NCBI GenBank assembly: GCA_021234155.1
Contig: JAJEKV010000004.1
Location: 20,811,619-20,875,618 of the forward strand
Length of the DNA: 64,000 bases
From: Isoetes taiwanensis
Taxonomy: Eukaryota > Streptophyta > Lycopodiopsida > Isoetales > Isoetaceae
Direction: 5' to 3'
The position numbers and the translations under genes are program-made. Positions within the stretch are counted from its first letter, which is position 1. Each line of letters begins with the position of its first letter. Of this stretch, positions 1 through 64,000 are shown piece by piece. The notes under the pieces were generated by a model, which saw only the letters and a program-made list of their open reading frames with translations, was not told the DNA's origin and made no database searches.

Positions 1-47
1 TCATCATTAACATCTTGAGGTAATACATCACTTGTACCTTCATGATG

Positions 48-494
48 TCATATAGGTGTAATATTGCCTTCAATAGTATCAAAGTGTGATACATCAACAA
101 CCCTTTCTATTACAGGTGTAAAGTCCTCTGCTGTATGATCTGATTGTCGATCTTCATCATCAGATGTTGGTTCAATATTGTCTTCAAGTGCAGGAATTCC
201 AATCACACGACGAGACCTAGGTTGAGAATGTATAACAATCCACCAATCATTATTGTCAGAATCTGGATAAAAAAAGACTTGCTCAACTTGATTTGGAAAA
301 ACAAATGGTTCATCCATATCCGCTAGCACTTTTGTGGAGTCAATCTCCATAAATCCAGAAGCATGTATTTTTATTGTTCTTCCACGACCTCGATAAACAA
401 CTCTGAACCACTTTGCTTTCAAGACATTTACACAAAATGTCCGATAGTTTAACTCAATGATATTGGATATTAACATAGCACAATTCACCATCAA
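48..494 (-). pseudogene. DUF4216-like C-terminal part of a CACTA transposase protein
   Basis: The 148-residue frame contains the layout WFRVVYRGRGR...VFPNQVEQVFFYPDSDNNDWWIVIHSQPR, that is an aromatic-rich beta segment, a Q-V-x-F-Y block, then a W-x-x-V-x-x-x-x-P-R block. This is the pattern of DUF4216, a domain found C-terminal to the TNP2-type transposase of plant CACTA elements. An acidic tail follows (E-P-T-S-D-D-E-D). The upstream (right) side is interrupted at about 495 by a LINE fragment on the other strand, so the protein is not intact. I place it with the CACTA element whose end is at 6,510; membership is inferred from position and family. Confidence 0.55.
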
Positions 495-496
495 TA

Positions 497-1290
497 AGGT
501 TACTGCCCTGTGGGCCCTAGACTCTCCAGTGCCGTCTTCTGTGGTTGCATTTCCATGGAAGGTTCTTCCTCATGGGAAGGCAACTAAGCTTTTAGGCATT
601 CCAGTTGGTATACACCTCTCATCTGGTGATGCATGGGATGTCATTATTAAGGGGTTGGAAAGGCATTTGTTCTGGTGGTCCACGGCTAAGTTATCCATGG
701 CTGGTCGTGTAACTGTGGCAAAGTCAGTTCTGAGTGGTACACATGTCTACATGGCATCCATGCTGGCACCGTTGTCAAAGATGCAGCTCATTGTTCGCAC
801 TGTCAGGAACATCATCTGGGGTGGCACTGAAGAAGGAGCTGATGTTAAAGTTAGTTGGGCGAAGTGCATTATGCCTAAACTTTGTGGGGGGCTGGGGATG
901 ATTCACTTTCTTCTCCAGAGCAAGGTGCTGATCTCTAAGTTCATGTGGCGGATTCTCAATAATGCTGATAATTCTCCAGGTCTGCGTCTCATTCACCAGT
1001 CTTTACAGAGGTGCATTTCCTTTGGCTCTCCATCCATTAAGCCTCTCCTCCCATGGGCATTATTCTATCCACTTTCTCCATATCCTAATGCATCTCCTTT
1101 CCTCAAGGGGTTGCTAACTGCTTGGGAGACTGTGCGCACTTTGTTTCAGTTCCATCCAATGGCCCGCACAGATCCTACAGTCAGTTGTTGGTGGATCCCT
1201 TTGGGTGACGGTCATGCAGATTGTCCCCTGGTCTCTTCTGTCCATCCATTGACTTGCGGCCCCAGTAATAAAACTCTTGTAACATCAAGC
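497..1290 (+). pseudogene. LINE reverse transcriptase C-terminal fragment inserted in the CACTA element
   Basis: A plus-strand frame of about 260 residues carries the conserved post-RT region of plant L1-type ORF2: LLGIPVG near residue 45, LSMAGRVTVAKSVLSG, then IIWGG and GGLGM. In intact LINEs these blocks lie between the RT palm/thumb and the C-terminal zinc finger. No catalytic F-A-D-D box is present and the piece starts and stops abruptly, so it is a dead fragment. Its ends (about 497 and 1,270-1,290) interrupt the minus-strand CACTA-associated frames on both sides, which fits insertion after the CACTA formed. The edges are approximate. Confidence 0.7.
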
Positions 1291-2034
1291 TTCCTTCTAA
1301 ACAACCATGCATCCTACGATTATAAGGCACGATTTTTTCTAGCAAAGCTTTAGGCATTGACATAACAAGGTCATTTTTAGTCTCATTATCATGATCCAAA
1401 TCTAGAGTAGCGAATCGATTTTTTATTTGCATTGCCGCAGTATTAGACCTAGTGCGGGCACATGTACTTGGTCCGAGACTATGGCCATGCGTAGCAAGAT
1501 CCTCCATGCACGAGTTTTTTGCTCCCTTTACTGAGTTGATAACACTACATCTAGGTTCTTCATCGTCTAACATAGATTTCCTTGCACTGTTTGTTCCCGA
1601 CATAATAAACTGCAAAGAATTAAAAGTAATCAAATGCATGTGCCAACTAACAAGATCTATTCACATGTTATGTTAGTCACCTTTTTTAATCCCCCTTTTC
1701 TTTTTGGGGGGGGGGTATATGTAGCATACCTCGCTAGCTTCCTGCTCGAGCCGACATTCTTCGTCACTTTGTTGCGGCCTGTTTCGCCACATGCCATATC
1801 TTGCCTCGTGTTCTTGTCGGACATGATAAGAACGCGTAGCACTACCACGAGATGTATTTCACCAACAACTTTCACGATTGAGGTACAATGCCTCAACGGG
1901 GTTATTTCTAGGTTTTTTCTGTGTCGGCGAGGCGATACAAAAGACGAAGATGAAGAGGAAGAAGAAGACGAGGATGCTCGACCTGGTAAATAATCATTTC
2001 CACTGCTAGTGTTGTTGGTGCCACTATTGTTCAT
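1281..2034 (-). pseudogene. Degenerate CACTA-associated ORFs, unrecognised
   Basis: Two open minus-strand stretches (2,034-1,657 and 1,639 to about 1,281) precede the DUF4216 fragment in the same direction. The first starts MNNSGTNN, then has an 11-serine run and a basic patch (SPRRHRKN). The second is MSGTNSARKSMLDDEE..., with a later stretch MPKALLEKIVPYNRR. Low-complexity N-termini with serine runs are common in second ORFs of En/Spm elements, but I do not recognise a domain. The second is cut by the LINE fragment. Function unknown. Confidence 0.25.
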
Positions 2035-2205
2035 AGTGAGTAAACAACTGTCAAAATGCCAACAAAAACATGAATGTACTAAAGAGTTGCAATATGCTAA
2101 TATAAACCTAGTAATATGGATATAAAATTCAGAATGTGACAACCACCATGCCACCATACAACAAAAAATTAGATAATGTGATGAATGAATGTTAGTGGTT
2201 AACAA

Positions 2206-3300
2206 ACTAACTCAACTTTGATTTCCATGGGATTCAACAAAGGTTGCAATGACAAAGACAAATTTCATTACAACTAAATGACCTTATGCTTGCCACTCAA
2301 ATATCCAACTTTATACATGTCCTTAAGGTTACCCAACAGCTATTGGCTAAGTTCTAAGTCCCCTTTTTTTCTTTGTGATCCTAATATGTAATGCTTCAAA
2401 AATGAACAATTATGAAGATCCGAGCAATAACATTAAATTTACAAAAACTTAAGATACTTACTTCGCTGATTTGAACCATTCCAAACCTACATTTTAATAT
2501 TCTTCTACTAAGGGTTGCCATATATATTTTTCTAGTAAGGGTTCCTTGATTTAAAGGACTCGAACCATCAATTCCAAGCCTATGTTCTTGATTTTTTTCT
2601 ATGGACTCAGCAACGATTATTATTCCACCGAAAACTTTAACTTGAGCTAATTTGCAGACACCCAATACCCTGGACCATTGAAAGCTCCACCGACGAGTTT
2701 TAGAATGGAGGGAAACAAGATTCTAATGAACGCACAAAAATGAGACGTCTTTCCAAAAACCTTGAGACGTCTTCAATCTGTGTTGGAAAACCTAGTTCTT
2801 TCACAATTTTTTCTTATTCTATTTTTTAGAATGCGGCTAGCTCCTTCTACTCTTCAATCTCGCCGGGACGCTAGGGCGCCCTTCGATCTTGCTAAGACCG
2901 AAACCCTTCAATATTTTTTTCCCTCTATTTTTTCCAAGTGGCGGTGGCGATCTCGCCTGGATACTATGGCGCCTTCGCAGTAGTCAATAGGGTGCCCTTT
3001 TCTGAAGATTGTTGAGTTCTTGCTTGGTTCAATCGCTGTCTGGTATGAGATCGATATATTTTCCTGAGTTTTTGACCTTGCGACTTCTCTGATGCTATAT
3101 CTTGGAGTTTTGCTGGATTACCAATAGTTTTCAGAATCAATTATCTTGATATTGCAATTACGATGCATTATTTCCTCATAAAAAACCTTTCTTTCTGAAG
3201 TATCTGGTTGCCGTCTTGCTTCAGTTTTGCCATGGGTGCAATTTTGTTTCTCTGTAACCTTGTATGAGGGAGACCTTCCTTATTCGGCCCTCCTAACCGG
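2206..3300. other. Interior CACTA sequence without a recognised gene
   Basis: AT-rich DNA with no family motif I can name. A short plus-strand ATG (ATGGCGCCTTCGCAG near 2,967) follows a CT-rich, UTR-like stretch from about 2,820, so this could be the first exon of a captured gene, but nothing supports that beyond appearance. Confidence 0.3.
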
Positions 3301-3428
3301 AAAACAGGCCTACTTTTGCATTGGAGATGCTGAAGAATGAAAGCTTGGCTGGACATAGCATTATTTTCATGGAAAATTATTTTTGGCATTCCCTCATGCA
3401 TGTTAAGAAGTTATCAAACCCGATTGGT

Positions 3429-3652
3429 CCTTGCAGACTTCGAAAACATTCTGGAGAAGCTCATGGAGATTTATGCTCAGTTCTTGCAGTATGTTTCTTA
3501 AAAGTTTTGTTGCTTGAGATTCTGGTTTGTTTTAGGACCCTTTGGATACATCTACTAATTCTGTTCTTTTGTTTAGGCTGGAAAAACTGACAAGTCTAGC
3601 GTGAGAGATACTTGGCGGATGCTATGTCGATCAACATCAACATGATGTGCTT
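3429..3652 (+). pseudogene. Possible captured exon pair of unknown gene
   Basis: After a CCTTGCAG acceptor, an open stretch reads DFENILEKLMEIYAQFLQ (about 3,440-3,493). A second acceptor, TTTTGTTTAG, precedes GCTGGAAAAACTGACAAG and runs to a GTAAGT donor at about 3,652. The second stretch has an in-frame stop in the frame that reads AGKTDKSSVRDTW. The splice-like edges suggest host gene exons carried in the CACTA element; the gene is not recognised. Confidence 0.25.
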
Positions 3653-4418
3653 GTAAGTACTAGCATCCACTGTTAAAGAATTAGGCTGGATGTATAGCGG
3701 CTAATCTTAATGTAATGGCTTACCATAACTCCATTTACTCAGCCTTATTGTATTTAATCCTGTAATTAAACAAACATCTGCATATATTAAATCCTGTGAT
3801 CACAGTTAAACAGTGAACCAATACATGATAGGGCATCAATACAGGGTGCACAAATATGTGCAACAAAATGAATTTCTAAGATTGCAGTATGACAAAGTAG
3901 TGCTGAAGCAACTTCTAATTTAAGAGCTCTGACCATGCATAGATTGAAGTAGAAATCTCTGATCTAGTCAAGGATTTTCTTTGGGAGTCACGAGCCCTAA
4001 CTATAGGGTATGATTCCGATAGGATATTCACATCCGGCAGTGAGAAAGAAGATTTTTTGGTGGTTGAGGATGTGCCATATACAGTGATATGAGAGAAACC
4101 TGCCATCACCTGCTCAGCAAAGCCTCATCTTTTGAACCACTAAATTTCTTAATTCTTCCTCTAATAGAATCCTCAAATGACTCTGAATAGAACCAATCTG
4201 AAGTGGTTTTTGCAAAGCATTGGCGATCGTGATGCAATGTAAATAATAATCAGTCCCACTGTCAAACTAAAATTATCATCTATAACATTTTTAGTCCTCT
4301 CATTTGAAAGGCTATGGATTGGCATACTGGAGTTTTTTCTAGCCCTTGAACCAGGGTACGTCCACCTGCATATAACCCTAGATACTGCACAAAACTTTCC
4401 ATGTTATACCTTTGCATT

Positions 4419-4754
4419 TTATATATGTACACACTCATATAAGAATGAGTTAAAGTGCCATGCATCCAATATTTGATCTCTATAGAGGCAGTGGCCAGAG
4501 TCATGGTTGAGTCTGCAGCCTGATGCATTATTTTGAGCATCCAGAGGGTCTAGATAATTTGAGCCCAATACACATCTGGAGCAGCTGCCATTTTCGCACA
4601 GCCCATATGATCCACATGAGTTTGGGATGCTGCAGGATTCAACGCCATGTGGAGTTGAAATGTTTTGATCTTTCCACACTTTAGAGATTGAAAGGATCCT
4701 GTCTTGCAGAGTTGCATAGGCAACGTATTCATCAGCTGCAACAGACAAGCTCAA
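4419..4754 (-). pseudogene. G-type lectin (S-locus) receptor-like fragment
   Basis: The frame contains an EGF-like cysteine pattern: CSIPNSCGSYGLCENGSC, then CVLGSNYLDP. The order C...C-G-x-Y-G-x-C-x-x-x-x-C...C is the signature of the EGF-like region between the S-locus glycoprotein domain and the PAN domain of plant G-type lectin receptor kinases and EP1-like glycoproteins. The preceding stretch (YATLQDRILSISKVWKD) would be the end of the S-locus glycoprotein domain. No lectin domain, PAN domain, transmembrane segment or kinase is visible next to it, so it is a fragment, presumably carried by the CACTA element. It is on the same strand as the transposase remnants. Confidence 0.55.
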
Positions 4755-4948
4755 GATCTGCGCAGCAACTGATGCACCACCACACTCGAACTTGCTTTGA
4801 CAAGGTTAAGTTTTATTTTGAACTTAGTCCTTAAAAACCTTATAGACATCTTATTGGCCCAGCTTGACTGGAGAGAAACATCTTATGCAGGTAGGAAACA
4901 TGTAAGCTGTATGTTTTCTTATGTCCTCTTCTGTGTATGCTTTTCAGT

Positions 4949-5400
4949 TTAAAGACAACAGAGTTCTAGAGGATACAGAGTTGACTTCTAAAGGATACAA
5001 TGTTAGTGGCCTGATTTCAGAGCTTAGAGAACCTGTTGTAAAGGCTATAGCTGCACACTCTGAATTTGATGCACATGGTGAAAAGGACAAAGAGAACGAG
5101 TTGAAGCTAGCTGAAACAGAGCTTGACTCCAAGATGAGAAGCAAAGTTCTGATCAACCACATGCATATGGCTAAGAAATAAGGCACACAATGCATATCAA
5201 TAAGCATTAATCCAAAATAAAGTAAATACTTTGAGGAAATCAGTAAGAATTTTGAATGCTTATGATATTTTGATTTTGTAAGTTCTTTTGCATGGCAAAA
5301 TGAGCACAATTTCAGAATTGAGTAACTTTTTCTCTTTTTTGAATAGGTTAATGAAGACGAAGAACGCAATGATCCAAATGATGGTCACATCTCCTACCAA
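4949..5400 (+). pseudogene. Possible captured exons of an unrecognised gene
   Basis: After a GCTTTTCAG acceptor an open frame of about 75 residues begins FKDNRVLEDTELTSKG and ends in a charged helical stretch (EKDKENELKLAETELDSKMR). A second possible exon starts after a TTTTTTGAATAG acceptor at about 5,347 (VNEDEERNDPNDG). It could be the end of a coiled-coil protein; I cannot name the family. It lies on the strand opposite to the lectin-receptor fragment, so at least two different sources or a rearrangement are needed. Confidence 0.25.
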
Positions 5401-5419
5401 TGACGACAATCTAGAATAA

Positions 5420-6400
5420 AGAAATGATTGATATAAAGTGTACCAAACTCAGACTGCTGGATTTCTTTTGTTAAATATTAGAAGTTCTTTAGATGCAAAA
5501 TGATGTTTTGTTTGAACTTAATGTTTATTTTGTAACTGATTTGATCATGAGTAAGATTTGTATCATTACTGGTGCAATTACTTTTTTTTTTCATTTTTTC
5601 TTCCTTTGTTTATTATGAAATGATGAAATGATGCAACTGTAGACTCAAATGGAACCAAATTTGCATGAACACAAAAAGAGCTTCTAAAATACAAATTTGT
5701 CCTAAAACAAAAAAAAAAACCTATTGATGAAGACACAAAAATAATAAAAATTGACGGTAGAATTGCCACAAACAAGAAATGTGATTTGGACGCAAATTTG
5801 ACAATGGCTTCATATGTGCTCATAAAATTGGCATATGGATGTCACAAAAAAACATAAATATTGACACAATTTTGTTAATCTAAGTATTACAAAAAGGAAA
5901 CTGGCTCGTTATAAATTACTTAATAAAAGATATACGATATGTAATACGGGAGTTACAAATATGACGTAAAGGACATCAAACAATACAAGATAAAAATGTC
6001 AACATGGTGTAACAATTCAGTTGCACAGTCGAGACTAATATGCTATAAATATGACGCAATTATTGACAATATGAAAATAAGCTCTGACACAAATGTGCCA
6101 TGCAATTGCCACAAACGTGGTCGCAAAGTTAAGGTTAATATGGTAGAAAATAATACACAATTTTTGAATAACTTAGACTTAAGCTCCACACAAACAAAGC
6201 ATGCAATTGCCACAAATATAGTCATTGTGTTGTCACTAATTGGATTGAAAATATGACGCAATTACTGAGTAACATGGATATAAGGTCGACACAAACATGC
6301 TATTTAAATGCCACAAATGTAGTCATTACGTCATTTTTGCGTTATGTAGTCGTGACGCAATACTGGACGCAGAAGTTGACGTCCATGCGACATCAAAGTA
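5420..6400. other. AT-rich interior and subterminal region of the CACTA element
   Basis: No gene seen. Loosely repeated phrases such as GCAATTGCCACAAA and TATGACGCAATTA recur at intervals between about 5,950 and 6,350, suggesting degenerate subterminal repeats leading into the terminal motif cluster. Confidence 0.4.
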
Positions 6401-6510
6401 TAGCACTTTTAGCGTCAGCCTTGTGACACATAGTGGGCCTTTTAAAACACACATAGCGTCACTTTATCTGACGCTATACCCGACGAAAAACACCATATTA
6501 TGTTGTAGTG
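6400..6510 (-). repeat. CACTA terminus with subterminal GCGTCA/TGACGC motifs
   Basis: TAGCGTCAGCC, TAGCGTCACTT and TGACGCTATACC occur within 100 bp of the GTAGTG end, in both orientations. In CACTA elements such clustered subterminal motifs are transposase binding sites. Confidence 0.6.
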
Positions 6511-7060
6511 ATTGAATATAAAGAGAACTTGTTTGTACAATCAAGGGTTAGTTTCTATGATTGATTCACAAAGAGAACAGAGAGAGACGGACACAACCAA
6601 GTGTTATCTAGAATTCACATAGCCACCTACCTGAATTCTGGCTGGACTCGTTTCCATGGGGCGCCTCCATCTTATGGGAGTTGAGAATTCAGCTGTTACT
6701 TCACAGGGACGACTGTTATGGTGATCTTCTGCAAGTGTATGATGGCGCTCAGCTCCTGGCCTTCCTTGGTCGATCTTCAGGAGTCAATCCCAAGGATAGG
6801 GGTCAAGCTGGCATCCAAACTTGGCAATCCCCATCTTTGCCCTAATCGATTGGGGCGGTGGCGCCCCCAAATGGTAATTAGCCTAATTTCCTAGGTTATA
6901 GGTTATTATTATTAATGTGTTAAATTAGCATAGCTAATTTAATCCTTTTTAAGGTAACTCCCTAGGTTGCAATTAAATTCCCATTGCAAATACATGACGT
7001 AGATCGTATTTCCCATTACAAATACATGACGTAGACCGTATAACTACATGGAACGTCACA
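6511..7060 (-). repeat. Gypsy-1 3' LTR, truncated copy
   Basis: Matches 18,892-19,442 almost base for base and ends GGAACGTCACA like the full LTR. The other roughly 1,050 bp of the LTR are absent because the CACTA element sits at this point; they should be found beyond the left edge of the window. Confidence 0.85.
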
Positions 7061-7077
7061 TTCTCCCCTCCTTAAAA
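7061..7077 (-). other. Gypsy-1 polypurine tract
   Basis: On the minus strand AAGGAGGGGAGAA directly precedes the LTR start TGTGACGTTCC. This is the position and composition of the plus-strand primer of LTR retrotransposons. Confidence 0.75.
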
Positions 7078-7724
7078 ATAATGCTATCCTCAGCATTGGG
7101 GTTAGTTAATTCAAGACATATCATTGAAGCTAATCGAATTAGAAAATGAAGTTAAGAATATAACATTAATACGTTGAGATTATAGTAGTTCGGATAGTAA
7201 TACATTGAAGTTAAAATATCAAAGTACAAGCACCAGGGTGCCCGATACGAACTTATCATCAAAGGAGTTTAGGACCGAAGTCCGATTTAAAACATTCTGA
7301 CAACAAAATTCATACATGTAGACAAAACCAATACGGGAAAAGTTGGGTCATCAGCAACCCTCTATACAAGGCAGGTGACGACTTGTTCATTGGCCTGCAC
7401 ACAACCATATACCCGTAGGTTAATAATATGATTAAGTTGTGGTTGAAGGGACCACCCCCTACAAATAAAAGAAAAAATTTCTAGAAGGGAATCTATCATG
7501 TGTGTGCGGCTTGCAATTCATTGTGGCATAAGGAATGGTTGAGTTCCCCGTATAGCCGGAATGAACGCAGTCTATTTACTAGATGCCTTTCTAGCAATTC
7601 GCGGTCATGTCAACATCAACAATACACCACGTCCTAGAGAACACGAAGGTGATCTCATCATCGGTTATTATTATCATATACGATGCATCTACCCCTCTAG
7701 AACATGATTCTCGGTAAATCAAGC

Positions 7725-8194
7725 CTTCAAGCTTACCGAGCCGGGGTTGATAGCATCGTTGATGGTGCGGCCTTGAGATTCCCGCATGAAGTCCGGATAG
7801 TGCTTCTCAAGGTCTATCTTCATCACCCGTGTAGCATCCTCAACGGTAAGTGCTTCCACTTGACCAAGTATTGTAACATTTGAGTCCTTAAATTACGTTT
7901 GTAAGCTCGATCAAGAAGAGCTTCAGGCACTATTTCCAGCTGCTCTTCAGTCATTTCTAGGAGAGTTGGGGTATCCAAAACCTCCTCTGGGTCAGGGGTG
8001 TGTTGCTTCAGAAGACTCACGTGAAAGACCTTGTGGATCTTCAAGCGGGGTGGCAGGTCCAAGCGATATGCTTGTTGTCCGACGCGTTCAGTAATCTTGA
8101 ACGGCCCAGCCCATCTGGGTGCCAACTTCTTCTGATTACCAATTTTAAGCTTGGCTTGTTTTACTTTGATCTTAAGCCAAACCGATTCGCCCAC
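7725..8194 (-). pseudogene. Gypsy-1 integrase C-terminus with chromodomain remnant
   Basis: The frame holds the integrase C-terminal block (LAPRWAGPFKITERVG...AYRLDLPPRLKIHKVFHVSLLK), typical of chromovirus integrases, followed about 50 residues later by EALLDRAYKRN...QYLVKWKHLP. This matches a plant chromovirus chromodomain (Y-L-V-K-W). After K-H-L-P the frame shifts, and the next block V-E-D-A-T is in another frame (near 7,840-7,820), which continues to about 7,725. Chromodomains steer insertion towards particular chromatin, classically H3K9-methylated heterochromatin. Here the domain is broken by the frameshift, and the second aromatic-cage region (usually E-x-A-T-W) reads A-T-R. Confidence 0.75.
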
Positions 8195-8377
8195 CGGAAG
8201 ATCCGTGGGGTTCGGTGCTTATCCGCTAGACTCTTCGACGACGACTGCAAGGCCAATAAGTAGCCCCGAACTTCCTCCACCAAGGCTGCATTTCTAAAAG
8301 GAGTTGTTGAGAGACCTCCACTTTAGAAACAGGGGTTATGCCACGGTGCGGAGTAAGACATTGATAGCCATAATTTA

Positions 8378-9154
8378 TCATGAAGGGAGACATTTTAGAA
8401 GACTCTGCTTTGTAATTGTTATAGGCTTAATTCTACCAAGTAAATATAATCCGCCCATTGTGATTTGTTTACTCCATACATAGCTTAAGTAGCATATCTT
8501 CGATAATACGATTGACACGCTCGTTTGACCATCCGTACGAGGATGGTAGGTCGTACTCATGGCAAGCTTGGTCGGATGGTGGCGAAGAAATCTTTCGCAC
8601 GCATCGATAAACTTAGGATCCCTATCCGATACAATTACTCTCGGCATCCCGTGCAACCCGAAAATTTCCTTTGCAAAGAGCAAGGCGGTGTCGGCGGTGT
8701 CCGTGGTGCGACATGGCGGGAAGTGAGCCATCTTTGATAATTTGTCGACCACGACCATTAAGGCATCATATCCACGGAGAGTGCGTGGAAGGCCCTCAAT
8801 GAAATCCATGGTTATGACTTCCCACTTGGCGTTGGGGACATCCAAAGGTTGCAACTCCCCGGGAACTCTTAATTGCTCAGCCTTGGTTTGCTGACAAACC
8901 TGACATTGCTTGATGTACCTAGCAATATCCTTCTTCATCGAAGGCCAAAAATAGCTGGAGCGGATCTTAAAGTAAGTTTTCATAAAACCCGCATGTCCGC
9001 TATATAGGCTGTTCAGCGTGTCATGGAGAATCAGCTTTCGCACCCCTGAAGTCGCTGGAACACACAACTTATCTTTGTAATATAATAAATTGCCCTCTTT
9101 CTTATATGAACGGAATGCTTCACGTTCTCTATTGGTATGGGCTTCCTTACCCAA
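8378..9154 (-). pseudogene. Gypsy-1 integrase, zinc-binding and catalytic core, broken
   Basis: Residues about 45-90 carry the H-H-C-C zinc region (HDTLNSLYSGHAGF...CQVCQQTK). The core follows with TMDFIEGLP (first Asp) and IVSDRDPKF (second Asp). The third acidic residue should follow TYHPRTDGQT, where families read T-E-R-x-N; here the text turns into S-V-S-I and loses the family pattern, pointing to a frameshift at about 8,510. The protein is therefore not functional as written. It lies between the RNase H and the integrase tail, the normal Ty3/gypsy order. Confidence 0.85.
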
Positions 9155-9167
9155 ACTTTCCCAAACA

Positions 9168-9899
9168 TTACGAGAATTGGGATCGTGGCGTGGTCTGTTC
9201 TATCCGCTTCCCAAACTCTTCGGTGAGTGTGGAAATGGCATTACAATGGGTCCGGGTTATGAAGGGATGGCGTGACAAAGCATCCGCGAACCACATTGTG
9301 CTTTCCCGGCTTGTATACAATCTCAAGTCATATTCCTCGAGGAATTCCATCCATCCGCTACCGACGTAGATTCGGGTTTGGTGGGTGGATAAATAGCGGA
9401 GACTCGATGATCCGTTATCCGGCTGAAATCTTCTACCAAGAAGGTAGTGTCTCCAAACGGAGAGCACGAACAACCGCCCCAAAGAACTCTGGTCATGGGT
9501 AGGATATCGCTGCTCTGCATCATTCATCTTCTTTGAATCGTAAGCAACAACTCTCCCCTCCTGCATTAGAACTCCACCAGTAGCTATCTTACTAGCATCG
9601 GTGGCTACCGATTTATCCTTTTCAGGATCAGGCAAGGTAAGGACCGGTGCAGATGTTAAGGCATCCTTGAGCTTCTGAAAGCCGACTTGGACTTTTGTTT
9701 TCCAATGTTCCATCCAATCCTTTACTTTCTCATGCCTTGTGAGATTAGTAAGAGGTGCGGCAATTGTTGCAAAATCCTTAACAAATTTCCGATAATATCC
9801 TGCGAGTCCCAAGAAACTCCGGACCTCTGAAACATTAGCTGGAATGGGCCAATCCTTTACTGCTTCTATCTTGGTCGGGTCTGTAGCAATTCCTTTCAC
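9168..9899 (-). pseudogene. Gypsy-1 RT thumb/connection and RNase H, broken
   Basis: Begins with the post-catalytic RT block ([20 protein letters not shown], then [18 protein letters not shown]), followed by RNase [17 protein letters not shown] holds the first catalytic Asp, and [19 protein letters not shown] replaces the usual E-x-N-Y-x-x-x-[DE]-x-E segment. FADALSRHP near the end is the last RNase H motif. Several positions deviate (the T-D-x-S-x-x-x-x-G core is kept), and the middle part shows frameshift-like text after HYLLGRRF. Confidence 0.8.
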
Positions 9900-10528
9900 G
9901 AGATAATATGCCCCAAATAGTCTACCCTGAGTGGCTTAACTTGCATTTAGAGAACTTGGCAAAGAGTCGATGATGCCTTTAGCTTTTGCAAAGCTAATCG
10001 AAGATGTTGTTCATGTTGCTGCAAGGTTTTACTATAGATGAGAATGTCATCAAAGAAAATGACAACAAAGTCATCCAAGTATTGGCGGAAGATGTCATTC
10101 ATCAACCGCATAAGCGTTGTGGGCGTTGGTCAATCCAAAAGGCATGACGGTAAATTCATAATGCCCATATATCGGTACAAAAGCGGACTTATGGATGTCC
10201 TCTTCCTTTATCCTTATCTGATGGTACCCGGGCGCCAAATCAACCTTTGAGAAATATTTTGCCCCTTGTGGCGGTCCATAAGATCATCCGCCCTAGGCAA
10301 AGCATAGCGATTCTTGATGGTATGCTTATTGAGTTGCCTATAATCAATACACATCCTTAAGGAGCCATCTTTCTTCTTGACAAAAGAATAGGGCGCCAAA
10401 TGGTGAAACTTGGGCGAATAAACCCCAGATTCAATTAACTCTTGTAGCTGTTTCTTAAGCTCGCTAACTCCAGGAGGACTCATTGATGATGGGGGCTTTT
10501 CTTTGGGTAGGCTTAGTACCCGGTTCAA
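9900..10528 (-). pseudogene. Gypsy-1 reverse transcriptase palm, broken
   Basis: The right part reads [44 protein letters not shown] (split here from its continuation), the RT fingers of Ty3/gypsy elements, then [14 protein letters not shown]. The frame breaks after that. The catalytic FFDDILIYS box is present in another frame at about 10,032-10,060. At least two frameshifts separate the motifs. Confidence 0.85.
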
Positions 10529-10698
10529 GAGTTATCTCACATTCCACCCCTCGAAAGGAGGAAGCTTGTGGATCTCATCCGGAAAAAGATCGCTAAATTC
10601 TCGAAGAAGGGTAGCAATGTCCGATGGTAAAGGCGTCGATTATTTGCTGCTTTGTTTGAGTCGACTCAATAGAAGCAAGTTTAATGAGGCAAAGGAGT

Positions 10699-11110
10699 TC
10701 ATTCTGGCATTATAGCTTTTCCTAGCTGCTTTATTGACATTGGTCGCATAGCGGAGTGTAATGAATCACCTTTTATCGTCACACGTGCTCCATTAGCGGC
10801 GTTGAAGGTGACCTCCCGTTTCTCACAGTCTATGTGGGCCCTGGCAGACGCTAAAAACTCCATTCCCACAATAAGATCATATTTGCCAATGTCCATTAAC
10901 TTTCGGCACCCAAGGCAACCGGTGCACTCGGCAACCGCATTTTAAGGTTAATGGGCGGCCATGAGTGTGTAATCGATCTTACCGCTAGCTAATGTGACTG
11001 GCTTAGGTCGGGATCTCAACGTTTCCAGCTGCAGTACCTGGGCCATTCTAGGAGAAGCAAAATTATGCGTACTACCCGTGTCCATCAAAATTATGAAGGG
11101 CTTACTGTCT
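10699..11110 (-). pseudogene. Gypsy-1 aspartic protease, broken
   Basis: ILMDTGSTHNFAS, encoded at about 11,094-11,050 on the minus strand, is the retropepsin active-site motif. The later block YDLIVGMEFLA (about 10,880) matches the D-x-I-L-G-M-x-W-L segment before the flap end in plant gypsy proteases. The two blocks are in different frames. Confidence 0.75.
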
Positions 11111-11269
11111 ACTTGGCCTATTGTAGAAATAATGTATAGGCTGACTTTCAGCGTTACTTTGTTTCTATAGCGGCAAGAATATGAGACGCACCATGAATGT
11201 ACTCGGGAGCCTCGTCCTCAAAGCAAGATTGGACTCCAAATCTTCCCAATCCAGGTCGGCCATGGCGGT

Positions 11270-11345
11270 TGAAGCGTCTGGCGTGGCGATGCGGACAATT
11301 ACGCATGAAGTGTCAGGCCTCATGCACCAGTAGCATGCCTTATCT
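11270..11345 (-). pseudogene. Gypsy-1 gag zinc knuckle, frameshifted
   Basis: CYWC and, one frame over, GHFMRNCP together give a C-x2-C-x4-H-x4-C knuckle. It lies between gag and protease as expected. A single frameshift separates its halves. Confidence 0.6.
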
Positions 11346-11610
11346 CGGCGGAGCTGTTCTCGGCCTCTTTAGGGATGAATTTTGTAAGAGGCCCCGAACT
11401 TCCTTACGGCATTGATTACGCTTTATGACGGCGTGCTAAAGGCGACTTTCTTCTCTCGGGCGGCCATAAGAATTGTCTTTGAGAGGGCCCCGGACTTGGC
11501 GAAGCGGGGTTTGTAAAGGTGTGGGCGGCCGTGGGCTGCGAGTAAGGAGCGGTCGCGGATCTTGGCTCCTTGGCGTGTCTTCCTCAAGGCTTAATGCCTT
11601 AGCTTCGCCC

Positions 11611-12479
11611 CTACGCTATCGACTTTGGGTCGATGGCCTTGACCATTCGTTTAATGGATGGGGCCAACCCTTCAATGTAGCCCTCTACTGCTCTTTTCTC
11701 ATTCATTCCTGGCACGTACAACCTCAAACGCATGAATTCGTCAGTGTAGGCCTGCACGGACATGCCCTTCTGTTCCAACCTGTAGAAGGTCTGAATCTGT
11801 TGGCATTTGTGCGCACGAGGCACGTAATGCGATTTAAAAGCCTTAGCAAACTTCCTGAACTTGCATCTGCTCCTATCCAGGTGTTTAGCTCTGGCGTAAC
11901 CCTTCCACCAAATACGGGCAGCTCCGGTAAGGTTCGTGGTGGCGACCTTCCCTGTATCTTTCTCTGTCATTCCATAGGACTTCCCGAATTCCTTCATTTC
12001 GTCCAACCAAGATTCCGCATTCAAGCCTCCTCTGGATTTCCCATCAAACTGAGCCAACTTCCGGTTCTTCCATATACTAGTGATGGCTGTATCAACGGTT
12101 TTTCGGTATTCCTTATCCTTACGCCTTGAATGGTCACTGTCTGATAGCGAGGACCCCGAAGAACCCGAAGTGGTTGAATGTGAGGAAGCGGCGCTATCCT
12201 TAGAGGAACTTCGATGACGCTTAGCATGAGTCCTCCTCATGCAGTCATGGGGCTAGCTCGGGAGGAGATGGGTGTTGCAGGTGTGGACTCAATGGTCGCG
12301 GAGGTAATTCCGGTCCGTCCCCCGAGTATGTGGCGGTGGATTGGTATGCAACACATAAGCCCGTAACTTCGCCGAAGTTGCCTTTTCATTAACATCAATT
12401 CTGTTGGGGGTGAGCCTACCGGGCGTTGGAGGGTGTTTGCCAAAGCGTTACGCATAACCGATCTAAAGGAAGCATTCAT
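11611..12479 (-). pseudogene. Gypsy-1 gag (capsid/retrotransposon gag domain)
   Basis: The 11,611-12,240 frame (209 residues) has an S-rich basic start, then a retrotransposon-gag domain: LAQFDGKSRGGLNAESWLDEM, ATTNLTGAARIWWKG, FKSHYVPRA, FYRLEQKGMSVQAYTDEFMRL. This is the normal capsid-like order. The N-terminal extension seems to continue in another frame up to 12,479 (MNASFRSVMRNALANTL). Gag forms the virus-like particle in which the element's RNA is packaged. As written the gene lacks a continuous path into protease. Confidence 0.8.
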
Positions 12480-12734
12480 GAATATATAAGCAGATTTACA
12501 TTAATGTACAATCCCTTTTTAAGTTAATCGAGACAAAAGTATATACAAACAGAAAACAATATTTGTATTTCATTCAAGTTGAGTACAACAACGGGTTGAT
12601 TGATACATGGATTGAGACAAAAGTAGGTATGATACAATGGAAACTTTTAAAGTTCTACTTGCACACAGCGTAACCACAACAACGAAAACATAACGGAAGA
12701 GACCAAGCCTAGGGGTTGGCGAAGGGGTACATGA

Positions 12735-13196
12735 TCAGATGTGGTACTCTCCGTACTGGCTTCGGACGAGTTTATAGCGTGCCCAGGCTTGGACAATGAT
12801 TGCTTGGTACTCCCATGTTGGGCTGATAATCAGAAGGTTAAAGAGCCTTCGCATCGCATAAAAGAGTTGCCAAAGGTGGTCGTTGGCGTCCTCGAAGGCT
12901 TCGTGCCTGGTCATATTCCAGTAGTCCCAGGTACGACACAGGGTCATCTTCAGATCCTCGAAAGCTCGATCCCTGAGGATGTTAACTATCTCTAGCCCTT
13001 TGTCAGGGTCGTAGAGTTCCTCTGGTGGCGGTGGTTCGGTTTCATAGCCTTCCTCCCACTCTGGATATTCACCATATCTCTGGCCATAGTCCTGGTCTGG
13101 CGGCCCGGGATCGTCCCTCCTAACCATATCGGTGACTCTCTCCTCATACTCCCAAATGGTTTCCTCTGCAACATAGTTGGAATGAATAGAGAACAT
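12735..13196 (-). CDS. Gypsy-1 ORF-C, unrecognised 153-residue protein
   Basis: I do not recognise this protein. The N-terminal half is strongly acidic with prolines (DDPGPPDQDYG, ETEPPPPEELYD). The C-terminal half is predicted helical with many aromatics (CRTWDYWNMTRHEAFEDAND, LWQLFYAMRRLFNLL, AWARYKLVRSQYGEYHI). The minus strand reads ...CAACTATGTTGCAG just before the codons for EETIWEYEERV, so a splice acceptor could define the true start and the first ten residues may be intronic. It lies between the H3-fusion/ORF-B block and gag, same strand. It is uninterrupted, unlike gag-pol. Confidence 0.5.
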   Translation of the reverse strand: MFSIHSNYVAEETIWEYEERVTDMVRRDDPGPPDQDYGQRYGEYPEWEEGYETEPPPPEELYDPDKGLEIVNILRDRAFEDLKMTLCRTWDYWNMTRHEAFEDANDHLWQLFYAMRRLFNLLIISPTWEYQAIIVQAWARYKLVRSQYGEYHI

Positions 13197-13489
13197 TTTG
13201 TAATTCCATTATATTCTAAAGTTTTAATGCTCTTGAAGAGGATGTCATAAAAAAAAACACACAATTCAATAATACTCCTCAAGAGAACTTTGTATTTAAT
13301 AAGTAAATAAGGTACACCATTTGTCAATATGGTCCATTCAATTGCCAATCGAAAATCCCAGAACACACATATGTATATATATAACAAAAATTAGCAAAAC
13401 ATATATATACAAGAAATTTAATGCGTCCTACGGTGCATGTTCGAGTTTTAGCATGTTCCTACGTGCATGTTTCTTTACATTCTATAACT

Positions 13490-13745
13490 TTTTAGAACAT
13501 TCTAAGACTTTCAATATATTCTAGAACTTTCTGGAAGTATTTCCCTAGATTTCCTTACATTCCCATAGATTCCCCTACATTCTAGAACATTCTAAAACTT
13601 ATTAGAACAATTTGGAACTTTCAGGAAGAATTTTCTTAGATCCCCCCTAGATTCTCTTATGTTCTAGAACTTTATAGAAGATTTTCGAACTTTCTAGAGC
13701 CTTCCAGAACATTCTAGAACATTCCTGAACTAGCTAGAATGTTAT
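13490..13745. promoter_or_regulatory. Heat-shock-element-like array (alternating TTC and GAA every 5 bp)
   Basis: At 13,702-13,729 six modules alternate without error at exact 5-bp spacing (TTC-GAA-TTC-GAA-TTC-GAA). A second run of four perfect modules lies at 13,519-13,536 (TTCTAGAACTTTCTGGAA), and many partial ones lie between. This is the consensus bound by heat-shock factors. It could also be a by-product of a degenerate TTCTAGAACA tandem repeat, so function is inferred. Confidence 0.5.
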
Positions 13746-13815
13746 AGTATATTTTATCTTAATGGGAATATTACCCTCAAGTATATTTGAAACATAAATT
13801 CTTCATGGAATTAAT

Positions 13816-13880
13816 GCTTGGTCTAGTGGTTAGAATGGGGGGTTGGGGGGTCAATGGCCAGGGTTCGAATCCCCCACACA
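13816..13880 (+). repeat. tRNA-like / SINE-head sequence with A and B boxes
   Basis: TTGGTCTAGTGG (13,818-13,829) resembles a Pol III A box and GGTTCGAATCC (13,862-13,872) is a perfect B box. The sequence around them looks like a decayed tRNA (Gly/Asp/Glu type). No acceptor-stem pairing or CCA is evident, so it is a tRNA relic or SINE head and not a working tRNA gene. Confidence 0.5.
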
Positions 13881-13919
13881 ACATAAAAATTTTAAAAGCC
13901 TTTTCCTAAGGGATGAGCA

Positions 13920-14190
13920 TTCAACTTGGGCCGTAGGATCCTGGACTCGATCAAGGGTCAAGATCTCACGCAACATGAGCCATAGGATCTATTACATATA
14001 ATTCCCAAAGTCATGTACACCGTAGGATGTGTCCCAAAGCAACGTGAGCCGTAGGATCTCGGACCGACGATCAGGATCAAATCAACCTGGACCGTAGGAT
14101 CGCGTCTATACGAATTATATATAAACTCCCAAGCCATCTGGGCCGTAGGATACGTCCCAAAGCCACGTGAGCCGTCGGATCTCGAACGGA
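13920..14190. repeat. Direct repeats with GCCGTAGGATC core
   Basis: The phrase [AG]CCGTAGGAT occurs about seven times (13,930, 13,980, 14,030, 14,050, 14,092, 14,142, 14,170). Two longer blocks, near 14,018-14,075 and 14,132-14,190, are duplicates of each other (TCCCAAAGC.ACGTGAGCCGT shared). Confidence 0.55.
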
Positions 14191-14260
14191 CGGTCGGATA
14201 AGCGCGACAAACATAAGAACATATATAGAGTAGATATACATTTTTCATAGCAAAATTAGT

Positions 14261-15664
14261 CTAGGAACTAGGCCCTGCCTCTTGATCCTTAGCCCTAGGA
14301 GGTGGTGGAGGCGGTCGGTGTCGCAGCAGAGTAACCCCAGGGTCTACTGTGGCAGCCGCAACAGATGCAACCTCTGGTGGATAGGCAACGGCCAATGGGG
14401 CTGCCGTGAGGAGCTTCATGCCCATCCAAGGCGCAATGTCCTGACCCAAGGCCGTCAGGGCAAGATCCCGTCGTACGAGTACATACGTAAACGTACGATA
14501 GGGAAGCTTCTTGTGGCCGGCCAGTGTAGAGAGTGCACGGAGGGCCCACCATGAAGCTTCAGCCTCTGGCCCTAGATCTCGGGCTATGAAGAGGACTTGT
14601 CCGTATTTGAAGGCCGACAAGAAGAAACGGGTAAGGTGGTTACCCAGCACTTTCCCTTGCGAAGTCTCAGATGCTGCCACTTCTTTATCCAAGTCCATGG
14701 GGACTTCTTCCTCCTTGAGCTCCTGTTGCTCCTCCTTCTTGTGCGCAGGGTTATGGTATAAATCTTCACCCTCATCATCTGAGTCGGAGGGAACTTCAAC
14801 CATATTAATGTTTGGGACGTGAGGTCCCATAGCCGTGAAGGCATCTGGTGCAGGTTGCGAAGCTGGTTCCTGCATGACGAAGTCGCGAAGACGTAGTAGA
14901 GTCTCCGCCGGCTCTAGGGTCTCCTGACGGAACTGAAGGAGCTGGTGCACCTCCGGAGGAAGCTCGGTAGAAGTGAAGTCGATGAAATCATCCATACAAT
15001 ACTCCGCAAGCTCGTAGAGTACATGGTCTTTGCGCTTGCGTCGAAATCCGGCCACCACGTGATACGTCCAGATAATATCATCCAAGAGAAGGTATTCCTG
15101 CCCCTGGTGATAAATAACTGGAAGGCCGTCTAACCCTGACAAGCCTATAGATTGGTCACGGCGCGGTGGTAGCTCCTCTGCTAGCTCCTTCCAGCGGGCA
15201 AAGTCGCCCATTCCTATATGCTCATCATTCCCCTCCTCGGAGGATTCTGGTAGCTTGCCCTTCTCTGCCGGCAAGGTTTCATCCTCAACGTATTGGTCCA
15301 TGAGGATGGCTAGAGCGAAAGTAGCTTCCAGATACTGCTGCCCCTGATGCTGGACCACTGGTAGGTGTTTACCCCATCGGAGTTTCCCCTTCAGGACGTC
15401 ATAAGCATGTGTGTCCCCGCCTAACATCTGCCGAACTATCTCCCGCTCCAAATACAGCTGGGGAGGATCCCCCAGAGGAATACACAGAGGAAGCATGTCC
15501 TCCATGTAAAAATCAAGGAATCCGGCGTAGTCCGGATGCCGCTGCATACTGGTGAGGAGGTCTATGCGTTGGCATAGCAAAGGCTGCAGCAGGTCGAAGG
15601 GAACCTGTGGATCCCATTTCTCTCCATCATGGTACCAGGCAGCAAGGTCGGCGGCGGCAGCCAT
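14261..15664 (-). CDS. Gypsy-1 ORF-B, 467-residue accessory protein, possible diverged histone fold
   Basis: Intact frame with a strong start (GCGCCATGGCTGCC). Residues about 20-265 are mostly helical and contain a duplicated motif: LPVVQHQGQQYLEATF (101-116) and LPVIYHQGQEYLLLDD (181-196). ORF-A has the similar [12 protein letters not shown] at 203-214, with H, G and I at the same spacing, so the two proteins may be paralogous in their N-terminal parts. Residues 290-335 are an acidic linker (SDSDDEGED, EEQQELKEEE). Residues about 338-440 are again helical: a short helix, a longer one (WWALRALSTLAGHKK), then TFTYVLVRRDLALTAL. The spacing and pattern are compatible with a very diverged histone fold (H2A- or H4-like), but sequence identity is too low for me to assert it. 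A proline run ends the protein. No known family otherwise. Confidence 0.6.
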   Translation of the reverse strand: MAAAADLAAWYHDGEKWDPQVPFDLLQPLLCQRIDLLTSMQRHPDYAGFLDFYMEDMLPLCIPLGDPPQLYLEREIVRQMLGGDTHAYDVLKGKLRWGKHLPVVQHQGQQYLEATFALAILMDQYVEDETLPAEKGKLPESSEEGNDEHIGMGDFARWKELAEELPPRRDQSIGLSGLDGLPVIYHQGQEYLLLDDIIWTYHVVAGFRRKRKDHVLYELAEYCMDDFIDFTSTELPPEVHQLLQFRQETLEPAETLLRLRDFVMQEPASQPAPDAFTAMGPHVPNINMVEVPSDSDDEGEDLYHNPAHKKEEQQELKEEEVPMDLDKEVAASETSQGKVLGNHLTRFFLSAFKYGQVLFIARDLGPEAEASWWALRALSTLAGHKKLPYRTFTYVLVRRDLALTALGQDIAPWMGMKLLTAAPLAVAYPPEVASVAAATVDPGVTLLRHRPPPPPPRAKDQEAGPSS

Positions 15665-15864
15665 GGCGCTAGAAGGGAGGAGAGAGGAAAAGAAGCGTTT
15701 AAAATAACCTTACAGTCCCCTTTTAAACCCTTTTATTAAAGCTGACGTCAGCATTTTATTTTAAATTTAACATAAAAAAAACATTAAACTTTTAATTCAA
15801 AATAAAAGCCTCTTTATTAATTATCACAAAAAAATATGTACAAATGCGGATCCCCGCAAGTAGG
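15665..15864 (-). promoter_or_regulatory. Spacer between ORF-A and ORF-B with poly(A)-like signal and CRE palindrome
   Basis: On the minus strand, downstream of the ORF-A stop, there is an AATAAA (about 15,815). Then comes the perfect palindrome GCTGACGTCAGC (15,741-15,752) containing the bZIP/CRE core TGACGTCA, a TTTAAAAGG TATA-like stretch, a CT-rich patch (CTCTCTCCTCCC) and the ORF-B ATG. The order signal-promoter-leader looks like a boundary between two transcription units. Promoter activity is inferred only. Confidence 0.4.
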
Positions 15865-17238
15865 CTAAGATTGCTCCCCCCGTATCCTACGGGCGAGGGC
15901 TAAATCCTTAGGCATTATGGTGACCCTCTTTGCGTGGATAGCGCAAAGGTTGGCGTCACCAAAAAGTGCCACTAAGTAGGCTTCAGCAGTCTCTTGGAGC
16001 GCCAAAATTGCAAAGGTATGGAAACGGAGATCGGTCTTAAATTGCTGTGCGATCTCCCGTACCAGCCTCTGAAAAGGTAGCTTCCTGATCAGAAGGTCCG
16101 TGGACTTCTGAAATTTGCGGATCTCCCGCAATGCCACGGTACCGGGTCGGAACCGATGAGGCTTCCGCTGTGCCCCAGGCCCCGACGATGTTGGCACCGT
16201 CTTAGCCCCAGCAACCGGCCGGGAGTTGTCCACTCGCTGCTGCCTCCGGTCGGAGCTGGTCTTCTTCCCAAAAGCCCCGACAGTCCTTAACTTATCCTTG
16301 TATTGACTGCCGGCCTTATGGGCGACTCCCTTCCTCCGGAGCTTAACGGTCGGATGCGTCGGTTTTGGGTTCGGGCCACTCCCAGATGCACCTCCCTCCT
16401 GTTGGTCCCGCCGGTCTTGTCGGTCCCGCTCATCTTGCTCCAACTTCTCGCGCTCTTCCCGAGCTCTCCTTAGGTCTTCTTGGATCTGAGCAAAAAGCTG
16501 GGCTGCGGCACGGCGATTAAGTTCAGCGTGGTACCGTTGTGGCCGCAGACCCATATCTATCTGAATAGTTGTCAGATAGTCTATGCTGATGTCGGGGATT
16601 TCTCCCCATACAAAGCTGTTGGAACCCTCATGCCAGCGGTATGGGGGAACCTCAATGGCTCTGCCATCAATGACGGCAAAGCCGTCCCCGAGGTACCGGT
16701 ACTCCCTACCCCGGGCTGCTGTGTCAGCCCGCTCAATCTCCCGGTGGTCGTCCTCCCTGGCAAAACCCCTAATACGGTCGGCCTCCGTCCTGACATCTTC
16801 CTCCTCCGTATGGCCTTCCTGTTCGGGAGGATAAAATTTGATGAGCATCATCACCATATCAGGTTGCTCAACAAGGGTATATGGGAGCTGGCGTAGGTTC
16901 AGCCGGATGAGGAATGGCTCTGAGAAGTGATAGATAGGATATGGAATCCTATCGTTGTTCTCAAACCTGTTGACCAGCTCATCCAACAAGATGTCGATGA
17001 GGGCTGGGTCAGTAGCCATGTGCTTAGCAATCATGGCGTAGATCTCCACGATGCCCATGGTGGACGGATCCGGAGCGCTCTTGGTAATGGCCATAGCGGG
17101 TAGTGCGGCGCTGGCGGCGAAGGGGATGGCAAAGGGGGCGCTAAGATGCACAAGGCACAAGGGCGCAGGATCAAGGTCCGGTCTGGTGGCGATGGCGGAG
17201 GGCGGCTCAGGCGGTTGGAGGCACGGAAGCAAAAGCAA
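15865..17238 (-). CDS. Gypsy-1 ORF-A: novel N-terminal domain fused to a histone H3 core
   Basis: Intact 457-residue frame; a second start at residue 49 (17,094, GCTATGGCC) has better context and skips a low-complexity leader. Residues 55-140 form a helical region of unknown family, 180-250 hold the [12 protein letters not shown] motif shared in pattern with ORF-B, 240-282 are a charged R/E/D coiled-coil-like stretch, and 285-357 are a basic linker. Residues 358-457 are histone H3 from the end of the tail to the C-terminus: [18 protein letters not shown], then [35 protein letters not shown], and [38 protein letters not shown]. By eye about four fifths of the positions agree with plant H3. K56, K64, K79, R83, C110, H113, K115, K122 and D123 equivalents are kept; loop 1 has normal H3 length, unlike CenH3. 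The tail motifs around K4, K9 and K27 are absent. It is the first ORF after the leader, same strand as gag-pol. Confidence 0.88.
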
Positions 17239-17829
17239 ATGACAGGAAATGGTTTGCTAAACAGCCAATTAACTTTTAAAATTTCAAAATTTTTTTCTTA
17301 TTAACTTCAAAATTTTATTATTAAAAAAATTATACGGCGGAAATACGCGCCACATACGGTCGGGCGCCGATGGCATTATACGGGCTTCTGCCTCGACTGG
17401 GCGTCGTCGAAATGCAAGCGGCGCCCGAGTTGACCTGGCGGGCCCGCGTTGACTCAAGTCTGACGGGTCGGGCGCCGACAGCATTTCGGGCGCTTCGCTC
17501 TTGACTGCAAAGCGACAAAAGGCAAGCGGCGCCCGAGTTCGTTTTTGGGCCTGCCCTTGACCATTTCTCGCCTAGAGTTGACTGTTCTAGGGTAATTCAA
17601 GTATGCCCGATCCAATGGAACCATCATCTTCGTCATTTGAGCTACCCACTAGCACCTGCTAGGCCTCCAATCTTGGCCCCTCCACTTCAAAGCTACAATT
17701 TCTTAACTTAACCTAACACCAAGCCAAACAACAAAGAGAACTAACGACACATTGACTTAGCCTCCTCCTAACTACCGTGCTACGAGTTAGTGTTTGGCCA
17801 GTGCTATGATTTCGAGCAACCGAAATCAC
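17239..17829 (-). other. Gypsy-1 leader with duplicated GC-rich hairpin block
   Basis: Between primer site and ORF-A. Two copies of a roughly 80-bp block (17,360-17,437 and 17,468-17,550) each start with TCGGGCGCCGA and end with GGCGCCCGAG, so each can fold into a long hairpin closed by GGGCGCC/GGCGCCC. AT-rich sequence follows towards ORF-A. In retroelements this region carries packaging and translation signals; a role here is inferred. Confidence 0.5.
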
Positions 17830-17842
17830 GGCTCTGATACCA
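17830..17842 (-). other. Gypsy-1 primer-binding site (initiator tRNA-Met)
   Basis: The minus strand reads TGGTATCAGAGCC, the usual plant Ty3/gypsy and copia primer site complementary to the 3' end of initiator tRNA-Met, one base inside the LTR end. Confidence 0.9.
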
Positions 17843-17843
17843 C

Positions 17844-19442
17844 TGTGACGCTCCCAGAATATATACGACCCTCGGACGTATACATACGGGGACTTTCCCC
17901 TCCCATGGCAATCATCTCACCATGAGCAGGGCCCTCCGTCTATTTCGGGCCATCTATGAAATGAGGCCCGAAAGAAGGACACGAAGGGGTCATTCGGCCC
18001 ACGCCTTCAGTGGGACTCCTACGTCGCGGAAGCATGAATACAAGGGTTAGCACACAGCATGAATATACATAAATAACCACCACGAAGGGTGGCGCATCCA
18101 TCTAATATACCAACGGCATAGAATATGCATCTAATCCTACGAAAACACCCAGAACCCAGGTTCTACCCCGGCTCAGACTCCCGTGAGGATCGACTGACGG
18201 CTGGGCCTCAAGAGATCAGCAGACCGAGTCTTGGCATGGCGTTGGCTGGCATAGAACATTGGCTAGGGTTGTCCACTCCATCCGCCCCTCCTGTGCACAC
18301 TTTGCAGATGGGTCAATTCATGCTATGGCTTTGCTATAGCCTTCCGGAGACGCAAACTCAGGGCATCACCCTCTGAGCCTACTCCAGGTTCATGACGCCT
18401 GGTCCGATGAGGCAGGTCGGGGAGGCGTCCCTTCCGGATCACAAGTGGTTCCATGGGTGAGCTAGAGAATACGTGCCGCATCGGCGACGACCCGCATCCG
18501 TGCAGACTTACTCACCCTAAATCTACTCAAAGTGCATGGTGCTCCATACGGATCACACCTCTACACCGAGGGAGTGTCGGACCCATACCCGCCCCTCACG
18601 TGACCGGCCATCGGGCCTAGCCCCCTTGTAGGAGTCTCGGGAGCCTTGTATGCTCATGCAAGACCCCACCCCTCATGTCACCACTTGTGTTCCTTGTGCG
18701 GTGCTAAGCGGACCATAGCATCTAGGACCCGGTAGGTTCTTGTGCACAGCCGCATTTAATGGGACTCTACTGAGCTATCTAGGAGCATACACTACAATAC
18801 ACCTGGTTCAGAGGCCTCTACCCCGTAATCCCCCGTTTGAGTCAGATTGAACAAAGAACTAACAATCCATCCTTTCAGAGTAAGAACCAGAATTGAATAT
18901 AAAGAGAACTTGTTTGTACAATCAAGGGTTAGTTTCTATGATTGATTCACAAAGAGAACAGAGAGAGACGGACACAACCAAGTGTTATCTAGAATTCACA
19001 TAGCCACCTACCTGAATTCTGGCTGGACTCATTTCCATGGGGCGCCTCCATCTTCTGGGAGTTGAGAATTCAGCTGTTACTTCACAGGGACGACTGTTAT
19101 GGTGATCTTCTGCAAGTGTATGATGGCGCTCAGCTCCTGGCCTTCCTTGGTCGATCTTCAGGAGTCAATCCCAAGGATAGGGGTCAAGCTGGCATCCAAA
19201 CTTGGCAATCCCCATGCTGCCCAATCGATTGGGGCAGGTGGCGCCTCCCCAAATGGTAATTAGCCTAATTTCCTAGGTTATAGGTTATTATTATTAATGT
19301 GTTAAATTAGCATAGCTAATTTAATCTTTTTTAAGGTAACTCCCTAGGTTGCAATTAAATTCCCATTGCAAATACATGATGTAGACCGTATTTCCCATTA
19401 CAAATACATGACGTAGACCGTATAACTACATGGAACGTCACA
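17844..19442 (-). repeat. Gypsy-1 5' LTR, complete (1,599 bp)
   Basis: Starts TGTGACGCTCC and ends GGAACGTCACA on the plus strand, an 11-bp near-perfect terminal inverted repeat with TG...CA ends. Its left end abuts the primer site, and its last 551 bp match the truncated copy at 6,511-7,060. CCTGG follows at 19,443-19,447 and should be the 5-bp target duplication. Confidence 0.85.
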
Positions 19443-19785
19443 CCTGGCGCACCCCAATGCTACTAACAACGGGCTCCCCCGACAGTGTGAGACGACCGGA
19501 GCAAGCCTCGTATAGTCTGTATATAGCATTCTGCAAGTCGACGGGGGTCCCTAGCTGTCTCAATCTGTCCCACAACTTCTCCCGAGGCACTGTATTAAAG
19601 CCTTTGCGAAATCCACAAAGCAACAGTACAGATTCTGGCGTTGATTCCGGCTATCCTCTATGAGTGTTCGCAGAGTGAAGATATGGTCAATAGTAGAATG
19701 CCGGGGACGGAAGCCTGCCTTCTCCATCCTCTGCCCAAAGTGTCAGTCGCTGCTCAAGAATCCCGGCAAGCAAAGAACTGACCGT
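19443..19785 (-). pseudogene. LINE-1 fragment: RT core between two gypsy insertions
   Basis: The frame reads FRKGFNTVPREKLWDRLRQL, the RT motif F-V-D-F-R-K-A-F-D-T-V-P-R-E of plant and algal L1-type LINEs (here without the usual Asp pair: the second D is N). The upstream codons (DHIFTLRTLIE) are in other frames. The 5' side continues at 34,342 after gypsy-2, and the 3' side is cut off by gypsy-1. It is the remains of one LINE split by two LTR elements. Confidence 0.75.
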
Positions 19786-20373
19786 TGTTAGTCCTGTGCC
19801 TCCTGGTACAGGACTATTCATGCATTCGACGGACCAAGTCAAGTCCAAGGATCCACAACCAGGCACGGGTCAGTCGTCAAAAGCTCAGCAGAAGACCAAG
19901 CAGCAGACCACGCAGTCAAAGCCTGCGTCCGTCAACAAGAGGCGGCGCTCAGACAAGTGAGGGCCCGTCACCGCCCGCGTCAGCGTCAGCGTGATTCTAG
20001 GCACTTCAAGAGGCACCGCCAGCATTCCTGCAAATCAGGCCTCCTTCCAGGAGTCGGCACCGAGATCAGTCAGAGTGTCTATATTGGGCCAAAGGCCATT
20101 GTACTATATATATGAGTAGAGCTAGCACATGAGTTTTAGATGAGTTTTGAGTCTTGTCTCATTTCAGTTTTCTCTCGGTTGCGAGAGCTCATGTATCGCC
20201 ATCATTGATATCAAGGAAGCTTATCATTGTTGTCTCATTGTTTGTTGCTTCCTTTTCTCCTCCTTTGTTTTCTTGCAAATCCCGCGTGACATAGTCCCCG
20301 GATTCTCCTGTTAGATCCACGGGTCCTCACAGAGGGCTGTCTTGCAGAAGTTCCCGAACCCAGACCCCAAATA
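19786..20373 (+). repeat. Gypsy-2 5' LTR (588 bp)
   Basis: TG start; the expected CA end reads TA here (ACCCCAAATA), a point change compared with the 3' LTR. Nearly identical to the 3' copy except for a block of about 100 bp around 19,905-19,990. Confidence 0.88.
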
Positions 20374-20374
20374 C

Positions 20375-20392
20375 TGTCGCCGCTGCCGGGTC
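20375..20392 (+). other. Gypsy-2 primer-binding site, tRNA-Asp-like
   Basis: TGTCGCCGCTGCCGGGTC matches 14 of 18 positions of the tRNA-Asp primer site used by Athila/Tat elements (TGGCGCCGTTGCCGGGGA, from general knowledge). It lies one base inside the LTR. Confidence 0.6.
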
Positions 20393-20420
20393 TGATTCGA
20401 CTTTCCTCTAGTTTGTGGCC

Positions 20421-22162
20421 ATGTCTGCCCGAAACTTCACGCCAGAAGAACTTCTTTCCCAGACGGCGTCTCGCTTGGAGCGTCATCAGCGACGGGAAGT
20501 TGTTCGCGATATGTATGGATCTGCTTATGACATTGAGGGAGGCCACATTCGGTCGAGGGCTCAGTCGGCGCCACCCACCCCTCGTGTCATGTCTCGTCCA
20601 AATTCCCCGCCTCAAGCGTGCAAACATTGCTCACAGCCTCAGTCACCTCATCACTATCAGGAGCCCTATCAGACCCAACCTTCTCAACCTTACTTTCATA
20701 CCCCAGAACATGCCTACATCCATCATTCTTCTGGCCATACGCCTCTGCCTTCACAACCATCATCTCCCCCGGGTGGGCAGGGATATCCACATGTCTCTTT
20801 TGCTCCTCCCAGGAATTTTCCTTCCCTACATTTCCCACTGCTCTTCCTGTTTACAACCTTACAGACCTCAAAACCAATGCCCCGGCACCTCCAGTACCTC
20901 CTTCTCAGTCACCCCTTCATCAGGGTCCTTCAGGCACCATGCCACCTCCAACTCCACCTCAATATAATCACTATTCCGTTCCTGTTCAGCCAAGCACTTT
21001 CACCTCTACCTTTCAGACCCTTAAGCTGACTTATCCCACCTTTGGAAACACGAAAGGCAAACCATTAGACCAGTGCTCAGGCCCACATGGAAGAATTTGA
21101 GGCTCTGGCTATCCTAAATGGTCATGCACAACCTCAACTGAAATTCCACATCTTTTCCACCACCCTGCGTGGCTCTCCTCATCAATGGCTCATGTCCAAC
21201 AAAAGCCACTGGAAACAAGATTGGTCAGAAATGAAAACTGCTTTTCTTTCTCACTATATGGGACCATGGATGATGATCAACTTCATCTCAAACAACTCAA
21301 TGACCTTCAACAAGAGCCCACGGAGTCTGCCAGGGATTTTGCAGATCGACTTCACATCCTGCTCAGCAAACTTAAGGAGTACCCAACACAGAGCCAGATC
21401 TTGGTCTGGTTTCTCCAAGGACTTCCTCCAGCTATCCGACTCATGACTGAATACCTGCGCCCGAAGACTTTGGAGCAGGCTATCGACCTTGTCAACCACT
21501 CAATCAATGTCTCCTCCCATGGCGTGGCTCTTCAGGAGCTCCCTTTCATTCCACCCGTCATGGTTCCACAGACTGCTGTCCAACCTCAACACGCCAATCC
21601 GCAGCGCAGTCAGATCTGGTGCCATATCTGCAAATACCAAGGCCACTTGGCGAATGAGTGCAACTCCACCAATGGCCCGCCTCATTGTAAAAGATGCAAC
21701 ATGTGCAATCATGCCACGGAAGAGTGCACTCGCACTCATCCTACACCTTTCCGCAACAAACTGGTTTATCAAGTGCAAACCACACCTCAGCAACAATCGC
21801 AATATCAGCAGCCACCAATGCAGGTGCAACCCAATCAACTCTATCACCAACAGGAGCCACAACGGGGACCCAACACACGCCCTCCTTTTGATCCTTCTAA
21901 AGCTCAGTGTTATCACTGTCACGAATGGGGTCATACCACCACGGCATGTCCTCAACTTCCACAAGTTCAGGTACAGCTTCCTGGCACAAATCAGACCACC
22001 TCGGTCCGCCTCACGACTTACCAACTCTGGATTGCCAATGGCAAACAAGGCCCGCGTCCTGTTCTTCGGAAGCCACCTCGTGCGCCTCAGCAATCATGCT
22101 ATCAACCAGCTCCTGCCAATCAACCTCAGATGGATCAACAAGCACAGGAAGAAATTTTTTAG
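20421..22162 (+). pseudogene. Gypsy-2 gag with three CCHC zinc knuckles, frameshifted
   Basis: Starts MSARNFTPEELLSQTASRL, followed by a long P/H/Q-rich region. The capsid-like part (FHIFSTTLRGSPHQWL, AFLSHYMG, LNDLQQEPTESARDFADRL, LVWFLQGLPPAI) is spread over three frames. The C-terminal part carries CHICKYQGHLANEC, CKRCNMCNHATEEC and CYHCHEWGHTTTAC, each a C-x2-C-x4-H-x4-C knuckle for nucleic-acid binding. The last frame ends in a TAG at 22,160-22,162 that is directly followed, in the same frame, by the protease region. Confidence 0.8.
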
Positions 22163-23254
22163 GCTCTTAATCCTCCAGTCCAGCCGTCAAATTGGGTTGG
22201 TTTGGTTTCACGCCAGACCAGGGCGTCACGTCCCTTCACCGTTATTCCTAATGGCACGCAACCTGCCTTTGCAGTCGACACAATTCCTCATGAAGAGGAA
22301 AAAAAGGTTCACTTTGCCCCTGACTTGGAGAAACTCATGCCGCATGTCATGCCTAAAGTTCGCCAAAGCATTTTGAACCTCATGCAAGCTGCTGAAGGCC
22401 GCACGTTGGCTAATGTTCATGCCACCACCAGAGCTCAACAACGACAAGATACACCTTCCACATCTCAACCTCCACGCTCTCAGACATATCCAAATATTGC
22501 TGCAGAGGTTGACCTACTCAGAGAAGTTGCTGCTTCATTACCACGCACTCCAGCACCCGTGGATCCAGCAGATCCTTTTTCTCATGTGCCTCTGGAACTC
22601 CAAGAGGAGCTGACAAAAATCAAAATTCCCCTAGGTCTTGCAACAATTTTGAAACTATGTCCTGCTCTCAAGGACCAGTTACCACTCCCGACCGTTTTGG
22701 TTGGGGCTGTTGCTACCTCTACACCCACGGTCCATGCCACGGTGGGCAATCAACAAGTCAATCATGTTCAAATTGACGGAGGTAGCGCTGTCAATCTCAT
22801 CACGGATAAACTCCGCAAACAAATGGGCATCAAGCAACTCTATCGTGCCCCATATGACATCAAATTGGCTAATGGCCATATCACGAGACCTCAAGGCGTC
22901 ACGCCTCTTCTTCACATCAACATTGGTGATCTCCGATTCCCCTTGGAATTTGGTGTTTGGAAGGCTGGAGAAGATCCAGGTGATTATGAAATGTTGGTCG
23001 GCAGACCTTTTCTCCGCCAGGCCAAGAGTATCCATTACTGGGCCATGGATCAGTTAGTCATCACAGATGGTCACCTCAATGCCACTATGGACTTGGAAAC
23101 CGGTAAGATCATTTCGGTCGACAATGTTGAACCCTCTCTCTCCGACACTGATTCTGAGGACGCCCAGAATATCTATCAAGTTCAGGCTCCACCTGCGAGT
23201 CTGCCTCTGTCATCCTACCCCGAATATGTTGATCCTTGGGGAGATGACTCTTGA
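22163..23254 (+). CDS. Gypsy-2 aspartic protease region
   Basis: In frame with the end of gag after one TAG. The retropepsin core is at about residues 190-290 of the 350-residue open part: HVQIDGGSAVNLIT holds the catalytic Asp in a D-G-G-S context (most plant gypsies have D-T-G-S or D-S-G-S), and YEMLVGRPFLRQA is the later hydrophobic-Gly motif. The N-terminal 180 residues are a linker of unknown role; the acidic C-terminus (SLSDTDSEDAQ) leads into the RT part in another frame. Confidence 0.7.
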   Translation, partial: ALNPPVQPSNWVGLVSRQTRASRPFTVIPNGTQPAFAVDTIPHEEEKKVHFAPDLEKLMPHVMPKVRQSILNLMQAAEGRTLANVHATTRAQQRQDTPSTSQPPRSQTYPNIAAEVDLLREVAASLPRTPAPVDPADPFSHVPLELQEELTKIKIPLGLATILKLCPALKDQLPLPTVLVGAVATSTPTVHATVGNQQVNHVQIDGGSAVNLITDKLRKQMGIKQLYRAPYDIKLANGHITRPQGVTPLLHINIGDLRFPLEFGVWKAGEDPGDYEMLVGRPFLRQAKSIHYWAMDQLVITDGHLNATMDLETGKIISVDNVEPSLSDTDSEDAQNIYQVQAPPASLPLSSYPEYVDPWGDDS

Positions 23255-24308
23255 TCAGGACCAGGCTGTGGCTGCCTTGCTTGACCCCTACCTGGCTCCT
23301 TGCAATCGAATCCAACGTGTTGATCACTTTTCAGATACTGAACCTCCTGCAGATCCTGTTGATGTACACGCTGTCATGAAGCAACCTTTGCTTGATGAAA
23401 CTCAGCAACCTCTCTTCTTCACCACGCAGAGTGCCACTCATCCTGTCATGCTTCAACCTCCTGCTCATATTGTCAAAGACACGGAAGTTATCCCACATAT
23501 TCAGACTCCTGAAGTCGAGATTGTGGACGTCGGCAACAATCAGCCTATCTGCATTGCTGCAAATCTTCCGACACCCTATCGTAATAGGGCCGTCACGCTC
23601 TTCAAAAAGTTCAAACACATTTTCGCCTGGAGTTATAGAGACCTTCGGGGGATCAAAAAAACCTTGGGGGAACTCACCATTCCTACCAAATCCGATGCAC
23701 GTCCCGTATAGCAACGACAGTACCGGCTCAACCCCAATTACCGTGATCGCGTCAAGACAGAAATTGACAAACTCCTTGCTGCAGGTTTGATCTATGAGGT
23801 CAAACATTCTGAATGGGTGAGCCCCATTGTCATTGCACTGAAACACAATGGAAAGATCCGTGTTTGCGTGGACTACCGAAAACTAAATCAGGCCACGGAG
23901 CGTGATCATTTTCCACTTCCTTTCACAGACCAGGTTCTGGAAGAGGTTGCTGGACATAAGATGTACTCCTTCATGGATGGTTTTTCTGGCTACAATCAGA
24001 TCTCAATCAAAGAATCTGATCAACTCAAGACTACTTTCACCACCCCGTGGGGCACATTTGCCTACAAGGTGGTTCCTTTTGGATTATCAAACTCTCCATC
24101 AACGTTTCAACGGATAATGCTCTCAGTTTTTCATGATTTTATGAAGGAAAATCCCTTCTTGCAAATTTTTCAAGATGACTTCTCTGCCTACAGTTCCATG
24201 GCTGACCATTTGGATAAATTGGAACTCGTCTTTCAGAAATGTGATGAGTCCGGCATTAGTCTCAATCCTGAGAAATGCACTTTTGCGTCACTTCCGGTGT
24301 CCTGTTAG
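23067..24308 (+). pseudogene. Gypsy-2 reverse transcriptase
   Basis: Reading from a linker (FKKFKHIFAWSYRDLRGI) into LNPNYRDRVKTEIDKLL, then SPIVIALKHNGKIRVCVDYR, MDGFSGYNQI (first catalytic Asp) and FQDDFSAYS (the F-x-D-D box). An in-frame TAG at 23,709-23,711 interrupts the conserved P-V-[RK]-Q-R-x-Y-R segment. A frameshift at about 24,290 separates the fingers/palm from the thumb. Otherwise the domain is well conserved. Confidence 0.85.
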
Positions 24309-25228
24309 GACACGTTGTCAGCAAAGCAGGTATCACCACGGATCCTGCCAAAATCAGTTGTGTGCTCAAGGCTCAAGCACCAGCCAATATCAAGGAGACA
24401 CGCTCTTTCCTGGGTAAGGTCAATTATTACTCCACCTTCATTCCTGGACTTGCAGCTATTGCAGATCCCATTCATAAACTCACGGGTGATGAATCCACCT
24501 GGGCTTGGAATTCCCAGGCGGATGCTGCTTTCCAACAGTTGAAGCTCTTGCTTACTCAGGCCCCGGTTCTTGTTCCTCCTCAATGGGACAAGCCCTTTCA
24601 TGTCCATGTAGATGTCTCGGCGTTCGCTATTGGAGCTGTTCTTTCTCAAGAATATGATGCGCACACTGACAAACCAAACCGATATGCTAGCAGAAAACTC
24701 AATTCTGCTGAGCGCAACTACTCTGCCACCGAGCGTGAAGCCTTGGATTTAATTTTCTGCGTTCAACGCTTCCGTCACTATCTTTTAGGCAGTCAGATCA
24801 AGTTCTTTGTTGACCACCAAGCACTTCTTTATTTGATCAACAAATCCACGGCCACGGGCCGCATTGCTCGTTGGGTCCTCCTTCTGCAAGAATTTGCACC
24901 TTTTGAAATTGTTCAGAAGGCAGGCAAATCTCATGTTGTCCCGGATTATCTTTTACGCATCCACACAGATGATCCCTCCACTGGAGTCTCAGACGCCTTT
25001 CTTGACGCTCAACTCTTTCTGGTCACGACAACACCACATTGGTTCCACGACTTTCAGCAGTATCTCCTCACAGGCGCTCTTCCACCAGAGGACACCACGC
25101 TCTCTCCAGCCAAGCGACAACCCCGTCGACACCAATTTCTCCGCGAGGTCCGTGACTACACCATGGTTGCAGGCCATCTTTACAAAAAGGGTAAGGATAC
25201 CGTCCTTCGACGCTGTGTTCCCTCATGA
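24275..25228 (+). pseudogene. Gypsy-2 RT connection and RNase H
   Basis: LLGHVVSKAGI, KETRSFLGKVNYYSTFIPGL and AFQQLKLLLTQAPVL are the RT tail. HVHVDVSAFAIGAVLSQ carries the RNase H first Asp (VDVSAFAIGAVL), and ERNYSATEREALDLIF the E-x-x-x-x segment. KFFVDHQALLYLI gives the next Asp. The usual D-x-L-S-R end is DYLLRIH. The frame changes at about 25,205 into integrase. Confidence 0.85.
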
Positions 25229-26369
25229 GGTCCCAGATATTGTCCGAGAAGCCCATGAAGGGCTCGGTGGTGGTCATTTTCATGGTGACACCACGACACG
25301 CAAAATCCTTCTTGCTGGTTATTTTTGGCCCACGCTCTTCAAAGACGCTCACGCCCACGCCCGCACGTGTGATGCTTGCCAGCGTGTGGGACGGCCCATG
25401 GCCCGTGACGCTCTTCCCTTGACGCCGGTCGCCACGCCACTTCCCTTCAGCAAATAGGGGATGGATTTTGTGGGACCCATAGATCCTCCTGCGCGGCACA
25501 CCCGTGCCCGCTACATTCTGGTTCTCACTGACTACGCTACCAAATGGGCGGAAGCTTGCACACTTCCAGACAACACTGCGGCAAGCACAGCCAAGGTCAT
25601 CTACCAGCAAATCATTACGCGTTTTGGCTGCCCCACGGAGCTGGTCAGTGATCGAGGTGTCCATTTTATCAATCATACCATCAAGGAGCTGACGGATTAT
25701 CTATTGATACATCATCACAAGAGCACACCTTACTATCCTCAAGGGAACGGTTTGGCTGAAAGCACCAACAAAACTCTGGTCACCATTCTCAAGAAAATTT
25801 GTGACGCTTCTCGCACTGACTGGCAAAACAAGCTTCCTACTGTTCTTTGGGCTTACAATACTTGTTTCAAAATTGCTGCTGGTCACACTCCTTTCAAATT
25901 GGTTTATGGTCAAGAAGCTCTCATGCCTTTTGAATACATACTTCCAACTCTCCGTTTCCAACTGGCTACTGCCCATAATCCGCCTGCTGCACTCAAAGAA
26001 AGGGTTTATCAATTAGAACAGTTGGATGAACTTAGAAGGGATGCTTACATTCGTGTTCTTCATGGACAACAGTTGCAAAAATCTTTACATGACAAACGTC
26101 TGAAGACAAAAACATTCAAAGAAGGAGATTTGGTTCTTCTTTATGATTCTCGTTACAAAAATTTTCCGGGCAAGTTAAAGTTTCGATGGCTTGGCCCTTA
26201 TCAAATTGTTCAAGTGGTGCAACCCAGCGTTTTCAAGCTGGCTGAATTAGATGGCACTCCATTACCTACACTGATTAATGGCTTTCGCCTCAAACAATTT
26301 CATACAACAGAAAGTGACAATCATACCATAGATGTTGTTCCAGACAAAGACACAACAGATAGTGACTAA
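25205..26369 (+). pseudogene. Gypsy-2 integrase
   Basis: The zinc region (REAHEGLGGGHFHG...ARTCDACQR) gives H-H-C-C. A single TAG at 25,456-25,458 stands where families have Trp before G-M-D-F-V-G-P. The catalytic core is then open to the end: GMDFVGPIDP (D), LVSDRGVHF (D) and GLAESTNKTL (E), the complete D-D-E triad, followed by the C-terminal domain (KFRWLGPYQIVQV) and an acidic tail. No chromodomain, which agrees with a Tat/Athila-type element. Confidence 0.88.
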
Positions 26370-27302
26370 ACCAGCGGCATATTTATATTATGTAGGTGGA
26401 ATTTTTACGAAATGTGGGCACAGCCCAGCTATTTCCGCTATGGGCACTGCCCTATATACAAAAACGGGCTCAGAGCCCTATCTACTAAGTCCTAAGGAGA
26501 ACACCCTCTACTCCGGGTTCGGAGCAGAGGTGATATGCAGGATGTGGTACCAGTTGTTCTCAGGGTCCCAGCGCAGGTGCAGAATCACCTCCATCCCGTT
26601 GGTATGGGGATCGGCATGCTCAGCCATGCCGGCACACCACCCGTCCATGGCAATGCCACGATTGTGGCACTGCCAGAGGTCCAGACAATCCATTTTACAA
26701 GTAATCCACTCCAGGCAGTTGGAAGGCATAGTGCATTTGTCATGCAAACCAGCAGCAGACATACTGAGCGCCATCGGATGTCTTCGCTTCACTCCCTGTT
26801 CGTCTTATATAGCCAACCGAGGACCTCCCTGTCGACGTGGACCAATCAGAAAATTCGCCAACGTGTTTGCAATGCAAGGCTGTTTCTAAAATGAGAATCT
26901 TTTCTCCCGCCGCATATCTAGCCATGGTACCTTCTGATACCTTCGTTTTAATGATATTCCACTTCGAGTTGCCAGCATTAAATGACATTCCTTCTTTTCA
27001 CGCCCGTCGAACATTAATGTGCGTCCTTTCGCCAGTTGTCACATCCGATCATTCTCTCACTGTCTCATCTCCACCGTTCCTTGCTTCTCCCTTTACTGTT
27101 TGGGGACTTAGCCAAAATTTTGCCTTTCAATCGCCTCCTTAGCATCTATCGCCACCTGGCATCATCCACGGTTGCTGTTTTGCCCTCATAAAGCCCCTTC
27201 GCTTCCACTTGCGCGCCCTAAGCCTTTTCGTCTCTCTGCGCCTTCGTCTTCTATTCTCCGCTCTCCGCCTTTGCATCACCGTTCTTTTCCGAAGCTCTTT
27301 GC
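26370..27302 (+). other. Gypsy-2 spacer between integrase and the extra ORF
   Basis: No plus-strand gene recognised. A minus-strand open stretch of 94 residues (26,508-26,792) with many C/W/H residues exists; Tat/Ogre-group elements can carry antisense ORFs here, but there is no further support. The 27,160-27,300 stretch is CT-rich and leads to ATGGCTGCACCC, the start of the extra ORF. Confidence 0.4.
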
Positions 27303-28099
27303 CATGGCTGCACCCAAATTTCCTACACTTCAAGCTACTGCTCCCAGGGAACCGGCTCTTTTCGAGTCAGTATCTTTCTTGACGCCCACTTTTCGTGAAG
27401 CCCTTGTTGGCCCAAGTCGTGAAGTTGCGGAACGCCAGAAGCTTTATGCATTCTCACAAATGGAACTCCCGGCTCCAAATCCAGACCAATTGAAGCAGTT
27501 CATCGCTCACATCGTCAACAGCCCGAATGGATACGCTACTGTGGTCGATGGCACCATCATTTTGCTGACCCAGTCCCTGATTTCTGAGATATTCCATATT
27601 CCTTTGCAAACCCCTTGTTTATCTTGGGCTGCCTTACAGGATCTCGATGTCACGGAGTTCGGTGCTCCTGCTTATCAAGCGAACATGCATCGCCTGACAA
27701 ATATTGCCAAGTTCCTTGGGTATTCTACCAAGAACACCCATATCAATAAGCCTTTCTATAATTTGGTGATCACTGCTATCCGCTCCAACCACCACGTTGA
27801 TTGGCCCCAGCTGTCGTTCTACCGCCTTCTTCAAGAAGTCGACCGTATTAGGGCTGCCCCCTCCTCTATCTCTGAAGTTTCCGTGGGTGGCCATCTTCAA
27901 GCCATCATCCGTCATTACTTTCCTCCATCACCTTCTGATTCTCATGCTTCCACTCAGCAGTCCCTTCCTCAAAATCAACCAGTTGGCCCTTCACGCCCTT
28001 CTTCTTCTGGTCATGTCCAACATAACACTACGCATGTCACTGTCTCCTCCTCCTCTACAGAAACAAGGCCCTCCAGTTCTCATCATGTCTCACAAACGT
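27303..28099 (+). pseudogene. Gypsy-2 extra 3' ORF, N-terminal part
   Basis: Starts at ATGGCTGCACCC (CCATGG context). About 265 residues: a helical domain (FREALVGPSREVAERQKLY, QFIAHIVNSPNGYATVVDG, LISEIFHIPLQ, HRLTNIAKFLGY, WPQLSFYRLLQEVDRI) followed by an S/P/Q-rich linker. I do not recognise the family with confidence; the layout resembles ORFs found after pol in Tat-type gypsies. It is interrupted at 28,100 by the nested LTR element, with target duplication AACGT on both sides, and continues in the same frame at 31,583. Confidence 0.55.
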
Positions 28100-28561
28100 T
28101 GTTGAAATATGGGGTTCTTGGCATGCACCTTGCTGCAGCAGACCATGGCTGCCGGATGCAACAAGGCTGCCACAAATGCTCAAGAATGACAAAACAAAGG
28201 GGGAGGAAACTCCAAGAACACAAACAGGGCACAAATGCCAAGAAATGAACAAAGTGGATCATATTGCCAAAATGAGGCGCTCCAAAACGTGAGCTGAAAC
28301 CTCCACAAAATGAGGCGCTCCAAAACGTGAGCTAAAACCTTCACAAAATGAGGCGCTCCAAAACGTGAGCTAAAACCTTCACAAAATGAGGCGCTCCAAA
28401 ACGTGAGCTAAAACCTTAAACAATGAGGGGAAATGCTCTCTCTATATAGTGAGCAAACCCTAACCCTATATGATGACAACATGTGGCCATGTGCCACTAA
28501 CATCTATGATGACATGTGGCCTATGCCACTAACGTCTATGACTTAGCCCAAGGGGCTAACA
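28100..28561 (-). repeat. LTR of the nested element, left copy
   Basis: 462 bp. Contains four to five tandem copies of a roughly 31-bp phrase (AAAATGAGGCGCTCCAAAAC, then GTGAGCTAAAACCTTCAC) between about 28,269 and 28,425. Several bases differ from the right copy. Confidence 0.85.
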
Positions 28562-31117
28562 CTCCCCCCCACCAAACCTCACTATATGCAAACCTTTATA
28601 ATATTAGGTTTGACATGTTTACAAAAACGGAGGGGAAGTAACAAAAATATTTGCCAAAAAGTCTTCTTCAAGGTGTTGGTGACGAATTAGATCAAAAAGA
28701 ATGTTGATGCCGTGTAGATCACATAGGGGCAATAAATAATGATGGCCATCCCTTATATCATGGGGAAGGCAATTGTAACCAATAGTGGCAAGCGTGTAAG
28801 GATGGCCCGTGGGTGGGCGTGAGAAAAACTTGCAAGGGTTCAAAGCGTGGCCCTTAAGTGTTGCTAAAAGTATTTCAAAGTGTGAACCGTGGGCGTGGGC
28901 CCATGCTTGGCAAGAGGGGCCCTTGGTTGGGCGTGACCAAAAAAAGCTGCCAAAGTGTAGCTCGTGGGTGGGCTGGAAAAAAGTTGCAGGAGTTACCGTG
29001 GGCCAAATGTGTCAAGTGTTAGAGTATGCACATAACAAAAAATAGTGGGGCGTGGGTTTTAACAAGGCCCGTGGTTGGTTGTGACAAACATGTGCGTGTG
29101 TTAACAGCGTGGGTAAAATGACTAGCGTGGGCGTGCATAAGCGTGCGCCACCTGTGCGTGAGTGGCTATGGGCAAATGATTTTCAAGCGTGGCGGGCCGT
29201 GGGTAAGATTTCAAGTACCTCTGCGTGGCCCGTGGGTAAGAGTGGAAAAATTGCAAAGTGGTCCAGCGTGCAGGATGGCCCGTGGTTGAGTAGGGAAAAT
29301 AAGTGTTGACCAAATAAGTTGTTCTAGCCGTTGCCCGTGGTTGGGCGTGATGAAAGTGTTGCAGGGTGGGCCGTTGCATGAACTTCCGTGAGAAAGTGTA
29401 TGCCCTAAAATGTAAGTGTATCTGGGCCATAGAGCTGGGCGGCCAAATCTTAGCCGTGAACAAAAATTGCGGTAAAATCTTTTACTCTGTTTTGGGGTTT
29501 GTCTTGGCTTTGCAACAAGAACAGCAAAAATGGGTCTGCTACGAAGTTTGTAACTCGATTTTGTTGATGTACTGCTTGAATCTGCTGAGAGGCGGCCGGA
29601 TTGGTGTCAAAATGGCCCTGCGTCTTGAAATAGCTGAGAAGTTCGATTGTTTTTTGGTTTGAATCTTGGCATCCGGTTCTGAATAGCCGGATTTGCTTGA
29701 AAAACATAGTGGGTTGCTGGAGTCTGCAAGAATGGCGGCCAGATCTGAGCTATTGGGCCGGTTTTTGCTTGGAAGACAGAGTTTGGATGGTAGATATTTG
29801 CATGATTCTGCACAAGGGCAGCCTGATTTGCTGGAGCAACACAGTTAGTTGCTATATTTACTGGATTCGTTGCAAATGGTGGCCGGATTTGCTGTAACAG
29901 AGACTGAACTGGTGGTTGGATTTGAAGGCGTCCGCCCTGCTAGTGGGATGTTTGTGCTTCTTGCTTCAACGGTGAAAAACAACATCGATTCTTGAAAATA
30001 CTAGATCTGAGACATCGAATCTGAGGCATACCCATGTTAATCTTTGTGCTTGTTTCTTTTTGTGCAGATGCCAGTGTTTGTTGTTGCAGATGAGTCGACT
30101 TGAAGATTTGTTTGCAGATGTTGCGCAACCCAAACTGAGGCGTCAAATGTCTGCTGAGAGATCTTTGCTTGCTTGAAAAATAAACTGCTGCTGTTTTCTT
30201 TTGTTGTGTGCTTGAACAGAGGAAAGGGGGCTAGCCCAAGGTGCTGGCCCTCCTAAAAAACTTAATACGAAATGTTGTGTTGATTTGATTGTTGTAAAGC
30301 TTTTTGCAGATAGATTCGACCAGAGTCTTCAGGATGTGCTTGACAGATCGATTGGAGTTGTTGCTGCAGCCTCTATAGGCTTGAACAGAGGAATGGGGGC
30401 TAGCCCAAGTGCTGGCCCTCTTGAAAATTTGTGAACAAGAACTCAGACAGATCTGAGCTGTAGATTGTTGTGCAGATGTGTTGATAATTTGTTGTTGCAG
30501 ATGCTGAATGCTGAATGCTGAACTGAAGCTTTCTTGAAGATGATTGTTGAAGAGTGTTGAAAAAATTTGTAACAAGAGTAACAAGAGCCTTCTGTTTGGC
30601 ACGCTTCAAACAGGGCTGATTGTATGATAACCCATAGTTTCTTGCAGATGACAGAAGACAAAGAAAACAGAGGATATTTTTGGAAATTTTAAACAAAACA
30701 GCAAAACGTCCCTGCACAGAAATGGGACGAAAAAAGCTTGTGAGAAACTGATTTTTCTGAAAATTTTTTCAAGAATGAAGTGCTGTCACCACTCCAAAAT
30801 GCCGAACGGATATTAATGCTTTGCTGCAATTGAAGAACGAGTTTTGAAAAACAGCTTTTGAACAAGATTGATTGGATCAATTTGGCTTATCATCACCTGG
30901 TTTGATTTGAAAGACAAAGGGCCTCGGACAATTCGGCTGGTTGGGCAAATGAACAACAAAGGCCTCCGGACAATTCAACTGGTTGGGCAAAGGGAAAAGA
31001 GTTTAGAGTAGTGTACACAAAGTTTTCAAAGATCAAGAACCATGAGAGCAAAGAAGACAACAGGATAACAAAGAAGGATCAAGAAATTCTTGAGTGAACC
31101 CGCATCGGCAGGCCCGG
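28562..31117 (-). other. Interior of the nested LTR element
   Basis: 28,562-28,573 is the polypurine tract (minus strand). From 28,800 to 29,350 the phrase CCCGTGG[TG]TGGGCGTG recurs irregularly. From 29,480 to 30,660 TTGCAGATG/TTGTTGCAG phrases recur, giving Q-rich minus-strand peptides. No conserved retroelement domain seen. Confidence 0.6.
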
Positions 31118-31577
31118 TGTTGAAATATGGGGTTCTTTGGCATGCACCTTTTTGCGGCCGAGACCATGGTGCCGGATGCAACAAGGCTGCCACAAATGCT
31201 CAAGAATGACAAAACAAAGGGGAGGAAACTCCAAGAACACAAACGGGGGCACAAATGCCAAGAAATGAACAAAGTGGATCATATTGCCAAAATGAGGCGC
31301 CCAAAACGTGAGCTGAAACCTCCACAAAATGAGGCTCCCAAAACGTGAGCTAAAACCTTCACAAAATGAGGCGGCTCCAAAACGTGAGCTAAAACCTTCA
31401 CAAAATGAGGCGCCCAAAACGTGAGCTAAAACCTTAAACAATGAGGGGAAATGCTCTCTATATAGTGAGCAAACCCTAACCCTATATGATGACAACATGT
31501 GGCCATGTGCCACTAACATCTATGATGACATGTGGCCTATGCCACTAACGTCTATGACTTAGCCCAAGGGGCTAACA
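31118..31577 (-). repeat. LTR of the nested element, right copy
   Basis: 460 bp, the 5' LTR of the minus-oriented element. Carries the same internal 31-bp tandem phrase as the left copy, with small indels. Confidence 0.85.
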
Positions 31578-31582
31578 AACGT

Positions 31583-33740
31583 CACAAACAAGGCAACAGT
31601 AGGCTCCACCACCTCCGCACCCTCGCCAGCTTTTGTATCAATATCAGCAGGATGTTCAAGCTGCTGCTCTCAAGTTACAAGAATCCCAGGAAGCTCTCAT
31701 GAATGGGGTTCAAACGGCCCTGGAGGCCTCAGACGCGGTTCACCGAGACCTTCAAGCTACTACCACGCAAGTTCATACTCTGGAGACCCAGCTTCAAGCC
31801 AAGCACGAGGTTTTTTTACAGGCCCGTGAGGATCTAAAGGCTGCCCAAAATCAGAATAGTCTGCTTGCCGATCAGCAGGCTCAATTGCAGACCACCATTC
31901 AGGAATTATTGGAGCAGGTCAAGGCAAGAGAGACTCTCTTGGTTGACAAGGATAAAGACATTGCCAAAAATTTGGACCGCCATATCTGAGCTCTCGGCAT
32001 TACAACACTCAAGCCCAAGACCTTCGGTGGGTGACACTCAAATTGCCTCTTTGGAAGCTCGGCTTTCACGCTTGGACCTCTCGGCTCACATCTCCAAGAT
32101 CAGCTTACGGAGGCTCAGAAACAGAAAATTCTTGATGACGCTGAGATTGCCATGCTTCGACTCAATGTTCCTGGGCAATCCTCCTCACATGCCACGACTT
32201 CTCAGAAACGGGTCCGTGACCAGTCACGCCTTCTGTTAGAAAAGGAGAACCGGATCCGTGACCTCGAACAACAGCTACAGCAAGCCATTCAGTCTGCTGA
32301 TGAGGCCCAGACCAAACTTGAAGGCTATGTTACCATCGCTCTTAACCTGCCTGTTGATTTCCCTATTCCTTCCAGTTATCTTGATTATGTGGTTGCCCGC
32401 CGCCACCTCTTTCTTCTGAAGTGGCATGCGGCTGATGGTCCCGTTGATGTTCCCCTGTGCACTGCAGATTTTCTTCGGATCTGGCCTGACCTCTCTATTG
32501 AAGACAAAGGTTTATTCTGCGCCCTTTTAGTCTTTGATCTCATTCACTGTGACGATTCGGATTTGATCACCTTCAGAGTTGTTCAGCCAATGGCGTACAT
32601 TTTCCATGACTTCTATCTGGCTGATACACAGAACAAATTTCGGGATGGGCCACATCAGAACTTTCAGGGTGACACAACAGTTCAATGGTTGCTTTTGGAT
32701 AACAACCCCTATCTGTCTGATCATGATCGGACACACGCTCTTCATCAAGAGTACATGCCTGAGCTTGCTCATCATTTACCTCTCTGGCAAGCTGAAATGC
32801 TGCAACAGATAAGGAAGTATCTTGGACATCCTGAGGATCTTCCCTTTGCCCAAGTTTATATGCAGCACTTGGCAGGTTACAATCAACTGCGTGCTCTTCT
32901 GGATAGCAAGACAGTCCCCACGGGTTGGGATAGCCCATCCTGTATACTCTCAACTCCCTGCTTCTGTTTGGGACCATTGGTGCAAAGCTCTTGATCCTGA
33001 CCTTGTCCGTCAATTCAGGGAGCAGGCTCAGCAGCCCACGCCCACGGGCATGGCCCCCTCTCCATATGCTTCACTGGGTGTCCCTCCACGCCCCCGGTTC
33101 CTCACCTCTGATTGGCGTCTCCCCTTTTGGACCAAGGTCATGGATGGCCATGCTGGATGGACTCTGCCTCAGATCTCGACGGATCTCCGGTGGGATCCCC
33201 GTTTTGTCCGCCGCTCCAATTGGGAGGATGGTGCCATCCTTGATGACACTACAAATTGGATTTATATTGCAAATGAGCGTGGTTGGCAACGCCCTGCTGA
33301 TGCTATTCATGGCCTTGACACCTTCTTGCAGAATGCCGCCACCTCACCAGACCCTTCAGTACACCATCAGGCTGGTTTCTGTGCTGCTCTCAAATGCATC
33401 CTAGTCAGCTCTTTAAATCAGCAGCGTCCCATCTTTCACTGCAATCCGAATGCCAGCGTCAGTGCCTTCGGTCTCCAGACCTGCCTACTCATGGAGTGCC
33501 AGTTTGTTTCTTCTGAAGCCCATGCTGCCCTTGAAGACATGGTGCGCTCTCATTTCCTCCTTGATGACGATCCTGCCCTTGGGTTCAACACTCCTGCTGC
33601 TCTTCAAATACGTCAGGATCTCATAGGCACTTACCATAATGGTGCCCATCCTCACTCCCGTGAGGATCACTTTCAGACTGCTGGATTCCCGCCCTCAGAG
33701 ACACTTCCTCCTTTTCTTCAGACTGAGTGTCATTTGGTGG
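31583..33740 (+). pseudogene. Gypsy-2 extra 3' ORF, C-terminal part with coiled coil
   Basis: Continues the 27,303 frame. A TAG at 31,600-31,602 is the only stop before a long coiled coil of about 110 residues (ESQEALMNGVQTALEASDAV, ATTTQVHTLETQLQ, LLADQQAQLQTTIQELLEQ). A frameshift at about 31,980 and another at about 32,980 break it. Between and after them come LLLEKENRIRDLEQQLQQAI, then a globular stretch (PVDFPIPSSYLDYVVARRHL, DFLRIWPDLSIEDKGLFCALL) and a last region rich in W/P (DWRLPFWTKVMDGHAGW, NWIYIANERGWQRPADAI). Together the two parts would make a protein near 1,000 residues. Family unknown. Confidence 0.5.
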
Positions 33741-33747
33741 GGGGGAG
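33733..33747 (+). other. Gypsy-2 polypurine tract
   Basis: TTGGTGGGGGGGAG directly before the 3' LTR start TGTTAG. Confidence 0.75.
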
Positions 33748-34341
33748 TGTTAGTCCTGTGCCTCCTGGTACAGGACTATTCATGCATTCGACGGACCAAG
33801 TCAAGTCCAAGGATCCACAACCAGGCACGGGTCAGTCGTCAAAAGCTCAGCAGAAGACCAAGCGGCCAGAACCCACTTGATCAAAGCACGTGATCCGTCA
33901 ACAAGAGGCGGCGCCGAGACAAGTGAGGGGCGTCACTTGCCCGCGGCGTCGCGTCGCGTGATTCTAGGCACTTCAAGAGGCACCGCCAAAGATTCTCCAG
34001 AATCAGGCGCCCTTCCGTGAGTCGGCACCGAGATCAGTCAGAGTGTCTATATTGGGCCAAAGGCCATTGTACTATATATATGAGTAGAGCTAGCACATGA
34101 GTTTTAGATGAGTTTTGAGTCTTGTCTCATTTCAGTTTTCTCTCGGTTGCGAGAGCTCATGTATCGCCATCATTGATATCACGGAAGCTTATCATTGTTG
34201 TCTCATTGTTTGTTGTTTCCTTTTCTCCTCCTTTGTTTTCTTGCAAATCCCACGTGACATAGTCCCCGGATTCTCCTGTTAGATCCACGGGTCCTCACAG
34301 AGGGCTGTCTTGCAGGAGTTCCCGAACCCAGACCCCAAACA
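33748..34341 (+). repeat. Gypsy-2 3' LTR (594 bp)
   Basis: TGTTAG...CCCCAAACA, followed by ACCAT and then LINE text. Confidence 0.88.
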
Positions 34342-35800
34342 ACCATAATGGTACGATAGTTGGCTGGGCTGTGGGGGTCCCCTGCTTTGTATATGGGCAC
34401 AACTCTACTGGTAGTCCAGTGTGGGGGGAAGCCTTCTTGCAATGCCCTGTTGAAGAGTGCTGTGAGAACTGGCACCATTGGGGCCCGCCCACTTGAGAAG
34501 CTCTGCCGCATACCATCAAATCATTTGCCTTCCCGATTAGCTTAGGCGTTGCAGGCCCATTATGACATCCCTTCAAGTAATGACGATTGCTAGGCCTGTC
34601 ATGGAGGTAATCTTGGTGCCCGGCTTCCCATTGGGTCATACAACCATCGCAAGTATCTCACCCATTGTTAGGGGTAATATTTCCTGTGGGCTGTGCAGGC
34701 TTACTCAAGACCTTTCTCCAGAAGGTCCTAGGGTGGCGGTCTAGTAGACCAAACATCTGTTGCTGGTGCTCCGCAAGGTACCTGGCTTTCTTGGTCTTGA
34801 GGAAGGAGCGGTATTGACGGACGGCCTGCGGGCGAATGGTGGGGTCCAGCACTTGGCGGAGCCATCATTTCAGCTCCCGACATTCGTCATCGAACCCGGT
34901 GATTGCGGGGAAGGTGGTTGCAGCCCCGTGGATCGTCGAGCGGCCTCTCCCAAAGCATCATCCCCTACCCTCGGAAGGAGCTGGTTCACCGGTGGGCGTC
35001 TTTGTTGAAGTGTGGGGAGCTGCAGCACTCCCGGCAGCTCATGCTCAAGCATCCTCGCATAGACCGCCGCATGATCATAGTCCAGACGCAACCGTGGTAC
35101 ATGGGGTGTTGGGGCAATGGGTGCTCGGTTGGCCTGCCAATCTATCTGCAGAACAGAGGCTGATGGTGGAGTCTACTTCCTCGTCCGGCCACTGTCCCAT
35201 TAATCGGGCCAGTGATCAAGTGTAGGCATTGCTCGCGTCTACTAGCACACGTAATCCACCACACCGGTGCGCCCCCCTGGTTCTCTGTCTACAAGTGAAG
35301 CGGCCGGAGGACGGGGCCACCCACCCTGTGCCGACCCATTGTAAATGACTAGGTCAAAGATAATGCTTCAAACAACAAAGAAATGCCGGGCCATACCGCG
35401 GTGTCACCGGCCGTCATCGACGCCCTTTGGCCAAACCATCTGCGGGGTCCATTTGCAACACATCCTCAGCTAGAGGTGCGAATTTTGGGATCTGCTCTGC
35501 CCCTGTGCGCGCATTGAAATCTCCAAGTAACATGACCTTGCCCAATTGTCTGTACTGTTGTATGTCATCATATAGATTGACATAGGACTCCTGCCTGTCC
35601 ACATCCAAGTGCGTGTGGTAAAATTTGCTCTCAGCATGTGGGAAGTAGCAAGCCGCCACAAAGAGAGGGCTGCCATCGCTGTTCTGCACTCGTACCCACA
35701 GGTATCTATTGTGCCAAGAACGAATTTGAAGATATTGAATCCAAATAATTTTCGTCACTTCTGACTCAAGGATCTTTTTCTGGGCCACAACAATAACGAC
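34342..35800 (-). pseudogene. LINE-1: endonuclease and N-terminal RT part, split by gypsy-2
   Basis: From right to left: an endonuclease/exonuclease/phosphatase domain (RYLWVRV, PLFVAACYFPHAES, VMLLGDFNARTG; the G-D-F-N motif is at about 35,510-35,535), a connecting region (RPQAVRQYRSFLKTKKARYL, RHPRTFWRKVL), and the RT start (VPIYKAGDPHSPANYRTIMV). There it meets gypsy-2. The same family as the LINE at 59.8-62.5 kb, judged by RPHAVRQYRVFLKAKKARYI there. Frameshifts in the linker make it dead. The 5' limit is uncertain (about 35,760-35,860). Confidence 0.8.
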
Positions 35801-36099
35801 CGTGCAGATGAGTAGATACATTGATGCACAATTTAATGTTTGGCCAACCCAATGCGTCAATACCTTATTTTATTTACGTCAACCTTTCAAAGAACTTGAG
35901 CCATTTAGTCGACACCTTAGCGTGCAGTTTTAGCGTGCAGTTTAATCAAACTTATAACAAAAAAATGCCCATAGAGAGTTCTGATGACATTAACAGATAA
36001 TAAGATTTACATCTTTCAATTAATCCTTGTTTAATCCCATCTTTTCACTTAAGATGTGATACATTATACCATATGGTATATTTAAGCCAGACTAATGTT

Positions 36100-36765
36100 C
36101 TAAAACATTGACCTCAAGACAATAGAAGCAATTCTTCTCGCGAGCAAGGAAACATTTCCCCATTGCATCAGCAATGGTTGGGCACTGCATCCTGGGGCAC
36201 TCACTCTATGTAACATTGTAGTAAAAGTATTTTCAAAAGAACTCAAATTTATTTACACATACAAATGCAACCCACCTCATGTAGTTGCTTGCTACTCTCA
36301 AGTTCCCAACCTACATCTTGTGCTGGCATAAGTGCATTTCACCAATTTGAAAAAACCAAGTCAAAAGTAGGTCCCAAGCCTGCAATCCAAGTCAGATGCT
36401 TCATGATATACACATCAGAGCTATACATATGGTCCCATTTTATTCAGAGCCGACAAGTATAACACGCATTGTGATTCTCCAATGAATTGACTGCACATTG
36501 CACATTCTCCTACAAATCATTTGGCATAGCATAATTTATTTATAGGATTAGCATGTTCTTAGAAGCTCAACAAAGATGATTGTCTACGTCAATGAGTATT
36601 TATGTGCCACCATTCCACTCTACATTGCCACTCTTCTTCAACAGAGTAGATTTTGGCCACAACTTGCGGAAACCTATGGCGTCAAGGCAGCTTGAGCTTG
36701 GCAGTTTTCTTTGTGGAGGCAACATCTCCCATTCGCAGACCAGATCCCTATACGTTTGAATGAAA
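36100..36765 (-). pseudogene. Possible exons of an unrecognised gene beside LINE-2
   Basis: Two minus-strand stretches look coding. One, at 36,600-36,750, follows a CATTCAAACGTATAG acceptor and reads DLVCEWEMLPPQRKLPSSSC, reminiscent of kelch-type W-x-x-x-P-P. The other, at about 36,115-36,210, reads CPTIADAMGKCFLAREKNCF. The link between them is conjecture. No function assigned. Confidence 0.2.
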
Positions 36766-36805
36766 ATGGATGAAATGTTCGAAGAAAGGATGAAGAACGT
36801 AAAGA

Positions 36806-39190
36806 GAATAGAATAGAATAGAATAGAATACATTTATGTCCCTTGTGCCATAAGGCCCCTGGACTTGTGTAGCATGGGCGAGCTCCCTAAAAGGGTGCTA
36901 CTAGCACATCACGCTATTATAATGTAGCCTTTTCTGAAGGCTGACTTTTTTCTTTTAATACCGGCATCCCGCTTTACCTCGGCTTCTTGGCCGTGCAGTG
37001 ATGCGTCGTTATCAATCAGCTTTTAGCTGAGCAATTTATGTGAGGCTATATGACTCGTTTTGTATGGTTCATATTACAAGCCCTCTTTTCTTTGTGTACT
37101 TTCTACGGTAATGCGGACGTTATTACGTGGATCGCCCGCCGCGGATCCGTAATGATTCTGTCATCTCCATCAGCCTGTGAACTGGTTCCCCCCACCTTAT
37201 ATTTCTATATCTGTCCCTGATGTCTCCGTATATTGGGCAGTCACTAATCATATGGTTCTCATCCTCTATTCTCCCCCCGTCACAGATTCTGCATATCCTG
37301 TCCTCCTTGTCTACCCCTCTTCACCTGTCTTTTTCGATTCTTAGATCATGGCTTCCCATCCTAAATCTGGCTAGTGTTCCCCAATATGTTATCCCGGTAT
37401 ATCTGATGTCCTATTTGTTGGTCTGGATTAAAAACTTGTATGAGCCAGTCTGTCTTGGGTCCTGTATGCCTTTGCAGCCATGCTCTTGTCGCTATGTCTG
37501 CCCACTCCTCATTCCACTGCCCCTCTTCTATTAGGTCACTCAGGTTTAATCCCATATGTCTGGTCCATGTTGCCACCTCTTTAAACCATCCAGTGCTTTC
37601 GAGGATATGTGATTTTGTTGATTCTGTGATTGCAATCTTTGGGCGCTTTTTTCCTTGTATGTCTCCCCGCATTGTCTACGAAAGGGGTACCTTATGGTTC
37701 TCTCCCATGCTCTCACTTCCATTGGTTTTACGCCCTGTTTGAGGACCATGATTGTGTGGCGTGTTTGTCCTTACCACAATTCAATGCGTGCCATTGCCTA
37801 AGAATTCCTTCTGCTTTTTCCCGGTTTCTTTTCTGTTAAACCTGGCCCCCCATGCTTCCGCTCCCGTACAACCGAGTGGTGGCTATTCTTTGCATGAATA
37901 GATAACATTTGATGTCCCAATCAGTTATTCTACTTCTGTTACAAAAGTTTTTCATGTTAAAGTAGCTTCCTATAGCTGATTGGAATCTAGCGTTAGCTTC
38001 TTTGGCCCATTTCCCTGTGCCATGCGCATCATAACCTAGATATCTGTATTCTGTTGGTTCCTCTATCTCTTTACCTTTATATCTGAAAGGTTTATGCCTG
38101 TTCTTGTGTCCAAAGATGACTATCTTAGTTTTTGCTAGATTCACTGTCAGCCCTGTATCCTCACAGAATTGTTCTAGTATTTTGAGCAGTCTGTGCATTC
38201 CTTTGTTTTTTGTTGCCATCATACTAAGGTCATCCGCATATAGCATTATCGATACCTTCGTGTCTCCTAGTGTGGGGGCATACTCGTCTCCATGTTGTTC
38301 TGCTATGTACCCCTGTAGTGCGTCTATGTATATTCCAAATAGAGTTGGGGATAACGGGCAGCCCTGCTTTACACCGGTGTCACAGATTATCGGCTGTCCT
38401 TCCTGTTCCATCTTAGCATACACCTTGTGGTATAGTCTTGCTATCGATCCTACCATATTTCTCGGGGCTTGCATGTCCATCAATCTTTTTAGCAACTTCT
38501 CTCTCGGGACTGTATCAAATGCTTTTCTGAAATCTACAAAGCAGCAGATTATTTTCCTTCCCTGCACTTTGTTCTGCTCTATTAATATCCGAAGGGTCAC
38601 GAGGTGATCTGTGGTTGAGTGCTCCGGTCTGAACCCTGCTTGCCCCTGTGCTCTCATATTTCCTTCTTCTGCCCATTTCTTTAGTTTGTTATCCAATACC
38701 TTTCCAAACCATTTTGCGAAAATCGAGCTTACCATTATCGTCCTATAGTTCCCTGGATCTTTTCTATTTCCTGCCTTATGTAGAGGTATGACTCTATTGT
38801 ATGTCCATCTGTCTGGAAGTTCTGTATGTATGATGCCATTGAAAATGTCTGTAACCTGTCTGCCGATTTCTGTTTCGGCACACTTCAGCAGTTCCACGGT
38901 TAGTCCGTATAGATCCGGTGCTTTATGATTGGCCATCCTGTTTAGGGCTAGCATTACTTCTAACATGTTGAAGCATGGTTTGTCCTGGTCATGCTGTATT
39001 GGTATTGGTACTGGAGGTGCCCCCGTCTTGTATAATTTGTCCAGGTAACTCTCCCATCCCTCGGTTCCAATGCCATCTTGTTCGTTCTTTGTTTTCATAT
39101 TGCTACCCCCTCCTTTGTTTTTGAGTCCTCTCCAAAATCTTCGGGGCTGTTTTTTCAGCATTTTCCCCATGTACCATTGGTACCACGCGT
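36806..39190 (-). mobile_element. LINE-2: 5'-truncated L1-type LINE with pentanucleotide tail
   Basis: The 3' end is at the left: (GAATA)5 at 36,806-36,830, that is (CTATT/TATTC)n on the coding strand. The body holds the RT (37,836-39,170), a post-RT region and a zinc-finger region near 37,230-37,330 (DRICRICDGGRIEDENHMIS...C), typical for the C-terminus of LINE ORF2. The 5' end at about 39,190 lacks endonuclease, as for most LINE insertions. Confidence 0.85.
37836..39170 (-). CDS. LINE-2 reverse transcriptase (444-residue open part)
   Basis: An uninterrupted RT. Key motifs in order: APDLYGLTVELLK, VIPLHKAGNRKDPGNYRTI, QAGFRPEHSTTDHL, FVDFRKAFDTVPREKL (first catalytic Asp), GVKQGCPLSPTLFGIYID and MLYADDLSMMAT (the F/Y-A-D-D box), then GLTVNLAKTKIVIFG. 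The enzyme primes reverse transcription at a nicked target. Downstream of 37,836 the ORF continues in other frames, so a frameshift separates the C-terminal zinc finger. The good preservation points to a young insertion. Confidence 0.9.
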   Translation of the reverse strand: MGKMLKKQPRRFWRGLKNKGGGSNMKTKNEQDGIGTEGWESYLDKLYKTGAPPVPIPIQHDQDKPCFNMLEVMLALNRMANHKAPDLYGLTVELLKCAETEIGRQVTDIFNGIIHTELPDRWTYNRVIPLHKAGNRKDPGNYRTIMVSSIFAKWFGKVLDNKLKKWAEEGNMRAQGQAGFRPEHSTTDHLVTLRILIEQNKVQGRKIICCFVDFRKAFDTVPREKLLKRLMDMQAPRNMVGSIARLYHKVYAKMEQEGQPIICDTGVKQGCPLSPTLFGIYIDALQGYIAEQHGDEYAPTLGDTKVSIMLYADDLSMMATKNKGMHRLLKILEQFCEDTGLTVNLAKTKIVIFGHKNRHKPFRYKGKEIEEPTEYRYLGYDAHGTGKWAKEANARFQSAIGSYFNMKNFCNRSRITDWDIKCYLFMQRIATTRLYGSGSMGGQV

Positions 39191-39399
39191 CCTATTACCT
39201 CCTATACTATTCTTTAGATAGCACATGCTTAGTGTTGGAGCAATATAGGTAGAAACGACCTAACGTAAGACCTCACAGAGGAGCGTAGCTGGGAAAGGCT
39301 GCCTCAAAAACTTGGATGGGGTCTGTCTTCTGGGGTATGATCTCTCCCCTCCTGTGAGGTTGCAATGCAAAGTCCTATTAACCCCATTCGACATGGAGA

Positions 39400-40870
39400 A
39401 GGTGGAGCCTAGATGGCATGTTGGAGCCCACGTGTTTGAGCCACCTTGGTATGTTTGGGCCTAGGTGGCATGTTGGAGCGTTGCATGTTTGAGCCACCTT
39501 GGCATGTTGGAGCCTGGGTGGCATGTTGGAGCCCGGTGGCATGTTTGAGCCACCTTGGCATGTTGGAGCCTAGGTGGCATGTTGGAGCGCACATGTTTGA
39601 GCCATCTTGTCATGTTGGAGCCCGCGTGGCATGTTTGAGCCACCCTGGCATGTTTGGACCACCTTGGCATGTTTGAGCCTAGGTGGCATGTTGGAGCCCG
39701 CGTGGCATGTTTGAGCCACCTTGGCATGTTTGAGCCTAGATGGCATGTTGGAACCTAGGTGGCATGTTTAAGCCACCTTGCATGTTTGAGCCTAGGTGCC
39801 ATGTTAGAGTCTAGCTGGCATGTTGGAGCCTACGTGGCATTTTGTAGCACGCGTGGCATGTTTGAGCCACCTTGGCATCTTTGAGCCTAGGTGGCATGTT
39901 GGAGCCGAGACGGCATGTTTGAGCCACCTTTGCATGGTGGAGCCTAGGTGGCATGTTTGAGCCTAGGTGGTATGTTTGAGCCACCTTGGCATGTTGGAGC
40001 CTAGATCGCATGTTGGGGCCCACATGTTTGACCGACCTTGGCACGTTGGAGCCCGCGTGGCATGTTTGAGCCACGTTGGCATGTTTGATCCTAGGTGGCA
40101 TGTTGGAGACTAGGTGGCATCTTGGAGCGCGCATGGCACCTTGGCATGTTTGATCCTAGATGGCATGTTGGAGCCTAGGTGGCATCTTGGAGCGCGCATG
40201 GCCATGTTTGAGCCATCTTGGCATGTTTGAGCCTAGGTGGCATTTTGGAGCAGAGGTGGCATGTTTGAGCCACCTTGGCATGTTGGAGCCTAGGTGGCAT
40301 GTTGGAGCCCCGCATGGCATGTTTGAGCCACCTTGGCGTGTTAGAGCCTAGGCGGCATGTTGGAGACACCTTGGCGTGCCATGCGTGGCCTGTTTGGGCC
40401 ACCTTGGCATATTTGATCCTATGTGGCATGTTGGAGCCTAGGTGGCATCTTGGAGCATGGCATCTTTGAGCCATCTTGGCATGTTTGAGCCTAGGTGGCA
40501 TGTTGGAGCCTAGGTGGCATGTTTGAGCCACCTTGGCATGTTTGAGCCACCTTGGCATGTTGGAGCCTGCATTGGCACGTTTGGGCCACCTTGGCATGTT
40601 TGATCCTAGGTGGCATGTTGGAACCTAGCTGGCATGTTGGAGCCGAGGTGGCATCTTAGAGCGCGCGTGGCATGTTTGAGCCACCTTGGCATGTTTGAGC
40701 CTAGGTGGCATGTTGGAGCCCGCATGGCATGTTTCAGCCATCTTGGCATGTTGGAGCCTAGGTGGCATGTTGGAACCTGCATGGATATTTGTGCCACCTT
40801 GGCATGTTTGAGCCTAGGTGGCATGTTGGAGGCTAGATGGCATGTTTGAGCCACCTTGGCATGTTGACTT
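39400..40870. repeat. Minisatellite of alternating 19-21-bp units that can pair
   Basis: About 70 units of two related types, GGCATGTTTGAGCCACCTT and GGCATGTTGGAGCCTAGGT, mostly alternating. The GCCACCT of one is the reverse complement of the AGGTGGC formed at the junction of the other, so neighbouring units can form hairpins. All long open frames here on both strands are products of the repeat. Confidence 0.9.
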
Positions 40871-41339
40871 TGGCTAACTTTGGTCTCAATAAATGGCAAC
40901 GTTGTATGAAAGGAGAGAAAATGATGTGTAAAGAGATGACCTTTTTGGGTGGAATGGTAGTAAAGCCTTGGGAAACAACAAATCATGCCTTAAGCAGTAA
41001 CGTCATGTCTCATGCAAAGTACCATTGAAATTCGAGTGGTCTTCCAAACTTTAACTTTGGGTCTTCAACCTTTGACTTCAAGTGTTCAAGATGCTTAGGT
41101 GATCAAATATTCTTCAAGAAATGCCTATATGATGCCAAACCATTGTCCAGCTTTGGTTTTTCGCTATAAGTTGCCAAGTGATGGATGTCTTCAAGTTTCA
41201 TGCTCTACAAGCTCTAACACACACATGTATGAAGTCAAAATGCTAGTGAAGTGTGTCAAGCATGCATGTAGCTCTTGTATACTGCCATTTTATGGCAGTA
41301 ATGGCATGTGGACAACTTGGTCATACATGGATTTTTAGA

Positions 41340-41590
41340 AAACCATAAAAAACCACACCTCAAAAAAACACTACCTTAGAAAACACCACCTTAAAAAAAA
41401 TCATCCCTTCCAAAAACCATACAGTCTGAGAAAACAACACATCCTTAAAAAAGAAACTATGCCTCCTTAAGAAGCCACACATTTAAAAAAAAAAACTATG
41501 GCTCCTTAAGAAAAACTACAGCATATCCTTGAAAAACCACACGTTCATATAACTACATGTAGATTTTTTTCAAATCTTCAAAAAAACAAC
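41340..41590 (+). repeat. A/C-rich degenerate repeat (CCTTAAAAAA-type)
   Basis: Loose repeats of AAAACCACACCTTAAAAAA-like phrases. No gene. Confidence 0.5.
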
Positions 41591-41619
41591 CCGTATTGTG
41601 TTTTTACTGTTGTTTTCAG

Positions 41620-42540
41620 CTGTGGACCAAATGTTGGGGTTGTAGTGCTTCCTCAAACTCAAAGGGAAAGTGCAACAAGCCTAGAACTTCTTGCAATCCA
41701 TTGTCACAAATTGTAATTGTGAATAAGCAGGAAATACAACAAAGAACAAGCAATTTAGAGAAGTCCCTTCTTCAAGAATGTTGCATCCGGAGTTCCATTC
41801 CTTTGCTAGTCGTGTTGTGCTTCGAGCAAATGAGGACACATCACATTTTTTATGCGCAAGAGGTAACATATAGTTCTTAAAATATAGGCTGATGAGAAAA
41901 ACCATGTTTTGAAAACTGTTTTACATTCATACTGTAACTTGCTAATGAGATCCACTAATAAGTAACAATTGGTAGTGCCATCAGTGCAAAGCTATTGAGT
42001 GTCAAGTCTTTTTCAAGAAGGCTGTCGTATCTAGGGCTTCTGCTACTTCCGTATACCTATTCAAAATTTTTGTCTTTCCATACAACTGAATTTGATATAT
42101 CTTGAGGAAGAAATAGCTACATATTAATAATATTCTTAATGCAAATGTCATCATATTATTTAAAGGTATATCTAGCCATTAGTTTTTGTAACCTCTTTGT
42201 ACCTTAAATGCTTGGCAAAAGCATCTGTGCTCCATGATCATGGAGTTCCAGCATTGCTACTTGTTATATTGAACATTCCAAATTACCTTAGTTTTTGCAA
42301 GGCACCACCCAAAGCGCTTCCTACTTCAACGTGGCATTCAATTACAGAAAGAGACCTGATTTGTTCCATCTGGGTTGTGCTGCATTTGGATGTTTCTTGC
42401 CCTTCTGAAATTTGGCCTTTTGCTGGTTTGTTCGATCTGCATATTTTTTGGCTTGCTTCCACAGATGTTATTTCCTTGCCCTATTGTGCCAGTGACAGAT
42501 GCCCATTTTATTTGTTGTGTGCTCGCACTTAGATGGTTAG
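41620..42540 (+). pseudogene. Possible exons of a decayed unrecognised gene
   Basis: After a TTGTTTTCAG acceptor (41,620) an open stretch reads CGPNVGVVVLPQTQRESATS, then LELLAIHCHKL. Then, one frame over, comes SRMLHPEFHSFASRVV up to a GTAACA donor-like site at about 41,863. Further stretches around 42,200-42,530 are open but have no family motif. Frames do not join without shifts. Unknown family; possibly a degraded host gene. Confidence 0.2.
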
Positions 42541-43038
42541 AACTCCTTGTTCGGCTCCTGCTAATAGACTAAACTCTAGTGCAAAAACAAACAATTGAGG
42601 GTTTCGCTGGACCACTGGAGCTACTTATCTCGCATTCATGCGAGTATTGTTTTTTGCAATTAGGATTTGCCATAAGCAATGCATTTTTTCATGCAAGTCC
42701 TTATACTGCAAGTTTTGACGGATCTAACAAATCTTGAAAGAAAAAATACTGCAGTTTCTTTTTGTTATATAAAGCTCAATTGTTTGGCTGTAGAATCTTG
42801 TCCCACCCAAGCATATTCAGACATACAAAGTATGAAATCCTCTATCTTCACCAAGTTGACTCTTTATTACTGGAGCTCAGATGTGACTTTGCATGTGACA
42901 GAGGGAAGTAATTGTTATTTGTTGCTTTGAGATACCGGCCTCTTGGCTTAGTTAGATTTAGTTAGACTAATTCAGTTCTGCAGCTGTGGGTGGCATTCTA
43001 TTAGTCAAATGTTTTCTTAGCGTTTGCTGCTATATATT

Positions 43039-43859
43039 GCAGATCCTTGCTACGAAAAGGCTTATGAGAGGTAATATCACAGCGAATAAAATTGTTGTAT
43101 TTGGAGGCAACTGTGGACAAGATCCTGGAGGAGTATGCAATGATCAGCACTTGACTGTGTTGATTATTCTCTTTATATAACACTATTTATCTGTGAATGA
43201 AATATCACATTTGATACTCTTACATCCTCCAGCTAGTACAATTTTGATCCAAGTTTATACGTAGGTCCATGTATATGAAAGCACAAATTCATGTTGTACA
43301 TGTGTTAATTCAAATAGTAGAGCTATATAACACTTAGTCATGACTGACCTACCTTTAAAATTATACAGAAGGGCATTTGCTGTAAGTAAAAGTTTGAGTA
43401 TTAATAGGGAACTTTTTTCGTGGCATGTTAATAGGGAACATTTTTCGTGGCATGACGTTTATTTTTATCGCTTCCAACACACCATTCCAGGTTGACTTTT
43501 AATAGGGGGCAGCTATATAGAAGGAAAGGTTGTATCTCTGTTCTATTGGGTCCTTAGAACCACTCTACTAAGAGGCTTTGCTTGCGTAAGTTTAGAATTA
43601 AAATTTGACATTGATTTTAATTTGGCAGGGTCTTCAACATACTAAGAGGTCTACAAAAAATGCAAACAAGCTTGTTGATGTAGTGAACTACTTTTTTGGC
43701 TCCTCAACTGATGGTATGTTGTTATTCTAAGGTTTTAAGTGTTCATCAAAGTGAAAATGGTCGCCTCAATTGTTATAAGGGACCTTGCCGAAATATTTGT
43801 TTTCCTTCATATCTCACATAGATGCCAAATGCCTTCTTGTCCTTCAATGCAACTATCAC
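43039..43859. repeat. Segmental duplication, copy 1
   Basis: About 820 bp almost identical in direct orientation to 57,967-58,800. It contains a possible exon (LQHTKRSTKNANKLVDVVNY, followed by a GTATG donor at about 43,713) preceded by a TTTGGCAG acceptor. The second copy has a 1-bp insertion in this exon. The gene is not recognised. Confidence 0.85.
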
Positions 43860-45100
43860 ATTTTATAGATGATCATCATTGCTTTACGATGACATAAGCA
43901 TTTCTTAGTTTCTTATAAATCAATAATGATCACAAAGTCAAAACCTTTAGGATTTGATTGAAAAACTATAACTAAATGATAAGAGTTGTTGAACATTTAA
44001 GCATAAGTGAATAATGATTACAAAGTCAGCACTACTAATACCACAAAATTAAACCATGCAAAATAATTGCTATAAGAAACCATAAGGTTGAACTGTGGTA
44101 GCAAACTAGAATAATAAACTATACACACAAATCATAGTACATAACTGTTCATGGTTAATCAACATATAACTGTTCATGGTTAATCAACATGTTCCAGATA
44201 TGGGTAAGGACCTCAGTCAAAAAACAGAAAGTACCATAGTCTAAAAATAGAAAGCTTTTTAAAAGTTTGCGAAAACTCAAAATAGAATGTTCTAGAATGT
44301 TCTAGATGCTTCTGGGCAACCCACAAAGTAATATTAATTTATTACAAGCATAGACCCTTCCGGAACCTGCACCAAGCTTCAAACTCAAGCTTTCCAGGGA
44401 CTTCTGAAGATACTATTAGGCTCAGCTATCAATTTCTGAAATGTTTAATCCCCTCCTCATATTTTAAAAGCTTATACGTGTTCAACTCTAAACAAAAATA
44501 TTTCCTATAACAATACCACGTACCTCTGAGCTGCCCCCTTATCCTCCATATTACAATTATATATTAGAGATAGTGATTTTATATAAACAATGTAGCAAAA
44601 CATTGATATTAGTTAATTTTTTGGGGCCTTGTGGTTGCCATATTACGAAAATGATTAAACATGTCCTGCATCAAATTTAAAGATAGCTATTGGTATTTGT
44701 GTCGAGCTCTAGGGGCTATGCATCTAGTGATTTAGCCAATTTGAATGTCATTTAGGCACATTGCTTCAAATACCTTTTGAAAGACAATGATATAATAAGA
44801 ATTCTAATGGAACCATCATGCGCCATGTGATAATGCTAGCTACTATAGCATGTTTTAAACAAGAACTCTAATCACCATATGTTAAAATTTCCCATTAACC
44901 TAAGCTCTTCCTTCATGCTTGGGCATGATAAAGGACATGCTTGGGCATACTAATGAATGGTAGACACAAAGAAAAAAACTCACAACTCCAAAAAATATAA
45001 TAGTATAGATTGAATGCGTTTATACTTTGAAAGGTGTTAAATTAACCTTTGTACAAAGAAGAATGTGAATTTCAAATGTAGAGATTCTTTTATATGTATA
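43860..45100. other. AT-rich intergenic DNA
   Basis: No gene seen. It contains a second perfect four-module TTC/GAA site, GAATGTTCTAGAATGTTC (44,285-44,302), and a direct repeat CATAACTGTTCATGGTTAATC, in two pieces, near 44,142 and 44,165. Confidence 0.5.
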
Positions 45101-45111
45101 CTAGTACGGGT

Positions 45112-45128
45112 GCCCAGCGTTGCTGGGC
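45112..45128 (-). other. Helitron 3' terminal hairpin
   Basis: A perfect 7-bp stem with a 3-base loop, 7 bases before the CTAG end. It acts as the termination signal for rolling-circle transposition in this class. Confidence 0.75.
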
Positions 45129-46646
45129 ATAAGTTGAGAGCCTGTAAATTTTTTGGGCTGCACACTAACAATGTCAATTTTGTAGTGCTACTACTATTGT
45201 AGTATCGTTCTAGCAAAATGTAACATCGTCTTACATTGTAATATTATGTCCAACTTTTTCTACCCTTAAACAAAGTTGGAAACTTGTTAATGATAGAATC
45301 AAGTCCCTGTTCCATGCCATTGTGGACTCATGTTTGGTAATAGCGCATGTCTAAATGCTCAAAAGTCACACTTGACAATATCATGCATTTGAACTACATT
45401 CTAGGTAGTTTGTTGTCTGTAAAGCAACATAACTACCATAAGTTGCACCAAGTAACACAGTTATAAAATCCACTACCACTTGTCCCAATATTTTGCAACT
45501 GGCATTCTACTCTAAAACGTGTGCTTAGAAATGTCAGGCACATGTAGGTGGAATACAATAGTACAAATAAAATTATCATCACTCATGAATAATAAATTAA
45601 TTGGGCATTTATCCTTTGTTTTCGAAGGTATATCGTTATGCCGGGCATTAGTTGTACATGTAGGTGGAATACAATAATAATTGAAGGGTAGTTTGCATAC
45701 AAAGGATAAGAGAAAAACTCTTGCTTAAGTAGGAACGTCAATGAAAAGTAGGAACACCAAGTTCAAAATTACACTTGCAATATTACCATTGGGCAAGGGT
45801 CGTTGATGTTTCCATAACCATAATTGTGGGAGAGAACATTGTATATCATACATGTCTATATCAGATTGACTAAACCATGTGTTAACTTATTATCCAACTT
45901 ATCCAAGAAACCTAAGAATGTTAGGCACAACTCTACAGGTGCATTTAACATAGTTTGGAATTACATAGTTTTGTTAACAGTAAAGCATGGCAAAAGAAAG
46001 CGGAGATGCTGATGTACCATGTCTACACAGATGTATAAACTGCATATACATCTGACCCAGGTACAAACCATAAAGGTACAAAGAAGGAACAAAATTACGC
46101 ATGCATTTTGGAAGTACCACATCTGAGTTTCAGAGTTGTGAAATGAGACTTGATGAATGAGATCGTACCAAAGCGGGTGAGAGTTGTATCAGAGCAAGAA
46201 TTTATGAAGTAAATATCACACATCGCTACAACCAAAAAATATACAGTCCCATTGAAAGCAAAATAACTTGGCCTTGGTTGCACCCATGAATTGGGTTTTG
46301 TTCTAGATCTTTTGAGTGAGCCATCTGCAAGAATAACCCAATCATTTTCCCTAAAAGATGGCCGTTGGCCTTGCTAAAAAAAACCAAGGCAAACAATCCA
46401 CAATTTTAATCCTCGAAACATAATACTCCATAGAAAAATGCCAGTGCAGCTATATAGTTTAAGTAAGCCTGTCCAGTTCATGAATTTCATGTAAGGAAAG
46501 GTGTAAAGATTTTTTCCAATCTATAAAGTTCTAGGTTGCATTTGGATCGAACACTTGCAATTGGATCAAACACTGTCTCCTGCAGTAAAAAAGTGCAACG
46601 TGTTCACTATCACATAAAACCCGAGAACTTATACTAAAATTTGCAA

Positions 46647-46855
46647 CTTACCACACAGATTGGGCATGCAAGATCCATCTTGAATGACATATAATCTTGC
46701 ATAGTACAACAAATAGTAGGTTTACCATCTTCAAATTTCCAATAACAGTCTGTAAATCCCTCTAGTAGAGATGGGTTAAGCCGCCGAAGTGGATAACGTG
46801 GATTCACGTAAATGCACCAGACTTCTTCAAGAACATGGCAACATGCTGGCAAAGA
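46647..46855 (-). pseudogene. Exon with splice sites captured in the Helitron
   Basis: The minus strand reads TTTGCTTGCACAG (acceptor), then about 69 codons, then a perfect GTAAGT donor, phase 0 on both sides. The peptide includes CHVLEEVWCIYVNPRYPLRR, LNPSLLEGFTDCYWKFEDGK and FKMDLACPICV. I do not recognise the gene. A further candidate exon follows after TTATTCTTGCAG at about 46,328 (to about 46,095) but needs a different phase. Probably fragments of one host gene. Confidence 0.4.
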
Positions 46856-48653
46856 CTGTGCAAGCAAACCACATTAGGTCCCAAAGATTAATAAAACGAT
46901 CATTCAACTCCCCCTTTTCCATGGCAAAGACTGAGCGATTGCACGGCTTGGCACAACTTGTAAAAACCATTTTCATCTCTCCAAAATCAAGTCTTAGTTC
47001 AAGCAAATACTTGGCTTATGAGAAGATTTCTGAGATTAAGCAGCAAAACCTTCAATCTGAACAACTTATACAGACCAGATGAGCTTGAAATGTTCTTGTC
47101 ATGATGCCATGGATGCATAGGGACATTCTAATGTCCTATTCCTGCAAAATTGAAACATGTTCAATGCTTAAATATTTACCTTAGACTCCATTTACCAGTC
47201 TCAAATGACAAAACACAAAAGCTTATAAAGCCAACAATAATGGGCATGGCCAAGGAAGATATTAGATCCATATTCAAATCTCAAAACAAAACTGCAATTG
47301 CCCTGAGATCAGTGCAAAATAAGCAGATTGCTTAACCTAGAATAGAGACATGGAAAGCATACGGATTATAGATAAACCAAGTTGAATTGTAGCAAAACAA
47401 ACATACAGATACCATGCTTGTAGCTGTACACCAATGATTCCGTAGCTGCTTCTAAACTGTAAAACAAATGTTCCCAGTTTAGTTTTCTGCCAGCATTTGG
47501 TGATTATGGGAACAGATTATTTGTGGATCATCCTGAATCTTGCTGCCCATATAAACCACGTAAACCTGCCAAAACCTTGCAGCTCAGGAAAATCCTACTA
47601 AATATTCAAAGATTGATCTGAAAAAGCCGTATTATTTTTACCTGCCGATTTGAAGCAGAGGGAGTTGCACTGGTAGAAATGCAAAGAAACAGAATGAGGA
47701 AACTGCCGAAATGCATTTGCCCGCCATTTTTGCCACAAATCTTCCGCCACAGATCTTTTTGCCACAAATCTTCCGCCACAGAACTTCCGCTACAAATCTT
47801 TTTGCCACAGATCTCTTGTGGCTTACTTGCATAATGGCCTAAGCAGAGCCAGCGACATCCTTTTCCAAAGTTAAAGAGAAGGAAGAAAAAGAGTTAAAGG
47901 CTCTACCTTCTACCTGCTATGGTGATTCCAAGGGAATCGACTTAAGGTGATGCCTCCCTATAAACTGATTAAAACGTACTTCATTACCCGAACATTTTGC
48001 CGCTTATGCATGCATCATAGCTGGAGCCGTTTATGCATGCACTTCCAGTGCAGAAAAATAGAGAATTTGTGAGGTTATGAATTTGCCGTTTATGCATGCA
48101 TCATAGCCGTTTATGAATACGCCATAGCCGGAGTTGGGAAATCGAGCGCCCACGCAGAGCATTCCGCCATAGCTGAACGGTAATGCAGGCAGAGTAGTCA
48201 AAAGTTCAAAACTAAATTTAACAAAGCGAAGCCAAGCCACCGGAATAGCCAAGCCTCTTCCTAAAGGAATCCGACAGCCTCTTCCTATCGCCGGAGCCAG
48301 AAAAGGCAAAAAGAAACCGTGGGCTATCTGGGCCGTCCATCTTTTAGGTTAAATCTCAACCAAAGGCTTTTAACGTGACATCATCTACACCGTTGGATAG
48401 ATTAATCCGGACCGCCCAATTTAGGGCGCGGTTCACTACTTACACCAAAACATTATAATATAAGATAAGATATAGAATGTTCACTTGTCTTTATTCTATG
48501 AAACCAATCAAATAAGAAGAAGTTGCACATGTCTTCAGAACTCGCCTTATTCCATTTGAGCAACATCGGTGCTTATTCCATTTGAGCAACATTAGTGTTT
48601 AGTGGTAGCCATAATACTATGCACAACATGCATCACTTGTGCTCATTCTTCAA

Positions 48654-49243
48654 TTAAAATGCTATTGCACATGGCTTCACTTCTTGCCATTCTCCATTTC
48701 GTTTGATGCATTTGGGGGGAGGAAGCATAGACATAGGCATCAAAATAGCGCGCCCCTTCTCATATGCAACTGCAATGGGGGAGCAATGTTTGATAACCCA
48801 AGGATGGGAAAGAATCTGCTGCAAACTGATTCTGTCCTTTGGGTTGGGCTGCAACATAGCCATGACAAGGCTCTTTGCTTCATGGGACACAACACCAGCA
48901 GGCCAGACGAGCTCTGAGGCTGCGAGATCTTCGCCGCGACGATGTTTTTGATAAATAGCGAACATGTTGAGATGGGGGAAGGAAGGCAAGCCAGTAAGGC
49001 ATTCATAGAGGATCAAGCCCAGGCCCCATACGTCAACCTCAGTGGAGTAACATTTGTGGACAACCTCGGGAGCAAGGTAGGCGGGGGTTCCGACGACCGC
49101 GGTAAGGCAAGGGGGAGGGTGGGAGAAGGAGGCTGAGATACCAAAGTCTGCAACCTTAACGTTGTAAGGTTGGGTGCGGGACGGGAGGAGGACATTGGCA
49201 GGTTTCATATCTCGATGGACAACGCCATTGGAGTGCAGATACT
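48654..49243 (-). CDS. Ser/Thr protein kinase, exon 2 (C-lobe)
   Basis: About 195 residues from LIIKYLHSNGVVHRDMKPAN (catalytic loop, all key residues present) through VADFGISASF (D-F-G), VVGTPAYLAPEVV (activation-segment end), VDVWGLGLILYECLTG and PKDRISLQQILSHPWV to a C-terminal tail ending in a stop at 48,654. The style (H-R-D-x-K-P-x-N-V-L-L, G-T-P-x-Y-x-A-P-E, H-P-W-[VI]) is that of CAMK/PEPC-kinase-like plant kinases. An acceptor CTAG|AG or AGAG|GC fits just before LIIKYLH. The N-lobe exon is 7.7 kb away at 56,984-57,418, across the repeat array. Ends 180 bp from the Helitron. Confidence 0.8.
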
Positions 49244-49314
49244 TGATGATCAAGGGCCTCTAGATGATCTAGCTAAAAACGAAGCACTAGGATGGTGAGG
49301 CTAAAAAGCCATGC

Positions 49315-52300
49315 CCCTACAGTTGCCCCTAGGACCTAGACTTCCTAAGGCGGGATTAAATCCTGCCTACAAAGTGTGCATGTAAGGCAAAAGTTTTGCC
49401 CAACGGATGTGTGGTGAGTTGGTATAGGCCTAGTAATGCCAAAATAAATGTAGCAAAATAAATGACACCTATAGGCTTTTAAGTTCTACCACGTCGGAGA
49501 TCATCATCGTATACCCCTAGTAACCAACACGCAAAGATAAGTGACATTGGCAAGGTTTGAACCCATGACCAAATGGACACTTATTTTGGCATTACTAGGC
49601 CTATACCAACTCACCACACATCCGTTGGGCAAAACTTTTGCCTTACATGCATACTTTGTAGGTAGGATATAATCCCACCTTAGGAAGTTGGGCACCATAG
49701 CGTACTGTAAGGCAAATGGCCCGATCCATGGCCCTTTAATTTTTTAGAGCTTGTTTAAGGTCCATACTAGACTAATCTTGTACAGACTAGTTAGTTTATC
49801 CCACTACCTTGCGGCAACCAAAGTGGAGGACACGTATAGGCTTTTAAGTTCTACCACGTCGGGGATCATCATCGTATACCCCTAGTAACCAACACCCAAA
49901 GATAAGTGACATTGGCAAGGTTTGAACCCATGACCAAATGGACACTTATTTTGGCATTACTAGGCCTATACCAACTCACCACACATCCGTTGGGCAAAAC
50001 TTTTGCCTTACATGCACACTTTGTAGGTAGGATATAATCCCACCTTAGGAAGTTGGGCACCATAGCACTGTAAGACAGCGGTCTACTCGATCCATGGCCC
50101 TTTAATTTTTAGAGCTTGTTTAAGGTCCACACTAGACTAATCTTGCACTGGACTAGCTAGTTTATCCCACTACCTTGCGGCAGCCAAAGTGGAGGACGCG
50201 ACGTCGGGGATGATCATCGTATACCCCTAGTAACCAACACCCAAAGATAAGTGACATTGGCAAGGTTTGAACCCATGACCAGATGGACACTTATTTTGGC
50301 ATTACTAAGCCTATACCAACTCACCACATATCCGTTGGGCAACATTTTTGCCTTACATGCACACTTTGTAGGTAGGATATAATCCCACCTTAGGAAGTTG
50401 TGCACCATAGCCAGAAGTAAAGCGGCCCGGTCCATCCATGGCCTTTTTAATTTTTAGAGCTTGTTTAAGGTCCATACTAGACTAATCTTGTGCATGACTA
50501 GCTAGTTTATCCCACTACCTTCGCGGCAGCCAAAGTGGAGGACACGATAGGCTTTTAAGTTCTACCACGTCGGGGATCATCATCATTATACCCCTAGTAA
50601 CCAACACCCAAAGATAAGTGACATTGGCAAGGTTTGAACCCATGACCAAATGGACACTTATTTTGACATTACTAGGCCTATACCAACTCACCACACATCC
50701 GTTGGGCAAAACTTTTGCCTTACATGCACACTTTGTAGGTAGGATATAATCCCACCTTAGGAAGTTGGGCACTATATAGCCAGAAGGCGGTGGTCGATCC
50801 ATGGCCCTTTAATTTTTTAGAGCTTGTTTAAGGTCCACACTAGACTAATCTTTGTACGGACTAGCTAGTTTATCCCACTACCTTGCGGCAGCCAAAGTGG
50901 AGGACACATTATAGGCTTTTAAGTTCTACCACGCCGGGGATCATCATCGTATACCCCTAGTAACCAACACCCAAAGATAAGTGACATTGGCAAGGTTTGA
51001 ACCCATGACCAAATGGACACTTATTTTGGCATTACTAGGCCTATACCAACTCACCACACATCCAGTTGGGCAAAACTTTTTGCCTTACATGCACACTTTG
51101 TAGGTAGGATATAATCCCACCTTAGGAAGTTGGGCACCATAGCACCGTGAAGGCGGTGGTCTCCATCCATGGCCCTTTTAATTTTTAGAGCTTGTTTAAG
51201 GTCCACACTAGACTAATCTTGTACAGACTAGCTAGTTTATCCCACTACCTTGCGGCAGCCAAAGTGGAGGACGCGTACGTCGGGGATGATCATCGTATAC
51301 CCCTAGTAACCAACACCCAAAGATAAGTGACATTGGCAAGGTTTGAACCCATGACCAAATGGACACTTATTTTGGTATTACTAGGCCTATATAAACTCAC
51401 CACACATCCGTTGGGCAAAACTTTTGCCTTACATGCACACTTTGTAGGTAGGATATAATCCCACCTTAGGAAGTTGGGCACCATAGCACTGTAAGACAGC
51501 GGTCGATGCCCTTTAATTTTTTAGAGCTTGTTTAAGGTCCATACTAGACTAATCTTGTACAGACTAGCTAGTTTATCCCACTACCTTGCGCGGCAGACCA
51601 AAGTGGAGGACACACGACGTCGGGGATGATCATCGATACCCCTAGTAACCAACACCCAAAGATAAGTGACATTGGCAAGGTTTGAACCCATGACCAAATG
51701 GACACTTATTTTGGCATTACTAGGCCTATACCAACTCACCACACATCCGTTGGGCAAAACTTTTGCCTTACATGCACACTTTGTAGGTAGGATATAATCC
51801 CACCTTAGGAAGTTGGGCACCATAGCGCTGTAAGACAGCGGTCGATCCATGGCCCTTTAATTTTTTAGAGCTTGTGACTAATCTTGTACAGACTAGCTAG
51901 TTTATCCCACTACCTTGCGGCAGCCAAAGTGGAGGACACGTATAGGCTTTTAAGTTCTACCACGTCGGGGATCATCATCGTATACCCCTAGTAACCAACA
52001 CCCAAAGATAAGTGACATTGGCAAGGTTTGAACCCATGACCAAATGGACACTTATTTTGGCATTACTAGGCCTATACCAACTCACCACACATCCGTTGGG
52101 CAAAACTTTTGCCTTACATGCACACTTTGTAGGTAGGATATAATCCCACCTTAGGAAGTTGGGCACCATAGCCAGAAGAAGGCGGTGTCCATCCATGGCC
52201 CTTTAATTTTTTAGAGCTTGTTTAAGGTCCATACTAGACTAATCTTGTACAGACTAGCTAGTTTATCCCACTACCTTGCGGCAACCAAAGTGGAGGACAT

Positions 52301-55300
52301 GTATAGGCGTCGGGGATCATCATCGTATACCCCTAGTAACCAACACCCAAAGATAAGTGACATTGGCAAGGTTTGAACCCATGACCAAATGGACACTTAT
52401 TTTGGCATTACTAGGCCTATACCAACTCACCACACATCCGTTGGGCAAAACTTTTGCCTTACATGCACACTTTGTAGGTAGGATATAATCCCACCTTAGG
52501 AAGTTGGGCACCAACCTTAGGAAGTTGGGCACCATAGCGCTGTAAGACAGCGGTCGATCCATCATGGCCCTTTAATTTTTTAGAGCTTGTTTAAGGTCCA
52601 TACTAGACTAATCTTGTACAGACTAGCTAGTTTATCCCACTACCTTGCGGCAGCCAAAGTGGAGGACACGTATAGGCTTTTAAGTTCTACCACGTCGGGG
52701 ATCATCATCGTATACCCCTAGTAACCAACACCCAAAGATAAGTGACATTGGCAAGGTTTGAACCCATGACCAAATGGACACTTATTTTGGCATTACTAGG
52801 CCTATACCAACTGACCACACATCCGTTGGGCAAAACTTTTGCCTTACATGCACACTTTGTAGGTAGGATATAATCCCACCTTAGGAAGTTGGACACCATA
52901 GCACTGTAAGACAGCGGTCGATCCATGGCCCTTTAATTTTTTAGAGCTTGTTTAAGGTCCATACTAGACTAATCTTGTACAGACTAGCTAGTTTATCCCA
53001 CTACCTTGCGGCAGCCAAAGTGGAGGACACATTATAGGCTTTTAAGTTCTACCACGTCGGGGATCATCATCATTATACCCCTAGTAACCAACACCCAAAG
53101 ATAAGTGACATTGGCAAGGTTTGAACCCATGACCAAATGGACACTTATTTTGGCATTACTAGGCCTATACCAACTGACCACACATCCGTTGGGCAAAACT
53201 TTTGCCTTACATGCACACTTTGTAGGTAGGATATAATCCCACCTTAGGAAGTTGGGCACCATAGCGCTGTAAGACAGCGGTCGATCCATGGCCCTTTAAT
53301 TTTTTAGTGCTTGTTTAAGGTCCATACTAGACTAATCTTGTACAGACTAGCTAGTTTATCCCACTACCTTGCGGCAGCCAAAGTGGAGGACACGTATAGG
53401 CTTTTAAGTTCTACCACGTCGGGGATCATCATCGTATACCCCTAGTAACCAACACCCAAAGATAAGTGACATTGGCAAGGTTTGAACCCATGACCAGATG
53501 GACACTTATTTTGGCATTACTAGGCCTATACCAACTCACCACATATCCGTTGGGCAAAATTTTTGCCTTACATGCACACTTTGTAGGTAGGATATAATCC
53601 CACCTTAGGAAGTTGGGCACCATAGCGCTGTAAGACAGCGGTCGATCCATGGCCCTTTAATATTTTAGAGCTTGTTTAAGGTCCATACTAGACTAATCTT
53701 GTACAGACTAGCTAGTTTATCCCACTACCTTGCGGCAGCCAAAGTGGAGGACACGTATAGGCTTTTAAGTTCTACCACGTCGGGGATCATCATCGTATAC
53801 CCCTAGTAACCAACACCCAAAGATAACTGACATTGGCAAGGTTTGAACCCATGACCAAATGGACACTTATTTTGACATTACTAGGCCTATACCAACTCAC
53901 CACACATCCGTTGGGCAAAACTTTTGCCTTACATGCACACTTTGTAGGTAGGATATAATCCCACCTTAGGAAGTTGGGCACCATAGCGCTGTAAGACAGC
54001 GGTCGATCCATGGCCCTTTAATTTTTTAGAGCTTGTTTAAGGTCCACACTAGACTAATCTTGTACAGACTAGCTAGTTTATCCCACTACCTTGCGGCAGC
54101 CAAAGTGGAGGACACGTATAGGCTTTTAAGTTCTACCACGTCGGGGATCATCATCGTATACCCCTAGTAACCAACACCCAAAGATAATAAGTGACATTGG
54201 CAAGGTTTGAACCCATGACCAAATGGACACTTATTTTGGCATTACTAGGCCTATACCAACTCACCACACATCCGTTGGGCAAAACTTTTGCCTTACATGC
54301 ACACTTTGTAGGTAGGATATAATCCCACCTTAGGAAGTTGGGCACCATAGCACTGTAAGACAGCGGTCGATCCATGGCCCTTTAATTTTTTAGAGCTTGT
54401 TTAAGGTCCATACTAGACTAATCTTGTACAGACTAGCTAGTTTATCCCACTACCTTGCGGCAGCCAAAGTGGAGGACACGTACGTCGGGGATGATCATCG
54501 TATACCCCTAGTAACCAACACCCAAAGATAAGTGACATTGGCAAGGTTTGAACCCATGACCAAATGGACACTTATTTTGGCATTACTAGGCCTATACCAA
54601 CTCACCACACATCCGTTGGGCAAAACGTTTGCCTTACATGCACACTTTGTAGGTAGGATATAATCCCACCTTAGGAAGTTGGGCACCATAGCGCTGTAAG
54701 ACAGCGGTCGATCCATGGCCCTTTAATTTTTTAGAGCTTGTGACTAATCTTGTACAGACTAGCTAGTTTATCCCACTACCTTGCGGCATACTAGGCCTAT
54801 ACCAACTCACCACACATCCGTTGTGCAAAACTTTTGCCTTACATGCACACTTTGTAGGTAGGATATAATCCCACCTTAGGAAGTTGGGCACCATAGCGCT
54901 GTAAGACAGCGGTCGATCCATGGCCCTTTAATTTTTTAGAGCTTGTGACTAATCTTAGCTAGTTTATCCCACTACCTTGCCGCAGCCAAAGTGGAGGACA
55001 CGTATAGGCTTCTAAGTTCTACCACGTCGGGGATCATCATCGTATACCCCTAGTAACCAACACCCAAAGATAATAAGTGACATTGGCAAGGTTTGAACCC
55101 ATGACCAAATGGACACTTATTTTGGCATTACTAGGCCTATACCAACTCACCACACATCCGTTGGGCAAAACTTTTGCCTTACATGCACACTTTGTAGGTA
55201 GGATATAATCCCACCTTAGGAAGTTGGGCACCATAAGCACAGAAGACAAATGTGATTAGATCCATGGCCCTTTAATTTTTTAGAGCTTGTTTAAGGTCCA

Positions 55301-56965
55301 TACTAGACTAATCTTGTACGGACTAGCTAGTTTATCCCACTACCTTGCGGCGGCAGACCAAAGTGGAGGACATTATAGGCTTTTAAGTTCTACCACGTCG
55401 GGGATCATCATCATTATACCCTAGTAACCAACACCCAAAGATAAGTGACATTGGCAAGGTTTGAACCCATGACCAAATGGACACTTATTTTGGCATTACT
55501 AGGCCTATACCAACTCACCACACATCCGTTGGGCAAAACGTTTGCCTTACATGCACACTTTGTAGGTAGGATATAATCCCACCTTAGGAAGTTGGGCACC
55601 ATAGCGCTGTCTTAGACAGCGGTCGATCCATGGCCCTTTAATTTTTTAGATCTTGTTTAAGGTCCATACTAGACTAATCTTGTACAGACTAGCTAGTTTA
55701 TCCCACTACCTTGCGGCAGCCAAAGTGGAGGACACGTATAGGCTTTTAAGTTCTACCACGTCGGGGATCATCATCGTATACCCCTAGTAACCAACACCCA
55801 AAGATAAGTGACATTGGCAAGGTTTGAACCCATGACCAAATGGACACTTATTTTGGCATTACTAGGCCTATACCAACTCACCACACATCCGTTGGGCAAA
55901 ACTTTTGCCTTACATGCACACTTTGTAGGTAGGATATAATCCCACCTTAGGAAGTTGGGCACCATAGCGCTGTAAGACAGCGGTCGATCCATGGCCCTTT
56001 AATTTTTTAGAGCTTGTTTAAGGTCCATACTAGACTAATCTTATACAGACTAGCTAGTTTATCCCACTACCTTGCGGCAGCCAAAGTGAAGGACACGTAT
56101 AGGCTTTTAAGTTCTACCACGTCGAGGATCATCATCGTATACCCCTAGTAACCAACACCCAAAGATAAGTGACATTGGCAAGGTTTGAACCCATGACCAA
56201 ATGGACACTTATTTTGGCATTACTAGGCCTATACCAACTCACCACACATCCGTTGGCCAAAACTTTTGCCTTACATGCACACTTTGTAGGTAGGATATAA
56301 TCCCACCTTAGGAAGTTGGGCACCATAGTGCTGTAAGACAGCGGTCGATCCATGGCCCTTTAATTTTTTAGAGCTTGTTTAAGGTCCATACTAGACTAAT
56401 CTTTTACAGACTAGCTAGTTTATCCCACTACCTTGCGGCAGCCAAAGTGGAGGACACATATAGGCTTTTAAGTTCTACCACGTCGGGGATCATCATCGTA
56501 CATCCCCAATAACCAACTCCCAAAGATAAACATACATTGGCAAGGTTTGAACCCATGACCAAATGCACATTTATTTTGGCATTATTAGGCATATACCAAC
56601 TCACCACACATCCGTTGGGCAAAACTTTTGCCTTACATGCACACTTTGTAGGCAGGATTTAATCCCGCCTTAGGAAGTCTAGGTCCTATCCTAGTGCCAC
56701 CATCCTAGTCTTTTTTTTATGTTTTTTTTATTACTTTGTTTAAGGTCCATACTAGACTAATCTTGTACAGACTAGCTAGTTTATCCCACTAGTGGAGGAC
56801 ACGTATAGGCTTTTAAGTTCTACCACATCGGGGATCATCATCGTATAATCCCAATAACCAACTTCCAAAGATAAACATACATTGGCAAGGTTTGAACCCA
56901 TGACCAAATGCACATTTATTTTGGCATTATTAGGCATATACCAACTCACCACACATCCGTTGGGC
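49315..56965 (-). repeat. Tandem array of about 20 copies of a roughly 360-bp tRNA-derived SINE-like repeat
   Basis: Nineteen near-identical full units, one partial (about 54,787-54,960) and divergent edge units, period mostly 335-385 bp (exactly 361 for several neighbours). On the minus strand each unit has TGGTGAGTTGGTATAGGC, which resembles a tRNA A-box region, and 50 bp later GGGTTCAAACCT, a B-box-like sequence, so it looks like a tRNA-derived SINE. TTTT on the minus strand occurs just upstream of the next A box (GCAAAAGTTTTGCCC). The array lies between the two exons of a kinase gene in the sense direction. The leftmost partial unit (49,320-49,450) is inverted. Confidence 0.85.
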
Positions 56966-56983
56966 AAAAAACTAGTGATCATC

Positions 56984-57418
56984 CTAGTTGTTTCGGAGCA
57001 GAAGGGCTGCTTCATTGTTGGGCAGCATGCCTTCGGATTTGATTCGAGAATCCAAGCTGCAGTCGCACAGCTCCATTATGAAATGCACGTAGGAGCCGTC
57101 CTCTTCGCTGATCACGTCCTCCAGACGAACCACTCCAGGGCAGATCGCCAGCTTCCGCATAATCTCCTCCTCCTGTTTTGCCTCTGCATCTCCTGCTCTT
57201 CCGATCGACATGCTTTTGCATGCAAATTTCTTCTTGCTGCTCCTGTTTTGGCTCAGATACACTGTCGCTTGCCCACCTCCCCCTATCACCCTCACTAAAT
57301 CATAGCTCTTCAGCAGCTTTGGATACACTGCTCCATACAGCTTGTCAGATTCTTCATCTCCGTCGCCTCTTTCTCCATTCCGACAATTCTGGCTGTTCGA
57401 TTTCACGTAAACAAACAC
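56984..57418 (-). CDS. Ser/Thr protein kinase, exon 1 (N-lobe)
   Basis: Starts MFVYVKSNSQNCRNGERGDG. The kinase N-lobe follows from about residue 35: SYDLVRVIGGGGQATVYLS (Gly loop), KKFACKSMSIG (catalytic Lys), KQEEEIMRKLAICPGVVRLE (alphaC Glu), then HFIMELCDCSLDSRIKSEGM and NNEAALLLR. The next expected residues are the start of exon 2. At the end, codons for LLLR are followed by AACAACTAG and not by a GT donor, so the exon edge has been altered or the donor lies elsewhere. Together with 48,654-49,243 all kinase subdomains are present. Confidence 0.75.
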   Translation of the reverse strand: MFVYVKSNSQNCRNGERGDGDEESDKLYGAVYPKLLKSYDLVRVIGGGGQATVYLSQNRSSKKKFACKSMSIGRAGDAEAKQEEEIMRKLAICPGVVRLEDVISEEDGSYVHFIMELCDCSLDSRIKSEGMLPNNEAALLLRNN

Positions 57419-57966
57419 ACAAACCCTACTTACTGTTTTTTTTTCCAGACAATGGAGCGCGTCCTTTTATTAATACGCTTTACAATTCGTCACCTTTGTA
57501 TAGATCCCGAAGGGCCCTTTCGAGCCTTTTTGCCGGACTTTTTGCCCTTACGAACGGGCCATCTAAACCTAGGTGCCCAACCTTGAAAAACATTTTCGCC
57601 CTGATCCCACATTTTTGCCCTGATGAAGAATCTCAACAATCTGTGTCCCTTAAAACATATAATTTCTGAGTAGAATGAGCGCCGCAGATCACCTTTTATA
57701 CTTTTAAGACCTTCGTTTCCATCAACTAAGTGCTTGAAACCTCAACCTTCCTTTTTTTTCTTTTTTCTTTTTTTTCACAACAAGAGGTACAAGCATTTTT
57801 GGCCTTTTTTGTTTCCTTCAGATCTTTTTGGGGCAAAGTTATGGCCTCAAATTGCCCCTCATGCGTTGAAATAGTAAATGCTCAAATCTTCAATATTTGA
57901 GGTTGTTGGAGATTACTAATTAGAAAAATTATCAGTTGTTATAGATGTATTGAAGGTATGGATTAT
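57419..57966. other. Region upstream of the kinase, no gene
   Basis: AT/T-rich. 57,450-57,660 (ending in AACATATAATTTC) looks like an old repeat remnant of unknown type. No motif recognised. Confidence 0.4.
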
Positions 57967-58800
57967 GCAGATCCTTGCTACAAAAAGGCTTATGAGAGGT
58001 AATATCACACTGAACAAAAATTTTGTATTTGGAGACTGTGGACAAGATCCTGGAGGAGTATGCAATGATCAGCACTTGACTGTGTTGATTATTCTCTTTA
58101 TATAACAGTATTTATCTGTGAATGAAATATCACATTAGATTGTCTTACATCCTCCAGCTAGTACAATTTTGTATGAGTCTAAGTTCATGCGTTAGGTCCA
58201 CGTATATGGAAGCACAAATGCATGTTGTACATGTGCTAATTCAAATAGAGTTATATAACACTTAGTCATGACTGACATACCTTTAAAATTATACAGAAGC
58301 GGCAACCAAAGTGGCTGGGCATTTGCTGTAAGGAAAGGTTTGAGTATGAATAGGGAAATCTTGTCGTGGCATGACGTTTATTTTACTCTTTCAACACACC
58401 ATTCCAGGTTGACTTTTAACAGGGGGCAGCTATATAGAATGAAAGGTCACATCTCTGTTCTATTGAGTCTTCAGAACCACTCTACTAAGAGGTTTTGCTT
58501 GTTAGATCTTGTAAGTTTAGAATTAAAATGTTAAAATGCTAATTTGACATTGATTTTAATTTGGCAGGGTCTTCAACATGCTAGGAGGTCACTACAAAAA
58601 ATGCAAACAAGCTTGTTGATGTAGCGAACTACTTTTATGGTTCCTCAACTGATGGTACAAGGTTGTTATTCTAAGGTTTTAAGTGTTCATCAAAGTGAAA
58701 ATGGTCGCCTCAATTGTTATAAGGGACCTTGTCAAAATATCTTTCCTTCATATCTCACATAGATGCCAAATGTCTTCATGTCCTTCAACGCAACGATCAC
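57967..58800. repeat. Segmental duplication, copy 2
   Basis: Direct copy of 43,039-43,859. It carries an 18-bp insertion (58,300-58,317) containing GCGGCAACCAAAGTGG, which is identical to part of the tandem array unit. It also has small indels that break the possible exon. Confidence 0.85.
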
Positions 58801-59786
58801 TAGAAAATTGATTGATTTGGTGCCAAGATGAGATGTGAACCATTTTATCAAAGCTCATTTGGTGGGTATATGAAACTAAATTCTGTAAAGCCAAATTATG
58901 CCAAACTATGCAGATACTACAAGTCCAGCAAGATCAACCTTTGTGAAACTCTAAAGATGGGCACAAATACACTAGATATACAAGCAATATAATAGTGATA
59001 AATTTGTTCAACTGTTGATCTATATGCAGATATAGAGGAACTAAAGAAATCGAGGTCATTGACCCTTCACACATCATGACCTGCATGACCATATCATACA
59101 TGTAGCTAGCTCTCCATATAGATTCTCCAAGGGAGAGGAGCACCTGACAGTTGGAAGTTTAATGAAGTTGGTGACATGATGACTTATCAAGGGTCATTTA
59201 TCACAGAACTCTCTATACATTATAGTGCCAATGCTTTAATAACAAAAATGGTTGAAAAAAACGGTCCTCCAAATTGTTGCATGGTGTTGCTTAGCATTCA
59301 TGTTTCTATGGATTTATTTTCAAAAGAAGAGTTCCCCTATTTTTAGGAGATATGAGGAAGAATCTAAAGTATGGAAGCTTTCATCATGAAAATGATGCAA
59401 ATTGCTAGCATAAATAGTGTCCATATTGCGAGTTAATGCCTGACAAAATGTTCATGCTTAAAATTCACATTTTTAAATTCTATTTACTTGAGCATCCTCC
59501 ATCATATAGCTGACTCTTACTACAAGGAGTAATTGAAATTGCTTAAGTTTACTTTTGAGCATATACTTCCATGTTCGAAACAAGCACGCATTGAATACAT
59601 TTCTTATGATGGTCTGATTTTATTTGCTATTTTGCGAGCAAACAAAATATTGGTTCTAAATGTTCGATCATTGAAAACAAAAAAACCATAAAAAGAAAGT
59701 TGCTTGTTTGTTTTATGCCATAGCTCAATGACATCATTCTACTATGACTAGATGGTTGGACATGTCTTCACATTGTATTTGACCAA
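58801..59786. other. AT-rich intergenic DNA
   Basis: No gene, RNA or repeat recognised. Confidence 0.5.
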
Positions 59787-62486
59787 GAATAGAATAGAAT
59801 AGAATAGTTTTTTTATCGTCCACTGAGACCAATCGGCCTATGGGACCCAGAAGGAGCGCAGCAAACTTATTACTGTCCGGGTTAAAAAACCCCCGCCCCG
59901 AAGGGTTTTCGAGGGAAAAACCGTGGCAGTAATAAGAATGCTGTCAAACTGTACAAGTATACATCATCATGAAATAAATGTGTATGTACATGTCAAGTGC
60001 GTGCCCGAGGACATAGCTGATCTCGCATGTCCATGACCTCCTGAAGGTATGATCCTAGCATCCGTCACGGATGCCGTGCTCAATGTCACATGTAGCGGTG
60101 GCGGGCGACCAACTCGGCATAAGCTGGCGTCCGGTTGATCATATCTTTGGGCAACTTTGAAGGGTATGAGATTCATCCTCAATGACTCCCATTTGGCGGC
60201 ATTGATGAGCACAATCCCGGCGTGGCTCACCAATCCATCTGCTGTCTCAATTCGAAGATGATGTGCCCAATGCGAATGGAGCCAATGAGTCTGCGTCTTT
60301 TCATGGGCAAGTGGGTGCGCGAGGTAGCATTGTGGGCCTCGTTCAATGTGGGATTTATGTGGTATTTGGTAGTGTCTTTGTCTTGACTGTTCAAGGGCCC
60401 TGGCATCCCAAAGCTTTGCGATGAAGCAAGCGTCAAGATATTGCCTCAAGCTATGGCGATCTGCCTCTGTTTGCACATGTATGCACGTGTGCTCTGCACA
60501 TTCCATCTAGCCATCCATTGAGCTCTCTTTTCCCTCCAAAGCATGCCTTGAGGCGTTGTGGCCCCATTGCCATGATATAAGCTAGTTTTGGGAGGCGAGC
60601 ATCGTCCATGTTGACCACCTTACGGAAATAGACAATGTGGCGATCAACTCGAAGAGGCAAGAATCTGCTTTTTCAAGTAGAATTTGATATGGGATTTGTG
60701 GACTTCACCCCTAGTGCTCGTACCAAGAAGGCTTTACGCACCTGCTCCAAGTCATTCCAAGTAGCGAGGGATACCACTTTGGGCCCCATACTTCAACCCC
60801 CGTATAAAAGGACGGGCTCCACTAAGACTTTGAGCAGGTGTGGTGATGGGTCCAATCATACAACTCCGCTCTATGATTTGTTGTTTTGCATTGCATATAG
60901 TGCTTTCCAGCCCGCCGTAACTTCGTAGCCCGTATGGATGTGTCCCGGTGCATAGTAGGCGGAAACTCCACTCCCAAATATTTGTATGTGGATGCTACTT
61001 CCACATTACGCCCCTCGATAACGGAAGGAGGGATCCTCGGTACATGTCGTGAAGATGATATGAAAACCACCTTAGTCTTGGCCAAGTTGGCGTGCATATC
61101 GATTCGCTTGACAAAATGTGTCCGGGGCATCGAGATGTCGTTGCATGTCTGCTGGTGTGTAAGCTAGGAGGTCCACATCATCGGCATATATTAAGCGCTT
61201 GATGATCTGGTAGAGAAGGTGAGCCCCGTCGCCCCCATTATCAGCAAGCCAACTCTCCAATTGATCAATGTAAAGCCCAAACAATGTTGGGGAGAGAGGG
61301 CATCCCTGGCGAACCCCGATACTACTATCAAATGGTTGGCTTGTCGGCTGCAACCGGCAGAGCATCTTTCATAAAGCACGTATTAATTGCATTACGCAAA
61401 TCCACGGAACCCCGGTATGTAATCTTGCCCATAGTTTTTCGAGAGCCACGAGTGTCAAATGCCTTTGCAAAATCCCGCGAAGCAACAATATAGATCGGCG
61501 GTTTCTACTTTGTCTTCAACGAGCTTCGCAATGTGAAGATGTGGTCAATGGTTGAGTGTCGAGTGCGAATCACGCCTTTGGGTGAGGGCCAGTATCTCTC
61601 GCCTCACCGCGGCCGTAATCAAGCTTCTTTGCTTTCGAGAATCCCAGCAAGCAATTTTGCAAACACCGAACTGACCATGATTGTTCGGTAATTGGGTTTG
61701 CAAGTCGGGTCGGGTCCGCCTTATAGATGGGAACAACTCGCTATTGGTCCAGCGCGATCGGGAAGCCTTCCTATAATGCCTTGTTGAACAAGGCGGTCGG
61801 ATATGGTATTATGGGCGGCCCGCCCACTTAAGCAATTACGCCGCATGCCATCCAGGTCCGGGGCTTTCCCATTGGCAAGACGCTGTAAGCCTTGTTCCAC
61901 GTCTGAATCTGTGATTTCCAGCACTGGGCCTTCTTGCAGGGGTAATGCTGCATGTGCACCCTGAGGGTCATATAGCTGTTGCAAGTATTGCCTCCACTGC
62001 TCGGGAGTGATGTTCCCCAATGTGGGTCACATCGCGGCTTTCTAAGAACCCTTCGCCAGAAGGTCCTGGGGTGACGTTCCAGGAGATAAAACATTTCCCT
62101 TTGATGTGCTGCAATGTACCTGGCTTTCTTAGCTTTAAGGAAGACGCGGTATTGTCTGACTGCATGTGGGCGTAAAGCAGGGTCTGTGACTTGGCGGAGC
62201 AAGCGTTTGTGTTCCTTGCACTCTGCATCAAACCATTGATTACGTGGGAAGGTTGTGTTCCTGGAGGTCCGTCGCGGGCGGCTTATCCCAAAGCATCTCT
62301 CTGCCGCAGTCCTAAGCACATCAGTCAGCCGGGCTGTCTGTTGCTCTAGTGTAGGATATTGCAAAATTTCTGCCAGGTCATCTATAAGCATCTGGGCATA
62401 AGCCCCCGCATGTTCATAATCCAATCGCAGCTGAGGCATGTGAGGAGCTGTGGCACAGGGGGTTCGCACAACCTGCCAAGCCAACT
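59787..62486 (-). mobile_element. LINE-3: L1-type LINE, 5'-truncated and frameshifted
   Basis: The 3' end at the left has (GAATA)4, that is (CTATT)n on the coding strand, at 59,787-59,807. From right to left: connecting region (RLDYEHAGAYAQML, NQWFDAECKEHKRLL, RPHAVRQYRVFLKAKKARYI), EVEQGLQRLANGKAPDLDGM-like RT start, GVRQGCPLSPTLFGLYIDQL, LIYADDVDLLAYT (the Y-A-D-D box) at about 61,190, then STYKYLGVEFP and the C-terminal region at 59,967-60,506. Many frameshifts. No endonuclease, so the 5' end is truncated at about 62,486. Same family as LINE-1. Confidence 0.85.

Positions 62487-64000
<1,514 letters not shown>

Follow-up and report, generated by a model that had tools for sequence, protein, structure and literature searches.

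A predicted histone H3 fusion protein encoded by a Ty3/gypsy retrotransposon lineage of Isoetes taiwanensis

Can an LTR retrotransposon carry a histone of its own? The question is raised by a 64,000-nucleotide stretch of the Isoetes taiwanensis genome (here called the window), for which a preliminary description had reported an intact frame of 457 residues with a histone H3 C-terminus. That frame holds up. Between positions 15865 and 17238 only the minus strand is open, the plus-strand reading having 8 stops, and both Pfam and PDB matches identify the H3 sequence. The minus-strand frame has 457 amino acids when read from a TTG at 17238, and 463 codons from stop to stop. We consider the ATG at window position 17094 (codon 55) to be the most likely biological start of this gene, termed ORF1, giving a protein of 409 aa, because the ATG is kept in all 68 of the 68 ORF1 copies fetched and the sequence before it changes almost neutrally (dN/dS 0.60). 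The TTG start was dropped on the same evidence. From the primer site to the ATG runs a 735-nt leader with 8 upstream ATGs, whose frames span 3 to 66 codons. Between the primer site and ORF1 this leader also contains two direct repeats of 74 bp, which are 74% alike and 108 bp apart (window 17358-17539).

The sequence around ORF1 has the features by which a Ty3/gypsy LTR retrotransposon is recognized, namely LTRs, a primer site, a polypurine tract, gag and the order PR-RT-RH-IN (Table 1). We take the primer site TGGTATCAGAGC to be of the initiator tRNA-Met type. ORF1 lies where it had been placed, on the strand of the gypsy element between the primer site/5' LTR and gag, and is the first long frame beyond the primer site. 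ORF2 and ORF3 likewise precede gag; extra pre-gag ORFs also occur in some Tat/Ogre elements. The 5' LTR and the 3' LTR remnant are 97.8% identical over 553 aligned columns, and the insertion is therefore fairly young; pol is broken in this copy, its parts lying in several frames. The element had also been called a chromovirus. Its Ty3/gypsy class stands, and the chromovirus label depends on a Chromo match of 18.6 bits, below the cut-off of 25.1, in a frame-broken fragment. The gag-pol order is typical of chromoviruses, and the element resembles them in this order and in having a chromodomain-like fragment after the integrase. Chromoviruses, however, read chromatin via the chromodomain, whereas this element also encodes a histone and two further pre-gag ORFs. 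ORF2 matched one 471-aa protein on a 2,953-base ENA contig (42% identical over 99%). Pfam scans of a subset of the window ORFs found no second histone. On the outer side of the 3' LTR, from about 6510 leftwards, a CACTACAA terminus cuts the LTR at about 6513 with ATT at the junction; in our reading this terminus looks like that of a CACTA transposon.

Table 1. Features of the ORF1-bearing element, in window coordinates.
Feature	Position	Strand	Remark
5' LTR, 1599 bp, TGTGACG...GCGTCACA	17844..19442	-	boundaries from sequence
Primer binding site TGGTATCAGAGC	17831..17842	-	at 5' LTR edge
ORF1, 409 aa from the likely ATG: acidic N-terminal domain, charged helix, basic tail, histone H3 core	15865..17094	-	
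Acidic N-terminal domain of ORF1 (residues 1-190)	16525..17094	-	no relatives found beyond the elements of this genome
Basic tail replacing the H3 tail (residues 236-310, pI 11.8)	16165..16389	-	
H3 core of ORF1 (starting at H3 K37; residues 311-409 counted from the ATG; ~97 residues)	15868..16164	-	Pfam, PDB matches
ORF2, 467 aa	14261..15664	-	no Pfam family; one 42% relative
ORF3, 157 codons open	12735..13208	-	no family match
gag	11611..12252	-	Retrotrans_gag 1.8e-16; Ty3_capsid 1.2e-15
pol remains: protease, RT, RNase H, integrase, chromodomain-like fragment	7826..11217	-	several frames
3' LTR remnant	6514..7060	-	polypurine tract before it

Profile and sequence comparisons identify the C-terminal part of ORF1 as an H3-type histone core. 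In the HMM search that had been proposed, Pfam Histone (PF00125) matches residues 338-453 of the 457-residue frame with E=9.8e-40 and 136 bits (cut-off 26.4). Among solved structures the best match is H3.3 (E=2.9e-51), to which the core aligns free of gaps. A search of protein databases with ORF1 returned 4271 matches with E<=0.001 among 8000 candidates scored, and the best 120 of these cover just 24-37% of the query, which is the H3 part. The element protein resembles CENP-A/CENH3 and other long-tailed H3 variants in joining an H3 core to a divergent N-terminal part. CENH3 has a longer loop 1 than canonical H3; the element core, in contrast, lacks the longer loop, is on average 88% identical to a host H3, and aligns ungapped to canonical H3 rather than showing a CENH3-type divergence.

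We compared the core with that of a host H3 copy (L069) in 55 clean-core copies, that is, the 68 minus 13 that had stops, gaps or at most 75% identity to the window core. Identity ranged from 84 to 90%, with a mean of 88%. Across the 55 copies, identity is 98.5% at the 19 positions where the host core has K or R, and 85.2% at the other 78. All of the residues named in the preliminary description are conserved: K56 in 54/55, K64, R83, C110, H113, K115, K122 and D123 each in 55/55, and the K79 equivalent in 63 of the 68 ORF1 copies. L126 and R129 are unchanged in 54/55. DNA-contact and H3-H3' positions are among those kept. Seven changes are lineage-wide (Y54F, S86T, S87F, G102A, E105G, T107A and I124L, 55/55 each), V89I is found in 52/55, and at positions 54, 59, 86, 87, 89, 102, 105, 107, 124 and 125 the host residue occurs in at most 3 of the 55. 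Positions 87-90, the chaperone-recognition stretch, read FAIL in the element; of the 15 host H3 copies, the 4 that were read have SAVL, HAVL or TAVL there. The chaperone recognition site is on helix alpha2 of H3 (PMC9145170, in part).

Before K37 the residues are overall not H3-like. The canonical tail lysines K4, K9, K14, K27 and K36 were not found, and 66 of the 68 copies have R in place of K36. A short motif, A-K-T-V-P, stands before the core on the minus strand (window 16192-16206); each of its residues is kept in 63-65 of the 68 copies, and the linker is otherwise variable. It may mirror the A-R-K-S-A-P of the K27 region with 3 extra residues, a correspondence that is unproven.

The N-terminal part had been called novel, and database searches agree. 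Residues 50-340, compared with 5.8 billion proteins, gave 2210 candidates with common words, none of them at E<=0.01. Pfam matches up to E=10 for this part comprised Laminin_I alone, at 0.067. Relatives of ORF1 were absent from the viral contigs searched, as were relatives of the integrase piece, P0122 and ORF2; P0122, the sole query against prokaryote genome contigs, likewise found none there. The acidic domain carries a net charge of -14 over residues 1-190 (-9 over 1-110 and -5 over 111-190), and the charged stretch between it and the basic tail is predicted to form a long helix. A single-sequence AlphaFold2 model of ORF1 had a mean pLDDT of 40.2, was uninformative beyond approximately residues 200-235, and likewise failed to reproduce the H3 fold. 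The idea that the N-terminal part of ORF1 and ORF2 are diverged duplicates was unsupported (hhalign probability 0.3%).

To place the window copy among its relatives, the genome was searched over 1,658,258,908 bases in 1110 contigs; the published assembly is given as 1658.30 Mb in 204 scaffolds and 909 contigs (PMC8566536, in part). The 457-aa frame has at least 93 matches of 73-100% identity (93 scored of 11,551 first-look candidates), and other copies do carry the fusion, which excludes the one-off insertion of a host H3 pseudogene that the preliminary description had named as an alternative. A canonical H3 query, for which the best 150 of 9,064 candidates were kept, gave 15 full-length matches at 96-98% identity and 267.6-271.4 bits, each in one uninterrupted frame, which we take to be host H3. 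Below them the scores drop to 187.7 bits, where the remaining 135 of the best 150 begin, all cores at 71-86% identity. The union of the 93 ORF1 matches and these 135 element-type H3 matches covers at least 187 distinct places.

We read 68 of the 93 listed ORF1 copies (8 + 60 loci) from the better-scoring end of the list. The primer-site 12-mer TGGTATCAGAGC occurs exactly in 54 of the 68, and in 45 of those 54 it is preceded by GCGTCACAG. An ORF2 match lies beside ORF1 in 67 of the 68, two of these matches being short (36 and 196 codons). Searched by itself, ORF2 occurs in at least 91 places (of 7,479 candidates). Among the matches listed, 29 of the 91 have ORF1 just upstream at a gap of 197-265 bp (399 in one case) and 62 do not, although 15 of those 62 have an element H3 205-233 bp upstream. 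The other 47 of the 91 have no H3 match among the best 93 and best 150 listed, and there may be a branch of ORF2-bearing elements that lacks H3.

For reverse transcriptase, the best 150 places (of 24,148 candidates) include 26 that are preceded on the same strand by an H3 place at 0.5-12 kb, with a distance of 5.03-5.30 kb in 18 of the 26 and 5.97 kb in the window itself; the control pairings gave 1 case in reverse order and 1 on the opposite strand. The open frames that contain these 26 RT matches are 255 to 1633 aa long, and in some of them a stop interrupts the match. Because ORF2, RT and H3 recur together, we conclude that LTR, primer site, ORF1(H3), ORF2 and pol recur as one unit. One H3 place (C1019:5371153) lies 2.85 kb upstream of an RT match (C1019:5374319) in a long frame with one stop inside the match; this pair perhaps represents a subfamily without ORF2.

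These counts bear on whether ORF1 instead belongs to the host, as a family of long-tailed H3 variants that are passive passengers of the elements or are kept by the host for its own purposes, with selection acting on the host. We regard this as very improbable. The 12-mer in 54/68 and the ORF2 match in 67/68 tie the gene to the element, and full-length canonical H3 matches amount to 15 loci only, at 96-98%, among the matches listed. In favor of a host family, the exact 12-mer is missing from 14 of the 68 and one of the 68 shows no ORF2 match in the sequence read, so that a copy outside an element may exist; strong constraint alone is also silent on who benefits.

Constraint was measured among the 31 copies that have no in-frame stop and at least 440 codons, using pairwise measures that are non-independent and not tree-based. 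Over the H3 core mean dN was 0.019 and mean dS 0.496 (465 pairs), a ratio of 0.039, and not near 1 as it would be under the refuting condition of the preliminary description. Codons 55-340 gave 0.083, 0.854 and 0.097 (465 pairs). The 54 codons before the ATG gave 0.440, 0.733 and 0.60 (441 pairs), and this weakly constrained lead serves as an internal control within the same copies. Pooled pN/pS with a codon bootstrap was 0.057 (0.027-0.098) for the H3 core, 0.166 (0.134-0.200) for codons 55-340 and 0.747 (0.623-0.899) for the pre-ATG lead. The acidic domain (codons 55-244) had a pooled pN/pS of 0.119, and ORF2, in 26 copies, 0.135. The dS of the H3 core is below that of the N-terminal part, for which we offer codon constraint or exchange between copies, and no other explanation.

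When all 68 copies were analyzed, broken ones included, H3-core dN/dS was 0.038 as a median, 0.107 as a ratio of means and 0.140 when pooled. We attribute the higher values to frame-shifted H3 segments in copies like L009, L033 and L041, which have second matches at 47-70% identity. By divergence bin, from the closest to the farthest pairs, H3-core pN/pS was 0.14, 0.40, 0.31, 0.19, 0.11 and 0.17, a rise that we ascribe to the same frame-shifted segments. The four closest pairs had an ORF1 pN/pS of 0.27, as expected if inserted copies drift. Judged by these substitution patterns, strong purifying selection has acted on the fusion throughout the spread of the elements.

Host and element H3 cores differ with a mean pS of 0.95, near saturation. 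In an H3 DNA tree made by a quick method with one long branch (63 rows, 291 columns), 4 host and 59 element rows are split by a branch with an SH-aLRT of 98.9. At one locus, L077, the 421 bp read upstream of a listed H3 place contain an open frame with 39.6% identity to the N-terminal domain across 138 aa. At a different locus, L076, the H3 has T107A and I124L in common with the other elements and further host differences at 70, 86-88, 102, 103 and 125. We infer that the two loci, with one read each, belong to one deeply diverged subfamily, a grouping based on the ends of their H3 matches; the fusion would then be older than the subfamily split. The fusion is, as far as these alignments go, present in many copies and also in a deeply diverged subfamily, where at least one locus has it. 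Of the 15 host copies, the 4 that were read have Y41, E77 and L90; in the element, position 77 is E or Q and position 90 is L. The E77 and L90 of these host copies fit a capture from this line, and the H3 part was probably taken from a host H3 of the lycophyte lineage.

A host H3 pseudogene that landed in one element, or a frame open by chance, would accord with the broken pol of the window copy, as in a dead element. Against this stand the 93 or more ORF1 matches, ORF2 beside ORF1 in 67/68, a dN/dS of 0.039, the diverged locus with the same N-terminal domain before its H3, and the branch support of 98.9 between host and element. Copy number, dN/dS and the diverged locus refute both ideas, to which we assign a negligible likelihood. 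On the sequence evidence it is almost certain that this lineage of elements encodes an H3 fusion under selection.

What would such a protein do? In the reading that we favor, with confidence slightly above even, the captured H3 would pair with host H4, enter nucleosomes and anchor the element's domain there. The element H3 appears to have lost the normal tail, with K4, K9 and K14 gone and R in place of K36. Its core would pair with host H4 and the protein would be built into nucleosomes, with the H3 core as the anchor and the N-terminal domain displayed on chromatin. In such nucleosomes most of the usual H3 tail marks would be impossible on that H3 copy. The most likely location would be the element's own DNA or its integration sites, where silent chromatin could be avoided or used. 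Retroelement silencing proceeds largely via H3-tail marks, and we read the loss of these marks as a likely gain for the element. Incorporation into nucleosomes is favored because DNA-contact and H3-H3' positions are among the most strictly kept, beyond the needs of H4 binding. The FAIL sequence at 87-90 and the loss of E105 speak against it, and FAIL could weaken normal deposition. The 8 upstream ATGs in the 735-nt leader would also count against this reading.

The altered chaperone site would fit a different role, that of a decoy, in which the H3 core would titrate H4 or H3-H4 chaperones in the cytoplasm or nucleus and so reduce nucleosome assembly on new element cDNA, without stable incorporation. 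Many histone chaperones are acidic, as is the large N-terminal domain of ORF1 (-9 over residues 1-110, -5 over 111-190); the site itself is changed in the clean copies (S87F 55/55, V89I 52/55). A decoy, however, would need neither the DNA-contact arginines nor the H3-H3' interface, yet K/R positions are 98.5% host-identical, and we think this role rather unlikely. Alternatively, the protein could work inside the particle, where its H3 core and basic tail would bind the RNA or cDNA of the element and serve in packaging or before integration, perhaps together with host H4 captured alongside. The gene shares its element with gag and lies upstream of it, the tail is strongly basic (pI 11.8), and histones package the genomes of some DNA viruses (PMC12297534 and PMC9145170, each in part). 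This role is nevertheless distinctly improbable in our view, given that gag is a separate ORF and that H3 without H4 is unstable, with no second histone in the Pfam scans of a subset of window ORFs. The gag of this superfamily itself binds nucleic acid. H3 without H4 is not a stable fold.

Returning to the nucleosomal reading, we tentatively suggest that the protein could be the retrotransposon lineage's own histone variant, a nucleosomal H3 with an element domain for its tail that rewrites chromatin state; at present this is possible rather than probable. If true, there would be stretches of chromatin unmethylatable at K4, K9 or K36 (perhaps K27) on that histone. Among histones encoded by retroelements it would be the first, and it would be an answer of retroelements to silencing by histone marks. 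An element that supplies an H3 lacking the usual tail, under the constraint described above, makes it possible to test the long-standing question of whether transposons can change their own nucleosomes or merely read them, as with chromodomains. It also adds LTR retrotransposons to the captured-histone cases known from DNA viruses, and provides a natural fusion with a swapped H3 tail for use in research.

A retrotransposon-encoded histone was not found among the papers listed from the open-access literature searched, most subscription papers being outside its scope. The closest published case that we read is a Ty3/gypsy element of the orchid Phalaenopsis that carries a 2-ODD/AlkB-like m6A demethylase ORF (PMC9289625, in part). 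It is similar in that an additional ORF holds a captured host domain and occurs in many copies and subfamilies. It differs in that the domain is an RNA demethylase and the elements are large and, like those of the Tat family, have a dual RNase H. A section of the same article counts 15 extra domains in 121 angiosperm genomes, and no histone is among those it describes. For chromoviruses, a survey that includes lycophytes reports Tcn1-like elements in mosses and Selaginella (PMC2864245, in part).

Captured histones are otherwise described from viruses. Large DNA viruses, such as DSLPV1 and phycodnavirus MAGs, encode single H3s (PMC9145170, in part). As in the element, there is one H3 of host origin, and some have an N-terminal extension without known homology, of about 170 residues in two MAGs. 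The 87-90 site is altered in both, as TAIL in DSLPV1 (PMC9145170, in part) and FAIL in the element. In contrast to these viral H3s, the gene described here belongs to a retroelement, has a 310-residue N-terminal part in place of the H3 tail, and is found at no fewer than 187 places in one genome. The bracovirus histone CvBV-H4, which has an extended N-terminal part and enters host chromatin, and nudivirus Orf1 are likewise viral histones with an extended N-terminal part; they differ in being an H4, or an H4-H3-like doublet at 30-40% identity, and neither is from an LTR retrotransposon (PMC9145170, in part). The strings 'retrotranspos' and 'retrovir' have 0 occurrences in the main text of that article.

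The window contains several other repeats. A second Ty3/gypsy element occupies 19786-34339 on the plus strand, with LTRs that are 93.8% similar. Two of its ORFs (27172-28248 and 32822-33880) have no Pfam family, and a 470-bp repeat within it, at 28097 and 31115, is 96% identical. On the minus strand at 37836-39170 lies a 444-aa ORF with an RVT_1 match (5.2e-36), which had no match to the gypsy ORFs in a self-search of the window and is probably LINE-like. A tandem array with a 19/57-bp unit, T-rich on the plus strand, follows at 39433-40865, and a satellite-like tandem array with a unit of ~361 bp, whose copies are about 84-94% alike, extends from 49464 to 56969.
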